The notes beneath the pieces are model-generated. The model saw only the letters and a list, made by a program, of their open reading frames with translations, was not told the origin of the DNA and did no database searches. Position numbers and translations under genes: made by a program. Of a stretch of 32,652 nt of DNA, positions 1 through 32,652 are shown piece after piece. Numbering within the stretch: the first letter of the stretch is position 1; the number at the start of each line of letters is the position of its first letter. The stretch covers positions 1 to 32,652 of the forward strand of contig JAGUVT010000047.1 of assembly GCA_020062745.1 (NCBI GenBank). Reading direction: 5' to 3'. This DNA is from Deltaproteobacteria bacterium. GTDB lineage: Bacteria; Bacillota; Desulfotomaculia; Desulfotomaculales; JAGUVT01.

Positions 1-158
1 CGGCCCGCCCGTCTTCAGGTTTTATTGTCTACTCAATGTATGGGCCATATGACTGTATGGTAGCGACGTGGGTGCCATTGGTGTGCTTATACTCCCCATG
101 TCACTTATTAAAAATTGTGAAAAATGGTTGCTTCCAGTAACGCCGGAGTAAAAAATAC
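1..158. other. No gene recognised at the left edge
   Basis: This stretch lies downstream of the minus-strand restriction gene that ends at 159. I see no convincing reading frame with a ribosome site, no clear hairpin followed by a T-run, and no repeat. It may hold the 3' flank of the restriction operon. Confidence 0.4.
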
Positions 159-1115
159 TTACTCAGGAAGTCCCAGGATGGAAGTTAACTCCCGTCGAAA
201 ACTTTCATACTCCTGACTTTCTTCAATAAGCAAAGTGCTGATCGCGTAAAACCGGTTTGTACTCGGCGAGCGCATCCGGGCCGTTTGTTCATCTACTGGA
301 ACACCTATGATTGTCCAGCGCAGGACGCCACTTGCGGATAGCTTTAAATGGCTTTTCTCCGCTTCGCCTAATCTGTTGTGAATATTGGAAGGGTCGCTGC
401 CGCCTTTAACCTCTATGGCCAACAAGTGCCGGTAGCGGTTTGCGGAACACTCACTAACCAATATGTCTGGGTCAGATCCAAAACGTATTTTTACCTGCCG
501 GCCTGCTGCGTTGTTGAATTCGATTTCGTTCTCCCTTTCCTGGAAACTATCAGGGTTTTTGGGTTTAACAATTTTTTCAATTAAGTCCCGGATAACGGCT
601 ACCGCTTTTTGGCCGACAATAACCCGATAACTACCGTCAAATTGCGCGCCCAGAGTTAGCAAGGTGAGTTCATGGAAAAAGTCTTCAGTAATATTATCCC
701 TATTGCTGATAACGCTCAATAACTGTTCTCCCGCTTTAATCAGAGCAACGCAAAGGTTCCGGATTTCGCTTTCCGAAATAGTATTGCTTTTTCCTTTCTC
801 AATTTCAACCCACTTACCCAGGCCTTTTCTGCCATACTCTTTTTGCGAGATTCCCAGGATAAGTCGGTAGTATCCGGAAATAGTCAGCTTTTCTTTAATC
901 AGGCAGGGCACGGCAAAAAGGACTTCCCCGCGCAGGCCAAACGCTCCCAACTTATTAAGTGCATTCTTGTTTACTAAAGTATGAAGATCATGATCAATTG
1001 TTTGAATACCTACTCTTTCTATTGCCCCTCTTAAAGCGTCCCGCAAGACTTTTCCGCGCTCAGTTCTCAAACGGGTAATAATCCATAATTGCTTTGTGGG
1101 AGTGAAAAGTTCCAC
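159..1115 (-). CDS. XcyI-family type II restriction endonuclease (predicted CCCGGG)
   Basis: A 318-aa protein matching the XcyI restriction enzyme family in length and in the N-terminal block around residues 57-95 (LGAFGLRGEVLF, then GYYRLILGISQKEY). A PD-(D/E)XK catalytic core is visible: SDPD at 214-217 and EVKGG at 235-239. The family cuts CCCGGG, so that specificity is inferred. The start is a GTG at 1113-1115, preceded by GGAGG inside the end of the methylase gene; only three bases separate the methylase stop from this start, so the two genes are one operon with modification first. That order protects the host on entry. CCCGGG sites occur several times in this window (for example near 2465 and 5093), so methylation would be needed if the enzyme is active. 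The catalytic residues and length look intact. Confidence 0.85.
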   Translation of the reverse strand: MELFTPTKQLWIITRLRTERGKVLRDALRGAIERVGIQTIDHDLHTLVNKNALNKLGAFGLRGEVLFAVPCLIKEKLTISGYYRLILGISQKEYGRKGLGKWVEIEKGKSNTISESEIRNLCVALIKAGEQLLSVISNRDNITEDFFHELTLLTLGAQFDGSYRVIVGQKAVAVIRDLIEKIVKPKNPDSFQERENEIEFNNAAGRQVKIRFGSDPDILVSECSANRYRHLLAIEVKGGSDPSNIHNRLGEAEKSHLKLSASGVLRWTIIGVPVDEQTARMRSPSTNRFYAISTLLIEESQEYESFRRELTSILGLPE

Positions 1116-1118
1116 AAG

Positions 1119-2129
1119 TTAAGCCTCCGTTTTCAGGATTGTAGCATAAGGAGCCAGCCTTTTTTCGGCCAACTCGCAATATTCAGGGTGTAGTTCAATG
1201 CCGATAAAATTCCTTTTCTGTTGTAGGGCTACTAATCCTGTGGTACCCGAGCCTAAAAAAGGATCAAGTATGAAATCTCCTGGTTTCGAACCGGCCAGGA
1301 TACAAGGCAGGATGAGTGACGGAGGAAAGGTTGCGAAATGTGCTTGCGGATAGGGTTCGGTATTTACGACCCAAACCGACCGTTTGTTCCGGCGACCTTT
1401 GCCAGATACTGCCGGCTCAAGAATAGCCTTGTAATCATAGTAATAGTGTTCGCTTTTGGTGAATAAAAAGACGTATTCATGAGCAATGGTCGGCCTATCT
1501 TTAACGCTTTCTGGCAGAATATTCGGCTTATACCAAACAATATCCGCCCTTAAATACCAGCCGTCCTCCTGTAAAAGAAAAGCCAGACGCCACGGCAAAC
1601 CCAGGAGGTCTTTTGGTTTTAATCCTGCCGGTGTAGGAGGCCGGAAGGGCAACCCGCGTACCACGTGACCGTTGTCGGTTTTTCTGTCAGGGGCACGGTA
1701 AGTCCTTCCCCCGCTTGTATAGCCATCGCCTATATTTAACCAGAAAGTGCCGTCGGTTTTCAGGACTCTCTTAACATCCCGGAATACCTTAACCAACCTG
1801 TTAAGATACTCAGAGATGTCCATTTCCGTGCCGATCTGATTTTGGATGCCGTAATCGCGAAGTCCCCAATAGGGTGGTGAAGTAACACATGTCTGAATAG
1901 TTTCTTCGGGTAACTGTCTTAGTGCAGTTAAGGCGTTTCCTGTTATTATGTACGATGTTTCTTTGTTAACCGTAGAAAGCAATGATGGGGGACCAACAAC
2001 GATGGTGTTCTCTCTCTGAGTATCTTTAGTGTGACATAAAGGATCGAGTGAAATTGGTACAACTCCTTCCAAATCGTTCACTCCCGGCTTGGTGTTAATA
2101 TATCCATTCGACATTTGCTTTGAGTTCAC
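1119..2129 (-). CDS. N4-cytosine DNA methyltransferase, beta class (XcyI/Cfr9I type)
   Basis: A 336-aa S-adenosylmethionine-dependent DNA methylase. The catalytic motif IV is TSPPYW at 83-88 and the SAM-binding motif I is DPFLGSGTTG at 289-298. Motif IV before motif I defines the beta group, and SPPY is typical of N4-methylcytosine enzymes. Partner of the downstream XcyI-type nuclease, so it probably modifies a cytosine within CCCGGG (inference). The start shown is a GTG overlapping a G-rich run; an internal ATG at 2112-2114 has that G-rich run about 11 bases upstream and is an equally good start. The first 55 residues precede the recognisable fold and are poorly conserved in character. It is transcribed divergently from the replication gene at 2309. 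Confidence 0.88.
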   Translation of the reverse strand: MNSKQMSNGYINTKPGVNDLEGVVPISLDPLCHTKDTQRENTIVVGPPSLLSTVNKETSYIITGNALTALRQLPEETIQTCVTSPPYWGLRDYGIQNQIGTEMDISEYLNRLVKVFRDVKRVLKTDGTFWLNIGDGYTSGGRTYRAPDRKTDNGHVVRGLPFRPPTPAGLKPKDLLGLPWRLAFLLQEDGWYLRADIVWYKPNILPESVKDRPTIAHEYVFLFTKSEHYYYDYKAILEPAVSGKGRRNKRSVWVVNTEPYPQAHFATFPPSLILPCILAGSKPGDFILDPFLGSGTTGLVALQQKRNFIGIELHPEYCELAEKRLAPYATILKTEA

Positions 2130-2308
2130 CCCCAGAGTGTTTTTTCTACACCTACGTTTAAAATCCTGCTTTCCTGTAATTTTAAACCGGTAGCCCCGTC
2201 ACATACGAAAGCAATACCCGGCGCCCTCCGCCAAGCGTTTTTATAATAAATAATCAAGCGGTCGAGCCTTCGGGCCGGCCACTTTTCGTTTTTTCGGGAG
2301 GGATTTGC

Positions 2309-3211
2309 GTGAACGAAAAAACTCTGGTGATCCTCGATCCTGTCTTGCGGCGCGGTTTCACGTCGATACCGAATTGCGTCCTGTTTGCTCCGGACCTGTC
2401 GATGGCGGCAAAGTGCCTCTACACCATCCTGCTGTCCTTTGCCTGGCAGGAAGATGAATGCTGGCCCGGGCAGGATCGGCTGGCTGGAGCCGCCGGCTGC
2501 CATGTCAATACGGTAGAAAAATACCTGAAGGAACTGAGAGACTACGGCCTCATTTCATGGAAACGCCGGGGTCTGAACAGGCCCAACATTTATTTCGTAC
2601 ATAACCTGGCGGATGTGGAAAAACTGCGGTTTCATGAATCGAAAGAAGATGCTTGCCGGGGGAAAAACACGGGATTACCGGGTGACACCGGGGAAAATGC
2701 AGCGGTCGGAGGCCTCAAAGCCTTGAAAACAGCGGATTCACAAGGGCGTGTGAATCCGGAATCACAAGGGTGTGTGAATCAAGAATCACAAGCCCTTGTG
2801 GATAAAGAATACTCAGTAGAATATAATGTTGTTGTTGAGGACAACCAGCCTCAGGAAATGCCAGGCGGGTGTTCCCGTGAATCAGGTCGCGATGGTAAAG
2901 CCGGGAAAGTTGTTCTTGCGTTGCAGGCTGCGGTAAAAAAGGCGTGTGGTGCGGAAATCCCGGGGGAATTGCTTAACGATCTCCTCGGGAAGTATTCAGA
3001 GAAAAAAATAAAAGAAAAAATTGCCCTGATGGGGACGGGAACAATAGAAATGAAAAACGTTCCCGGCTGGCTGGTGGCTGCGTTGAAAGAAGACTATAAA
3101 CATGTACCCGGCAGGGGCAGGGATCCGGCAACGGTTAAAAAGAGGAAGATGCCATATCAACCGGGAATAAGCAAAGAGAAAGAGCTTATCAGGTCGCTGT
3201 ATCTTTCGTGA
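2309..3211 (+). CDS. Replication initiator-like HTH/DnaD-type protein
   Basis: A 300-aa protein with an N-terminal winged-helix domain of the kind found in plasmid and phage initiators (about residues 15-100: recognisable blocks are LSMAAKCLYTILLSFAW and the HTH GCHVNTVEKYLKELRDYGLI). The middle, about 120-175, is low-complexity and encoded by tandem DNA repeats. The C-terminal part, about 195-270, with VPGWLVAALKEDY, resembles the DnaD-like tail of Firmicute initiators. Start is GTG at 2309 with GGGAGGG six bases upstream. The architecture (HTH, variable repeat-bearing linker, C-terminal domain) recalls RepA_N-type initiators whose origin lies within the gene. Role in replication of the element is inferred from this, not shown. 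A transcriptional regulator with a DnaD tail is the alternative. Confidence 0.65.
   Translation: MNEKTLVILDPVLRRGFTSIPNCVLFAPDLSMAAKCLYTILLSFAWQEDECWPGQDRLAGAAGCHVNTVEKYLKELRDYGLISWKRRGLNRPNIYFVHNLADVEKLRFHESKEDACRGKNTGLPGDTGENAAVGGLKALKTADSQGRVNPESQGCVNQESQALVDKEYSVEYNVVVEDNQPQEMPGGCSRESGRDGKAGKVVLALQAAVKKACGAEIPGELLNDLLGKYSEKKIKEKIALMGTGTIEMKNVPGWLVAALKEDYKHVPGRGRDPATVKKRKMPYQPGISKEKELIRSLYLS
2735..2806 (+). repeat. Three 24-bp tandem repeats within the initiator gene (candidate iterons)
   Basis: Units run 2735-2758, 2759-2782 and 2783-2806, in register with the reading frame, so the protein shows an eight-residue repeat (DSQGRVNP, ESQGCVNQ, ESQALVDK). Unit 1 contains the inverted repeat GATTCACA/TGTGAATC. 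Units 1 and 2 differ at few bases; unit 3 diverges at its end into a perfect DnaA box. AT-rich sequence follows at about 2802-2840. Confidence 0.8.
2797..2805 (-). promoter_or_regulatory. Consensus DnaA box TTATCCACA
   Basis: The minus strand reads TTATCCACA, the exact consensus DnaA-binding 9-mer, at the end of the third tandem repeat and next to an AT-rich stretch. Together with the repeats this is the usual composition of an origin. A single 9-mer can occur by chance, so the weight comes from its position. Confidence 0.55.
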
Positions 3212-3306
3212 AAGTTATTTAGGGTTGTTTTTTAATTTCAGGCAGAAGAATTTGCCGCCCTATCGGAAAAATATTTTTGCCTGAACTGTCTCTTTGAGAG
3301 TCGATT

Positions 3307-3642
3307 TTGCAATCGGCTTTTCTTTTTGGGTCGGTGATTTCAGAAGAGATTACAGCAAAGACGGAGAGAGAAGACGTAGTGGATATAGACGAAGCAAGAT
3401 TCATCGAAAGTCAGAGAATTTTAAGGCACCTGGGGAGAATATTCGACCGCAGGCCGAAGCTGAACCCGCAATCACTTGAAATAACTTTCAACGGGACCCG
3501 CGGTCAGATCGAGAAAGCGGCTGGAGTACTGGAACGCAGCGAAATCTGGTACGTCGTCGACTGGCGGCACCAGAACGAAGAACCGCACCCGTTTACAATA
3601 ACGGTACAGATAGACCTCCTTTTCCTGGAGAAGCAGAAATGA
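3307..3642 (+). CDS. Hypothetical protein, about 100 aa
   Basis: An open frame of 111 codons with charged, protein-like composition and no membrane segment or motif that I recognise. The C-terminal half alternates hydrophobic and polar residues (EIWYVVDWRH, then FTITVQIDLLFLE), suggesting a small beta-rich fold. The start is unsure: TTG at 3307, GTG at 3334 and GTG at 3379 are in frame. The last has GGAGAGAG some 8-12 bases upstream and would give a protein of about 87 residues. It follows the initiator gene by about 95 bases and precedes a clear promoter, so it probably belongs to the initiator transcript. Confidence 0.5.
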   Translation: MQSAFLFGSVISEEITAKTEREDVVDIDEARFIESQRILRHLGRIFDRRPKLNPQSLEITFNGTRGQIEKAAGVLERSEIWYVVDWRHQNEEPHPFTITVQIDLLFLEKQK

Positions 3643-3650
3643 AAGGTCTC

Positions 3651-3679
3651 TTGTCAATGTTGCCTGTATCTGTTAAACT
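3651..3679 (+). promoter_or_regulatory. Sigma-A promoter for the toxin-antitoxin pair
   Basis: A -35 element TTGTCA (3651-3656) and a -10 element TAAACT (3674-3679) are separated by exactly 17 bases, 36 bases ahead of the antitoxin start. The spacing and match to TTGACA/TATAAT are good. Confidence 0.6.
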
Positions 3680-3715
3680 GTTATTACAGCTAAGCCGATA
3701 CGGGAGGTATCATTT

Positions 3716-4015
3716 ATGCCGGAAATAATTCAACAGGTGCAAAAAAGAATGCTAATTAGTCTGGCCCGGATTGCCAAGGTAATGAACATTCAGGAAGGCG
3801 ATCGTGTTGCGCTTGAGGTGCGGGATGGGGGTGTTTTTATCAGGCCTGTCTCATGGCACGACAAGAGCCAGGAATACTTTTGGTCCGACGAGTGGCAGCA
3901 AAAGGTAAAGCGAAGCGCAGAAGCAATAAAAGAGGGGAAGGTAAAAATATTCAGTAGCACAGCCGACCTTTTAAAAGAACTGGGTGAAGAAGATGCCGGC
4001 GATCATTCTAACTGA
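3716..4015 (+). CDS. AbrB/MazE-type antitoxin
   Basis: A 99-aa protein. Residues about 8-48 form a swapped-hairpin AbrB-type DNA-binding domain (RMLISLARIAKVMNIQEGD, then VALEVRDGGVFIRP). The C-terminal half (about 55-95, including YFWSDEWQQKV and SSTADLLKELGEE) is the helical segment that antitoxins use to wrap their toxin. ATG start with GGGAGGT eight bases upstream. The gene overlaps the toxin by 23 bases, so translation is coupled, and the pair has its own promoter at 3651. By analogy with this class the antitoxin probably represses that promoter alone or with the toxin. Confidence 0.75.
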   Translation: MPEIIQQVQKRMLISLARIAKVMNIQEGDRVALEVRDGGVFIRPVSWHDKSQEYFWSDEWQQKVKRSAEAIKEGKVKIFSSTADLLKELGEEDAGDHSN

Positions 4016-4238
4016 GCCATTCGAGATAGACTTTTGGAAATTGTCCAAAACAGAGCAGAAACAATCAAGGAAAACGTTGCGTTTTCTGGCGGACAACCCG
4101 AAACACCCCTCCCTTCAGGTTCACCGGGTCAGAGGGACATCTTTCTGGGAAGCTTATGTCAACATGGACATACGAATAATTTTCGAGCAAAATAGCGACA
4201 CCCTTATTCTTTATGCTATCGGCACCATGATATTCTAA
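3993..4238 (+). CDS. RelE/ParE-family toxin with frameshifted C-terminus
   Basis: An 81-aa member of the RelE/ParE superfamily, following its antitoxin. Family landmarks are a short helical N-terminus (FWKLSKTEQKQSRKTLRFL), PSLQVHRVRGTSFWEAYVNMDIRIIFE and the strand DTLILYAIGT. The ATG at 3993 has GGGTGA eight bases upstream; the GTG at 3984 overlaps that site and is less likely. The usual ending of these toxins is a strand followed by GTHDIL or a close variant. Here the frame reads GTMIF and stops. Inserting a single C after 4226 restores GTHDILRK and a stop at 4244-4246, so one base of a CCC run seems lost. The toxin may be attenuated or dead, or the sequence may hold an error. Confidence 0.75.
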   Translation: MPAIILTEPFEIDFWKLSKTEQKQSRKTLRFLADNPKHPSLQVHRVRGTSFWEAYVNMDIRIIFEQNSDTLILYAIGTMIF

Positions 4239-4294
4239 GAAAATAAAAAGACAAACCTGCAACGAAAATGGAGTAAAAGGTTAATACTTATTTT

Positions 4295-4316
4295 TCCTGC
4301 CTGGCAGGATTTTTTG
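4295..4316 (+). terminator. Rho-independent terminator after the toxin gene
   Basis: A five-base-pair stem TCCTG/CAGGA with loop CCTGG is followed by TTTTTTG. It separates the toxin-antitoxin pair from the methylase operon that starts at 4361. Confidence 0.6.
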
Positions 4317-4360
4317 TTATAAGGGGAGAATAAAACGTTTTTTAAGGTGAGGTGTAGATC

Positions 4361-5683
4361 GTGCCCGATGGGCCAGCTTTTGTGGATCTTTTTTGCGGAG
4401 CGGGTGGGCTTTCGCTGGGTTTTCTTCTGGAAGGTTTCAACTGCCTTCTTGCAGTTGATAATGATCCTTCTGCAGTCGCCTGTTATAATACTAATCTTCG
4501 TGGTTCTTTTGATAGAGGAGCTTTTCTTTATGATCTATCCAGGCTGGATAATCACGAAGCAATTGTTTCTTTTCTGGAATTGTATGCACCGGGTGTGAGA
4601 AGATGCGATGTGGTTGTTGGTGGACCGCCGTGTCAGGGTTTTTCTGTTGTTGGGAAAAACAAGATACAGGCGCTTGTTCAGTCCGATAATAATCTTGAGA
4701 TGTACTGGAAAAAGCGTAACGAGGAGCGTTGCATGCTTTATGAGTCTTTTGCTATGTTTATAGAGGTTCTCGAACCGAGGTGGTTTTTGTTTGAAAATGT
4801 ACCGGCGATCATGGGCCATGATATATTCCCGTCCATAATCGATCGTTTTTCCAGTCTTCTTACTCCTGACGGCAGGAAACTGGACTACAGGCTGGTTTGC
4901 AGTAAATATATTGCTTCCAGCTATGGGGTTCCTCAGAATAGAAAACGCTTTATCATGATCGGGCGTCGAGAGGATATCAAAGGCGCTGGAGAATGGAAAC
5001 CTCCAGAGACAGGGATGCCAGTCACTGTACTCGAAGCGTTGGGTGACCTTCCACCGGTCAGAGAGGGGCACAGAGAAAGAGTGATGTTTTACCCGGGATC
5101 GCCAGCAGGCAATTATCAGCACAGGATGCGCGAGGGTATGGTGGGGTTTGAAAAAGGAATTGTGTACGACCATATTTGCAGAACCCATAATAAGGATGAT
5201 GTTGCTTTGTTTGCCCGCATGTCTCCTGGTTCCAGGTTTGCTGATTCCGAGGTCCAGAGGGCAGTCAGGGAGATCAATCCGGAACACAAGCTTATCAAAT
5301 ATTCAGTAGAAAAGTTCAGGGACAAACTGCACAGGTTACGTCCTGATGAGCCGGCGTGGACGGTAACTGCGCACCTTCAAAAGGACTGTTACAAGTTCAT
5401 ACATTACAACCAGCCCAGAACAGTTACAGTGCGCGAGGCTGCCCGCCTCCAGAGTTTCCCGGATCGTTTTGTGTTTACCGGGATTTCAATGATCACATCA
5501 TTTCGTCTTACTGGTAACGCTGTTCCGCCGTTGATGGCTGCGGCTTTTGCCAGGGGCATACTTGATGCGGATGTTTGTCTGAACATGCTGGCGTCGCGGA
5601 GGAGTTTTCAGGATATCTGGAACGAACCTGCAGTGACGGAGAACTGGTCTGGCGAACAGATCAGGCAGGGCGTTTCAGGGTGA
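4361..5683 (+). CDS. C5-cytosine DNA methyltransferase
   Basis: A 440-aa m5C methylase with all main motifs in order: motif I DLFCGAGG (9-16), catalytic PCQ loop GGPPCQGFS (87-95, nucleophile Cys91), ENV (145-147), motif VIII YGVPQNRKRF (188-197), a target-recognition region of about 210-330, and motifs IX-X (TVREAARLQSFP and GNAVPPLMA) near the C-terminus. It uses SAM to methylate carbon 5 of a cytosine within a site that cannot be read from the sequence. GTG start at 4361 with AAGGTGAGGTG seven bases upstream. It is first of four genes that overlap or nearly touch. No restriction nuclease follows it; instead a mismatch glycosylase and two signalling proteins do, which is unusual for a methylase operon. 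Confidence 0.92.
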   Translation: MPDGPAFVDLFCGAGGLSLGFLLEGFNCLLAVDNDPSAVACYNTNLRGSFDRGAFLYDLSRLDNHEAIVSFLELYAPGVRRCDVVVGGPPCQGFSVVGKNKIQALVQSDNNLEMYWKKRNEERCMLYESFAMFIEVLEPRWFLFENVPAIMGHDIFPSIIDRFSSLLTPDGRKLDYRLVCSKYIASSYGVPQNRKRFIMIGRREDIKGAGEWKPPETGMPVTVLEALGDLPPVREGHRERVMFYPGSPAGNYQHRMREGMVGFEKGIVYDHICRTHNKDDVALFARMSPGSRFADSEVQRAVREINPEHKLIKYSVEKFRDKLHRLRPDEPAWTVTAHLQKDCYKFIHYNQPRTVTVREAARLQSFPDRFVFTGISMITSFRLTGNAVPPLMAAAFARGILDADVCLNMLASRRSFQDIWNEPAVTENWSGEQIRQGVSG

Positions 5684-5693
5684 GGTGGCCGGT

Positions 5694-6413
5694 ATGTGTC
5701 CCGCAGATGACATGAGCCACAGCGGCATTTTTGTCTCTGAAGGGGACGTAATGGCTTTTCGCAGAACGATAATTGCCTGGGGGAGGGAGCATTTTCGTCC
5801 GTTTCCCTGGAGATTTACTGCTGATCCGTACCGTATTCTGATGGCCGAGGTGATGTTGCATCGTACCAGGGCAGCGCAGGTGGTACCGGTATATAGTAAA
5901 TTTGTGGGGAGCTATCCGGACGTTCCGGCCCTGGCTCGTGCAACCGGAGAAGAATTATATAAGACACTGTACCCGCTGGGCTTGCGCTGGCGGGTTGCCC
6001 TGATTTATGAAATGGCAACTCATTTGGCTGGTCGGTTTAATGGCAGTGTGCCAGTTGAAAAGGAGGCGTTGCTCTCACTTCCTGGCATAAGCGACTACAT
6101 TGCCAGTGCCGTGAGATGTTTTGCCTGGGGTTATCCTGATTTTCTTGCAGATACCAATACAGTGCGTGTTGTCGGACGCATGTTTGGGTTAAAGATCAGG
6201 GATTCATCACGGCGCAATTCCCGTTTTCGAAACATACTGGCTGCACTTGTGGATATGGAGTATCCCCGATTATATAATTATGCTTTGCTGGACGTGGCGG
6301 ACAGAATCTGTGTAAAGAAAAGGCCGCCAGAATGCAATGTTTGTCCGGTAGCGAAATGGTGTATTCAGGCAGGAGGGATACCGATACATGGAAAAGGGAT
6401 CTGCGAAGACTGA
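5694..6413 (+). CDS. Mig-like T/G mismatch DNA glycosylase (HhH-GPD, Fe-S)
   Basis: A DNA glycosylase of the endonuclease III/MutY superfamily. It has an N-terminal FPWR block (40-43, numbering from the GTG at 5685), the MLHRTRAAQVVPVY helix (57-70), the helix-hairpin-helix LPGISDYIASAV (132-143), catalytic Asp156, and four cluster cysteines (209, 217, 220, 226) for a 4Fe-4S cluster. Tyr138 sits where endonuclease III has Lys and MutY has Ser. Tyr there, 18 residues before the Asp, is the arrangement of the thermophile T/G glycosylase Mig. Role inferred: removal of thymine arising when the 5-methylcytosine made by the preceding methylase deaminates. Starts at GTG 5685, ATG 5694 and ATG 5751 (with AAGGGGA upstream) are all possible. 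It begins a few bases after the methylase stop and overlaps the next gene by 26 bases. Confidence 0.85.
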   Translation: MCPADDMSHSGIFVSEGDVMAFRRTIIAWGREHFRPFPWRFTADPYRILMAEVMLHRTRAAQVVPVYSKFVGSYPDVPALARATGEELYKTLYPLGLRWRVALIYEMATHLAGRFNGSVPVEKEALLSLPGISDYIASAVRCFAWGYPDFLADTNTVRVVGRMFGLKIRDSSRRNSRFRNILAALVDMEYPRLYNYALLDVADRICVKKRPPECNVCPVAKWCIQAGGIPIHGKGICED

Positions 6414-8616
6414 TGTGAAACCTGTCAGGCAACCAGGAGAGCAGTTGTCTGGCAGAGGGGTGTTGCGTCCCAGGGCGCGGGTTCTGCGCGTCCTGGGTGA
6501 TGAACTGATTAGTAGCGATGCTGTTGCTGTTGTCGAACTTATCAAAAATGCGTATGATGCTGATGCTACGCGGGTTTTTATTCGTTTTCTCGGTCCTCTG
6601 GAAGCTGGTCATGGTGGTGTCGAGATCATAGATAACGGTCACGGCATGTCTCTTGATACCATTAAGAGAGCCTGGATGGAACCAGCCACACCTTTCAGGA
6701 AGCGTCGAACCCGTAGTGAGCAGCGTTGTCGCCGTGTTCTGGGAGAAAAAGGTATTGGACGTTTTGCGTCATCACGTCTTGCGGATATCCTGGAAATTGT
6801 GACGCGCCGTACTGGCATGGAGCGTGAGGTAAGAGTTCTTTTTGACTGGAGGCAGTTCGATAATGAAGAGAGATACCTGGATGAAGTTGAAGTTATCTGG
6901 GAGGAAACAGAGCCAACAGAGATTTGTCCCGGTGGAACCATAGAAGCCCTGTGGGAAAATGATATATGTCCTCCGCAGGAGGAGGAACTGCTTCATGGGA
7001 CTGTTATGCGTATGCGGGGCTTGCGGTCCAAGTGGGGAGAAAATCAGTTTAAAGTCCTGCGTAGTGCTCTGTCCAGGCTTGTATCGCCATTCTGGGGCAG
7101 GGATGCAGGGAGTGAAGAATTTCAGATCCGTCTGGAAGTGCCCGAGTCTTTTATAAAATTCTCTGATGTTGTTGAGCCGCCGGAGATAATAAAAAGACCG
7201 CACTATATGATTGCGGGAAATGTTGACAGGAATGGACGTTGCAGACTGGCCATCAAATTGAGGGGTGATGGAGGAGAGGAACAGATAGAGAAACAGATAG
7301 AGAAACAGCTAACGTTTCCGGAAGGTCGTAAGCCACAGTGCGGGCCTTTCTATATTGAACTGCGTGTCTGGGATCGTGATGTGGAATCCCTGAATAAACT
7401 CGCTAGCCAGTACGGTTCTTCTGTTTCTTCCATCCGTGAAGATCTGGATAATGCAGCTGGCATCAGTATTTATCGCGATGGCTTCAGAGTTCTACCATAT
7501 GGTGAGTTATATAACGACTGGCTACGTCTTGACCTGCGCAGCCGCCTTAATCCAACACTCCGGCTGGCCAATAATCAGGTGATTGGTTATGTTTTGATTT
7601 CTGCTGATTCTAACCCGCTCTTGCGCGATCAGAGCAACCGGGAAGGTCTTATTGAGGGAGCAGCCCTGGATGATCTCCGCGAGCTTGTTCAAGGGGTACT
7701 GAACGAGATTGAAGTAAGGCGGTACAGTGCGCGTCCTCATACAGGAAAATCAAAAGTACAACGTGACGGGCTGTTTTCCAGGTTAGACCTGGGTGATGTC
7801 CAGAGCTTGATAGAAAAGCGGTACCCCAAAGATACCGAACTTATTGAGATGCTGGCCAGTAAAGAGAAAGACCTGAAACATCAGGTAAAGGAGGTCCAGG
7901 AGATACTGGCTCGTTACCATCGTCTTGCTACGCTGGGACAGTTAATTGATACTGTGCTTCATGAAGGGCGAACACCTGTTGCGAAGATTGGAAATGAAGC
8001 GCAACTGGGGCTGCGGGATATTGACCGTGGGGGAACTGAGGAGAAACTTTTTCTCAGCCTCTTTCGTCAGCGGTTTGGTATGATAAAAACACAGTCCGGT
8101 GTGTTGGCAACTGTTTTTCGTCGAATAGAGCCTTTTGGCGGTCGGAAAAGAGGCAAGCCAGTTATTTCCCGCCTGGAGCAGGTAATCGCTGATGGTTTTG
8201 CTGTGCTGAATGCGAAGATTAAAAGAAGTGGGGTTCGTGTTAGCCTGCCGGAGACCAGTACGCAGGTTGCTGTGGATCCGGCGGAGATACAGGAAGTAAT
8301 CGTTAACCTCCTGCAGAACAGCCTTTACTGGTTACACCATGTTCCTGAGGAACGCCGTAAAATGGTAGTAATGGTTTCCCGGAAAGAGGCGGATGAGGTT
8401 GAAATCCTGTTCTCTGACAGTGGTCCCGGTGTTGCTCCTCAGTTTAGAGAACGTATTTTTGAACCGTACTTTTCAACCAAGCCTGATGGTATTGGACTGG
8501 GGTTAACAATTGCAGGCGAGATTGTAAAGGAATATTACAATGGAGAACTGGAACTCGTTGATGGGGGGCTACTTCCTGGTGCCACATTTAGAATAATCCT
8601 TCGCAGGAGGGTCTAA
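6388..8616 (+). CDS. Dual GHKL protein: Hsp90/MutL-like ATPase fused to histidine kinase
   Basis: A 742-aa soluble protein with two GHKL ATP-binding folds. The N-terminal one is of Hsp90/MutL/MORC type: N-box ELIKNAYDADA (50-60, Asn54), DNGHGM (82-87), GEKGIGRF (119-126). A long middle region (about 200-480) follows, then a coiled coil near 485-510. The C-terminal half is a sensor kinase: a phosphoacceptor-like helix with His525 in LHEGRTP, N-box VIVNLLQNS (637-645), DSGPG (677-681), F-box and GIGLGL (701-706). No membrane segment or PAS domain is visible, so the N-terminal ATPase is the likely sensor. ATG start with GGAGGGA upstream, inside the glycosylase gene; the response regulator starts two bases after its stop. 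Inference: an ATP-driven clamp that detects DNA state or invasion and signals by phosphotransfer. Confidence 0.85.
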   Translation: MEKGSAKTDVKPVRQPGEQLSGRGVLRPRARVLRVLGDELISSDAVAVVELIKNAYDADATRVFIRFLGPLEAGHGGVEIIDNGHGMSLDTIKRAWMEPATPFRKRRTRSEQRCRRVLGEKGIGRFASSRLADILEIVTRRTGMEREVRVLFDWRQFDNEERYLDEVEVIWEETEPTEICPGGTIEALWENDICPPQEEELLHGTVMRMRGLRSKWGENQFKVLRSALSRLVSPFWGRDAGSEEFQIRLEVPESFIKFSDVVEPPEIIKRPHYMIAGNVDRNGRCRLAIKLRGDGGEEQIEKQIEKQLTFPEGRKPQCGPFYIELRVWDRDVESLNKLASQYGSSVSSIREDLDNAAGISIYRDGFRVLPYGELYNDWLRLDLRSRLNPTLRLANNQVIGYVLISADSNPLLRDQSNREGLIEGAALDDLRELVQGVLNEIEVRRYSARPHTGKSKVQRDGLFSRLDLGDVQSLIEKRYPKDTELIEMLASKEKDLKHQVKEVQEILARYHRLATLGQLIDTVLHEGRTPVAKIGNEAQLGLRDIDRGGTEEKLFLSLFRQRFGMIKTQSGVLATVFRRIEPFGGRKRGKPVISRLEQVIADGFAVLNAKIKRSGVRVSLPETSTQVAVDPAEIQEVIVNLLQNSLYWLHHVPEERRKMVVMVSRKEADEVEILFSDSGPGVAPQFRERIFEPYFSTKPDGIGLGLTIAGEIVKEYYNGELELVDGGLLPGATFRIILRRRV
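7281..7308 (+). repeat. 12-bp tandem duplication within the dual-GHKL gene
   Basis: The 12-mer ACAGATAGAGAA occurs twice head to tail, followed by ACAG, giving QIEKQIEKQ in the protein at about 299-307. It lies in the middle region and probably arose by slippage; the frame is kept. Confidence 0.7.
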
Positions 8617-8617
8617 T

Positions 8618-9814
8618 ATGGAGGAAAGTGTTGTCTGGCAGGTACTGCTGGTTGATGATGACGAGGACTTTTGTTATCAGGCAAAAGATTTTCTGGAGGG
8701 TGAGACTGTTTCTGATTCCAGTGGCCGTTTGCAGGTCGAGACTATTAGTAGCTTTGATGATGCTATTAAGGCTATAGAAAGGTATCGTTTTGATTTGATT
8801 ATTCTGGATGTCAGACTTGGAAGCGGAAGAGTGGTTTCCTCAGAAGAGGGAGCTGGCATTCAAACTCTGGAGTCTGTTAAAAAGAGATGTTTTCTACCTG
8901 TCGTTTTTTATACCGCTGTACCTCATCTTGTCCGCGACCTGGAGAGCCCGGGGGTTCATGTGGTTGAAAAAACTCAAGGGTTGTCTTCTTTGCTTGAAAC
9001 AGTAAAAGAGGTTATTAAAAGCGGCCTTCCTCTCATCAATCGGGCGCTGATCCGACATCAGGAGAGGGTGCAGTGTAAGTATATGTGGGATTTTGTAATG
9101 AGCCGCTGGAAGGAATTCAGTACCAGTTCTGATCTCACTGCACTGGCCTATCTTCTGGCGAGACGCCTTGCACTTTCTCTCTCTGAATCAGGTATTTATG
9201 AACTTGTCAGGGATCTCGGTGGTTCTTTTGAAGATAATAGTGGTGAAGAGAAAGTTCACCCAATGCAGTATTATGTGATGCCACCATTGGAGGACAGGCA
9301 TCTCGCGGGTGACCTGTATCACGGCCAGATCGGTGAGCAAAATGGTTATTGGGTACTGCTGACTCCCACCTGCGACATATGGCAAAAGAAGGCGGAAAGG
9401 GTTTTGCTGGCCTCCTGCGATTTGCTGACGAATCAGCCAGAATACAGGGAGTGGCGTGAGGGCTTACCAGAACCGTCGAATAAGGTTAAGAAAAAATTCA
9501 TGAGGTTGCTTATCAATAATCGGGAGAGTGGTCAACCAGAACGTTACTTTTATTTGCCTGGTGTACCGTTTTTTCCAGACCTGGTTGTTGACTTTCAAAA
9601 ACTGGTTGCATGGAAATGTAACGATCTTGGTGACCTGAGGAGGCTGGCTTCACTGGACAGTCCCTTTGCCGGTGAACTTCTGGCGCGCTTTACCCGCTAC
9701 TTCGGGCGGCGTGGAGCACCTGATCTGGGTGTGGAGATGGTAATGGAACACTTGAAAAACCTGGGAACTTCTTCTTGCCCTGCTTCTGAAGTGGCTCCGG
9801 CAGGGGAAAATTAA
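8618..9814 (+). CDS. Receiver-domain protein with unrecognised C-terminal domain
   Basis: A 398-aa response regulator. Residues about 6-130 are a CheY-like receiver with the acidic pocket Asp13-15, the phosphoacceptor Asp64 in LIILDVRLG, Thr99 and Lys118. It is the natural partner of the upstream kinase. The C-terminal 260 residues have no HTH or other output domain that I know; they contain conserved-looking blocks such as WVLLTPTCDIWQKKAERVLLA (about 247-267), RYFYLPGVPFFPDLVVDF and, at the end, ARFTRYFGRRGAPDLG. The polar CD and paired basic residues could be an active site or a nucleic-acid contact, but I cannot assign it. ATG start with AGGAGGG upstream, two bases after the kinase stop. 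Last gene of the operon, facing the convergent gene at 9841. Inference: phosphorylation-controlled effector or adaptor. Confidence 0.8.
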   Translation: MEESVVWQVLLVDDDEDFCYQAKDFLEGETVSDSSGRLQVETISSFDDAIKAIERYRFDLIILDVRLGSGRVVSSEEGAGIQTLESVKKRCFLPVVFYTAVPHLVRDLESPGVHVVEKTQGLSSLLETVKEVIKSGLPLINRALIRHQERVQCKYMWDFVMSRWKEFSTSSDLTALAYLLARRLALSLSESGIYELVRDLGGSFEDNSGEEKVHPMQYYVMPPLEDRHLAGDLYHGQIGEQNGYWVLLTPTCDIWQKKAERVLLASCDLLTNQPEYREWREGLPEPSNKVKKKFMRLLINNRESGQPERYFYLPGVPFFPDLVVDFQKLVAWKCNDLGDLRRLASLDSPFAGELLARFTRYFGRRGAPDLGVEMVMEHLKNLGTSSCPASEVAPAGEN

Positions 9815-9840
9815 TTTTTGGTTCTTAAACCAGTGGTAGA

Positions 9841-10311
9841 TCACAGGCACGATAACTTAACCGTGCTTATTATTTGCCTGTCGATCTTGTATTTACCGGC
9901 GCACTGCAGAAACTCCATCTTGCGGAACAAGAGCCAGGCAGTTACCCCGAAGTAGTCGGCCAGCACCTTGCACTTGTGGAACCCTTCATCAAAAAGGCGA
10001 AGCAACTCATTGGTAGGAATGAGCCTGTCTGTCGCCCACCTCAACGCCTTTTCATCTTCAGTCGTCATCTTTCTTTTCACAGAGTAGCTGGGGTAAAAAG
10101 CGAAAGCCGTCCGGCTTCCGGTAAAATGGTGGCCCAACTCCTCCGCCAGGACGCAGCGGTGGAGCTTCGGCAGTTTTTTAAGTCCGGCGTCCAGGCAGAT
10201 CAGCTTCCTGGCGGGGAGGTACATACCGTGGAGGCCTTCCTTGTGGATGCGGAGCGGCATATATATCAGTTTCAGATCTTCTGCAATAACTAATTGTAAA
10301 AGCTTTTCCAC
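9841..10311 (-). CDS. ImmA/IrrE-type metallopeptidase-like protein
   Basis: A protein of at least 156 aa like the ImmA/IrrE peptidases that cleave phage- or ICE-type repressors. The zinc motif is VLAEELGHHFTG at 54-65: Glu57 stands where HExxH enzymes have their first His, with Glu58 and His61 kept. I recall this EELGH variant in element-borne ImmA proteins, but it raises doubt about zinc binding. The GTG start at 10311 is uncertain; the frame continues upstream, protein-like (GKEIEKY), without ATG, GTG or TTG until a TAG near 10371. AGGAAAGG lies ahead of an ATT in that stretch. It lies downstream of the SpoIIM-like and XRE genes on the same strand, so it may act on the XRE repressor at 11306. 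Confidence 0.75.
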   Translation of the reverse strand: MEKLLQLVIAEDLKLIYMPLRIHKEGLHGMYLPARKLICLDAGLKKLPKLHRCVLAEELGHHFTGSRTAFAFYPSYSVKRKMTTEDEKALRWATDRLIPTNELLRLFDEGFHKCKVLADYFGVTAWLLFRKMEFLQCAGKYKIDRQIISTVKLSCL

Positions 10312-10368
10312 GTATTTTTCAATTTCCTTTCCTGCTCCTGCGGGAAGGTTTGTTTTGTATTCGAAACG

Positions 10369-11055
10369 CTACCTCATAGGCAAACTTCCACATATACTCT
10401 CAACCAGTAAAGGTGTAAACTGTATTTCCAAAAAAGCGCTTACGAAAAGAATTACCAATCCGAGTAGAAAAACCTTTAAAGCAATGGAATCAAAAACAGC
10501 AAGCTCATCTAACTTTTTATTGAAAAGTGTGCAAAATGTGGCAAGCGGAAAAGATAATGCAAATATTTCTGTATAACCGTGATAACCTAGAATGGCGAGG
10601 AATGCCGTTTTTAAAGCGTACCCGTTGCTTAAAAACCATCCCAAGAAGGCTGATATTAACCAGATTATTTGGTACTGTGCCAGGCACAGTACAAGCAGGG
10701 ATGTAATTAATATGAGTAAAGAAAATGGGATTGATAAAGATTTAAAAAAGAAGAAAGCAAGAAGTTTTGTACTGTCAAAAGACTCTTTTCTTATTCTGTA
10801 AAAGGCACCCAAAGCCAGGATAGACATTAAGAAAGAGACTGAAAAAATTCCTGCATTAACCAGAAACAGCGGAACAATTCCATTGCCAGTTAGTTGATAA
10901 ACAGCCTGAATTGTTTTTATCGAAGTATTTATTTCCGGAACTGTGAAGGTTTGCTGAAAAAGCCATGCGAGAAAGAAATAAGCGCCTTCGATTGCGATAG
11001 AGTAAAATAGGATTTTTGGCAAGGCTGCTTTTGTTGTTCTCGTCGAGTTTGCCAT
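10369..11055 (-). CDS. SpoIIM-like multi-pass membrane protein
   Basis: A 228-aa protein with about five or six hydrophobic segments. The C-terminal part (LSNGYALKTAFLAILGYHGYTEIFALSFP, later FVSAFLEIQFTP) resembles the SpoIIM/DUF95 family, where a NG-rich helix, a gly/glu-containing helix and a closing A-x-I/L-E-x-x-x-TP block are typical. The match is by eye and distant. In sporulation SpoIIM belongs to the peptidoglycan-remodelling engulfment complex; on a mobile element such proteins are of unknown use. The start ATG at 11055 lies at a reasonable hydrophilic N-terminus. It is flanked by the XRE regulator upstream and ImmA-like gene downstream on the same strand. The AT-rich composition differs from the GC-rich conjugation genes. 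Confidence 0.55.
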   Translation of the reverse strand: MANSTRTTKAALPKILFYSIAIEGAYFFLAWLFQQTFTVPEINTSIKTIQAVYQLTGNGIVPLFLVNAGIFSVSFLMSILALGAFYRIRKESFDSTKLLAFFFFKSLSIPFSLLILITSLLVLCLAQYQIIWLISAFLGWFLSNGYALKTAFLAILGYHGYTEIFALSFPLATFCTLFNKKLDELAVFDSIALKVFLLGLVILFVSAFLEIQFTPLLVESICGSLPMR

Positions 11056-11109
11056 GTGTACCTCCGGCCCAGGACAAGTATGATTTTTAATGAAAGGCGG
11101 TAATGATCC

Positions 11110-11280
11110 TTGGAAACCTTGAAAAGAAATATTTTTAAAAAGATATTTATAGTATTGCTCCTTGCCATAGGGGTGTTATATATTCACATGAGTTTGAAAA
11201 ATCCCTGCTTATTTGCGCCTTGCCCGTATGCACTCATGGAATACATTAATAAGCATCCCGAGCTTTTTAAACTAAACTGA
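11110..11280 (+). CDS. Small membrane-anchored protein, 56 aa (TTG start)
   Basis: A short frame reads from TTG at 11110, with AAGGCGG about nine bases upstream, to TGA at 11278-11280; a second TTG at 11119 is possible. The product has a basic N-terminus (KRNIFKKIF), a single hydrophobic helix (IVLLLAIGVLYI) and a polar tail containing PC-x4-PCPY. This classic positive-inside layout argues that the frame is real. It is on the opposite strand to both neighbours, in the gap between the SpoIIM-like and XRE genes. I do not recognise the family. A chance frame in AT-rich DNA is the alternative. Confidence 0.45.
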   Translation: METLKRNIFKKIFIVLLLAIGVLYIHMSLKNPCLFAPCPYALMEYINKHPELFKLN

Positions 11281-11305
11281 CAACGAATGCTGCAATCTCT
11301 CATAG

Positions 11306-11986
11306 TTAAAGGTCTGTGCCTTTTTCCTCCTCAAGGTACTTTTCGAGCATCTCATTGAGCTTGATCGAAACTTTCAGGAGGGCTTCCAGTCCGGGCGTCA
11401 GCACCAGCGGATCCCCTTCGTTATGTGCAGCCACCGGCATGTTGCGGAGATCGATTTCCTCCTCCGTCTCAAAGTCCGGATGAGCATCGATGTACCTGAG
11501 GAACCCTTCCTTTTGCTCCGGGGTGAGAGGTCTGCCTTTTACCGTGAGTTCGATGATGTCGTCTTCAACAAGTTTTTTAAGGTTGCTTAAGTCAATGTCG
11601 CTGTCATGGGAAGGCGGGCCTGCTTTCGAAGCATCCCGCTCTTCTTTTCCGGTCATCCCGGTTTCTTTCAGTCTGTTGAACTCCGCCAACTCGTCCACGG
11701 TTCTCTGCACAAGTTCCAGTTGGTGTGGGACGAGCCGACGAGCCGATTCGACCAGGCGGCGTATTCCCGGCGGCGTTACCTTAGTTTCGGCGTTTTCGGC
11801 AAAAAACTCGGAAAGAGTGATGCCCAGGGCGGAGCAGATGCGTTGCAGTAAGCTTATAGACAGGCTAGAATTGCCGGTTTCAATTTTTGTTATGTGAGAT
11901 TGGCTGGTTCCTGTTATATTTGCAAGATTTGTTGTGGATAAACCTGCTTTTGTTCGTAAGATTTTTATTTTTTGGCCGATATCCAA
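11306..11986 (-). CDS. XRE-family repressor (CI/SinR-like) of the element
   Basis: A 226-aa regulator. The N-terminal HTH (about 4-60: KIKILRTKAGLSTTNLANITGTSQSHITKIE blocks) is of Cro/C1 type. The remaining 160 residues are charged, partly helical, with no known enzyme motif, and could be the oligomerisation or ImmA-cleavage part. Translation starts at TTG 11986 with a GGGGG run about 11 bases upstream. It is divergent from the Cro-like gene at 12185, and three copies of a 17-bp palindrome lie between the two, as in a phage or ICE immunity region. The operator at 12009 lies just upstream of this gene, consistent with autoregulation. The ImmA-like protein two genes downstream is the likely antirepressor. 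Confidence 0.8.
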   Translation of the reverse strand: MDIGQKIKILRTKAGLSTTNLANITGTSQSHITKIETGNSSLSISLLQRICSALGITLSEFFAENAETKVTPPGIRRLVESARRLVPHQLELVQRTVDELAEFNRLKETGMTGKEERDASKAGPPSHDSDIDLSNLKKLVEDDIIELTVKGRPLTPEQKEGFLRYIDAHPDFETEEEIDLRNMPVAAHNEGDPLVLTPGLEALLKVSIKLNEMLEKYLEEEKGTDL

Positions 11987-12008
11987 GGTAATTATGCCCC
12001 CAAAATAT

Positions 12009-12025
12009 TATGGCTGACAGCCATA
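12009..12025. promoter_or_regulatory. Operator 1, 17-bp palindrome
   Basis: TATGGCT-GAC-AGCCATA: a perfect 7-bp inverted repeat with a 3-bp centre; the symmetry extends to 11-bp arms at 12006-12028. It sits 23 bases upstream of the XRE start and overlaps a possible minus-strand -10 element. Confidence 0.75.
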
Positions 12026-12104
12026 ATAATCTTGTATATAGAATAATTGAAAAAAGCTGAAAATGCAAGGATAAAGGCTTAAAAACAAGAAAAAAGAATG
12101 TATC

Positions 12105-12121
12105 TATGATTATTTACCATA
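12105..12121. promoter_or_regulatory. Operator 2, 17-bp imperfect palindrome
   Basis: TATGATT-ATT-TACCATA has the same 7-3-7 geometry and outer half-site bases as the 12009 operator, with weaker inner bases. It ends nine bases before the -35 of the Cro-like gene promoter. Confidence 0.55.
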
Positions 12122-12129
12122 ATTTACGA

Positions 12130-12158
12130 TTGAAACTTATGGGCAAAAGCCATACAAT
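12130..12158 (+). promoter_or_regulatory. Promoter of the Cro-like gene with an operator in its spacer
   Basis: TTGAAA (12130-12135) and TACAAT (12153-12158) are separated by 17 bases. Operator 3 occupies almost the whole spacer, so bound repressor would exclude RNA polymerase. Confidence 0.65.
12138..12154. promoter_or_regulatory. Operator 3, 17-bp palindrome
   Basis: TATGGGC-AAA-AGCCATA shares the 7-3-7 layout and 12 of the 14 half-site bases of operator 1. Its start is 33 bp from that of operator 2, about three helical turns, so both would be bound on the same face. Confidence 0.7.
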
Positions 12159-12184
12159 AAAGTTTGAAGTAAAGGATGATAACC

Positions 12185-12388
12185 ATGAAAATACTTCTTA
12201 AACCTATTCGCAAGGCAAAGAGAATGACGCAAGTTGAATTAGCGCTGAAGAGCGGTACTGATCAAACTCATATTAGTAAACTGGAAAACCACAAGTCGAA
12301 TGCTTCGTTAAGCACATTAGAACGTCTTGCCGCCGCCCTCGGCGTTCCCGTGGCGGCCCTGCTTGATGGAGATCAGGGAACAACTTAA
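12185..12388 (+). CDS. Small Cro-like XRE regulator, 67 aa
   Basis: Almost the whole protein is a Cro/C1-type helix-turn-helix (IRKAKRMTQVELALKSG, then QTHISKLENHKSNASLSTLERLAAAL). I take ATG 12185 as the start because AAAGGATGA lies just upstream; the ATG at 12176 falls inside that ribosome site. It is divergent from the long XRE repressor and has its own repressible promoter. By its size and place it may act as the Cro partner of a bistable switch, or as an excisionase/transfer activator regulator. No C-terminal effector domain exists. Confidence 0.75.
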   Translation: MKILLKPIRKAKRMTQVELALKSGTDQTHISKLENHKSNASLSTLERLAAALGVPVAALLDGDQGTT

Positions 12389-12532
12389 CATACTTCAACA
12401 CCCGGCAGGAAATACCTGCCAAACAGTAGTTCTGATTCGAAAACTTACCTTGTGAGAACCCGGCGGTTAGCCCCGGGTGAGATACATCAGTATACTCCGT
12501 AAAAAAAACCGGAACAAACCGGCGGTGTATAT

Positions 12533-13216
12533 ATGGATTCGTATTGCCCAGGCAAGAAAACTGTTGATCTTTTTTGCCGCAATTTACCAGGCAACCGGCG
12601 ACTGCAGTTAAAAAACGGCAGCCGGCGTCTGAAAAACGGCGAACTGATGCTGCTTACGGCAAAGGCCCTTATGATTTTCCATAACGTACCACCCGGCGAA
12701 CTGATAACTCTAACGGGCGTCGACAGGAGCACCTTCCACCGCACCGTAAAAAAGCTGAAAACCACCCTCCAAGACTCCCTGATCATACCCGGCCTGGGTG
12801 AAAAAGAAACAGCCGCCCTCCGGGAAATATTCTCCGCCGAAGAAAATAAACGGGAGAAAGAACAGATCAGGAGAAAAAGAGAAGGAGACCTGCGGCAATC
12901 GTGGAAAACAAGCGAACACGACCTGCACCTGGAAACCTACCTCCGCCTGCAGGCAAAAAGAATTCCCCGCCGGCTTTCCATCTCACGCACCGCTCTGGCC
13001 GAGTGGTGCAGGCAGCACTACGACCACGCCGCCGGCCGCCTGGCGCTGCCGCAGGGCTTAAGACCGCCTTCCGACCTGCCGCGGCGGTACCCGCATCCGC
13101 AACTGGTGATCCTGCCGGAGACCCCCGCGCCGGAGCCGGAAGCAGCCACACTGCTGGCGAAAATAACTGGTACCGCAGCAGGGCGCAGAAGAATAAGCTA
13201 CCTGCGGATGTTTTAA
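12533..13216 (+). CDS. Hypothetical HTH-containing protein, 227 aa
   Basis: Residues about 37-80 look like a helix-turn-helix (LLTAKALMIFHNVPPGELITLTGVDRSTFHRTVKKL split over two helices), so DNA binding is plausible. The rest is highly charged: a basic helix at about 105-125 (many K, R and E), a possible coiled coil, and a Pro-rich, Arg-rich tail. I do not recognise the family. ATG at 12533 follows GGCGGTG, a modest ribosome site. It lies between the immunity region and the exported-protein genes; the 144-bp gap before it contains only a GGCAGG/CCTGCC hairpin without a T-run. Confidence 0.55.
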   Translation: MDSYCPGKKTVDLFCRNLPGNRRLQLKNGSRRLKNGELMLLTAKALMIFHNVPPGELITLTGVDRSTFHRTVKKLKTTLQDSLIIPGLGEKETAALREIFSAEENKREKEQIRRKREGDLRQSWKTSEHDLHLETYLRLQAKRIPRRLSISRTALAEWCRQHYDHAAGRLALPQGLRPPSDLPRRYPHPQLVILPETPAPEPEAATLLAKITGTAAGRRRISYLRMF

Positions 13217-13225
13217 AACTAAAAA

Positions 13226-13249
13226 AGCCGTATTTTCCCCTGTACGGCT
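13226..13249 (-). terminator. Hairpin reading as a minus-strand terminator
   Basis: AGCCGTA/TACGGCT forms a 7-bp stem with a 10-base loop. On the plus strand no T-run follows, but on the minus strand the stem runs straight into TTTTTT. No minus-strand gene upstream of it is evident, so it may end antisense transcription, or act in the leader of the gene at 13289. Confidence 0.4.
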
Positions 13250-13288
13250 GAAAAATGTGGTAAAATGAACAAGGGAGGATGATCACCA

Positions 13289-14467
13289 ATGCGTAAACTG
13301 AATAACCTGTTGATCCTGGCGACCCTTATCGTGGCCTTATTCGTTGTAGCCTCCCCGGCGGGGGCGAAGTGCTCTGCTTGCAATGAGTATGCCCGCCTGG
13401 AGGCTCCCTACGCCGTGCCCCCGGTGGACGCCAAATTCGTCGTCGGAGAAGCGAGCTACACAGCAAGCGGCAAAATGTATGATATGGACGCTAGGTCGTT
13501 CATCGAGAACGGTAGGACCTACGTCCCTATTCGCTATATTGCTTACGCCCTGGGCGTACCGGAGAGCGGCGTGGTGTGGGACGAGCCGACAAAGACTGTG
13601 CAATTGGTGAGAGGTTATAACGTGCTCAAGTTCCGGGTCGGCAGCAAGGAGAGCAACTTCTACCAGACTTACTGGGGATACTGCCCGAACGACAACCCGT
13701 GGTACCTTACCTACCAAACCGAGCTCGGCGGCGACGAAACATACATAAAGAAATGCTACAAGATGATGGACGTTGCACCGCTGATTAGAAATGACCGGAC
13801 ATATCTACCGGCGCGGTACGTGGCTGAGGGGTTCGGAGTAGACGTAGGCTGGGACCCCGCTACCAAAACTGTGACCCTCCGGCAGCCGCAGCGGAGGAGT
13901 TCGCCTTTCTCGCCCCCGGCCGGGCTGAACACGCTGGGCTTCAAGGTGGGCGATAAGAACGCTTACGTGAATCCCACGATCAGGGAGGAGCCGTTTACCG
14001 AAAAGGATTGGACGGGCGGTTATGTGGTTGGTAAGAAGCACTACATAGAAGGCGGCGCTCCGCTGGCTCTGTCCGCCGCGCCGTTTATGGACAAGGATAA
14101 GTTTATCTACCTGCCGGTCGTAGACACCCTCAAAGCCCTGGGCGTGCCGGAGGAAAACTTGATCTGGGACGGCCAGACGCTGAAGATGTACATGTACCCG
14201 GACTACTGGTTTGAGATTGACGCAGGCAGTAGCCTGCTGAAGCTGAACGGGTATATTATGGAATATGCCGACCAAATGAAAAGGCCGGGAATCGAACTGG
14301 TGGGGGTTAACACTCCGCAAGTGGTCAACGGGGCGATGATGCTCGGTAACTATAATATAGACGAAATTTACATGATATTGGACAACAGCAGATATGTACC
14401 CGGAGGTAGATTGGGATGCCATGAGGATGAGAAGATCGGTATAGTTGTTTTTCAGAGTTGGGATTAA
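13289..14467 (+). CDS. Exported protein with copper amine oxidase N-domain repeats
   Basis: A 392-aa secreted protein. A signal peptide is clear (basic MRKLNN, hydrophobic LLILATLIVALFVVA, cleavage near AGA-KC at about 26). Two copies of the copper amine oxidase-like N-terminal domain (PF07833 type) follow: about 65-110 (FIENGRTYVPIRYIAYALGV, then VWDEPTKTVQL) and about 155-200 (LIRNDRTYLPARYVAEGFGV, then WDPATKTVTL), and a weaker third near 255-300 (FIYLPVVDTLKALGVPEENLIWD). The module is a wall-associated domain common in thermophilic clostridia; no oxidase catalytic domain is present. ATG start with GGGAGGATG upstream and an extended -10 (TGGTAAAAT) near 13258. It ends in its own terminator. 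Confidence 0.8.
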   Translation: MRKLNNLLILATLIVALFVVASPAGAKCSACNEYARLEAPYAVPPVDAKFVVGEASYTASGKMYDMDARSFIENGRTYVPIRYIAYALGVPESGVVWDEPTKTVQLVRGYNVLKFRVGSKESNFYQTYWGYCPNDNPWYLTYQTELGGDETYIKKCYKMMDVAPLIRNDRTYLPARYVAEGFGVDVGWDPATKTVTLRQPQRRSSPFSPPAGLNTLGFKVGDKNAYVNPTIREEPFTEKDWTGGYVVGKKHYIEGGAPLALSAAPFMDKDKFIYLPVVDTLKALGVPEENLIWDGQTLKMYMYPDYWFEIDAGSSLLKLNGYIMEYADQMKRPGIELVGVNTPQVVNGAMMLGNYNIDEIYMILDNSRYVPGGRLGCHEDEKIGIVVFQSWD

Positions 14468-14494
14468 GAGCCCAGTAATCGTAAGTCAGCATGA

Positions 14495-14520
14495 GGCGGG
14501 AGTTTTCTCCCGTCTTATTT
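14495..14520 (+). terminator. Rho-independent terminator after the 392-aa gene
   Basis: GGCGGGAG/CTCCCGTC makes an 8-bp stem (one G-T pair) with a TTTT loop and is followed by TTATTT. Confidence 0.7.
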
Positions 14521-14527
14521 GGTAATC

Positions 14528-14556
14528 TTGCCTGGAAACGGGAAATCAGTTAAAAT
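14528..14556 (+). promoter_or_regulatory. Sigma-A promoter for the VapB-like/HicBA cluster
   Basis: TTGCCT (14528-14533) and TAAAAT (14551-14556) with a 17-base spacer, 34 bases before the GTG at 14590. Confidence 0.6.
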
Positions 14557-14589
14557 GAAAAGGCGATACGTATAAGGAGTGGAGCCGTA

Positions 14590-14787
14590 GTGGGAATAGA
14601 CAGGCTGGAAGAAGAAATTCGCAGTTTGCCGGCCAAGTTAAAAAACGAGCTGTTCAAGCGGTTGAAGGTGGTGCCTGCTGAGAAAAAGTGTGCGCTCGAA
14701 AAGCTGATCGGTATAGATGGTGGACCAAAAGATAAAGGGTCTCATACCTATGAGGAGGACCTGTATGGCGGGCAAAAGCCTCTCTAA
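14590..14787 (+). CDS. Orphan VapB-type antitoxin
   Basis: A 65-aa protein. The N-terminal helix (LEEEIRSLPAKLKNELFKRL) and the C-terminal tail (IGIDGGPKDKGSHTYEEDLYGG) match antitoxins that pair with PIN-domain VapC toxins, whose tails typically run G-x-x-D-G-S-x-x-YEE-x-LYG. GTG start at 14590 with GGAG motifs upstream. The usual toxin gene should start at the overlap; instead only a 20-codon stub follows. So the antitoxin is orphaned. It might still repress its own promoter or neutralise a VapC encoded elsewhere. Confidence 0.55.
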   Translation: MGIDRLEEEIRSLPAKLKNELFKRLKVVPAEKKCALEKLIGIDGGPKDKGSHTYEEDLYGGQKPL

Positions 14788-14827
14788 GGTTCTTTACGAT
14801 TCCGACAGGTTCACTACCTTACTTTAA
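14765..14827 (+). pseudogene. VapC (PIN) toxin remnant, 20 codons
   Basis: An ATG with a very strong GAGGAGG site six bases upstream overlaps the antitoxin gene, exactly where a VapC start is expected, but the frame stops after 20 codons. Its residues KVLYDSDRFTTLL resemble the first strand and acidic motif of a PIN domain (V-x-x-D-T/S-x-x-x-x-x-L-L). The rest of the toxin is absent. A short leader peptide is the alternative. Confidence 0.45.
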
Positions 14828-14848
14828 CTGAAGATGGAGGCGTTTTTT

Positions 14849-15046
14849 ATGCAGGTTTTTTGTGTAATTGAGAAAACTGATGATGAGTATCTTGCCTATT
14901 GCGATGAATTGAGAGCCACTGCAAGTGGTGACACGGAACAGGAAGCTTTGGAGAACTTGAAACTTGCCATAAACGAACTGGTGAAGTGTTGCAGAGAGGA
15001 AATTATCGGATCAAATAAGAAGAGGGTTTTGGTGGAGGTGAGTTAA
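14849..15046 (+). CDS. hicB: HicB-like antitoxin
   Basis: A 65-aa partial-RNase-H-fold protein of the HicB family: VFCVIEKTDDEYLAYCDEL is the first hairpin, followed by TASGDTEQEALENLKLAINELV, the characteristic G-x-T-x-x-E-A-x-x-N helix. The start ATG 14849 follows GGAGG at 14836-14840; an upstream ATG at 14834 is part of that ribosome site. No separate DNA-binding domain is present at the C-terminus. It lies directly upstream of HicA, two bases apart by the proposed HicA start. Order antitoxin first is one of the two known hic arrangements. Confidence 0.75.
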   Translation: MQVFCVIEKTDDEYLAYCDELRATASGDTEQEALENLKLAINELVKCCREEIIGSNKKRVLVEVS

Positions 15047-15048
15047 AG

Positions 15049-15276
15049 ATAGCGTCTCTACCAGAAATAACCTACAAGGAGCTTATTGCTCTGGTGAAGC
15101 GCTTTGGTCTTATCCTGCGTGGAGATGGCTCGCCGGTTGTTGTAGGTAGAAATCGAAAGGGCGTGTCTTTTACAATACACCATCATCCGGGCAAGCGAGT
15201 CAGGCCACAAAAACTGGCTAAGATACTGAAGCACATTGGGGTATCGCACGAAGAGTTTTGGGACTGGTACAAATAG
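15049..15276 (+). CDS. hicA: HicA-like toxin with ATA start and missing catalytic His
   Basis: A 75-aa HicA-like double-stranded RNA-binding fold: SLPEITYKELIALVKRFG, then FTIHHHPGKRVRPQKLAKILKHIGVSHEEFWDWY. The family starts M-x-x-LP-x-I-T-x-KE. The codon at that place is ATA (15049-15051), with GGAGGTGA eight bases upstream in ideal position. The next in-frame canonical start, GTG 15094, would delete the first helix. The active-site segment, usually GSHH or GSNH, reads GSPVV, so the catalytic His is gone. Either the toxin is inactivated twice over, or it survives as an RNA-binding partner of HicB with weak translation. Confidence 0.65.
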   Translation: MASLPEITYKELIALVKRFGLILRGDGSPVVVGRNRKGVSFTIHHHPGKRVRPQKLAKILKHIGVSHEEFWDWYK

Positions 15277-15309
15277 GGGCGGAAATATATACCGCTCTTT
15301 ATTTTTTTT
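15277..15309 (+). terminator. Terminator 1 after hicA
   Basis: GGGCGG/CCGCTC makes a 6-bp stem with one G-T pair and loop AAATATATA, followed by TTTATTTTTTTT. The stem begins one base after the hicA stop. Confidence 0.7.
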
Positions 15310-15318
15310 GAAAATGTT

Positions 15319-15352
15319 GAGCAGGATGGAGAATCTGCTCTTTTTGTTTTTT
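15319..15352 (+). terminator. Terminator 2 before the 1264-aa gene
   Basis: GAGCAG/CTGCTC forms a 6-bp stem with a 10-base loop and is followed by TTTTTGTTTTTT. Two terminators in tandem insulate the large surface-protein gene from the toxin-antitoxin cluster. Confidence 0.7.
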
Positions 15353-15446
15353 AAGGATTATTTTAGAGGGGTGTGATCCTAATGTGAACAGATTTAATTC
15401 CAATGTTTCTAAAACGTGGATTTCCAAAGAAAGGAGAGTAGTAATC

Positions 15447-18400
15447 ATGTTTACCGGACTGAAAAACAGAATAAGAAATTTCCCCAGGCCGCTGTTCATC
15501 GTGGCTGCTATATTCCTGATCATGGGGGTGGTCGCAGTTTTTGCGGCTGATAATAGCACATGGACAAAGGAAGGTGGTGGTAAGGATGGCAACAAATACC
15601 CCACCCCCGACGAATACAAATACGACGGCGTCTCCCGCAAGTACGCTTACATGACCTGGGCCAAATTCGGATACAAAATCCTCCTCGGCGGGGGCGCCGA
15701 AGCGGTGCGCACCATCGATACCATGTACGTGCCCAGCTTCGACCACAAATTCGACAACCCCGCAGACTACTTTGACACCGGCCAGGCCGCCGTACCTGCG
15801 GACGAAGTATTCAAGACGCTCAAAGATTCCTACTTCGACCCCCTGAACTGGCCGTTTCTGTCCGGCGGCAGGTACTACGACCTGAGTGACCGTCCCGGCG
15901 GGTGGAAAGACACTGTGGGCAACAAAGAGTGGAACCGGGCCGCGAATATGTACAAGCTGGAGGTAAATGTCACCAGAACGAAGGGGGACGATTACACGAA
16001 GTACAAGGACAGAACCCCCGACCCTAACGCCACCCCTGGCGACCCGCAGCGCGTCAAAGACGGCGACGGCTCCGCCTCCAAACCCGCCGACGTAGGCTGG
16101 CGCGACGGCAACGGCAACTTCGTCTACAAAAAATCCAGCGGCCCCATCACCTACACCGACATGGACGGCAATACCGCATCCACCCCTGGTGACATCGGCT
16201 GGTGGGGCATGACCGAGTGGTGCGGCAAGATGCTGGTCTCTGTACGGAACAAAACCGGCGGCTACGGAGACGTGGTAATAGCCCAGAACTACAACATAAT
16301 GCTGGTGGGTCTGGAACGCACCTACATGGCCAGGGAACCCGGCGAGAAGGACCGCTTCACCGTAAGCCTGGTGAACGAGATGCCGTTCGATGTAAGAAAC
16401 GTCCACCTGCGCGCTTACATCAAGGCCTCCGGCAAGGCCCCCATCCTGATCTACAATGAAACAGTATCAAAACTGCGCGGCTACGGCAGAGGCTGGGACA
16501 CCGAAGGCCCGCAGGCGATCGTCAGCAAGGAGTTCGAGGCTCCCGTGCCGGAAGGGCTGCCGGGAGGCGAAGCCCCTCAATACGAGATCATCGCCACCGC
16601 TAATATCTATTATAGCAACGGCTGGGTCAATCAAAACCTGGTCTCCGAGTGGCGCAACAATGGGAGGAAAATCTTCGGCGACAGCGGGGCCGCCGAGACC
16701 AATTATGCGGACAACGTCCAGAAGGTGGCTTTAGTGGGCCTTAAGAAAGGTGAAAACCGGCCCGAGCCGACTCCGACGCCGACTCCGACTCCGCAACCGG
16801 AGCCCAAACCGCAGCCCAAACCGCAGCCCGAACCGGAGCCTGAACCCGAACCGCCGTGGACCCCGATAAAAACCGGCTGGTGGGAGGAAGGAGTGTACTA
16901 CCCCGTAATCACAAAGCCCGTCTATAAAGAAGTGATCGTAGAAGAACCGGTGACGAAGCTTAAGTGGGTGCCATATAAAGAAGCCACCCCGCCTAAAATA
17001 AAAGTGAGGCTCATTTCGTGGCTCTCGCCCCGGCAGGCCTGGGCGGGGGACGACAACCGGCCGGAATGGACGTACCTGTGGGACGGCAACTGCTATTACG
17101 GGAGATGGGTTGATGCGGGCATGATCATTTTCATCGAATACGACCCGGATACCGGCAGACCTACCGGCCGCGCCGGCGTGCCTGAAGCGACCGTGATTAA
17201 GAAAACCATAAAAGTGCTCGACCGGTACGAAACCGCGCCGGACTACAGCAGCCCGAAGCCGTTGAGGCCCCTGGTGAACTCACAGGCGTTCTGGGGAGGG
17301 AGCAAAGACACCTTTTCCCTGCGTCGTTTCGAACTGTACGGCCAGTACGACCCAAACAACCCCAACCGGCAGATCGGAGCGATGAGCTCTCCGCCGGTGG
17401 TTCTCTACTCGCCATACGGGAACAATTACCCGGACTACTGGCGGTGGATAATCTTCGGCTTTTACAACCAGAATCCCGTATCTCTGGACGGCAAAGCCAG
17501 GGTGACGGGTTCCGCCTTCTCGGAAGAAGGCGCGACGCGTTTCGCCCCGTACCAGACGAAGATGATGAGGCTGGTCATGCCGAAAATAGAAAATAAAGAC
17601 TCCGTGGAGAGCAGAAGCTTCATGACCGCCACCGAAGTTACCGGCGTTGAAAACGCCGTGCTCGGCAAAGCCGCATGGGAACTCGCCGAGCGCCAGGGCG
17701 TGCGGATAGAAACCGAATACAACACTTCCCCGAATGAACGCGTGATCAGATACTACGACGGGCAGCCGAAAGAAGAGTGGATACCTTACTACTCCAAAGA
17801 GTTGCGCACCCTGACGCGCGGCGTCAAGTGGGCGCCCCGATGGGTGTCCGAAAGCCCGGATTCTTCCTTCGGCCGCCTGGAATACGATCCCAAACCGGCA
17901 TGGGTGTGGGGTGTGACGGGAGACTGGCCGAACCATGAAGGCAGCGTGAAAATGCCGGGCATGCCCTCCGTGCAGCACGGCCGGTACGGCGAATGGACGG
18001 AGGAAAAACCGGCCGGCCCGGTGGACGCGCCGCATTACAAAACAAACATCATGTGGAAGTATGTTTACGATCCTTCCATACAGAAAAACCAGGGCTGGGA
18101 CCCCATGCTCGCCGGCTGGGTTCCCATCGAGAGAAAAAACCCGTACTGGAACAACTCCAGAGACTACCGGGGATGGGTGTCACCGGACAGAAACGGCGAC
18201 GAGGTTTACGTCAAAACATACATCCGGGACCGGAACGGAAACGTAACGACGTCCGAACGTTTTTACAGAAAGGTTTCGGAGACCTGGGACATCTCAAAAG
18301 TTTATCCTTACTGGTGGAACTCGGGAAGATACACATCGACCTTAAAAGAATCGACCGGGGACCCGATGGCGGACAATGAAATCCGGCTGGAACTCCTTCC

Positions 18401-19241
18401 CAGGGACCAGATGAGATACGGGCCGGGCGACGGGTGGTACTACGAACAGTTCAAGCCGATACAGCGCATAAACGTGCCCGTGGTGTACAGGCCGATCGTG
18501 GGAAGTCACTTCCAGGTGGCTTCATACAAAGAACCAGGCCGCCGCTGGGGCTGGATTAAGCATCCGTGGGGGTACGGAGGATACTGGGGCTGGGTTGATG
18601 AACCGGCCCGGGCGCATCTGAAAGTGACCGCGTACATGCACAACCCCAACGATTATGCGGTCACCGTGAAAGACATCGAGGGAATATACGCATATGAAGA
18701 GAATGAGAAAATTCACATCGCCAATATCGGCCCTCAACCGTTAAACATTGCGCCGCGCAGCTTCGGCGCCTTTACGGGCGATCTTGTACTCGACGGCTGG
18801 TCTGCGGAAAGATTCCACGACCGCTGGGTGAGAATGGGAAAACCTGAATACATGCTGCCGTATGGGACATATTGGGGTTTCCGCACCACCCTCAAAACGG
18901 ACAGCATTGTGGGATACGACTACGGCGCGTTTAGAGCCTACCTTGCGCCGGGCTTCTGGACGACGGGTTATATCCAGAACGTGGCGTGGTGGGCCTCTCA
19001 GAACAGCCAGTTTACGATCATCGGCCCGGGCGTGAGCGGCCACGTCCTGAAAGCGGAGAACGCCATGACGGACGAGGAATTGCAGCGATTCGTAAACACG
19101 CCCTACGTATCGACGAGAGCGCGGGGAAACATCAGGCGGATCACTTCAAACGATCACACGGTGTGGCTGCCCGTCAAGCGGGAGCTGTACTACAACAGCT
19201 ATGGTGACTGGTGGGTGGAAAGGACGGTGCTGGAGAACTGA
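15447..19241 (+). CDS. Giant exported Trp/Tyr/Pro-rich surface protein, 1264 aa
   Basis: ATG 15447 has AAAGGAGAG eight to ten bases upstream; an upstream in-frame start at 15384 lacks a site. An N-terminal signal or anchor is clear (FPRPLFIVAAIFLIMGVVAVFA, ending near residue 32). The first 430 residues are an aromatic, Asp/Gly-rich region; then comes a Pro-rich hinge of PT, PQPKP and PEPE repeats (about 437-473), and an 790-residue C-terminal part rich in Trp and Tyr with many WW, WG and YY pairs. No catalytic motif, LPxTG or S-layer domain is seen. I do not recognise the family. The hinge suggests a wall-spanning spacer, and placement in a conjugative element suggests an adhesin or mating-surface role, by inference only. 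Codon use is GC-rich as in the transfer genes. It ends with a terminator at 19351. Confidence 0.7.
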   Translation: MFTGLKNRIRNFPRPLFIVAAIFLIMGVVAVFAADNSTWTKEGGGKDGNKYPTPDEYKYDGVSRKYAYMTWAKFGYKILLGGGAEAVRTIDTMYVPSFDHKFDNPADYFDTGQAAVPADEVFKTLKDSYFDPLNWPFLSGGRYYDLSDRPGGWKDTVGNKEWNRAANMYKLEVNVTRTKGDDYTKYKDRTPDPNATPGDPQRVKDGDGSASKPADVGWRDGNGNFVYKKSSGPITYTDMDGNTASTPGDIGWWGMTEWCGKMLVSVRNKTGGYGDVVIAQNYNIMLVGLERTYMAREPGEKDRFTVSLVNEMPFDVRNVHLRAYIKASGKAPILIYNETVSKLRGYGRGWDTEGPQAIVSKEFEAPVPEGLPGGEAPQYEIIATANIYYSNGWVNQNLVSEWRNNGRKIFGDSGAAETNYADNVQKVALVGLKKGENRPEPTPTPTPTPQPEPKPQPKPQPEPEPEPEPPWTPIKTGWWEEGVYYPVITKPVYKEVIVEEPVTKLKWVPYKEATPPKIKVRLISWLSPRQAWAGDDNRPEWTYLWDGNCYYGRWVDAGMIIFIEYDPDTGRPTGRAGVPEATVIKKTIKVLDRYETAPDYSSPKPLRPLVNSQAFWGGSKDTFSLRRFELYGQYDPNNPNRQIGAMSSPPVVLYSPYGNNYPDYWRWIIFGFYNQNPVSLDGKARVTGSAFSEEGATRFAPYQTKMMRLVMPKIENKDSVESRSFMTATEVTGVENAVLGKAAWELAERQGVRIETEYNTSPNERVIRYYDGQPKEEWIPYYSKELRTLTRGVKWAPRWVSESPDSSFGRLEYDPKPAWVWGVTGDWPNHEGSVKMPGMPSVQHGRYGEWTEEKPAGPVDAPHYKTNIMWKYVYDPSIQKNQGWDPMLAGWVPIERKNPYWNNSRDYRGWVSPDRNGDEVYVKTYIRDRNGNVTTSERFYRKVSETWDISKVYPYWWNSGRYTSTLKESTGDPMADNEIRLELLPRDQMRYGPGDGWYYEQFKPIQRINVPVVYRPIVGSHFQVASYKEPGRRWGWIKHPWGYGGYWGWVDEPARAHLKVTAYMHNPNDYAVTVKDIEGIYAYEENEKIHIANIGPQPLNIAPRSFGAFTGDLVLDGWSAERFHDRWVRMGKPEYMLPYGTYWGFRTTLKTDSIVGYDYGAFRAYLAPGFWTTGYIQNVAWWASQNSQFTIIGPGVSGHVLKAENAMTDEELQRFVNTPYVSTRARGNIRRITSNDHTVWLPVKRELYYNSYGDWWVERTVLEN
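16759..16857 (+). repeat. Coding repeats of the Pro-rich hinge
   Basis: Short repeats of CCGACT, then AAACCGCAGCCC and related GAACCGGAGCCT units encode the PTPTPTP, QPKPQPKP and EPEPEP runs of the surface protein. Such runs change length by slippage and could vary between strains. Confidence 0.75.
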
Positions 19242-19350
19242 GGAGCAAATTTCACCCTGCGGAGGCAGACCGGCGCAAAACCTGGGGCGGGAGGGGCCGG
19301 ATATGAGGGGAGTCGTCCGGCGCCGCAGGGGTGAAATATTTTTGAGAGGA

Positions 19351-19375
19351 AGGAGCCGGTTTCGGCTCCTTTTTA
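19351..19375 (+). terminator. Terminator after the giant surface-protein gene
   Basis: AGGAGCCG/CGGCTCCT forms an 8-bp stem with a GTTT loop, followed by TTTTA. It lies 110 bases after the stop at 19241; nothing gene-like is seen between. Confidence 0.75.
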
Positions 19376-19408
19376 TCCTGGATGAAGAAAAAAAAGGAGG
19401 GTTTATGT

Positions 19409-19534
19409 GTGAAAAAGTTATGTTGTCCGAATCGTGACAAAGAAATCGAAAACAAAAACCGTCATGAGTCACACGGCAGTACGGTTGAGTGGTTCTTCTA
19501 TATTCACCCGGGTATAGCCTTGTGCCACATTTAA
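19409..19534 (+). CDS. Possible 41-aa small protein
   Basis: A GTG at 19409 has a very strong AAAGGAGGG site seven bases upstream, and the frame stays open to TAA at 19532-19534. The product is basic with an early CCPNRDKE, reminiscent of a half zinc-knuckle, but unrecognised. The ATG at 19405 with the same ribosome site would give only a 10-codon peptide. The ribosome site is the main support. The rest of the 19242-19566 gap holds only the terminator. Confidence 0.35.
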   Translation: MKKLCCPNRDKEIENKNRHESHGSTVEWFFYIHPGIALCHI

Positions 19535-19566
19535 ACGGAAACCAATGTTTTAATTATATCGGTTCA

Positions 19567-20079
19567 TTAATCAGGATTATTAAACCCCAGTCTTTCAAAG
19601 GCACGTTCTACAATGTCGTCTGTAATGTATTTTGGGTTATTCTGCTGTATTTGTAGAATAATATCCCTGGCATGCATAACAGAAAGCCCGCCCGATTCCA
19701 CCAATATACAAATTAGCTCAATTCCCCAAATCATTGGTACACCCTCTAATTCACACTGTCTTCTTAACGGTTTATCATTTGTTACACATGCCCAACCATA
19801 TTTTTTAGCAAGAATTAAACATAAATGGTCTTGGAAAGATAAGGACCCCCTATTTTCCACTGCTGACATAACCTGTTCCAGTTCTGGTTCCACAAGTCTA
19901 ATCCCAAGTTCTATACAATCACCTTCGCTTATTTCATTGATTTCATTCAAAACAGGCGTAGCTAGGTAGATGTGACCTACATAAATGCACAGTAGTTTGA
20001 TAATAGTTTTGTCACATTTAAAGAAGTCGATAAGAATGTTCGCATCCAGTATTAGAAAATGCTGTTTTTTCGTTCTCAT
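19567..20079 (-). CDS. PIN-domain protein, 170 aa (toxin-like ribonuclease)
   Basis: A PIN-fold nuclease. Acidic residues expected for metal binding are in place: Asp12 in LDANILIDFF, Glu46 in LNEINEI, Asp84 in SFQDHLCLILAKK and Asp102 in TNDKPLRR. The C-terminal helix (DIVERAFERLGF) is typical of larger PIN toxins. Its ATG at 20079 follows the stop of the XRE-ImmA gene by four bases (TAGGTGAATG), so the two are translated as a unit. In such pairs the XRE-ImmA partner acts as antitoxin or regulator and the PIN protein as RNase toxin. All catalytic positions look intact. Confidence 0.8.
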   Translation of the reverse strand: MRTKKQHFLILDANILIDFFKCDKTIIKLLCIYVGHIYLATPVLNEINEISEGDCIELGIRLVEPELEQVMSAVENRGSLSFQDHLCLILAKKYGWACVTNDKPLRRQCELEGVPMIWGIELICILVESGGLSVMHARDIILQIQQNNPKYITDDIVERAFERLGFNNPD

Positions 20080-20083
20080 TCAC

Positions 20084-21235
20084 CTACTCCCAAGAAGAAA
20101 TTCTTTCTCGCATGGCTTCAAGGTCTAATCTTAGTATTTCGGCACCACGACTCAAGGTAATTTTATCTTTTTCAATGCCAATGCGAACTAGTTTAGATAA
20201 ACGATCTTCAATGAAATCAGATGAGGATAGAGAGTCCGGTTCCTGAGAACGTAAAACCTCCGACATGGATTGTTGAAATTTATTCGGAGATAGAGCTTCC
20301 GGCTCTTCGCTAGTACCCAAAGTTTTACCAGTTCTTAATTTATAAGCGCTCTGAAACTTTCTCCATACGGGATTTCCTATTTTCTCGGATAGCCGATAAA
20401 GGACGGTTTTATAACTAACCTGAAATATTCGTTTCACCTTAAGCACGCGATCTACAAAGGATAAGCCGTAAGTATCCTCCCATTCCGATTCAAAAGCTTT
20501 TTCAGGCATTAGGAAATAGGAAGCAAAGACATTCGCTTCAACTTCTTGATCTTTATCTTCGGTACTTTCATTTACATCATAGGCGCCCAAATGAAGCAAT
20601 AAATGCCCTAGTTCATGAGCAGCACTAAAAATCCATCGTTCAACAGAAATCCGCTCCCAAACGTTAATAATGATAGCAGGACCTCCATCTCCATCGGAAA
20701 CTGACAAGCCAAAGAATCCGTCCGATGCAAGACTAATGGTGTGTAGTTTTATTCCATTTGACTCTAACAAACCAGCAATATCGCGAATTGGTTCTTTTTC
20801 GCCTAGATTTAGCTCTTTTCTTGCAAGCTTAGCTACCTGCTTTGCTCTGTCAACCCCTGCAGGAATGGCAGATGAACGATTGGCAAGATCCTTAAATCGA
20901 TATTCTACATGATTGTCTAATAAATTTTCCAGGTAATTATAGTCATCAACCCATCGGGTTACTTCAGATAAAATATAATCTCGGCTATTCATCCTCTTTA
21001 ATGCTCGAAATCTGACTTTCTCTAAAGTGCGAGTTTGTCTAAATAAATCTTGTAATTTTACTCCAAGCGCAGTAGCGATACTTTGTAAGGTTGATACTTT
21101 TGGGGTTGAGTTTCCATTTTCAATATTCCGATATGCAGGCCTTGAAATCCCGGCAAGAGCAGCCACTTGAAATTGGCTCAAGCCTCTTGCTTCACGAATT
21201 CGGCGAAGGTTTAACCCGATTATTTTTTGTTCCAT
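20084..21235 (-). CDS. XRE-ImmA/IrrE fusion regulator (antitoxin of the PIN pair)
   Basis: A 383-aa protein with an N-terminal Cro/C1 HTH (about 6-62: IREARGLSQFQVAALAGISRPAYRNIENG) and a C-terminal ImmA/IrrE peptidase domain with the complete zinc motif HELGH at 207-211 followed by EVEANVFASYFLMP, the usual second helix (Glu ligand region). I prefer ATG 21235, with GGTGGTG just upstream, over the GTG at 21244. Known members bind their own operator and cleave or hold a regulator; with PIN genes they form addiction or stress modules. It is divergent from the ubiquitin-like operon, and its upstream DNA holds the imperfect palindrome TACGGAA/TTCGTA at 21272-21292, a possible binding site for the HTH. 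Confidence 0.82.
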   Translation of the reverse strand: MEQKIIGLNLRRIREARGLSQFQVAALAGISRPAYRNIENGNSTPKVSTLQSIATALGVKLQDLFRQTRTLEKVRFRALKRMNSRDYILSEVTRWVDDYNYLENLLDNHVEYRFKDLANRSSAIPAGVDRAKQVAKLARKELNLGEKEPIRDIAGLLESNGIKLHTISLASDGFFGLSVSDGDGGPAIIINVWERISVERWIFSAAHELGHLLLHLGAYDVNESTEDKDQEVEANVFASYFLMPEKAFESEWEDTYGLSFVDRVLKVKRIFQVSYKTVLYRLSEKIGNPVWRKFQSAYKLRTGKTLGTSEEPEALSPNKFQQSMSEVLRSQEPDSLSSSDFIEDRLSKLVRIGIEKDKITLSRGAEILRLDLEAMRERISSWE

Positions 21236-21307
21236 GTTCACCACCCTTTTTTATATTTATATATATTATATACGGAAATACATAATTCGTAAACATGATA
21301 AGTTAAC

Positions 21308-21336
21308 TTGCCATAAAAATATTTTTGGTATATAAT
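21308..21336 (+). promoter_or_regulatory. Strong sigma-A promoter of the ubiquitin-like operon
   Basis: TTGCCA (21308-21313) and a perfect TATAAT (21331-21336) are spaced by 17 bases, about 115 bases before the first gene. It is the best promoter match that I found in the window. Confidence 0.75.
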
Positions 21337-21449
21337 TAAAATCAACCAGTTGGTAACGTGAAAAAATATAGATCAGGAAGGAGGAATTAGGTTTAGCGAA
21401 ACAATCCATAAGAATCAGGGTATTATCAGATGAAAGGTGTGTGAATCCT

Positions 21450-21614
21450 ATGGCTTATATTATGAATAACCTTCATGGGAACGGCAAATCATCTTCGGGG
21501 CGTCCTGTAGATCCAGGGCGACGGCCTGTAGAACCACCTGGTCCTCCGCCGGAGCGGCCACCACGCCGCGACCGTGATGATCGTCCACCGCAGCCAGATC
21601 GTCGTCACGGGTGA
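21450..21614 (+). CDS. Small Pro/Arg-rich protein ending in Gly (candidate modifier or bait)
   Basis: A 54-aa protein with no fold visible: about a dozen residues of polar lead, then dense Pro, Arg and Asp (GRRPVEPPGPPPERPP and DRDDRPPQPDRRHG), ending in a C-terminal glycine. ATG 21450 has AAAGGTG about ten bases upstream. The frame also runs upstream, without a canonical start, to codon TTA at 21393, which is correctly spaced from a stronger AAGGAGG site; that extension would add KQSIRIRVLSDERC, which resembles a first ubiquitin-type strand. It is the first gene before the E2-E1 fusion, six bases ahead of it, so I infer that its C-terminal Gly is what E1 activates. It is too short and proline-rich for a ubiquitin fold; an adaptor is the alternative. 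Confidence 0.6.
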   Translation: MAYIMNNLHGNGKSSSGRPVDPGRRPVEPPGPPPERPPRRDRDDRPPQPDRRHG

Positions 21615-21620
21615 GCACTG

Positions 21621-23291
21621 ATGATTAAGCCATATCAGCTGTGGTATGAAAGGCACCCTGAACGTTTTGAAGAGGAAGTTGCTGACATGGAAAAACGGGG
21701 CTTCGTCCTTGATGACGAAGTCCTGCAACTCCATCAGCATGTGGTGTTCACCGGTGCTTCGTCAGTAGACTATAGCAGACCGTTAGTGATTAAGTACCCT
21801 GGAGCTTTTCCATCTATGCCACCTCGTATTTTTAGCGAAACGCCGGGACGGCTTTTGCGTCGTCACCAACGTCCTGGAACATGGGAGATATGTCTATTTG
21901 GACCTGGGCAAAGGCGATGGTCTGCGGAGTTGTCGGGCTCGGTGGCCATTGACGAGGCCGAGGAAATTATCCGGTTGTTTTCGGACAAAGCGGAAGTAGT
22001 TGAGGATGAGGTGCCTGAGCCTGCTTCAGCTTTATACCATTACGCTGTAGATTCAGCCATTTTCGTGCCGCCCGAAGTGGCAACCCCTGATATCGTAGCC
22101 GCCGACGTTCCACTTATTGGGACTTTCCGTCTAAGATTTCGCAGGAGCACAAGTAACCACAGTAAAGGTTCCATCAAAGGCCGTGGAATTATATTGAGTG
22201 CTAAACTTGGCGAGTGGCATGGACAGGTCGGGGCTGCTTTTAGTAATTGGTGCTCAGGCGGACAAGAAGAAAAAGGGCCACTTGTATGGTTGCCGAAACC
22301 GTTGCCTTTCTTAGAAGGACCCAAGGACTTCAGTACGTGGCTTGATCAGCATAATTTAAAGACCAAACAGTGGATAGCATTTGTCTTTCCAGAGCAATCT
22401 GGAACCGTATTGGGGCAACGTTTTGGGTGGTTGGTGGTTCAGGCCCCTACTAGTGGCACTTTTCATTACATACGTGCATTTCCTTATCGTAGCGAAGAAC
22501 GCGTGGCTAGGATTCCTGGTCTCGGCGGTTTGGCTGGCAAAAAGGTCGTCTTCGTTGGCTGTGGAAGCATGGGTTCCAAAATTGCTGTCGCATTGGCTTC
22601 AAGTGGGATCAACCGATTTGGTTTGGTTGATTTTGATATGTTTAAACCCGAAAACTCGGTAAGGCATGAGGTAGGGGTTTGCTGTTATGGCGATCCTAAG
22701 GTTTTAGCTTTAGCAAAGCGGTTATATGAAATGAATCCTATGATTAACGTTGATAAGCTATGTATGAGAATCGGAGACCTTGATTTTTCTGCGGATGAGA
22801 ATATACTGTTTGACCTCCTTGCCGCAGCGGATTTGGTGATCGAAACCACAGGTTCTCATGGTGTCAGCCGATGGGTTAACGATATGTGTCATGACTTTGG
22901 TGTACCGTCGGTTTATGCAACTGTAACGAATGGTGCCTGGGGTGGGGAGATTGTGCGAGTAATACCTGGTAGAACTGCTTGCTGGCAATGCTGGTATGCT
23001 GAATGGGAGACTGATCGCCCCCCAGGGGCTCCTGCCCCTAAGGTCGGGATTTTCGCGCCTGGTTGTGAACAGCCTACTTTTACCGGGGCAACATATGAAA
23101 TTGGGGTTGTAGCTAACTTGGCTGCGTGGGTAGCAGTCGAAACGCTGCTTCGTGATGAATCAGGACGGAAAGATTTCCGTGGCGACTACGTCCGGTGGGT
23201 TGCGCGCACCAGTGAAGGTGTACCAGACCTCGCTCCGGCGGTTTTAGAGATTCACAAACGGCCGGGATGCCCGGTGTGTAATCCCTTATGA
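21621..23291 (+). CDS. E2-E1 fusion of a bacterial ubiquitin-like conjugation system (Cap2-like)
   Basis: A 556-aa protein. Residues about 1-125 form an E2-like domain: IKYPGAFPSMPPRIF (57-71), then WEICLFGPGQRRW with candidate thioester Cys91. After a linker domain (about 140-290), residues 300-556 are an adenylating E1/ThiF-like domain: VGCGSMGSKIA (312-322), DFD (337-339), arginine finger in ENSVRHE (Arg348), Lys360, zinc pairs CWQC (454, 457) and CPVC (550, 553), and candidate catalytic Cys482 in APGCEQPTFTGA. The layout is that of Cap2 of type II CBASS. All catalytic residues look present. ATG start six bases after the small protein and a four-base overlap with the JAB gene make one operon. 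Role inferred: activation and transfer of a protein C-terminus to a target. Confidence 0.88.
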   Translation: MIKPYQLWYERHPERFEEEVADMEKRGFVLDDEVLQLHQHVVFTGASSVDYSRPLVIKYPGAFPSMPPRIFSETPGRLLRRHQRPGTWEICLFGPGQRRWSAELSGSVAIDEAEEIIRLFSDKAEVVEDEVPEPASALYHYAVDSAIFVPPEVATPDIVAADVPLIGTFRLRFRRSTSNHSKGSIKGRGIILSAKLGEWHGQVGAAFSNWCSGGQEEKGPLVWLPKPLPFLEGPKDFSTWLDQHNLKTKQWIAFVFPEQSGTVLGQRFGWLVVQAPTSGTFHYIRAFPYRSEERVARIPGLGGLAGKKVVFVGCGSMGSKIAVALASSGINRFGLVDFDMFKPENSVRHEVGVCCYGDPKVLALAKRLYEMNPMINVDKLCMRIGDLDFSADENILFDLLAAADLVIETTGSHGVSRWVNDMCHDFGVPSVYATVTNGAWGGEIVRVIPGRTACWQCWYAEWETDRPPGAPAPKVGIFAPGCEQPTFTGATYEIGVVANLAAWVAVETLLRDESGRKDFRGDYVRWVARTSEGVPDLAPAVLEIHKRPGCPVCNPL

Positions 23292-23791
23292 TGTACCGAC
23301 ACGTTTTCATCCTTAGCGGCGCATTGGACACGATACGTCAAGAAGTGCGGCGTACACCATTTTTGAAAGAAACAGGTGGTCCGATGGTTGGTTACGTTTC
23401 CACTGACGAGGCTGTCGTTGTTACGCATGCAGCCGGTCCAGGGCCACTAGGGAAGCGAGGTTACTTCAGTGTCTTAATCGATGGCCGCTACGCCACGCAG
23501 TTTTGCAACCGGGCTGGGCAGGAGTTCAATGGCTGCTTTTACTACGTAGGAGACTGGCACTGTCATAGGGGGTGGTCATTAAAGCCTAGTCATGACGACT
23601 TGAAAGCCATGCGTGTCATGGCTGCTTATGTAGGTTGCCCAATGAAGCGCCCGATTTCGCTAATCTATCGTTATTATCCAGAGGAGTATAGGGCATACAC
23701 TTTAAACTCCGCCGGACGGCTTGAACCAACTCCAGTTAGTGAATTGGCCGAAGTTCCATATATTCTACACAGCAGAAAGCTGCTGAAATGA
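23288..23791 (+). CDS. JAB/JAMM-family isopeptidase (Cap3-like)
   Basis: A 167-aa JAB-domain metalloprotease. The complete JAMM signature is visible: Glu28 in KETGGPMVGY, then His91-x-His93 and Ser101-x-x-Asp104 in GDWHCHRGWSLKPSHDD. In ubiquitin-like operons this enzyme processes the modifier tail or removes it from targets. The ATG at 23288 overlaps the E1 stop (ATGA); an adjacent ATG at 23291 is equally possible. No membrane segment. As the small protein already ends in Gly, processing is not needed for exposure, so deconjugation is the likelier job (inference). Confidence 0.85.
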   Translation: MMYRHVFILSGALDTIRQEVRRTPFLKETGGPMVGYVSTDEAVVVTHAAGPGPLGKRGYFSVLIDGRYATQFCNRAGQEFNGCFYYVGDWHCHRGWSLKPSHDDLKAMRVMAAYVGCPMKRPISLIYRYYPEEYRAYTLNSAGRLEPTPVSELAEVPYILHSRKLLK

Positions 23792-23868
23792 AAGAAAATA
23801 TCTAGCCCCTCGTAAATGAACACCGAGCACGTATACCATAATTACTTGTTGATGTGCTGTAGTACAAA

Positions 23869-24171
23869 GTAGCAATACTTTCTTTTTGTGTTTCATTCGG
23901 CCTTGTACACGTTTCCTCTGTTATCGAAATGGAGATCGATGCTATTTGGAAGGAATACGGTTCTTTCGGAGAAATCAGCGAAGAAGAGTTTTGGCGCTAC
24001 TTCGAGGGATGCGAGCGTGGGAGCGTATTGACGTTCTCAAGAATTATAGAGTTTTCGGTGCCGTTTGATTCCCGGGAGGTCCTACCGAACTTTGTTCCCC
24101 CTCAAAACTATCGTTGCTTAAACGAAAAGGAAGCCAGCTTACTGATGAAACAGTCAAATTTAACGGAGTAA
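23869..24171 (+). pseudogene. 5'-truncated PUA/ASCH-like domain gene
   Basis: The frame from 23863 (after a TAG at 23860-23862) to TAA at 24169-24171 encodes about 100 residues. From KVAILSF through VIEMEIDAIWKEYG, ISEEEFWRYFEGCERG and LPNFVPPQNYRCL it resembles the C-terminal two thirds of small PUA-like (ASCH/EVE-type) proteins, which share GISxEEF-x-x-YF and F-x-PPQS/N-Y-x-x-L blocks. The N-terminal strand and the K/R-rich entry motif of that fold are missing, and only an ATG in mid-domain (23929, 80 codons) is available. I read it as a remnant. The family assignment is by eye and modest; PUA-like proteins bind modified bases. Confidence 0.5.
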
Positions 24172-24200
24172 AAAAAGAATCTTTAGCATCTTTAAGACAA

Positions 24201-24234
24201 AAGCCTCCGGTCCTCGCCGACCGGGGGCTTTTTT
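24201..24234 (+). terminator. Strong terminator, landing site of the group II intron
   Basis: AAGCCTCCGGTC (24201-24212) pairs with GACCGGGGGCTT (24219-24230) through 12 base pairs with one G-T, loop CTCGCC, followed by TTTTTT. The intron starts six bases after the T-run. Confidence 0.85.
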
Positions 24235-24650
24235 GTGGTGGTGCGCCCGGCATGGGCGGTAGCTTGGCGGTGAAAGTCCGCTATGGACTTGGCAGTGGGA
24301 ACCATTAGCCAATGGCAAGGGTGTCCATCGCGAGGTGGAATCTGAAGGAAGCCGGAGGCAAAGTCCCGACCTGATGAACAAAAACCGCATACAAGGCTGA
24401 TGTGGGGCGGACGAGTTTGCCATACAAAGCAAAGTCCAACACTGCCCGAATCCCACACAGTAGATGCGGCGGGTACATGGGATGAAGGCTATCGTTCTTA
24501 CCCGGGGAGGTCTGGCAGATACGCCATGAAGATGAACTTCGAAGGGGCAACCCGTACAGTAATGTGCGACTGAACTGCCAGAAGTCAGCAGAGGCCATAA
24601 TAGGTTGGTTGTCATGAACACCAACTGAAGGACCGAACGTCAGGAGGTTT

Positions 24651-26114
24651 TTGGAAGTTTGCGGTACTCGACGGATACGCACAGAAAGCAGAAAACTTCA
24701 AGTGAAGGCTGGCCTGCAAAGAATAGGGTGGAACCCAAAGGTATGCAGGGAGTGCCGAGCGTATCTGCGGCGTCCAAGAACGGAAGAAACGGCGGCAACG
24801 GGTATTCCGATTACCTGCTTTTTGAAGATTGTGGACAGGAACAACCTGAACCAAGCCTACAAGCGGGTAAAGGCCAACAGAGGCAGCCATGGCGTGGACG
24901 GAATGAAGGTAGATGAACTTCTGCCTTACCTGAAACAGCATGGCAGTGCTATCCGGCAGGCCATACTGGAAGGGAGTTACGTCCCAAACCCGGTCAGGCG
25001 AAAGGGGATTCCCAAGCCTGATGGGGGAGTTAGTCTGCTCGGTATCCCGACAGTGCTTGACAGAATGATTCAGAAGGCTATTACACAGGTGCTAACACCC
25101 ATCTTCGACCCGAAATTCTCTGAACACAGCTATGGATTCAGGCCGGGACGAAGTGCGAAAGAAGCCGTAACCCAGGCAAAAGAGTACATTCAAGAAGGTT
25201 ACAGGTGGGTGGTGGACATCGACCTTGCCCGGTATTTCGATACCGTAAATCATGACAATCTCATGAGCCTGGTGGCAAGAAAAGTAACGGACAGAAGGGT
25301 GCTTAAACTAATCCGGGCCTATCTGGAATCCGGAGTCATGGTAAATGGCGTGGTGGTGGAAGTGGATGGAGGCTGTCCTCAGGGCGGACACTAAAGCCCA
25401 CTACTAAGCAACATCATGCTGGATGAACTGGATAAGGAACTGGAAAAGCGGGGACACAAATTCTGCCGTTACGCCGATGACAGTAACATCTATTTAAGAA
25501 GTCAACGCGCCGGAGAAAGAGTTATGCAAAGCATAACGGAGTATATTGAGGGCGCACTGAAGATGAGAGTCAACAGGGAGAAAAGCGCAGCGGACAGGCC
25601 TTGGAGGCGAAAGTTTCTGGGCTTTTCCTTCTACTTCAAAAAGAGTGGAGTAGGAATACGAGTCCACGCAAAACCAGTTAAGAAATTCAAGGACAAGGTG
25701 AGGCAGATTCTATCCAGAAGTAACGGCCAAAGTACGGAACAAAGGGTAGAAGCTCTAAACCGCTGTATCATTGGCTGGGTTAACTACTTCGGGCTGGCAG
25801 ACATGAAAGGCCTAGCCCGTGACCTGGACGAGTGGATTATGCGAAGAACTCGCATGTGTATCTGGAAACAATGGCCGAAAATTAAAACGAGGCACAGTAA
25901 CCTGGTAAAACTGGGAATAGACAATGGCAAAGCATGGGAATTCGCCAACACAAGAAAAGGCTACTGGAGAGTATCCAGAAGCCCTATTCTAAACCGCACC
26001 TTAACCAATGAATATCTTGCAAAGCTGGGTTTTGTAAGCCTAACACAAAGATACTCGAAGTGTGCTCATTCTGACGAACCGCCGTATGCCAGACCGGCTT
26101 GTACGGTGGTGTAG
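24651..26114 (+). pseudogene. Group II intron reverse transcriptase/maturase, interrupted by TAA
   Basis: TTG start at 24651 with AGGAGG four bases upstream, giving 487 codons in one frame with a single stop, TAA at 25392-25394. Reverse transcriptase blocks: VKANRGSHGVDGM, IPKPDGGVSLLGIPTVLDRMIQ, FSEHSYGFRPGRSA, VVDIDLARYFDTVNHD, and, after the stop, RYADDSNIYLRS with the YADD active site; then the maturase X domain (KFLGFSF, INGWVNYF-like GWVNYFGLADM). The stop lies in the conserved QGGPLSPLLSN block: the DNA reads CAC TAA where CCA CTA is expected. A lost C and a gained A seven bases or fewer apart would explain it with the frame kept. The protein is cut before the catalytic YADD, so the intron probably cannot move by itself. 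Confidence 0.85.
26078..26110 (+). ncRNA. Intron domain V catalytic hairpin
   Basis: ACCGCCGTATGCC pairs with GGCTTGTACGGTGGT around an AGACC-type loop, giving the 33-base domain V helix with the CGC catalytic triad at 26080-26082. The end of the maturase frame overlaps it, as usual for compact introns. Domain VI follows at about 26119-26150. Confidence 0.65.
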
Positions 26115-26240
26115 GAGGGTTGGCGGCTTAAAGCCGCCCCCTATCCTAATCAATGTTCGGGGAAAAGCGGGACCGAGGAGGTGGTGACGGAACCGGAATC
26201 CCGCCGAAACGTTTGTAGTGAATAGGAGGTGTTTGAAACT

Positions 26241-26729
26241 GTGGCGATGCGAGTGGTCTTGTTGTTTTCTTTGTGTCTTGCGCTGGTGGTTTTCACATTG
26301 CCGGCGGCCGTCCTGGCTGCCCCGGAACAACCCGTTCCGCCGGCCGGCGTTCCGGGTGGGGATGCTGCGCCCGGCAAAGCCGTAGAGACGCCCGCAGGCG
26401 GCGCTGAAAACGGCGCCGGCAATGGTGTGAAAAACCGGGACTTCGGCATGGTCAGGCCCGTGCCGCCGGAAGTCGCCGCCGGCAAAATCACCGGGATGTT
26501 GAACAGGCTGTACGCGTCCCTGGCGTCGGTGGTGATACCTCTCTCCATGGTGGTATTGCTGATCAGCGCGCTGTTCCTGATCCCGGGCTCGTTTCTCGGC
26601 GCCGAGATGGTGCGCCGCATGGGGTGGGGCGGCATAATTGCGGGTGCGGCCGGCCTTCTGGTTTTCTGGGGCATTCCGTTGATAATCGGGATCACGAAAT
26701 CGATAGCCGACGCCCTCACGTCCGGCTGA
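26241..26729 (+). CDS. Exported membrane protein, pilin-like (first gene of the transfer operon)
   Basis: A 162-aa protein with a signal peptide (MRVVLLFSLCLALVVFTLPAAVLA), a Pro/Gly/Ala-rich spacer to about residue 70, and two to three C-terminal hydrophobic helices (LASVVIPLSMVVLLISALFLI, GGIIAGAAGLLVFWGIPLIIG). This resembles the VirB2/TrbC layout of two helices after a cleaved leader, but the long spacer is unusual. I take GTG 26241 because AGGAGGTG ends ten bases before it; GTG 26229 overlaps that site. First of at least six genes of the type IV secretion operon. Its own promoter is not obvious; the intron lies directly upstream. Confidence 0.65.
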   Translation: MAMRVVLLFSLCLALVVFTLPAAVLAAPEQPVPPAGVPGGDAAPGKAVETPAGGAENGAGNGVKNRDFGMVRPVPPEVAAGKITGMLNRLYASLASVVIPLSMVVLLISALFLIPGSFLGAEMVRRMGWGGIIAGAAGLLVFWGIPLIIGITKSIADALTSG

Positions 26730-26756
26730 AAAAATATAAAGGAGGTAGTTGTAACC

Positions 26757-27113
26757 ATGAGATTACACAGGCTGTTGTACGGAGCCGCGGCATACCTGGC
26801 GTCCTCGGCGTTGCTTGCCGGCGCCGCCTGTGCGGAAGGAGAGAACTACGGTCCCGTAAGTCCCGGAAACGCCGCCGAACTGGGGACGAAGATCGGGCAG
26901 CTGGTGCAGAACGTCGGGATGCCCATCGGCGGCGCCATCCTTTTCCTGTCCGTGGTCGTGGTCGGGATAAAGATCATGATGAGCCACGTCAACCCGCACG
27001 GCAGGGCCGAGGCCATGAGCAGCCTTTTTTACGTCGGCGTCGGCGGCGTCATCCTGGGCGCGGCCATGTTCCTGGCCGGTTTTTTCATCGGCATGGGCGG
27101 TCAGTTGAAGTAA
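26757..27113 (+). CDS. VirB2/TrbC-like pilin
   Basis: A 118-aa protein: signal peptide (LLYGAAAYLASSALLAGAACA), a short polar segment, then two hydrophobic helices (GGAILFLSVVVVGIKIMM and VGGVILGAAMFLAGFFIG) separated by SHVNPHGRAEAMSSLF. Size, order and location before PrgI fit a conjugative pilin-like subunit. AAAGGAGG upstream of the ATG. The loop motif NPHGRAEAM is echoed in the VirB6-like protein (NPAERSEAM at about residue 225), so these loops may share a contact or ancestry. Confidence 0.7.
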   Translation: MRLHRLLYGAAAYLASSALLAGAACAEGENYGPVSPGNAAELGTKIGQLVQNVGMPIGGAILFLSVVVVGIKIMMSHVNPHGRAEAMSSLFYVGVGGVILGAAMFLAGFFIGMGGQLK

Positions 27114-27134
27114 AAGAGAGGGAGGGACGGCGTC

Positions 27135-27449
27135 ATGCGCATGTTTCCGGTACCGATGGAGATCACCGAAGAAGAAAAGATCTTCGGCGGAGTCCTGTCG
27201 GTTCGCCAGGTGGTCTACCTTCTGGCCGGGGCAATCCCGGCCGTGTCCGTTTTTCTGATGCTTCACTTTGCTCCTCTCTTCCTGCGGGTGCTTGCGGCGG
27301 TGATACCCGCCGCCGCGGGACCCGTGCTGGCATTCGGGGAAGTCCGGGGCATGAAAATGGACCGGTATATTGTCAACCTGGCTCTTTTTTTAAAGAGGCG
27401 CAGGAAGTTTCTCTTGTATGGGGGCACCTGTGTGGCAGAAAAGGGGTGA
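27135..27449 (+). CDS. PrgI-family (VirB3-like) protein
   Basis: A 104-aa protein with the PrgI pattern: an N-terminal VPMEITEEEKIFGGVLSVRQVVYL, two adjoining membrane helices (LLAGAIPAVSVFLMLHFAPLFL and VLAAVIPAAAGPVLAF) and a basic cytoplasmic end (MDRYIVNLALFLKRRRKFLLY). PrgI/VirB3 proteins recruit the VirB4 ATPase at the membrane in Gram-positive conjugation systems. GGGAGGG precedes the ATG; the next gene starts four bases after the stop. Confidence 0.88.
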   Translation: MRMFPVPMEITEEEKIFGGVLSVRQVVYLLAGAIPAVSVFLMLHFAPLFLRVLAAVIPAAAGPVLAFGEVRGMKMDRYIVNLALFLKRRRKFLLYGGTCVAEKG

Positions 27450-27453
27450 ATGA

Positions 27454-28215
27454 ATGCTTATCGGCATAACCTTTGTCGTCCTGGCCGTTGTTGCCGCCGT
27501 CTCGATTCCTTTTTTGAGCCGCTTCATGGAACAGCGGGCAACGGGAGGCCGGAAGAGGCGGTCCGGGCCGGACGACAGACTTAAGCGAAAGAGGAAAAAG
27601 AAAGATGATTTCAAAGAGATGTGGGACATAGAAGACATACGCCACGGCGTGATCACCCTTTCCGGGGGCCGGTACCGGGCGATCCTGCGCCTGGGCTCCG
27701 TCGACTACCACCTGATGTCCGAAGCGGAGCAGCACGGCATCGAGTCCGTTCTCATGCAGCTGGCGATGTCCTTGAATCAGCCGGTGCAGTTTCTCACCAC
27801 CACCGAGATGGTCGACGCCGTGCGCTGCATTGCGGACATCGTCTCCGGGCGGGAGGGCATGCCGGAGAAGCTTCAGGCCTACGGCTCGCAGATGGTGGAG
27901 TTCCTGTCGATGGTCATGCAGGACCGTTCCGTTCAGACCAGGCAGAGCTACGCGGTCGTCTGCTGCGATACGGCGGACGGCTTTGAGAAGGCGCGGGCGG
28001 AGCTTTACCGCCAGGCGTCCATAGTTTCCGGCGGGCTGTCCCGGGCGCAGATACCGGTTTCCATTCTCGACACCGGGGAGATAGTTGATCTCCTGCACCG
28101 GCTGCTGAACCGGTGGCGGACCGCCAGGCCGTCGGAGGCGGCCGCGGCGGGCGGGATTGAACCGTACAAGTACGGGAAGGAGGGGATACCCCTTGCTTTT
28201 CATGAATCGTCGTAA
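27454..28215 (+). CDS. VirB4 N-terminal-domain-like membrane protein
   Basis: A 253-aa protein with one N-terminal membrane helix (IGITFVVLAVVAAVSIPFL), a strongly basic stretch (about 28-55, RKRRS to KRKRKKKDD) and a soluble domain. That domain (GVITLSGGRYRAILRLGSVDYHLMSEAE, then LNQPVQFLTTTEMVD) looks like the N-terminal domain of VirB4/TraC-type ATPases, here on a separate polypeptide ahead of the ATPase gene. Inference: membrane anchor or cofactor of VirB4. AAGGGGTGA upstream of the ATG. The 3' end overlaps the VirB4 start by 23 bases. Confidence 0.65.
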   Translation: MLIGITFVVLAVVAAVSIPFLSRFMEQRATGGRKRRSGPDDRLKRKRKKKDDFKEMWDIEDIRHGVITLSGGRYRAILRLGSVDYHLMSEAEQHGIESVLMQLAMSLNQPVQFLTTTEMVDAVRCIADIVSGREGMPEKLQAYGSQMVEFLSMVMQDRSVQTRQSYAVVCCDTADGFEKARAELYRQASIVSGGLSRAQIPVSILDTGEIVDLLHRLLNRWRTARPSEAAAAGGIEPYKYGKEGIPLAFHESS

Positions 28216-30043
28216 AGAAAACAGCGGGCCGGCTTTTGAGCGCAACGTGCCTGATTTGTACGACCTGTTCCTGCCTGACGGCCTGGTCGAAGAATACGAC
28301 CGGCTCATGCTTGGCGCCTCCCGGTACTGCCGCGTCTACGCCGTGGCAGTGTACCCCCGCGAAGTTCATCCCGGCTGGCTTTCCGACAGCATACTCGCCA
28401 TCGGGGACATAGACCTTTCGGTGCATGTGCTGCCGGTTCCCGACCGGGCCGTGATCACCGCCCTGACGAAGAAGGTCACTTCAGCCTACGCCCAGAGGCT
28501 GGTCGATCAGAAGGCCGGGAACATTTTGCGCCTGCCGGAACTGGACGAAATCATCCGGGACCTGGAGGGCATCCGGGAAGTCATCCAGACCAACCGGGAC
28601 CGCATGTTCTACGTCCTGATCATGATTGCCCTTCACGCGCGCAGCGCGGAAGACCTGGACCGCCGGTCCGACCTGCTGGAGGACACCCTGGCGCGCATGG
28701 CGACCCAGGGCCGGGTGTGGATCATGCGCCAGGCGGAGGGTTTGAAGACTTCCCTGCCGTTGGGGCGGCAGCCCCGGGGAAAGTACCCTTTTCGCAATCT
28801 GACATCGGGTGCGGTGGCCGCCAACGTTCCGGTGGCCAACCCCGACCTTTCGCATCCCTCCGGGGTGTTCCTGGGACACAACTACTTTACCGGCTCGCCG
28901 ATTTTTTATGATTCCTTCATCGGACCGCCCCACCTGCTGAACCAGCACGCCGCCTGTTTCGGTATGGCCGGCTCGGGCAAAAGCGCCACCTTGAAACTGA
29001 TGCTGCTTCGTTCGGCGCTGCTGGGCGTGCGCACGGTGGTCATCGACCCGGAGCGGGAGTACATGCGGTTGACGGAACACGTCGGCGGCGCGCACATACG
29101 GCTGGTGCCCGGCGTTTCCTCCGGCATCAACCCGCTGGACGTGGAGCCGGAAGAAGACGAAGCCGGCAACAGGACGATAAACCTGTACGACAAGGTGACG
29201 GAGGTGAGGGCGATAATCCGCGCCGCGGTGCAGGACCTCGCCGGCCGGACGCTCGACCCGCAGGAATCCGCGCTGCTGGAGGAATCGTTGCGGGAAGAGT
29301 ACGCCGCCCGGAATATCGTTTGCGACCCGGAGAGCATATATGAAACCGGGAAAACGCATGCCGACGGGAGCATTTCGGTCGGCCTTACGAAAAAGGAAAT
29401 GCCCACCCTGTCCGACCTGGTGCGGCGGCTTTCTACGAAACCGGCGGCGGAGAACCTGGCGGTGATCTTGAAACCCTTCCTGCGCGGCTCCAGCATGGGC
29501 ATGTTCGACTGCCAGACCGCGGTGAACATATCGGACGCCCCGGTGGTGTGCTTCGACGTGAACGAAATCAAGGACGAGTTCACCCGCTTCTACGCCATGT
29601 TCGTGCTGCTGGGCTGGACGTGGCAGAAATTCGCCCAGAAGAACAGGGACGCCAGGAAGCGCGTGATCGTGGACGAGGCGTGGATGTTCATGAAGCACGG
29701 GGACACGGCGGTATTCCTGGAGACTCTGGCCCGGCGCGGCAGAAAACACAACACCTCGCTGGTGGTGGCCAGCCAGCACATTGAGGAGTTCCTGGGGAAA
29801 GAAGAAGGACGGGCGGTGATTTCCAACTGCGCCACCCTGATCCTCCTGCGCCAGCATCCCACCCTGGTGAACCGGGTTGTGGAGGAGTTCCACCTCTCGA
29901 AGGGATGCGCCCAGATGCTGGAGACGTTCGCTCCCGGCGAATGCCTGGTTTCTTTAAACGGCAGCACCGTTGCGGTGCGCGTCACCCCTGCGCCCTTTGA
30001 GTGGCCGCTGGTGAGCACCACGGCCGGGGAGGTACTGACATGA
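28193..30043 (+). CDS. virB4: VirB4-like conjugation ATPase
   Basis: A 616-aa ATPase that powers the type IV secretion channel. Walker A is GMAGSGKS (257-264), Walker B is VIVDEAW (491-497), preceded by FDVNEIKDEF and followed by LARRGRKHNTSLVVASQHIEEFL, a typical VirB4 sensor segment. The N-terminal domain (LYDLFLP to about 200) is short, in keeping with a partner protein encoded just upstream. I place the start at TTG 28193, nine bases after AAGGAGG; ATG 28202 is farther than usual, and an earlier GTG at 28157 lies before that site. It overlaps the next gene by ATGA. All motifs intact. Confidence 0.9.
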   Translation: MLFMNRRKENSGPAFERNVPDLYDLFLPDGLVEEYDRLMLGASRYCRVYAVAVYPREVHPGWLSDSILAIGDIDLSVHVLPVPDRAVITALTKKVTSAYAQRLVDQKAGNILRLPELDEIIRDLEGIREVIQTNRDRMFYVLIMIALHARSAEDLDRRSDLLEDTLARMATQGRVWIMRQAEGLKTSLPLGRQPRGKYPFRNLTSGAVAANVPVANPDLSHPSGVFLGHNYFTGSPIFYDSFIGPPHLLNQHAACFGMAGSGKSATLKLMLLRSALLGVRTVVIDPEREYMRLTEHVGGAHIRLVPGVSSGINPLDVEPEEDEAGNRTINLYDKVTEVRAIIRAAVQDLAGRTLDPQESALLEESLREEYAARNIVCDPESIYETGKTHADGSISVGLTKKEMPTLSDLVRRLSTKPAAENLAVILKPFLRGSSMGMFDCQTAVNISDAPVVCFDVNEIKDEFTRFYAMFVLLGWTWQKFAQKNRDARKRVIVDEAWMFMKHGDTAVFLETLARRGRKHNTSLVVASQHIEEFLGKEEGRAVISNCATLILLRQHPTLVNRVVEEFHLSKGCAQMLETFAPGECLVSLNGSTVAVRVTPAPFEWPLVSTTAGEVLT

Positions 30044-32076
30044 AAAGTATAAACAAAAGGGCGGTTTTTGCGGTTCTGGTATTAATGCTCGTGCTCGGCA
30101 TGCCGCTGCCGGCGTTCGCCGCGTCAGTAACTGACGCCGTCAGGAACCCGGACGGGAGCGTAACCGTAACCTGGTCCGGCGATGAGCAGGGTAAGACGTT
30201 AACAATCCAGCGCAAATCCGGTATCGGTTACGATGATATTGCGGAAGTACAGCAGGTGGACGGCTCATATACCGACAGGACCGCCGACCCCGATGAAACG
30301 TTGTATTACCGGCTGCACTACGGCGTCGGGAAGTTTACGCCGGACGCGGAGGTTCGGCCTTATAATCCCCCGCCTTCCGAACAGCCGGCTCCCGGCCGGC
30401 CGGAACAGCCTGTAAAGGACGAAGGCGGCATGCTGGAGAGGGCCATAGCGGGGGTTTTAAACGGCGGCATCGTCCTGATCGAGGGCCTGGAAAAAATGGC
30501 CGGATTCAAAACCTTCGACGAGCTGGTTTTCAACATCAATAACGGCAATAAGGAAATACTTCCCTTCACCGCCGGAGAGTGGGACGCGGCACACCAGTGG
30601 TACGCCGGCATGGCCGCCGGCGCCGGGATGCTGGTGCTGATCGCCGTATTTCTGACCGCTCTGAAACTGATGTTTTCCGCCGTCAACCCGGCTGAGAGGT
30701 CGGAAGCGATGGAAAGCATCTGGCGGTGGGTCTGGGCGGTTTTCATCATCGCCGGCGCCCCCCTCCTGATCTGGGCGGTGTTCCAGATAAACGTCGCCCT
30801 CGTCGACACCTTCCTGGAAGTGGCCGCAGGCATCCAGGGTAACAACGTTTCGGACCTGGCGCAGCTCACCTCGACGGGCAGGGGCTTTCTCAAGAACCTG
30901 CAGACCGGCTCCGTGTTGGGCACGGCGATCGTGAAGCTGGCGTTTCTCGTTTTGGGTTTGTACATAAACGTTTTATATATCGTTCGCAAGTACGTACTGT
31001 TCGTGCTGTTCGTGTTCACCCCGCTCATGGCTTGGCTGTGGGCCGTAAACAAAAACGTCAACGCCTCCGCCGTATGGCTGGGAGAACTGCTTTCGAACGC
31101 CTTCATGCAGGCGTCCCACGCCCTGGTGTTCCTGATCTTCATGACCCTGGTGGACTTCAAAAACCTGGGCAACGGCACCTGGCTTACCGCCCTCGTCATG
31201 CTGGCCGCCGTCATTCCCGTATCGGAAATGCTGCGGAACTCCCTCCAGGGATTGTTTGCCAGGATGTCCGGCGTGGATGAAAGCGGAGTGGCGAGGACCG
31301 CCATGGGCGTATTCGGTCTCTCTTCCATAGCCGGTCTGGGTGCGGTGGCGGGAACCTTGAGACCCCGGGCTCCGCTGCCGCCGTGGAAGAAGGATCCTTC
31401 TTCCGCACCTTCCGGCACCTCTTCGGGCGCCGGTTCTTTCGGAGGCCGGGAAGTATCGCCTCCGCCCGCTCCGCCTCCTGCGGCGCCGGGGCCTGCGGGC
31501 GCATCCCCGGCGGGAGCGGGAGCATCGTTTTCCGCAGGTGCGGCCGCCCTTTCTCCCGGCTACAGGCAGTCTCCGTCCGGCCTCATTGTGCCGGCAGGAG
31601 CGGCGTCTGCACCGGTGAAGCCACCTCTACCGGGAACCTTGTCTCCGGCGTCCACGCCCGGCGGCATGACCGGCGCCGTCCTGCGCGGAGAAAGGGCGGG
31701 ACTGGCGGGAGCGAATGCGGGCAGGGTTATCGGCGGCGCGGCGGGCGGCATGATTGCTGCCCCCATCCGCAACTACGGCGGAGGTTTCCTCAAGGCGCCC
31801 GTCCGGGCGGGAGCGACGCTCGCCGGGGCCGTGGCCGGGCGCGGTCTCGCCACGGGCTACGGCATGGCGAAAGAAGTGTACGGTAAGATGAAAAAAGACA
31901 ATGTTTCCGTCGGAGAAGCGATTAAGGACGTTACGGGCAGTCGGAGCGCGGCCGGCGGCATCGGCCGGGCGGCTGCGGTTACGGCGGCGACTGCCGTCCA
32001 TGCCGGCATGGGGAAACGGATGGCGAACAGGTTTAAACCCGCATCCGTGACCACCCTGGACAACCGGGTGGATTAG
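30040..32076 (+). CDS. VirB6/TrbL-like channel protein with extracellular FN3-like domain
   Basis: A 678-aa protein. A signal peptide (VFAVLVLMLVLGMPLPAFA) is followed by a fibronectin-III-like domain (about 30-95: GSVTVTWSGD, TLTIQRKSG, YTDRTADPDETLYYRLHY), a Pro-rich linker, then about six membrane helices between 185 and 415, and a Gly/Ala/Pro-rich tail of some 240 residues. Position after VirB4 and topology fit VirB6/TrbL, the inner channel subunit. The FN3-like domain is an uncommon addition that would face the cell wall or a partner cell. ATG 30040 overlaps the VirB4 stop, with GGGGAGG upstream. A terminator follows at 32098. Confidence 0.8.
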   Translation: MKSINKRAVFAVLVLMLVLGMPLPAFAASVTDAVRNPDGSVTVTWSGDEQGKTLTIQRKSGIGYDDIAEVQQVDGSYTDRTADPDETLYYRLHYGVGKFTPDAEVRPYNPPPSEQPAPGRPEQPVKDEGGMLERAIAGVLNGGIVLIEGLEKMAGFKTFDELVFNINNGNKEILPFTAGEWDAAHQWYAGMAAGAGMLVLIAVFLTALKLMFSAVNPAERSEAMESIWRWVWAVFIIAGAPLLIWAVFQINVALVDTFLEVAAGIQGNNVSDLAQLTSTGRGFLKNLQTGSVLGTAIVKLAFLVLGLYINVLYIVRKYVLFVLFVFTPLMAWLWAVNKNVNASAVWLGELLSNAFMQASHALVFLIFMTLVDFKNLGNGTWLTALVMLAAVIPVSEMLRNSLQGLFARMSGVDESGVARTAMGVFGLSSIAGLGAVAGTLRPRAPLPPWKKDPSSAPSGTSSGAGSFGGREVSPPPAPPPAAPGPAGASPAGAGASFSAGAAALSPGYRQSPSGLIVPAGAASAPVKPPLPGTLSPASTPGGMTGAVLRGERAGLAGANAGRVIGGAAGGMIAAPIRNYGGGFLKAPVRAGATLAGAVAGRGLATGYGMAKEVYGKMKKDNVSVGEAIKDVTGSRSAAGGIGRAAAVTAATAVHAGMGKRMANRFKPASVTTLDNRVD

Positions 32077-32097
32077 CGGGCGGTTGAAAAAAGTAAA

Positions 32098-32119
32098 AAG
32101 GCCGGTATCAGCCGGCCTT
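32098..32119. terminator. Hairpin ending the transfer operon segment, possibly bidirectional
   Basis: AAGGCCGG/CCGGCCTT makes an 8-bp stem with loop TATCAG. A-rich sequence precedes it (AAAAAAGTAAAAAG), so it has a T-run for the minus strand, serving the BrnT remnant; on the plus strand the T-run is weak. Confidence 0.55.
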
Positions 32120-32121
32120 CA

Positions 32122-32354
32122 TTAACGTTGCCCGGAGACGGTCTGGTGTAAGACCATGCGGATTAAGGCGGTATGGCCGATGCCCAGCTTTTTCGCCGTT
32201 TTTTTAATAGCAAGTCGGAAACGGTCCTTTTTAATTTCTGAACGATGCTGCCGGGGTCGTCGAAGGCAGCTTCTTCTACTTCATCAGGCGTTATGTTGTG
32301 CCTGGCGATGTGCCGGACCCGATCAGGCGTCCAGCGGATATGGGAAATTATCAT
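32122..32354 (-). pseudogene. BrnT-BrnA toxin-antitoxin remnant (internal deletion)
   Basis: From ATG 32354 (GGAGGTATTT upstream) the first 40 residues, IRWTPDRVRHIARHNITPDEVEEAAFDDP, match the start of BrnT toxins. Then the toxin frame loses resemblance and stops at about 32163. In another frame of the same strand, ending at TAA 32122-32124, the DNA encodes DRFRLAIKKTAKKLGIGHTALIRMVL, like the ribbon-helix-helix C-terminus of BrnA or a related antitoxin. The order toxin then antitoxin is that of brnTA, so a deletion near 32240 joined the 5' part of the toxin to the 3' part of the antitoxin. Neither protein is whole. Confidence 0.55.
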
Positions 32355-32444
32355 AAATACCTCCGCGGCCAATTATACCACAGTGTAGCACAACGTGCAA
32401 CATAATTTTGGCAGAGTAGAGCGCGTGAGTTTGAGGTGATATTT

Positions 32445-32652
32445 ATGCAAAACGGGGTAAAACACATGGGGAGGAACCTGGCAAAAGCGGCCCGCAGGAA
32501 ACTGCTTCACCTGCTTGCGCCTTACCTCTTGCTTGCGGCGGTAATTCTTGCCGCCGCATTGCTGGTGATTATGCTCATTGCGGCGACGTACGCGGCGATG
32601 GCCCCGCAGAGAGCGCTGACCGGCGTGGACCCTTCCCCTGAAGATGCGGCCA
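32445..32652 (+). CDS. N-terminal part of a membrane-anchored transfer protein (runs off the window)
   Basis: ATG 32445 with GAGGTGAT upstream begins a frame open to the window end (69 codons). A basic start (GRNLAKAARRKLLHLL) leads into a long hydrophobic helix (YLLLAAVILAAALLVIMLIAATYAAM), then a polar segment. In this place of Gram-positive transfer operons a membrane-anchored peptidoglycan hydrolase (VirB1/CwlT-like) is common, but the domain that would prove it is outside the window. Confidence 0.6.
   Translation, partial: MQNGVKHMGRNLAKAARRKLLHLLAPYLLLAAVILAAALLVIMLIAATYAAMAPQRALTGVDPSPEDAA

Follow-up and report, generated by a model that had tools for sequence, protein, structure and literature searches.

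A candidate replication origin within the gene of an HTH_36-type, RepA_N-related initiator from a clostridial contig

Phage initiators of the Lambda O type have their replication origin within the initiator gene, with iterons lying between the two domains; the locus described here is alike in having iterons within the gene and between domains, but belongs to a different family. Its closest known system is the pPR9-type HTH_36 initiator, in which an HTH_36 N-terminal domain (NTD) is joined to a C-terminal domain (CTD) of the pSK41 type in a protein reported to replicate its plasmid; the same source describes the NTD and the origin segment as having been swapped as one block of approximately 500 bp within rep (PMC5703833). 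The RepN/oriN system of pLS32 is reported to be independent of DnaA and to need DnaD and DnaB (PMC6669920, PMC10201431), with DnaD enriched at oriN and the tested DnaA variants not recruited (PMC10201431). In Bacillus subtilis, DnaD is described as binding single-stranded DNA with at least two 5'-TnnT-3' motifs, which constitute the DnaD recognition element (PMC10201434; also treated in PMC13326638), and as docking the co-loader DnaB through its last eight residues, with W229 essential (PMC10201431, PMC13326638) and F226-Y227-N228-W229 falling within the DnaB docking site (PMC10201431).

The initiator gene and its relatives

The window, meaning the whole stretch of DNA analysed, is a complete contig of 32,652 bp from the draft assembly of a 2.69-Mb genome in 148 contigs; a check for circularity found no overlap between the contig ends. 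Genes for conjugation lie farther along it (a T4SS pilin, PrgI and a VirB4-like ATPase), hence it appears to belong to a conjugative element or plasmid. The cumulative GC skew has its minimum at 2443, where the switch in skew coincides, and is thereby confounded, with a change of gene orientation. The features relevant to the initiator are the following.

159-2129, minus strand: XcyI-type restriction endonuclease (1e-136), accompanied by an N6/N4 methyltransferase; orientation divergent from that of the initiator
2309-3211, plus strand: initiator gene, 300 aa, GTG start (HTH_36 PF13730, 6e-13; phrog_270, replication initiation, 4.5e-15; phrog_7882, DnaD-like loader, 1e-9; AF2 model)
2354-2662, plus strand: NTD, a winged helix of RepA_N/DnaD type presumed to bind the iterons, residues 16-118 (4pql, 2vn2, hhalign)
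2732-2755, plus strand: iteron 1, inverted repeat with 7/7 scored pairs
2756-2779, plus strand: iteron 2, inverted repeat with 6/7 pairs
2780-2803, plus strand: iteron 3, inverted repeat with 5/7 pairs
2797-2805, minus strand: perfect DnaA box TTATCCACA, probably incidental and not conserved in relatives
2804-2818, plus strand: 15-bp box AAAGAATACTCAGTA, conserved among relatives, which have one to three copies and read it in more than one frame
2822-2836, plus strand: TnnT track TAT AAT GTT GTT GTT, five T-ending codons, resembling a DnaD recognition element
2897-3091, plus strand: helical CTD, residues 197-261, without a clear match in the PDB
3176-3208, plus strand: C-terminal tail EKELIRSLYLS, resembling the host DnaD tail EKALIRKLYLS

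The protein is thus laid out as a winged-helix NTD, a disordered linker whose coding sequence holds the putative origin, a helical CTD and a DnaD-like C-terminal tail; its match to Phage_rep_O in the Pfam search is sub-threshold only (0.035). The model of the NTD superposes on the RepA NTD of the pSK41 type (4pql; Z 9.8, 99 aligned residues, 26% identity), scores Z 9.7-9.8 across 99 residues for 4pql, 5kbj and 4pt7 alike, and superposes on the NTD of DnaD (2vn2) at Z 8.4. By hhalign it reaches P 98 with RepA_N proteins and P 96 with the DnaD NTD, and its sequence profile matches that of RepA-type NTDs at an E value of about 1e-3. As fold superposition and sequence profiles agree, the NTD is a distant relative of RepA_N, classed by Pfam as HTH_36, the family (PF13730) being found in all 11 of 11 homologues as well as in the window protein.

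A preliminary description of this DNA had taken the RepA_N plasmids of Firmicutes as its model. The kinship holds for the fold of the NTD, and the central position of the repeats would fit the layout of pSK41 and of RepN/oriN of pLS32, in which a repeat-bearing origin occupies the centre of rep, but the protein itself lies outside the Pfam RepA_N family: PF06970 has no match at E<=1 in the window protein and is absent among the 25 of 27 families listed for 11 homologues. Two further differences from these plasmids are a repeat unit mostly of 24 rather than 23 bp and a tail motif of its own. The likeness to pPR9, judged from its published description, consists in the HTH_36 NTD and the modular initiator; the differences are the host group (clostridia of the Desulfotomaculum/Pelotomaculum/Moorella type), the context of a conjugative element, and other CTDs with another tail.

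A homologue of the initiator is present in 35 of 150 related genomes, and a search with a profile of 11 members found one in 40 of the 113 genomes of the class; the named hosts, across 22 loci, include Desulfocucumis, Desulfallas, Desulfotruncus, Desulfoscipio, Pelotomaculum and Moorella. A search of a viral collection gave two loci, and plasmid and phage records gave four matches each, none covering 80%. Among the loci inspected, a coupling protein of the VirD4/TraG type follows the initiator in four (L086, L091, L092 and L094) and a topoisomerase in L090, with an actin-like gene nearby in L090 and L112. Forty-nine non-redundant ORFs were kept; the repeat analysis used the 25 close ones, that of the window among them, which had an A1 E value below 1e-40 and a recognisable HTH end.

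Inverted repeats in the linker

The three in-frame 24-bp repeats that the preliminary description had placed at 2735-2806 are present at 2732-2803, the same array shifted in phase by 3, and they do lie in the linker of the initiator, in a part predicted to be disordered. Units 1 and 2 share 21 of 24 bases, units 2 and 3 share 17, and units 1 and 3 share 16; the array is the top-scoring lag-24 triplet of the whole window (39/48, the runner-up elsewhere having 33), although a direct-repeat search recovers only units 1 and 2, plus an inverted repeat of 81%. At one mismatch or fewer, the only matches to the iteron core pattern in its own genome are these three units and a single one on C47, with no further copies on the window contig. 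The AT-rich DNA said to follow the repeats is a weak feature: 2789-2828 has 65% A+T against about half across the gene, and the 40-mer richest in A+T within the gene lies elsewhere, at 2989-3028 (72%).

Tandem repeats beyond a codon-shuffle null are found in the linker of 24 of the 25 close relatives, their sequences differing from one relative to another; hence the proposed check for relatives without repeats, once run, leaves the suggestion of an origin standing. A lag of 24 ranks first in 19 of the 25 and is outranked only by a 15-bp repeat in four (L106, L107, L126 and L127), one linker (L102) has a lag of 23 with a period that runs out of frame, and L010 is the sole case with no linker repeats. 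Scored over seven symmetrical base pairs per unit, 423 of 504 pairs across 72 units from 23 genes form inverted repeats. Synonymous recoding gives about half this symmetry, with p<=0.0025 in 22 of the 23 genes and p 0.07 in the exception, L087; for the window the units have 18 of 21 symmetrical pairs, where 9.4 are expected. These counts, and the helix co-variation described below, leave out L010 and L102 as well as the earliest units of L106; the units of the window, L108, L109, L107 and L126 were picked by hand, one automatic L126 unit being replaced.

The repeats also encode an eight-residue peptide repeat, as had been observed (SQGRVNPE, SQGCVNQE and SQALVDKE), but the accompanying idea that one sequence serves both as DNA and as peptide repeat fares poorly. 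The 23-bp period of L102 keeps the DNA repeat and loses the peptide repeat, so that the latter appears to be a by-product of the former. A repeat maintained at the level of the peptide was rejected on the same out-of-frame period and on the excess of symmetry over synonymous recoding.

The half-sites of the inverted repeats change together with the recognition helix of the NTD. Helices of the form CHxN(T/S) are paired with CACA..TGTG (the window, L108, L111, L112 and L113), those of CTDR/CTER type with CGGAA..TTCCG, CSVK with GGAA..TTCC (L122), and ISTR or ISIR with CGACA..TGTCG (L087 and L124). Across the 23 genes, half-site distance correlates with recognition-helix distance at r 0.75, compared with r 0.11 for the rest of the NTD, and the partial correlation of helix and half-site is 0.76 (permutation p 0.0002). 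This forms a natural series that allows specificity to be deduced and put to the test.

Inverted repeats would also suit the dimers of a repressor, and the sites might be an operator only, setting copy number or mediating autorepression, with replication starting elsewhere. A small ORF encoding only the NTD immediately precedes the initiator gene, where a repressor gene might be, in L110 (7920-8270), L109 (7878-8282) and L114 (7941-8270), its product being possibly a competitor for the iterons; none lies upstream of the window initiator. However, the repeats are situated approximately 420 bp inside the gene, away from the promoter, with no such sites elsewhere in the contig, at the same place as the origin that PMC5703833 reports as proven in pSK41, and an operator would leave the 15-bp box and the track that follow unexplained. 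We regard a purely regulatory function as quite unlikely. Because the repeats are conserved, symmetrical and track the recognition helix, we read them instead as putative iterons for their own initiator, in an origin within rep. The candidate origin that had been proposed inside the initiator gene is well supported by the repeats of the 24 linkers, by symmetry beyond the synonymous expectation and by helix tracking, and we give a probability of about 0.78 to an origin running from 2732 to about 2836 and bound by the initiator itself.

Linker repeats of 23 bp and/or 15 bp were also observed in RepA_N genes of other families (L131, L143, L135, L136 and L137), and the linker of L135 carries TGTTGTTGTTGT; the layout may be general beyond this family.

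DnaA, DnaD and helicase loading

The perfect DnaA box into which the third repeat was said to run is indeed present at 2797-2805 on the minus strand, but only two of the 25 linkers, those of the window and L108, have a box within one mismatch, and the conserved boxes looked for as the mark of a DnaA-dependent origin were not found. In both genes the box arises almost automatically from the iteron half-site TGTG and the next conserved codons. Were host DnaA to bind here and open the DNA beyond, the perfect consensus adjoining the track would be accounted for, and the order of box and then trinucleotide track does resemble the basal unwinding layout of B. subtilis. Set against its near absence from the other linkers, its derivation from iteron and codons, and the reported ability of RepN/oriN to work without DnaA (PMC6669920, PMC10201431), such an origin is very improbable, and the box is, judging from its distribution, probably incidental. 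A second perfect DnaA box at 11933 (minus strand) has no obvious origin context.

AAAGAATACTCAGTA and its variants follow the iterons in relatives, L110, L109 and L114 using another reading frame, and after this 15-bp box most relatives have AATAAT..GTTGTTGTT. In the window the sense strand of the track has T at every third base, and six T..T pairs fall within 2816-2840, the B. subtilis element having at least two on one strand. Runs of three or more valines occur in 33 of the 49 ORFs; within them 111 of 115 codons are GTT, against 252 of 826 valine codons elsewhere in the same ORFs, and AAT accounts for 46 of the 47 asparagine codons immediately upstream against 420 of 769, although, as the genes are related and not independent, these pooled counts overstate significance. 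A per-gene test on the longest run of T-ending codons is weak for many genes and finds the window not unusual (p 0.20), so the argument for the track draws on pooled codon usage and on the change of frame.

This bears on whether the track is instead a feature of the protein, NNVVVV acting as a short binding peptide and the third-position T reflecting codon habits. It reads as in-frame valine in nearly all relatives having it, but the low use of GTT for the remaining valines of the same genes argues against habit, L017 reads the same DNA word as CCCC (cysteine), and L118 and L125 keep the T-ending codons with other residues (VNNNSCI and VNNSCI, respectively); a peptide function is thus improbable.

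The candidate track resembles the DnaD recognition element of B. subtilis oriC in repeating 5'-TnnT-3' along one strand next to sites bound as double strand, as described in PMC10201434; it differs in being composed of AAT and GTT, in lying inside a coding gene, and in adjoining initiator iterons rather than DnaA boxes. In repN of pLS32 the repeats are likewise followed by the densest window of T-ending codons in the gene (12/16). Judged by eye, this arrangement holds in four of six RepA_N controls (pLS32, Monoglobus, Planococcus and Levilactobacillus); in those from Lactobacillus PV037 and L. paracasei the densest window is not after the repeats.

GTTGTTG is absent from nine of the 25 close relatives, six of which (L118, L122, L125, L106, L107 and L127) have a perfect hairpin of 12-16 bp there instead; six genes with the GTT track, that of the window among them, were checked and had no such hairpin. 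Hairpins can occur at single-strand initiation sites. The linker of L126 also has a hairpin by eye, and those of L106 and L107 have the loop TCACTTCGTTC in common and stems that differ in a paired way. The strong hairpins of the trackless relatives would fit a track that serves to keep the antisense (CAA)n strand free of structure, so that helicase or primase can land there without DnaD recognition. This is doubtful, as an enrichment of DnaD at oriN but no recruitment of the DnaA variants is reported (PMC10201431), and TnnT motifs on one strand are described as what DnaD binds (PMC10201434), yet it is the least unlikely of the alternatives considered.

The CTD yielded little: a fold search with its model (pLDDT 70.6) gave a best E of 2.6 in Foldseek and a best Z of 5.8 in VIA, which permits no conclusion on its fold, hhalign of the CTD profile against host DnaD gave P 0.4, at which any relation to the DnaD CTD is undetectable, and PF07261 (the DnaD CTD) had no match at E<=1 in the window protein. 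The tail, by contrast with the mean of other genomes, is closer to the DnaD of its own genome in 25 of 27 initiators, with 7.5 identities against 5.25 over 11 aligned positions, end residues missing from both sequences being counted as identical (permutation p 0.0002). The comparison began with 36 initiators whose genome is known, and nine were dropped because the tail pattern or DnaD was missing, which left these 27; DnaD itself is present in all 31 sampled genomes of the order. RepN of pLS32 ends in PFYNWLDN, which contains the F-Y-N-W of DnaD residues 226-229, and a PDB search with this tail did not return DnaD. On sequence comparison, a tail resembling that of DnaD is thus seen in two lineages whose tails differ, and could have arisen through recombination with dnaD, shared ancestry or selection.

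A model can be proposed in which NTD dimers would occupy the iterons, as the co-variation suggests, and the adjacent region of box and track would open. The exposed sense strand with its 5'-TnnT-3' run might then be taken by host DnaD or by the initiator, whose DnaD-like tail would dock the host helicase loader or co-loader; because of this docking, the helicase could be loaded without need for DnaA. Extending this, Firmicutes replicons with an origin in rep may share such DnaA-free loading, through a coding-embedded TnnT recognition element that recruits host DnaD and an initiator tail copied from the DnaD of its own host and docking the same loader partner, a proposal that we make tentatively and at somewhat less than even odds. 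In the literature searched, from which subscription papers were largely absent, no DnaD recognition element in a plasmid and no copied DnaD tail were found. The proposal would offer an explanation at the level of sequence for the puzzling recruitment of DnaD by oriN-type origins in the absence of DnaA, and for the finding that such plasmid initiators have CTDs whose conservation is limited to plasmids from the same genera. If true, the tail would be a determinant of host range, re-matched by mobile elements to each host, and a tail matched to its host would provide a simple, testable predictor of the host range of such elements.

Other genes on the contig

Downstream of the initiator, a pair of small ORFs at 3716-4238 resembles a MazE-like antitoxin in one member and a YafQ/ParE-like toxin in the other, each under the Pfam cut-offs. 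A cytosine methylase, an HhH-GPD glycosylase, a histidine-kinase-like protein and a response regulator follow in a row at 4361-9814, in what looks like a defence or repair island; the N-terminus of the histidine-kinase-like protein resembles BbrUII restriction enzymes. At 21621-23791, a ThiF-domain protein with an extra N-terminal part is followed by a JAB-like protein, the two forming a ubiquitin-like conjugation pair. The reverse transcriptase/maturase of a group II intron (24651-26114) is split across two ORFs and hence probably broken, and the VirB4-like ATPase, a member of the CD1110 family at 27454-30043, is split into two overlapping ORFs.

Follow-up and report, generated by a model that had tools for sequence, protein, structure and literature searches.

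The ubiquitin fold is commonly treated as synonymous with ubiquitin-type conjugation, and in CBASS, as reportedly established in 2023, the protein that is conjugated can be a folded enzyme. Bacterial Bil and Bub operons combine E1, E2 and JAMM components, as does the operon described here, and Pup, a further bacterial tag, carries Glu/Gln at its C-terminal end. In type II CBASS, the C-terminal Gly of the CD-NTase becomes linked to Cap2 as a thioester, a Gly or Ala being required at this position, and Cap3 acts as the isopeptidase (PMC10097602). The Bil operon encodes E1, E2 and JAMM proteins (PMC11354881), and some Bil/Bub operons are regulated by CapH and CapP (PMC13373217). Pup is a small disordered protein that is conjugated to lysines by enzymes unrelated to those of ubiquitin (PMC3511204). 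An additional arrangement, row 6b of Iyer et al. 2006, associates E2+E1 with JAB and a pol-beta nucleotidyltransferase and lists RhNGR234a and an Arthrobacter (PMC1779556).

The window, meaning the whole stretch of 32,652 nucleotides that was analysed, contains three plus-strand genes lying side by side with intergenic gaps of +6 and -4 bases. The 54-aa protein with a PDRRHG end that the earlier note had placed ahead of an E2-E1 fusion and a JAMM peptidase is thus borne out:

21450 to 21614, plus strand: small disordered Pro/Arg-rich protein of 54 aa (MAYIMNNLHGNGKSSSGRPVDPGRRPVEPPGPPPERPPRRDRDDRPPQPDRRHG), the candidate modifier, assigned from composition and codon-position GC.
21594 to 21611, plus strand: codons of the PDRRHG tail, whose terminal Gly is the proposed conjugation site, from comparison with the CD-NTase of locus L004 (PERRHG).
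21621 to 23291, plus strand: Cap2-like E2-E1 fusion of 556 aa, with an N-terminal E2 domain, a linker and a C-terminal ThiF/E1 adenylation domain.
21891 to 21893, plus strand: Cys91 codon of the E2 domain (WEICLFG), invariant in 22 homologues.
22557 to 22574, plus strand: GCGSMG nucleotide-binding motif of the E1 domain (aa 313-318), with G313, G315 and G318 invariant in the 22 homologues.
23064 to 23066, plus strand: Cys482 codon of the E1 domain (APGCEQPTFTG), invariant in 22 homologues.
23288 to 23791, plus strand: Cap3-like JAMM/JAB metalloprotease of 167 aa, with catalytic residues E28, H91, H93, S101 and D104.

Type II CBASS (PMC10097602; 7to3) shares with this operon an E2-E1 fusion of the same fold and a Cap3-like JAMM, and shares with the system proposed here a conjugated protein that lacks a ubiquitin fold and would be charged via a single C-terminal Gly/Ala. 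Unlike type II CBASS, the window combines a Cap2-type E2-E1 bearing both cysteines with no CD-NTase and no cyclic-nucleotide effector near the operon, and the Gly-ended protein of the family is disordered and only 30-70 aa long. The absence of a nearby CD-NTase or effector had been pointed out before and extends further, since no SMODS CD-NTase was matched anywhere in the genome (99.65% complete). Bil and Bub use ubiquitin-fold modifiers, whereas no ubiquitin-fold gene lies near the operon in the window, which encodes only the disordered small protein, for which no Pfam family was matched. The 6A-MBL systems (E2-E1-JAB with a metallo-beta-lactamase) also contain E2, E1 and JAB domains, but their JAB is fused to E1 and partnered with a metallo-beta-lactamase, whereas the window JAMM is a separate gene without such a partner; the NCBIfam 6A-MBL score is 78 against a cut-off of 320. 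In contrast to pupylation, the operon encodes E1, E2 and JAMM domains rather than a PafA-type ligase, and its small protein ends in Gly. Our verdict is that the operon represents a variant of Cap2/Cap3-type conjugation that belongs to none of CBASS, Bil, Bub and 6A-MBL. As a separate observation, a metallo-beta-lactamase-fold partner of an E2-E1-JAB protein on a plasmid (L013, 1970-3043) ends in Gly (DDKPMG), and could for this reason be conjugated too.

Both enzymes are intact, as the earlier note had read from their motifs. The E2-E1 protein matches the PADLOC CBASS E1-E2 model (2.7e-45) and Pfam ThiF (1.2e-27); no E2 family was recognised by the Pfam search of the window protein, and its relatives score as Prok-E2_B (4e-39 in L005, 1e-6 in L048, 1e-5 in L037). 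A structural model built on 22 sequences (mean pLDDT 73, pTM 0.65) predicts a Cap2-like fold, its best PDB match being solved Cap2 (7to3) over the whole length (Foldseek 4.1e-20, 584 columns); given the poor superposition overall (rmsd 29), this match supports the domain content and not the domain arrangement. The JAMM protein is recognised as a CBASS JAB by PADLOC (7e-16) and its five catalytic residues are invariant in 14 homologues, yet it scores 29 bits against NCBIfam Cap3, under the cut-off of 200. Phage-borne E2-E1 proteins were considered and set aside: no relatives were found in IMG/VR (queries P0001, A4 and A2) and phage records returned weak ThiF-type matches only, a result that holds for these collections.

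The small protein consists of 24% Pro, with Arg and Asp abundant, and is disordered by composition (charge-hydropathy index -0.40, 13% order-promoting residues). Its ORF is strongly periodic in GC by codon position (0.80/0.61/0.39), and the third-position value resembles those of the two enzymes (0.44 for E2-E1, 0.50 for the other) as opposed to 0.82 in the conjugation ATPase gene; because of this periodicity and of a third position like that of E2-E1, the small ORF looks coding. A GTG at 21441 may be an alternative start. No close homologue of the small ORF or the operon was found among 113 genomes of the class or 399 sampled from the phylum.

The survey of homologous loci that the earlier note proposed gave a clear result at a broader scale. 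A small Pro/Gly/His-rich ORF lies directly upstream of a related E2-E1 and JAMM in 39 other loci from seven phyla; this recurrence is the new result and shows that the small gene occurs well beyond the window, and it gives the gene a stronger family context than is visible from the window alone. Four E2-E1 proteins, those of Arthrobacter FB24, Hymenobacter NBH84, Sinorhizobium and Indioceanicola, served as queries against 84,980 species genomes, that of the window being left out, and yielded 40 loci. The count of 39 takes in plasmid loci besides the scan loci, includes near-copies (L006/L019, L012/L042, L029/L035) and omits the weakest matches (e.g. L052-L058), which represent fragments or ThiF-type proteins of other kinds. 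L032 and L046 have a broken E2-E1 reading frame, and the small frame of L024 continues beyond VG. The family ORFs encode 30-70 aa, are disordered, end in ...PP(K/R)PP..RPVG (or YG) and are mostly unannotated; most of those on plasmids are missing from the plasmid gene tables, themselves incomplete, and the ORF of L006 is annotated as a hypothetical protein. Examples include an Arthrobacter FB24 plasmid (Pro-rich ORF ending PRPVG) and a Hymenobacter NBH84 plasmid (RPVGQQ), each with the ORF preceding E2-E1 and JAMM, as well as upstream ORFs from Sinorhizobium (DRPVG) and Indioceanicola (RQVG). A fourth gene common to the loci was searched for and none was found, so the modifier must be encoded by one of these three genes or supplied by the host. 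In several loci the small genes are His-rich, and two plasmid copies (L005, L006) lie among copper/cadmium resistance genes, making a link to metals possible.

Conservation in these small genes is concentrated at the C-terminus. Among 25 representatives, the window included, the last residue is Gly in 23, Gly followed by QQ in one (L006) and Ala in one (L025), against a background of 9% Gly-ended frames among 1872 ORFs; all 25 are disordered by composition. The tail profile reads P-P-x-x-P-x-x-R-x-V-G, with positions -1, -2, -4, -10 and -11 near-constant (G, V, R, P, P), and the number of repeats in the body varies freely. The coding frame of the family is under selection: in Geodermatophilaceae, pN is 0-0.023 against a pS of 0.16-0.23, substitutions are nearly all silent, the C-terminal half is invariant and length changes by whole HPE repeats; the signal is weaker in Sinorhizobium (pooled ratio 0.62). 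In one Hymenobacter locus (L021, 1602-2090), the RPVG tail terminates a 162-aa DUF1508 (YegP-type) protein upstream of E2-E1 and JAMM; YegP homologues also occur behind capK-capS regulators (PMC13373217).

Two organisms of row 6b carry family members, on pNGR234a and on Arthrobacter FB24 plasmid 1, an assignment made by organism that may concern other loci. In these members (L062 and L005) the upstream gene is the Pro-rich small ORF and not the nucleotidyltransferase of row 6b, and no such small gene is mentioned in this context by Iyer et al. 2006 (PMC1779556). Nor is it mentioned in the literature searched, the coverage of which is incomplete, and its novelty is provisional.

Within this family the window operon occupies a divergent position. 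By sequence, the E2-E1 proteins closest to that of the window are those of G112 and G388 (34% identity). The two nearest E2-E1 relatives (L003 and L004) carry a CD-NTase in the upstream gene position (SMODS 3.8e-12 in L004), preceded by a further protein that is a putative effector, and in the tree the window enzyme is sister to two CBASS-type enzymes (100/96), outside the 32-row Pro-class clade (94/93). The small protein is Gly-ended, Pro-rich and upstream, as in the family, with a tail (RRHG) that departs from the RPVG/xVG consensus, HG replacing VG; scored with the tail profile of the family, it does only modestly better than its own shuffles, 0.6% of which reach its value, or 2.5% when the Gly is kept. 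The resemblance is closer to the two CD-NTases, which end in QPERRHG and VDRTHG compared with QPDRRHG in the window: PDRRHG and the PERRHG of L004 agree at 5/6 positions, equalled by 24/200000 shuffles of the window protein. The window body, however, is Pro-rich like the small genes of the other loci and unlike the C-terminal regions of the two CD-NTases. Across the enzyme lineages, tails are mostly xVG in the large clade, K(K/R)YG in two other Bacillota and R(R/T)HG in the group of the window. This similarity of DRRHG to ERRHG/DRTHG suggests that the tail follows the E2-E1 lineage while the attached body (CD-NTase, DUF1508 or disordered stretch) changes, and we infer from these comparisons that the short C-terminal tail is what the enzymes read. 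Since the window enzyme lies beside CBASS-type enzymes and outside the Pro-class clade, the operon is a divergent member of the pairing, and the small gene in it may have arisen independently, as a remnant or a replacement. The earlier note had let its idea depend on whether a conserved small frame, as against a CD-NTase or ubiquitin-fold gene, is the usual partner. In the wider family of 39 other loci the small frame prevails, in line with the lack of SMODS in the genome; for the window itself the answer is mixed, as the two closest relatives carry a CD-NTase, albeit one ending in ERRHG or DRTHG.

The operon is best explained as a ubiquitin-type conjugation module complete in itself, in which the small disordered protein is probably the conjugated modifier, charged via its terminal Gly and taken off by the JAMM, because the same pairing recurs in some 39 other loci. 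The E1 domain would adenylate the C-terminal Gly and take the small protein onto Cys482, from where the fused E2 domain would take it onto Cys91 and hand it to a lysine (or other nucleophile) of a target. The JAMM would cleave it off again and, in precursors with additional residues, expose the Gly; the QQ extension of L006 suggests such processing, and the Ala end of L025 would fit the Gly/Ala rule of CBASS. By position and tail, and by analogy with Cap2, the small protein would take the place of the CD-NTase. Recognition would be confined to the short tail, the body being exchangeable: a CD-NTase in the CBASS-type relatives, DUF1508 in one Hymenobacter and a disordered Pro-rich stretch in most loci. 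In this body there is no structural feature that E1s are known to recognise.

The earlier note had left open whether the small protein is a modifier or an adaptor; gene position, Gly end and tail match favour the modifier. Pro-rich disordered proteins commonly serve as docking segments, a function that would suit this body if the protein were an adaptor, chaperone or targeting subunit of E2-E1 with another host protein being conjugated, and the window tail could also bind E1 uncharged. Such an adaptor would need neither a conserved C-terminal Gly/Ala nor a tail like that of CD-NTases in the same gene position, and a JAMM retaining all five catalytic residues also argues against this unlikely alternative. 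Less probable still is a degenerate type II CBASS that has lost its CD-NTase and effector, leaving a short ORF with the tail. The matching tails and the CBASS-type nearest relatives of E2-E1, with an upstream CD-NTase and putative effector, speak for it, but the body is Pro-rich as in 39 other loci and unlike CD-NTase C-terminal regions, the small ORF is tightly spaced and coding-like in composition, and E2-E1 and JAMM are both intact. A precursor of a modified peptide akin to microcin C7, on whose C-terminus the E1 domain would act like MccB, is highly improbable: MccB, whose substrate is a short peptide, is the top PDB sequence match of E2-E1 (6.6e-10) and the next protein after Cap2 among the fold matches, but it is not known to have a fused E2 domain, whereas here the E2 domain, with its invariant Cys91, and the JAMM have both been retained, the full-length fold match is Cap2, and no exporter or immunity gene is conserved near the loci.

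The module lies in the following genomic setting, in which only three sizeable genes lie between the HTH-M78 gene and the terminator or group II intron:

20084 to 21244, minus strand: HTH and M78 (ImmA/IrrE-type) protein, divergent from the operon (HTH_3 1.3e-15, Peptidase_M78 6.2e-17).
21308 to 21336, plus strand: sigma-70-type promoter TTGCCA-17-TATAAT ahead of the operon, 11/12 by consensus match only.
24209 to 24229, plus strand: terminator-like stem followed by a T run, the first plausible transcript end, by consensus match only.

The strong promoter claimed earlier stands as an 11/12 consensus match; promoter-like sites in the region number what chance would give, so only the quality and position of this one count. 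An 80-aa ORF at 23929-24171 had no Pfam match. Conjugation genes at 26229-30043 (VirB2-type pilin, PrgI and a VirB4/TraG-type ATPase) have a much higher third-position GC than the operon, and this difference marks the three genes, on base composition, as apparent cargo of an integrative/conjugative element. Two further features of the region are a group II intron at 24324-26114, recognised by Rfam D1-D4 matches, in which the reverse transcriptase/maturase is divided between two frames (24651-25394 and 25416-26114) and so is probably broken or affected by a sequence error, and a 1285-aa protein at 15384-19241 that contains a segment of Pro/Glu repeats, has no confident Pfam assignment and may act at the surface or in conjugation.

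The window HTH-M78 protein matches PADLOC capP (5e-19), capH (1e-10) and RmrA (1e-36), and is possibly a regulator related to CapH/CapP or the antitoxin of a separate module; as a PIN-like gene (19567-20079) lies downstream of it, the two may instead form a toxin-antitoxin pair. Comparable genes occur at other loci: capP (1.2e-76) and capH (1e-27) near the Alteromonas locus L041; in Kiloniellaceae (L036), an HTH-M78 protein encoded divergently from the small gene and 29% identical to that of the window; and, in L029, a gene that resembles capP more weakly. That the module serves in immunity or stress is a guess by analogy, prompted by these CapH/CapP-type regulators beside a few loci and by the relatives.

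For the family as a whole, we lean slightly towards the view that disordered Pro-rich proteins are widespread, mostly unannotated modifiers for true E1/E2/JAMM enzymes in many phyla, that the tail suffices and a ubiquitin fold is unneeded, and that the same-tailed CBASS CD-NTases are one exchangeable body among several. If this is true, short length and low complexity have caused a conserved gene to be missed, and a second disordered tag, unrelated to Pup, would stand beside Pup. The very small three-gene systems would lend themselves to probing what E1 and E2 recognise, and a disordered modifier of 30-70 aa used by the same enzymes would reduce the requirement for conjugation to a short C-terminal tail.
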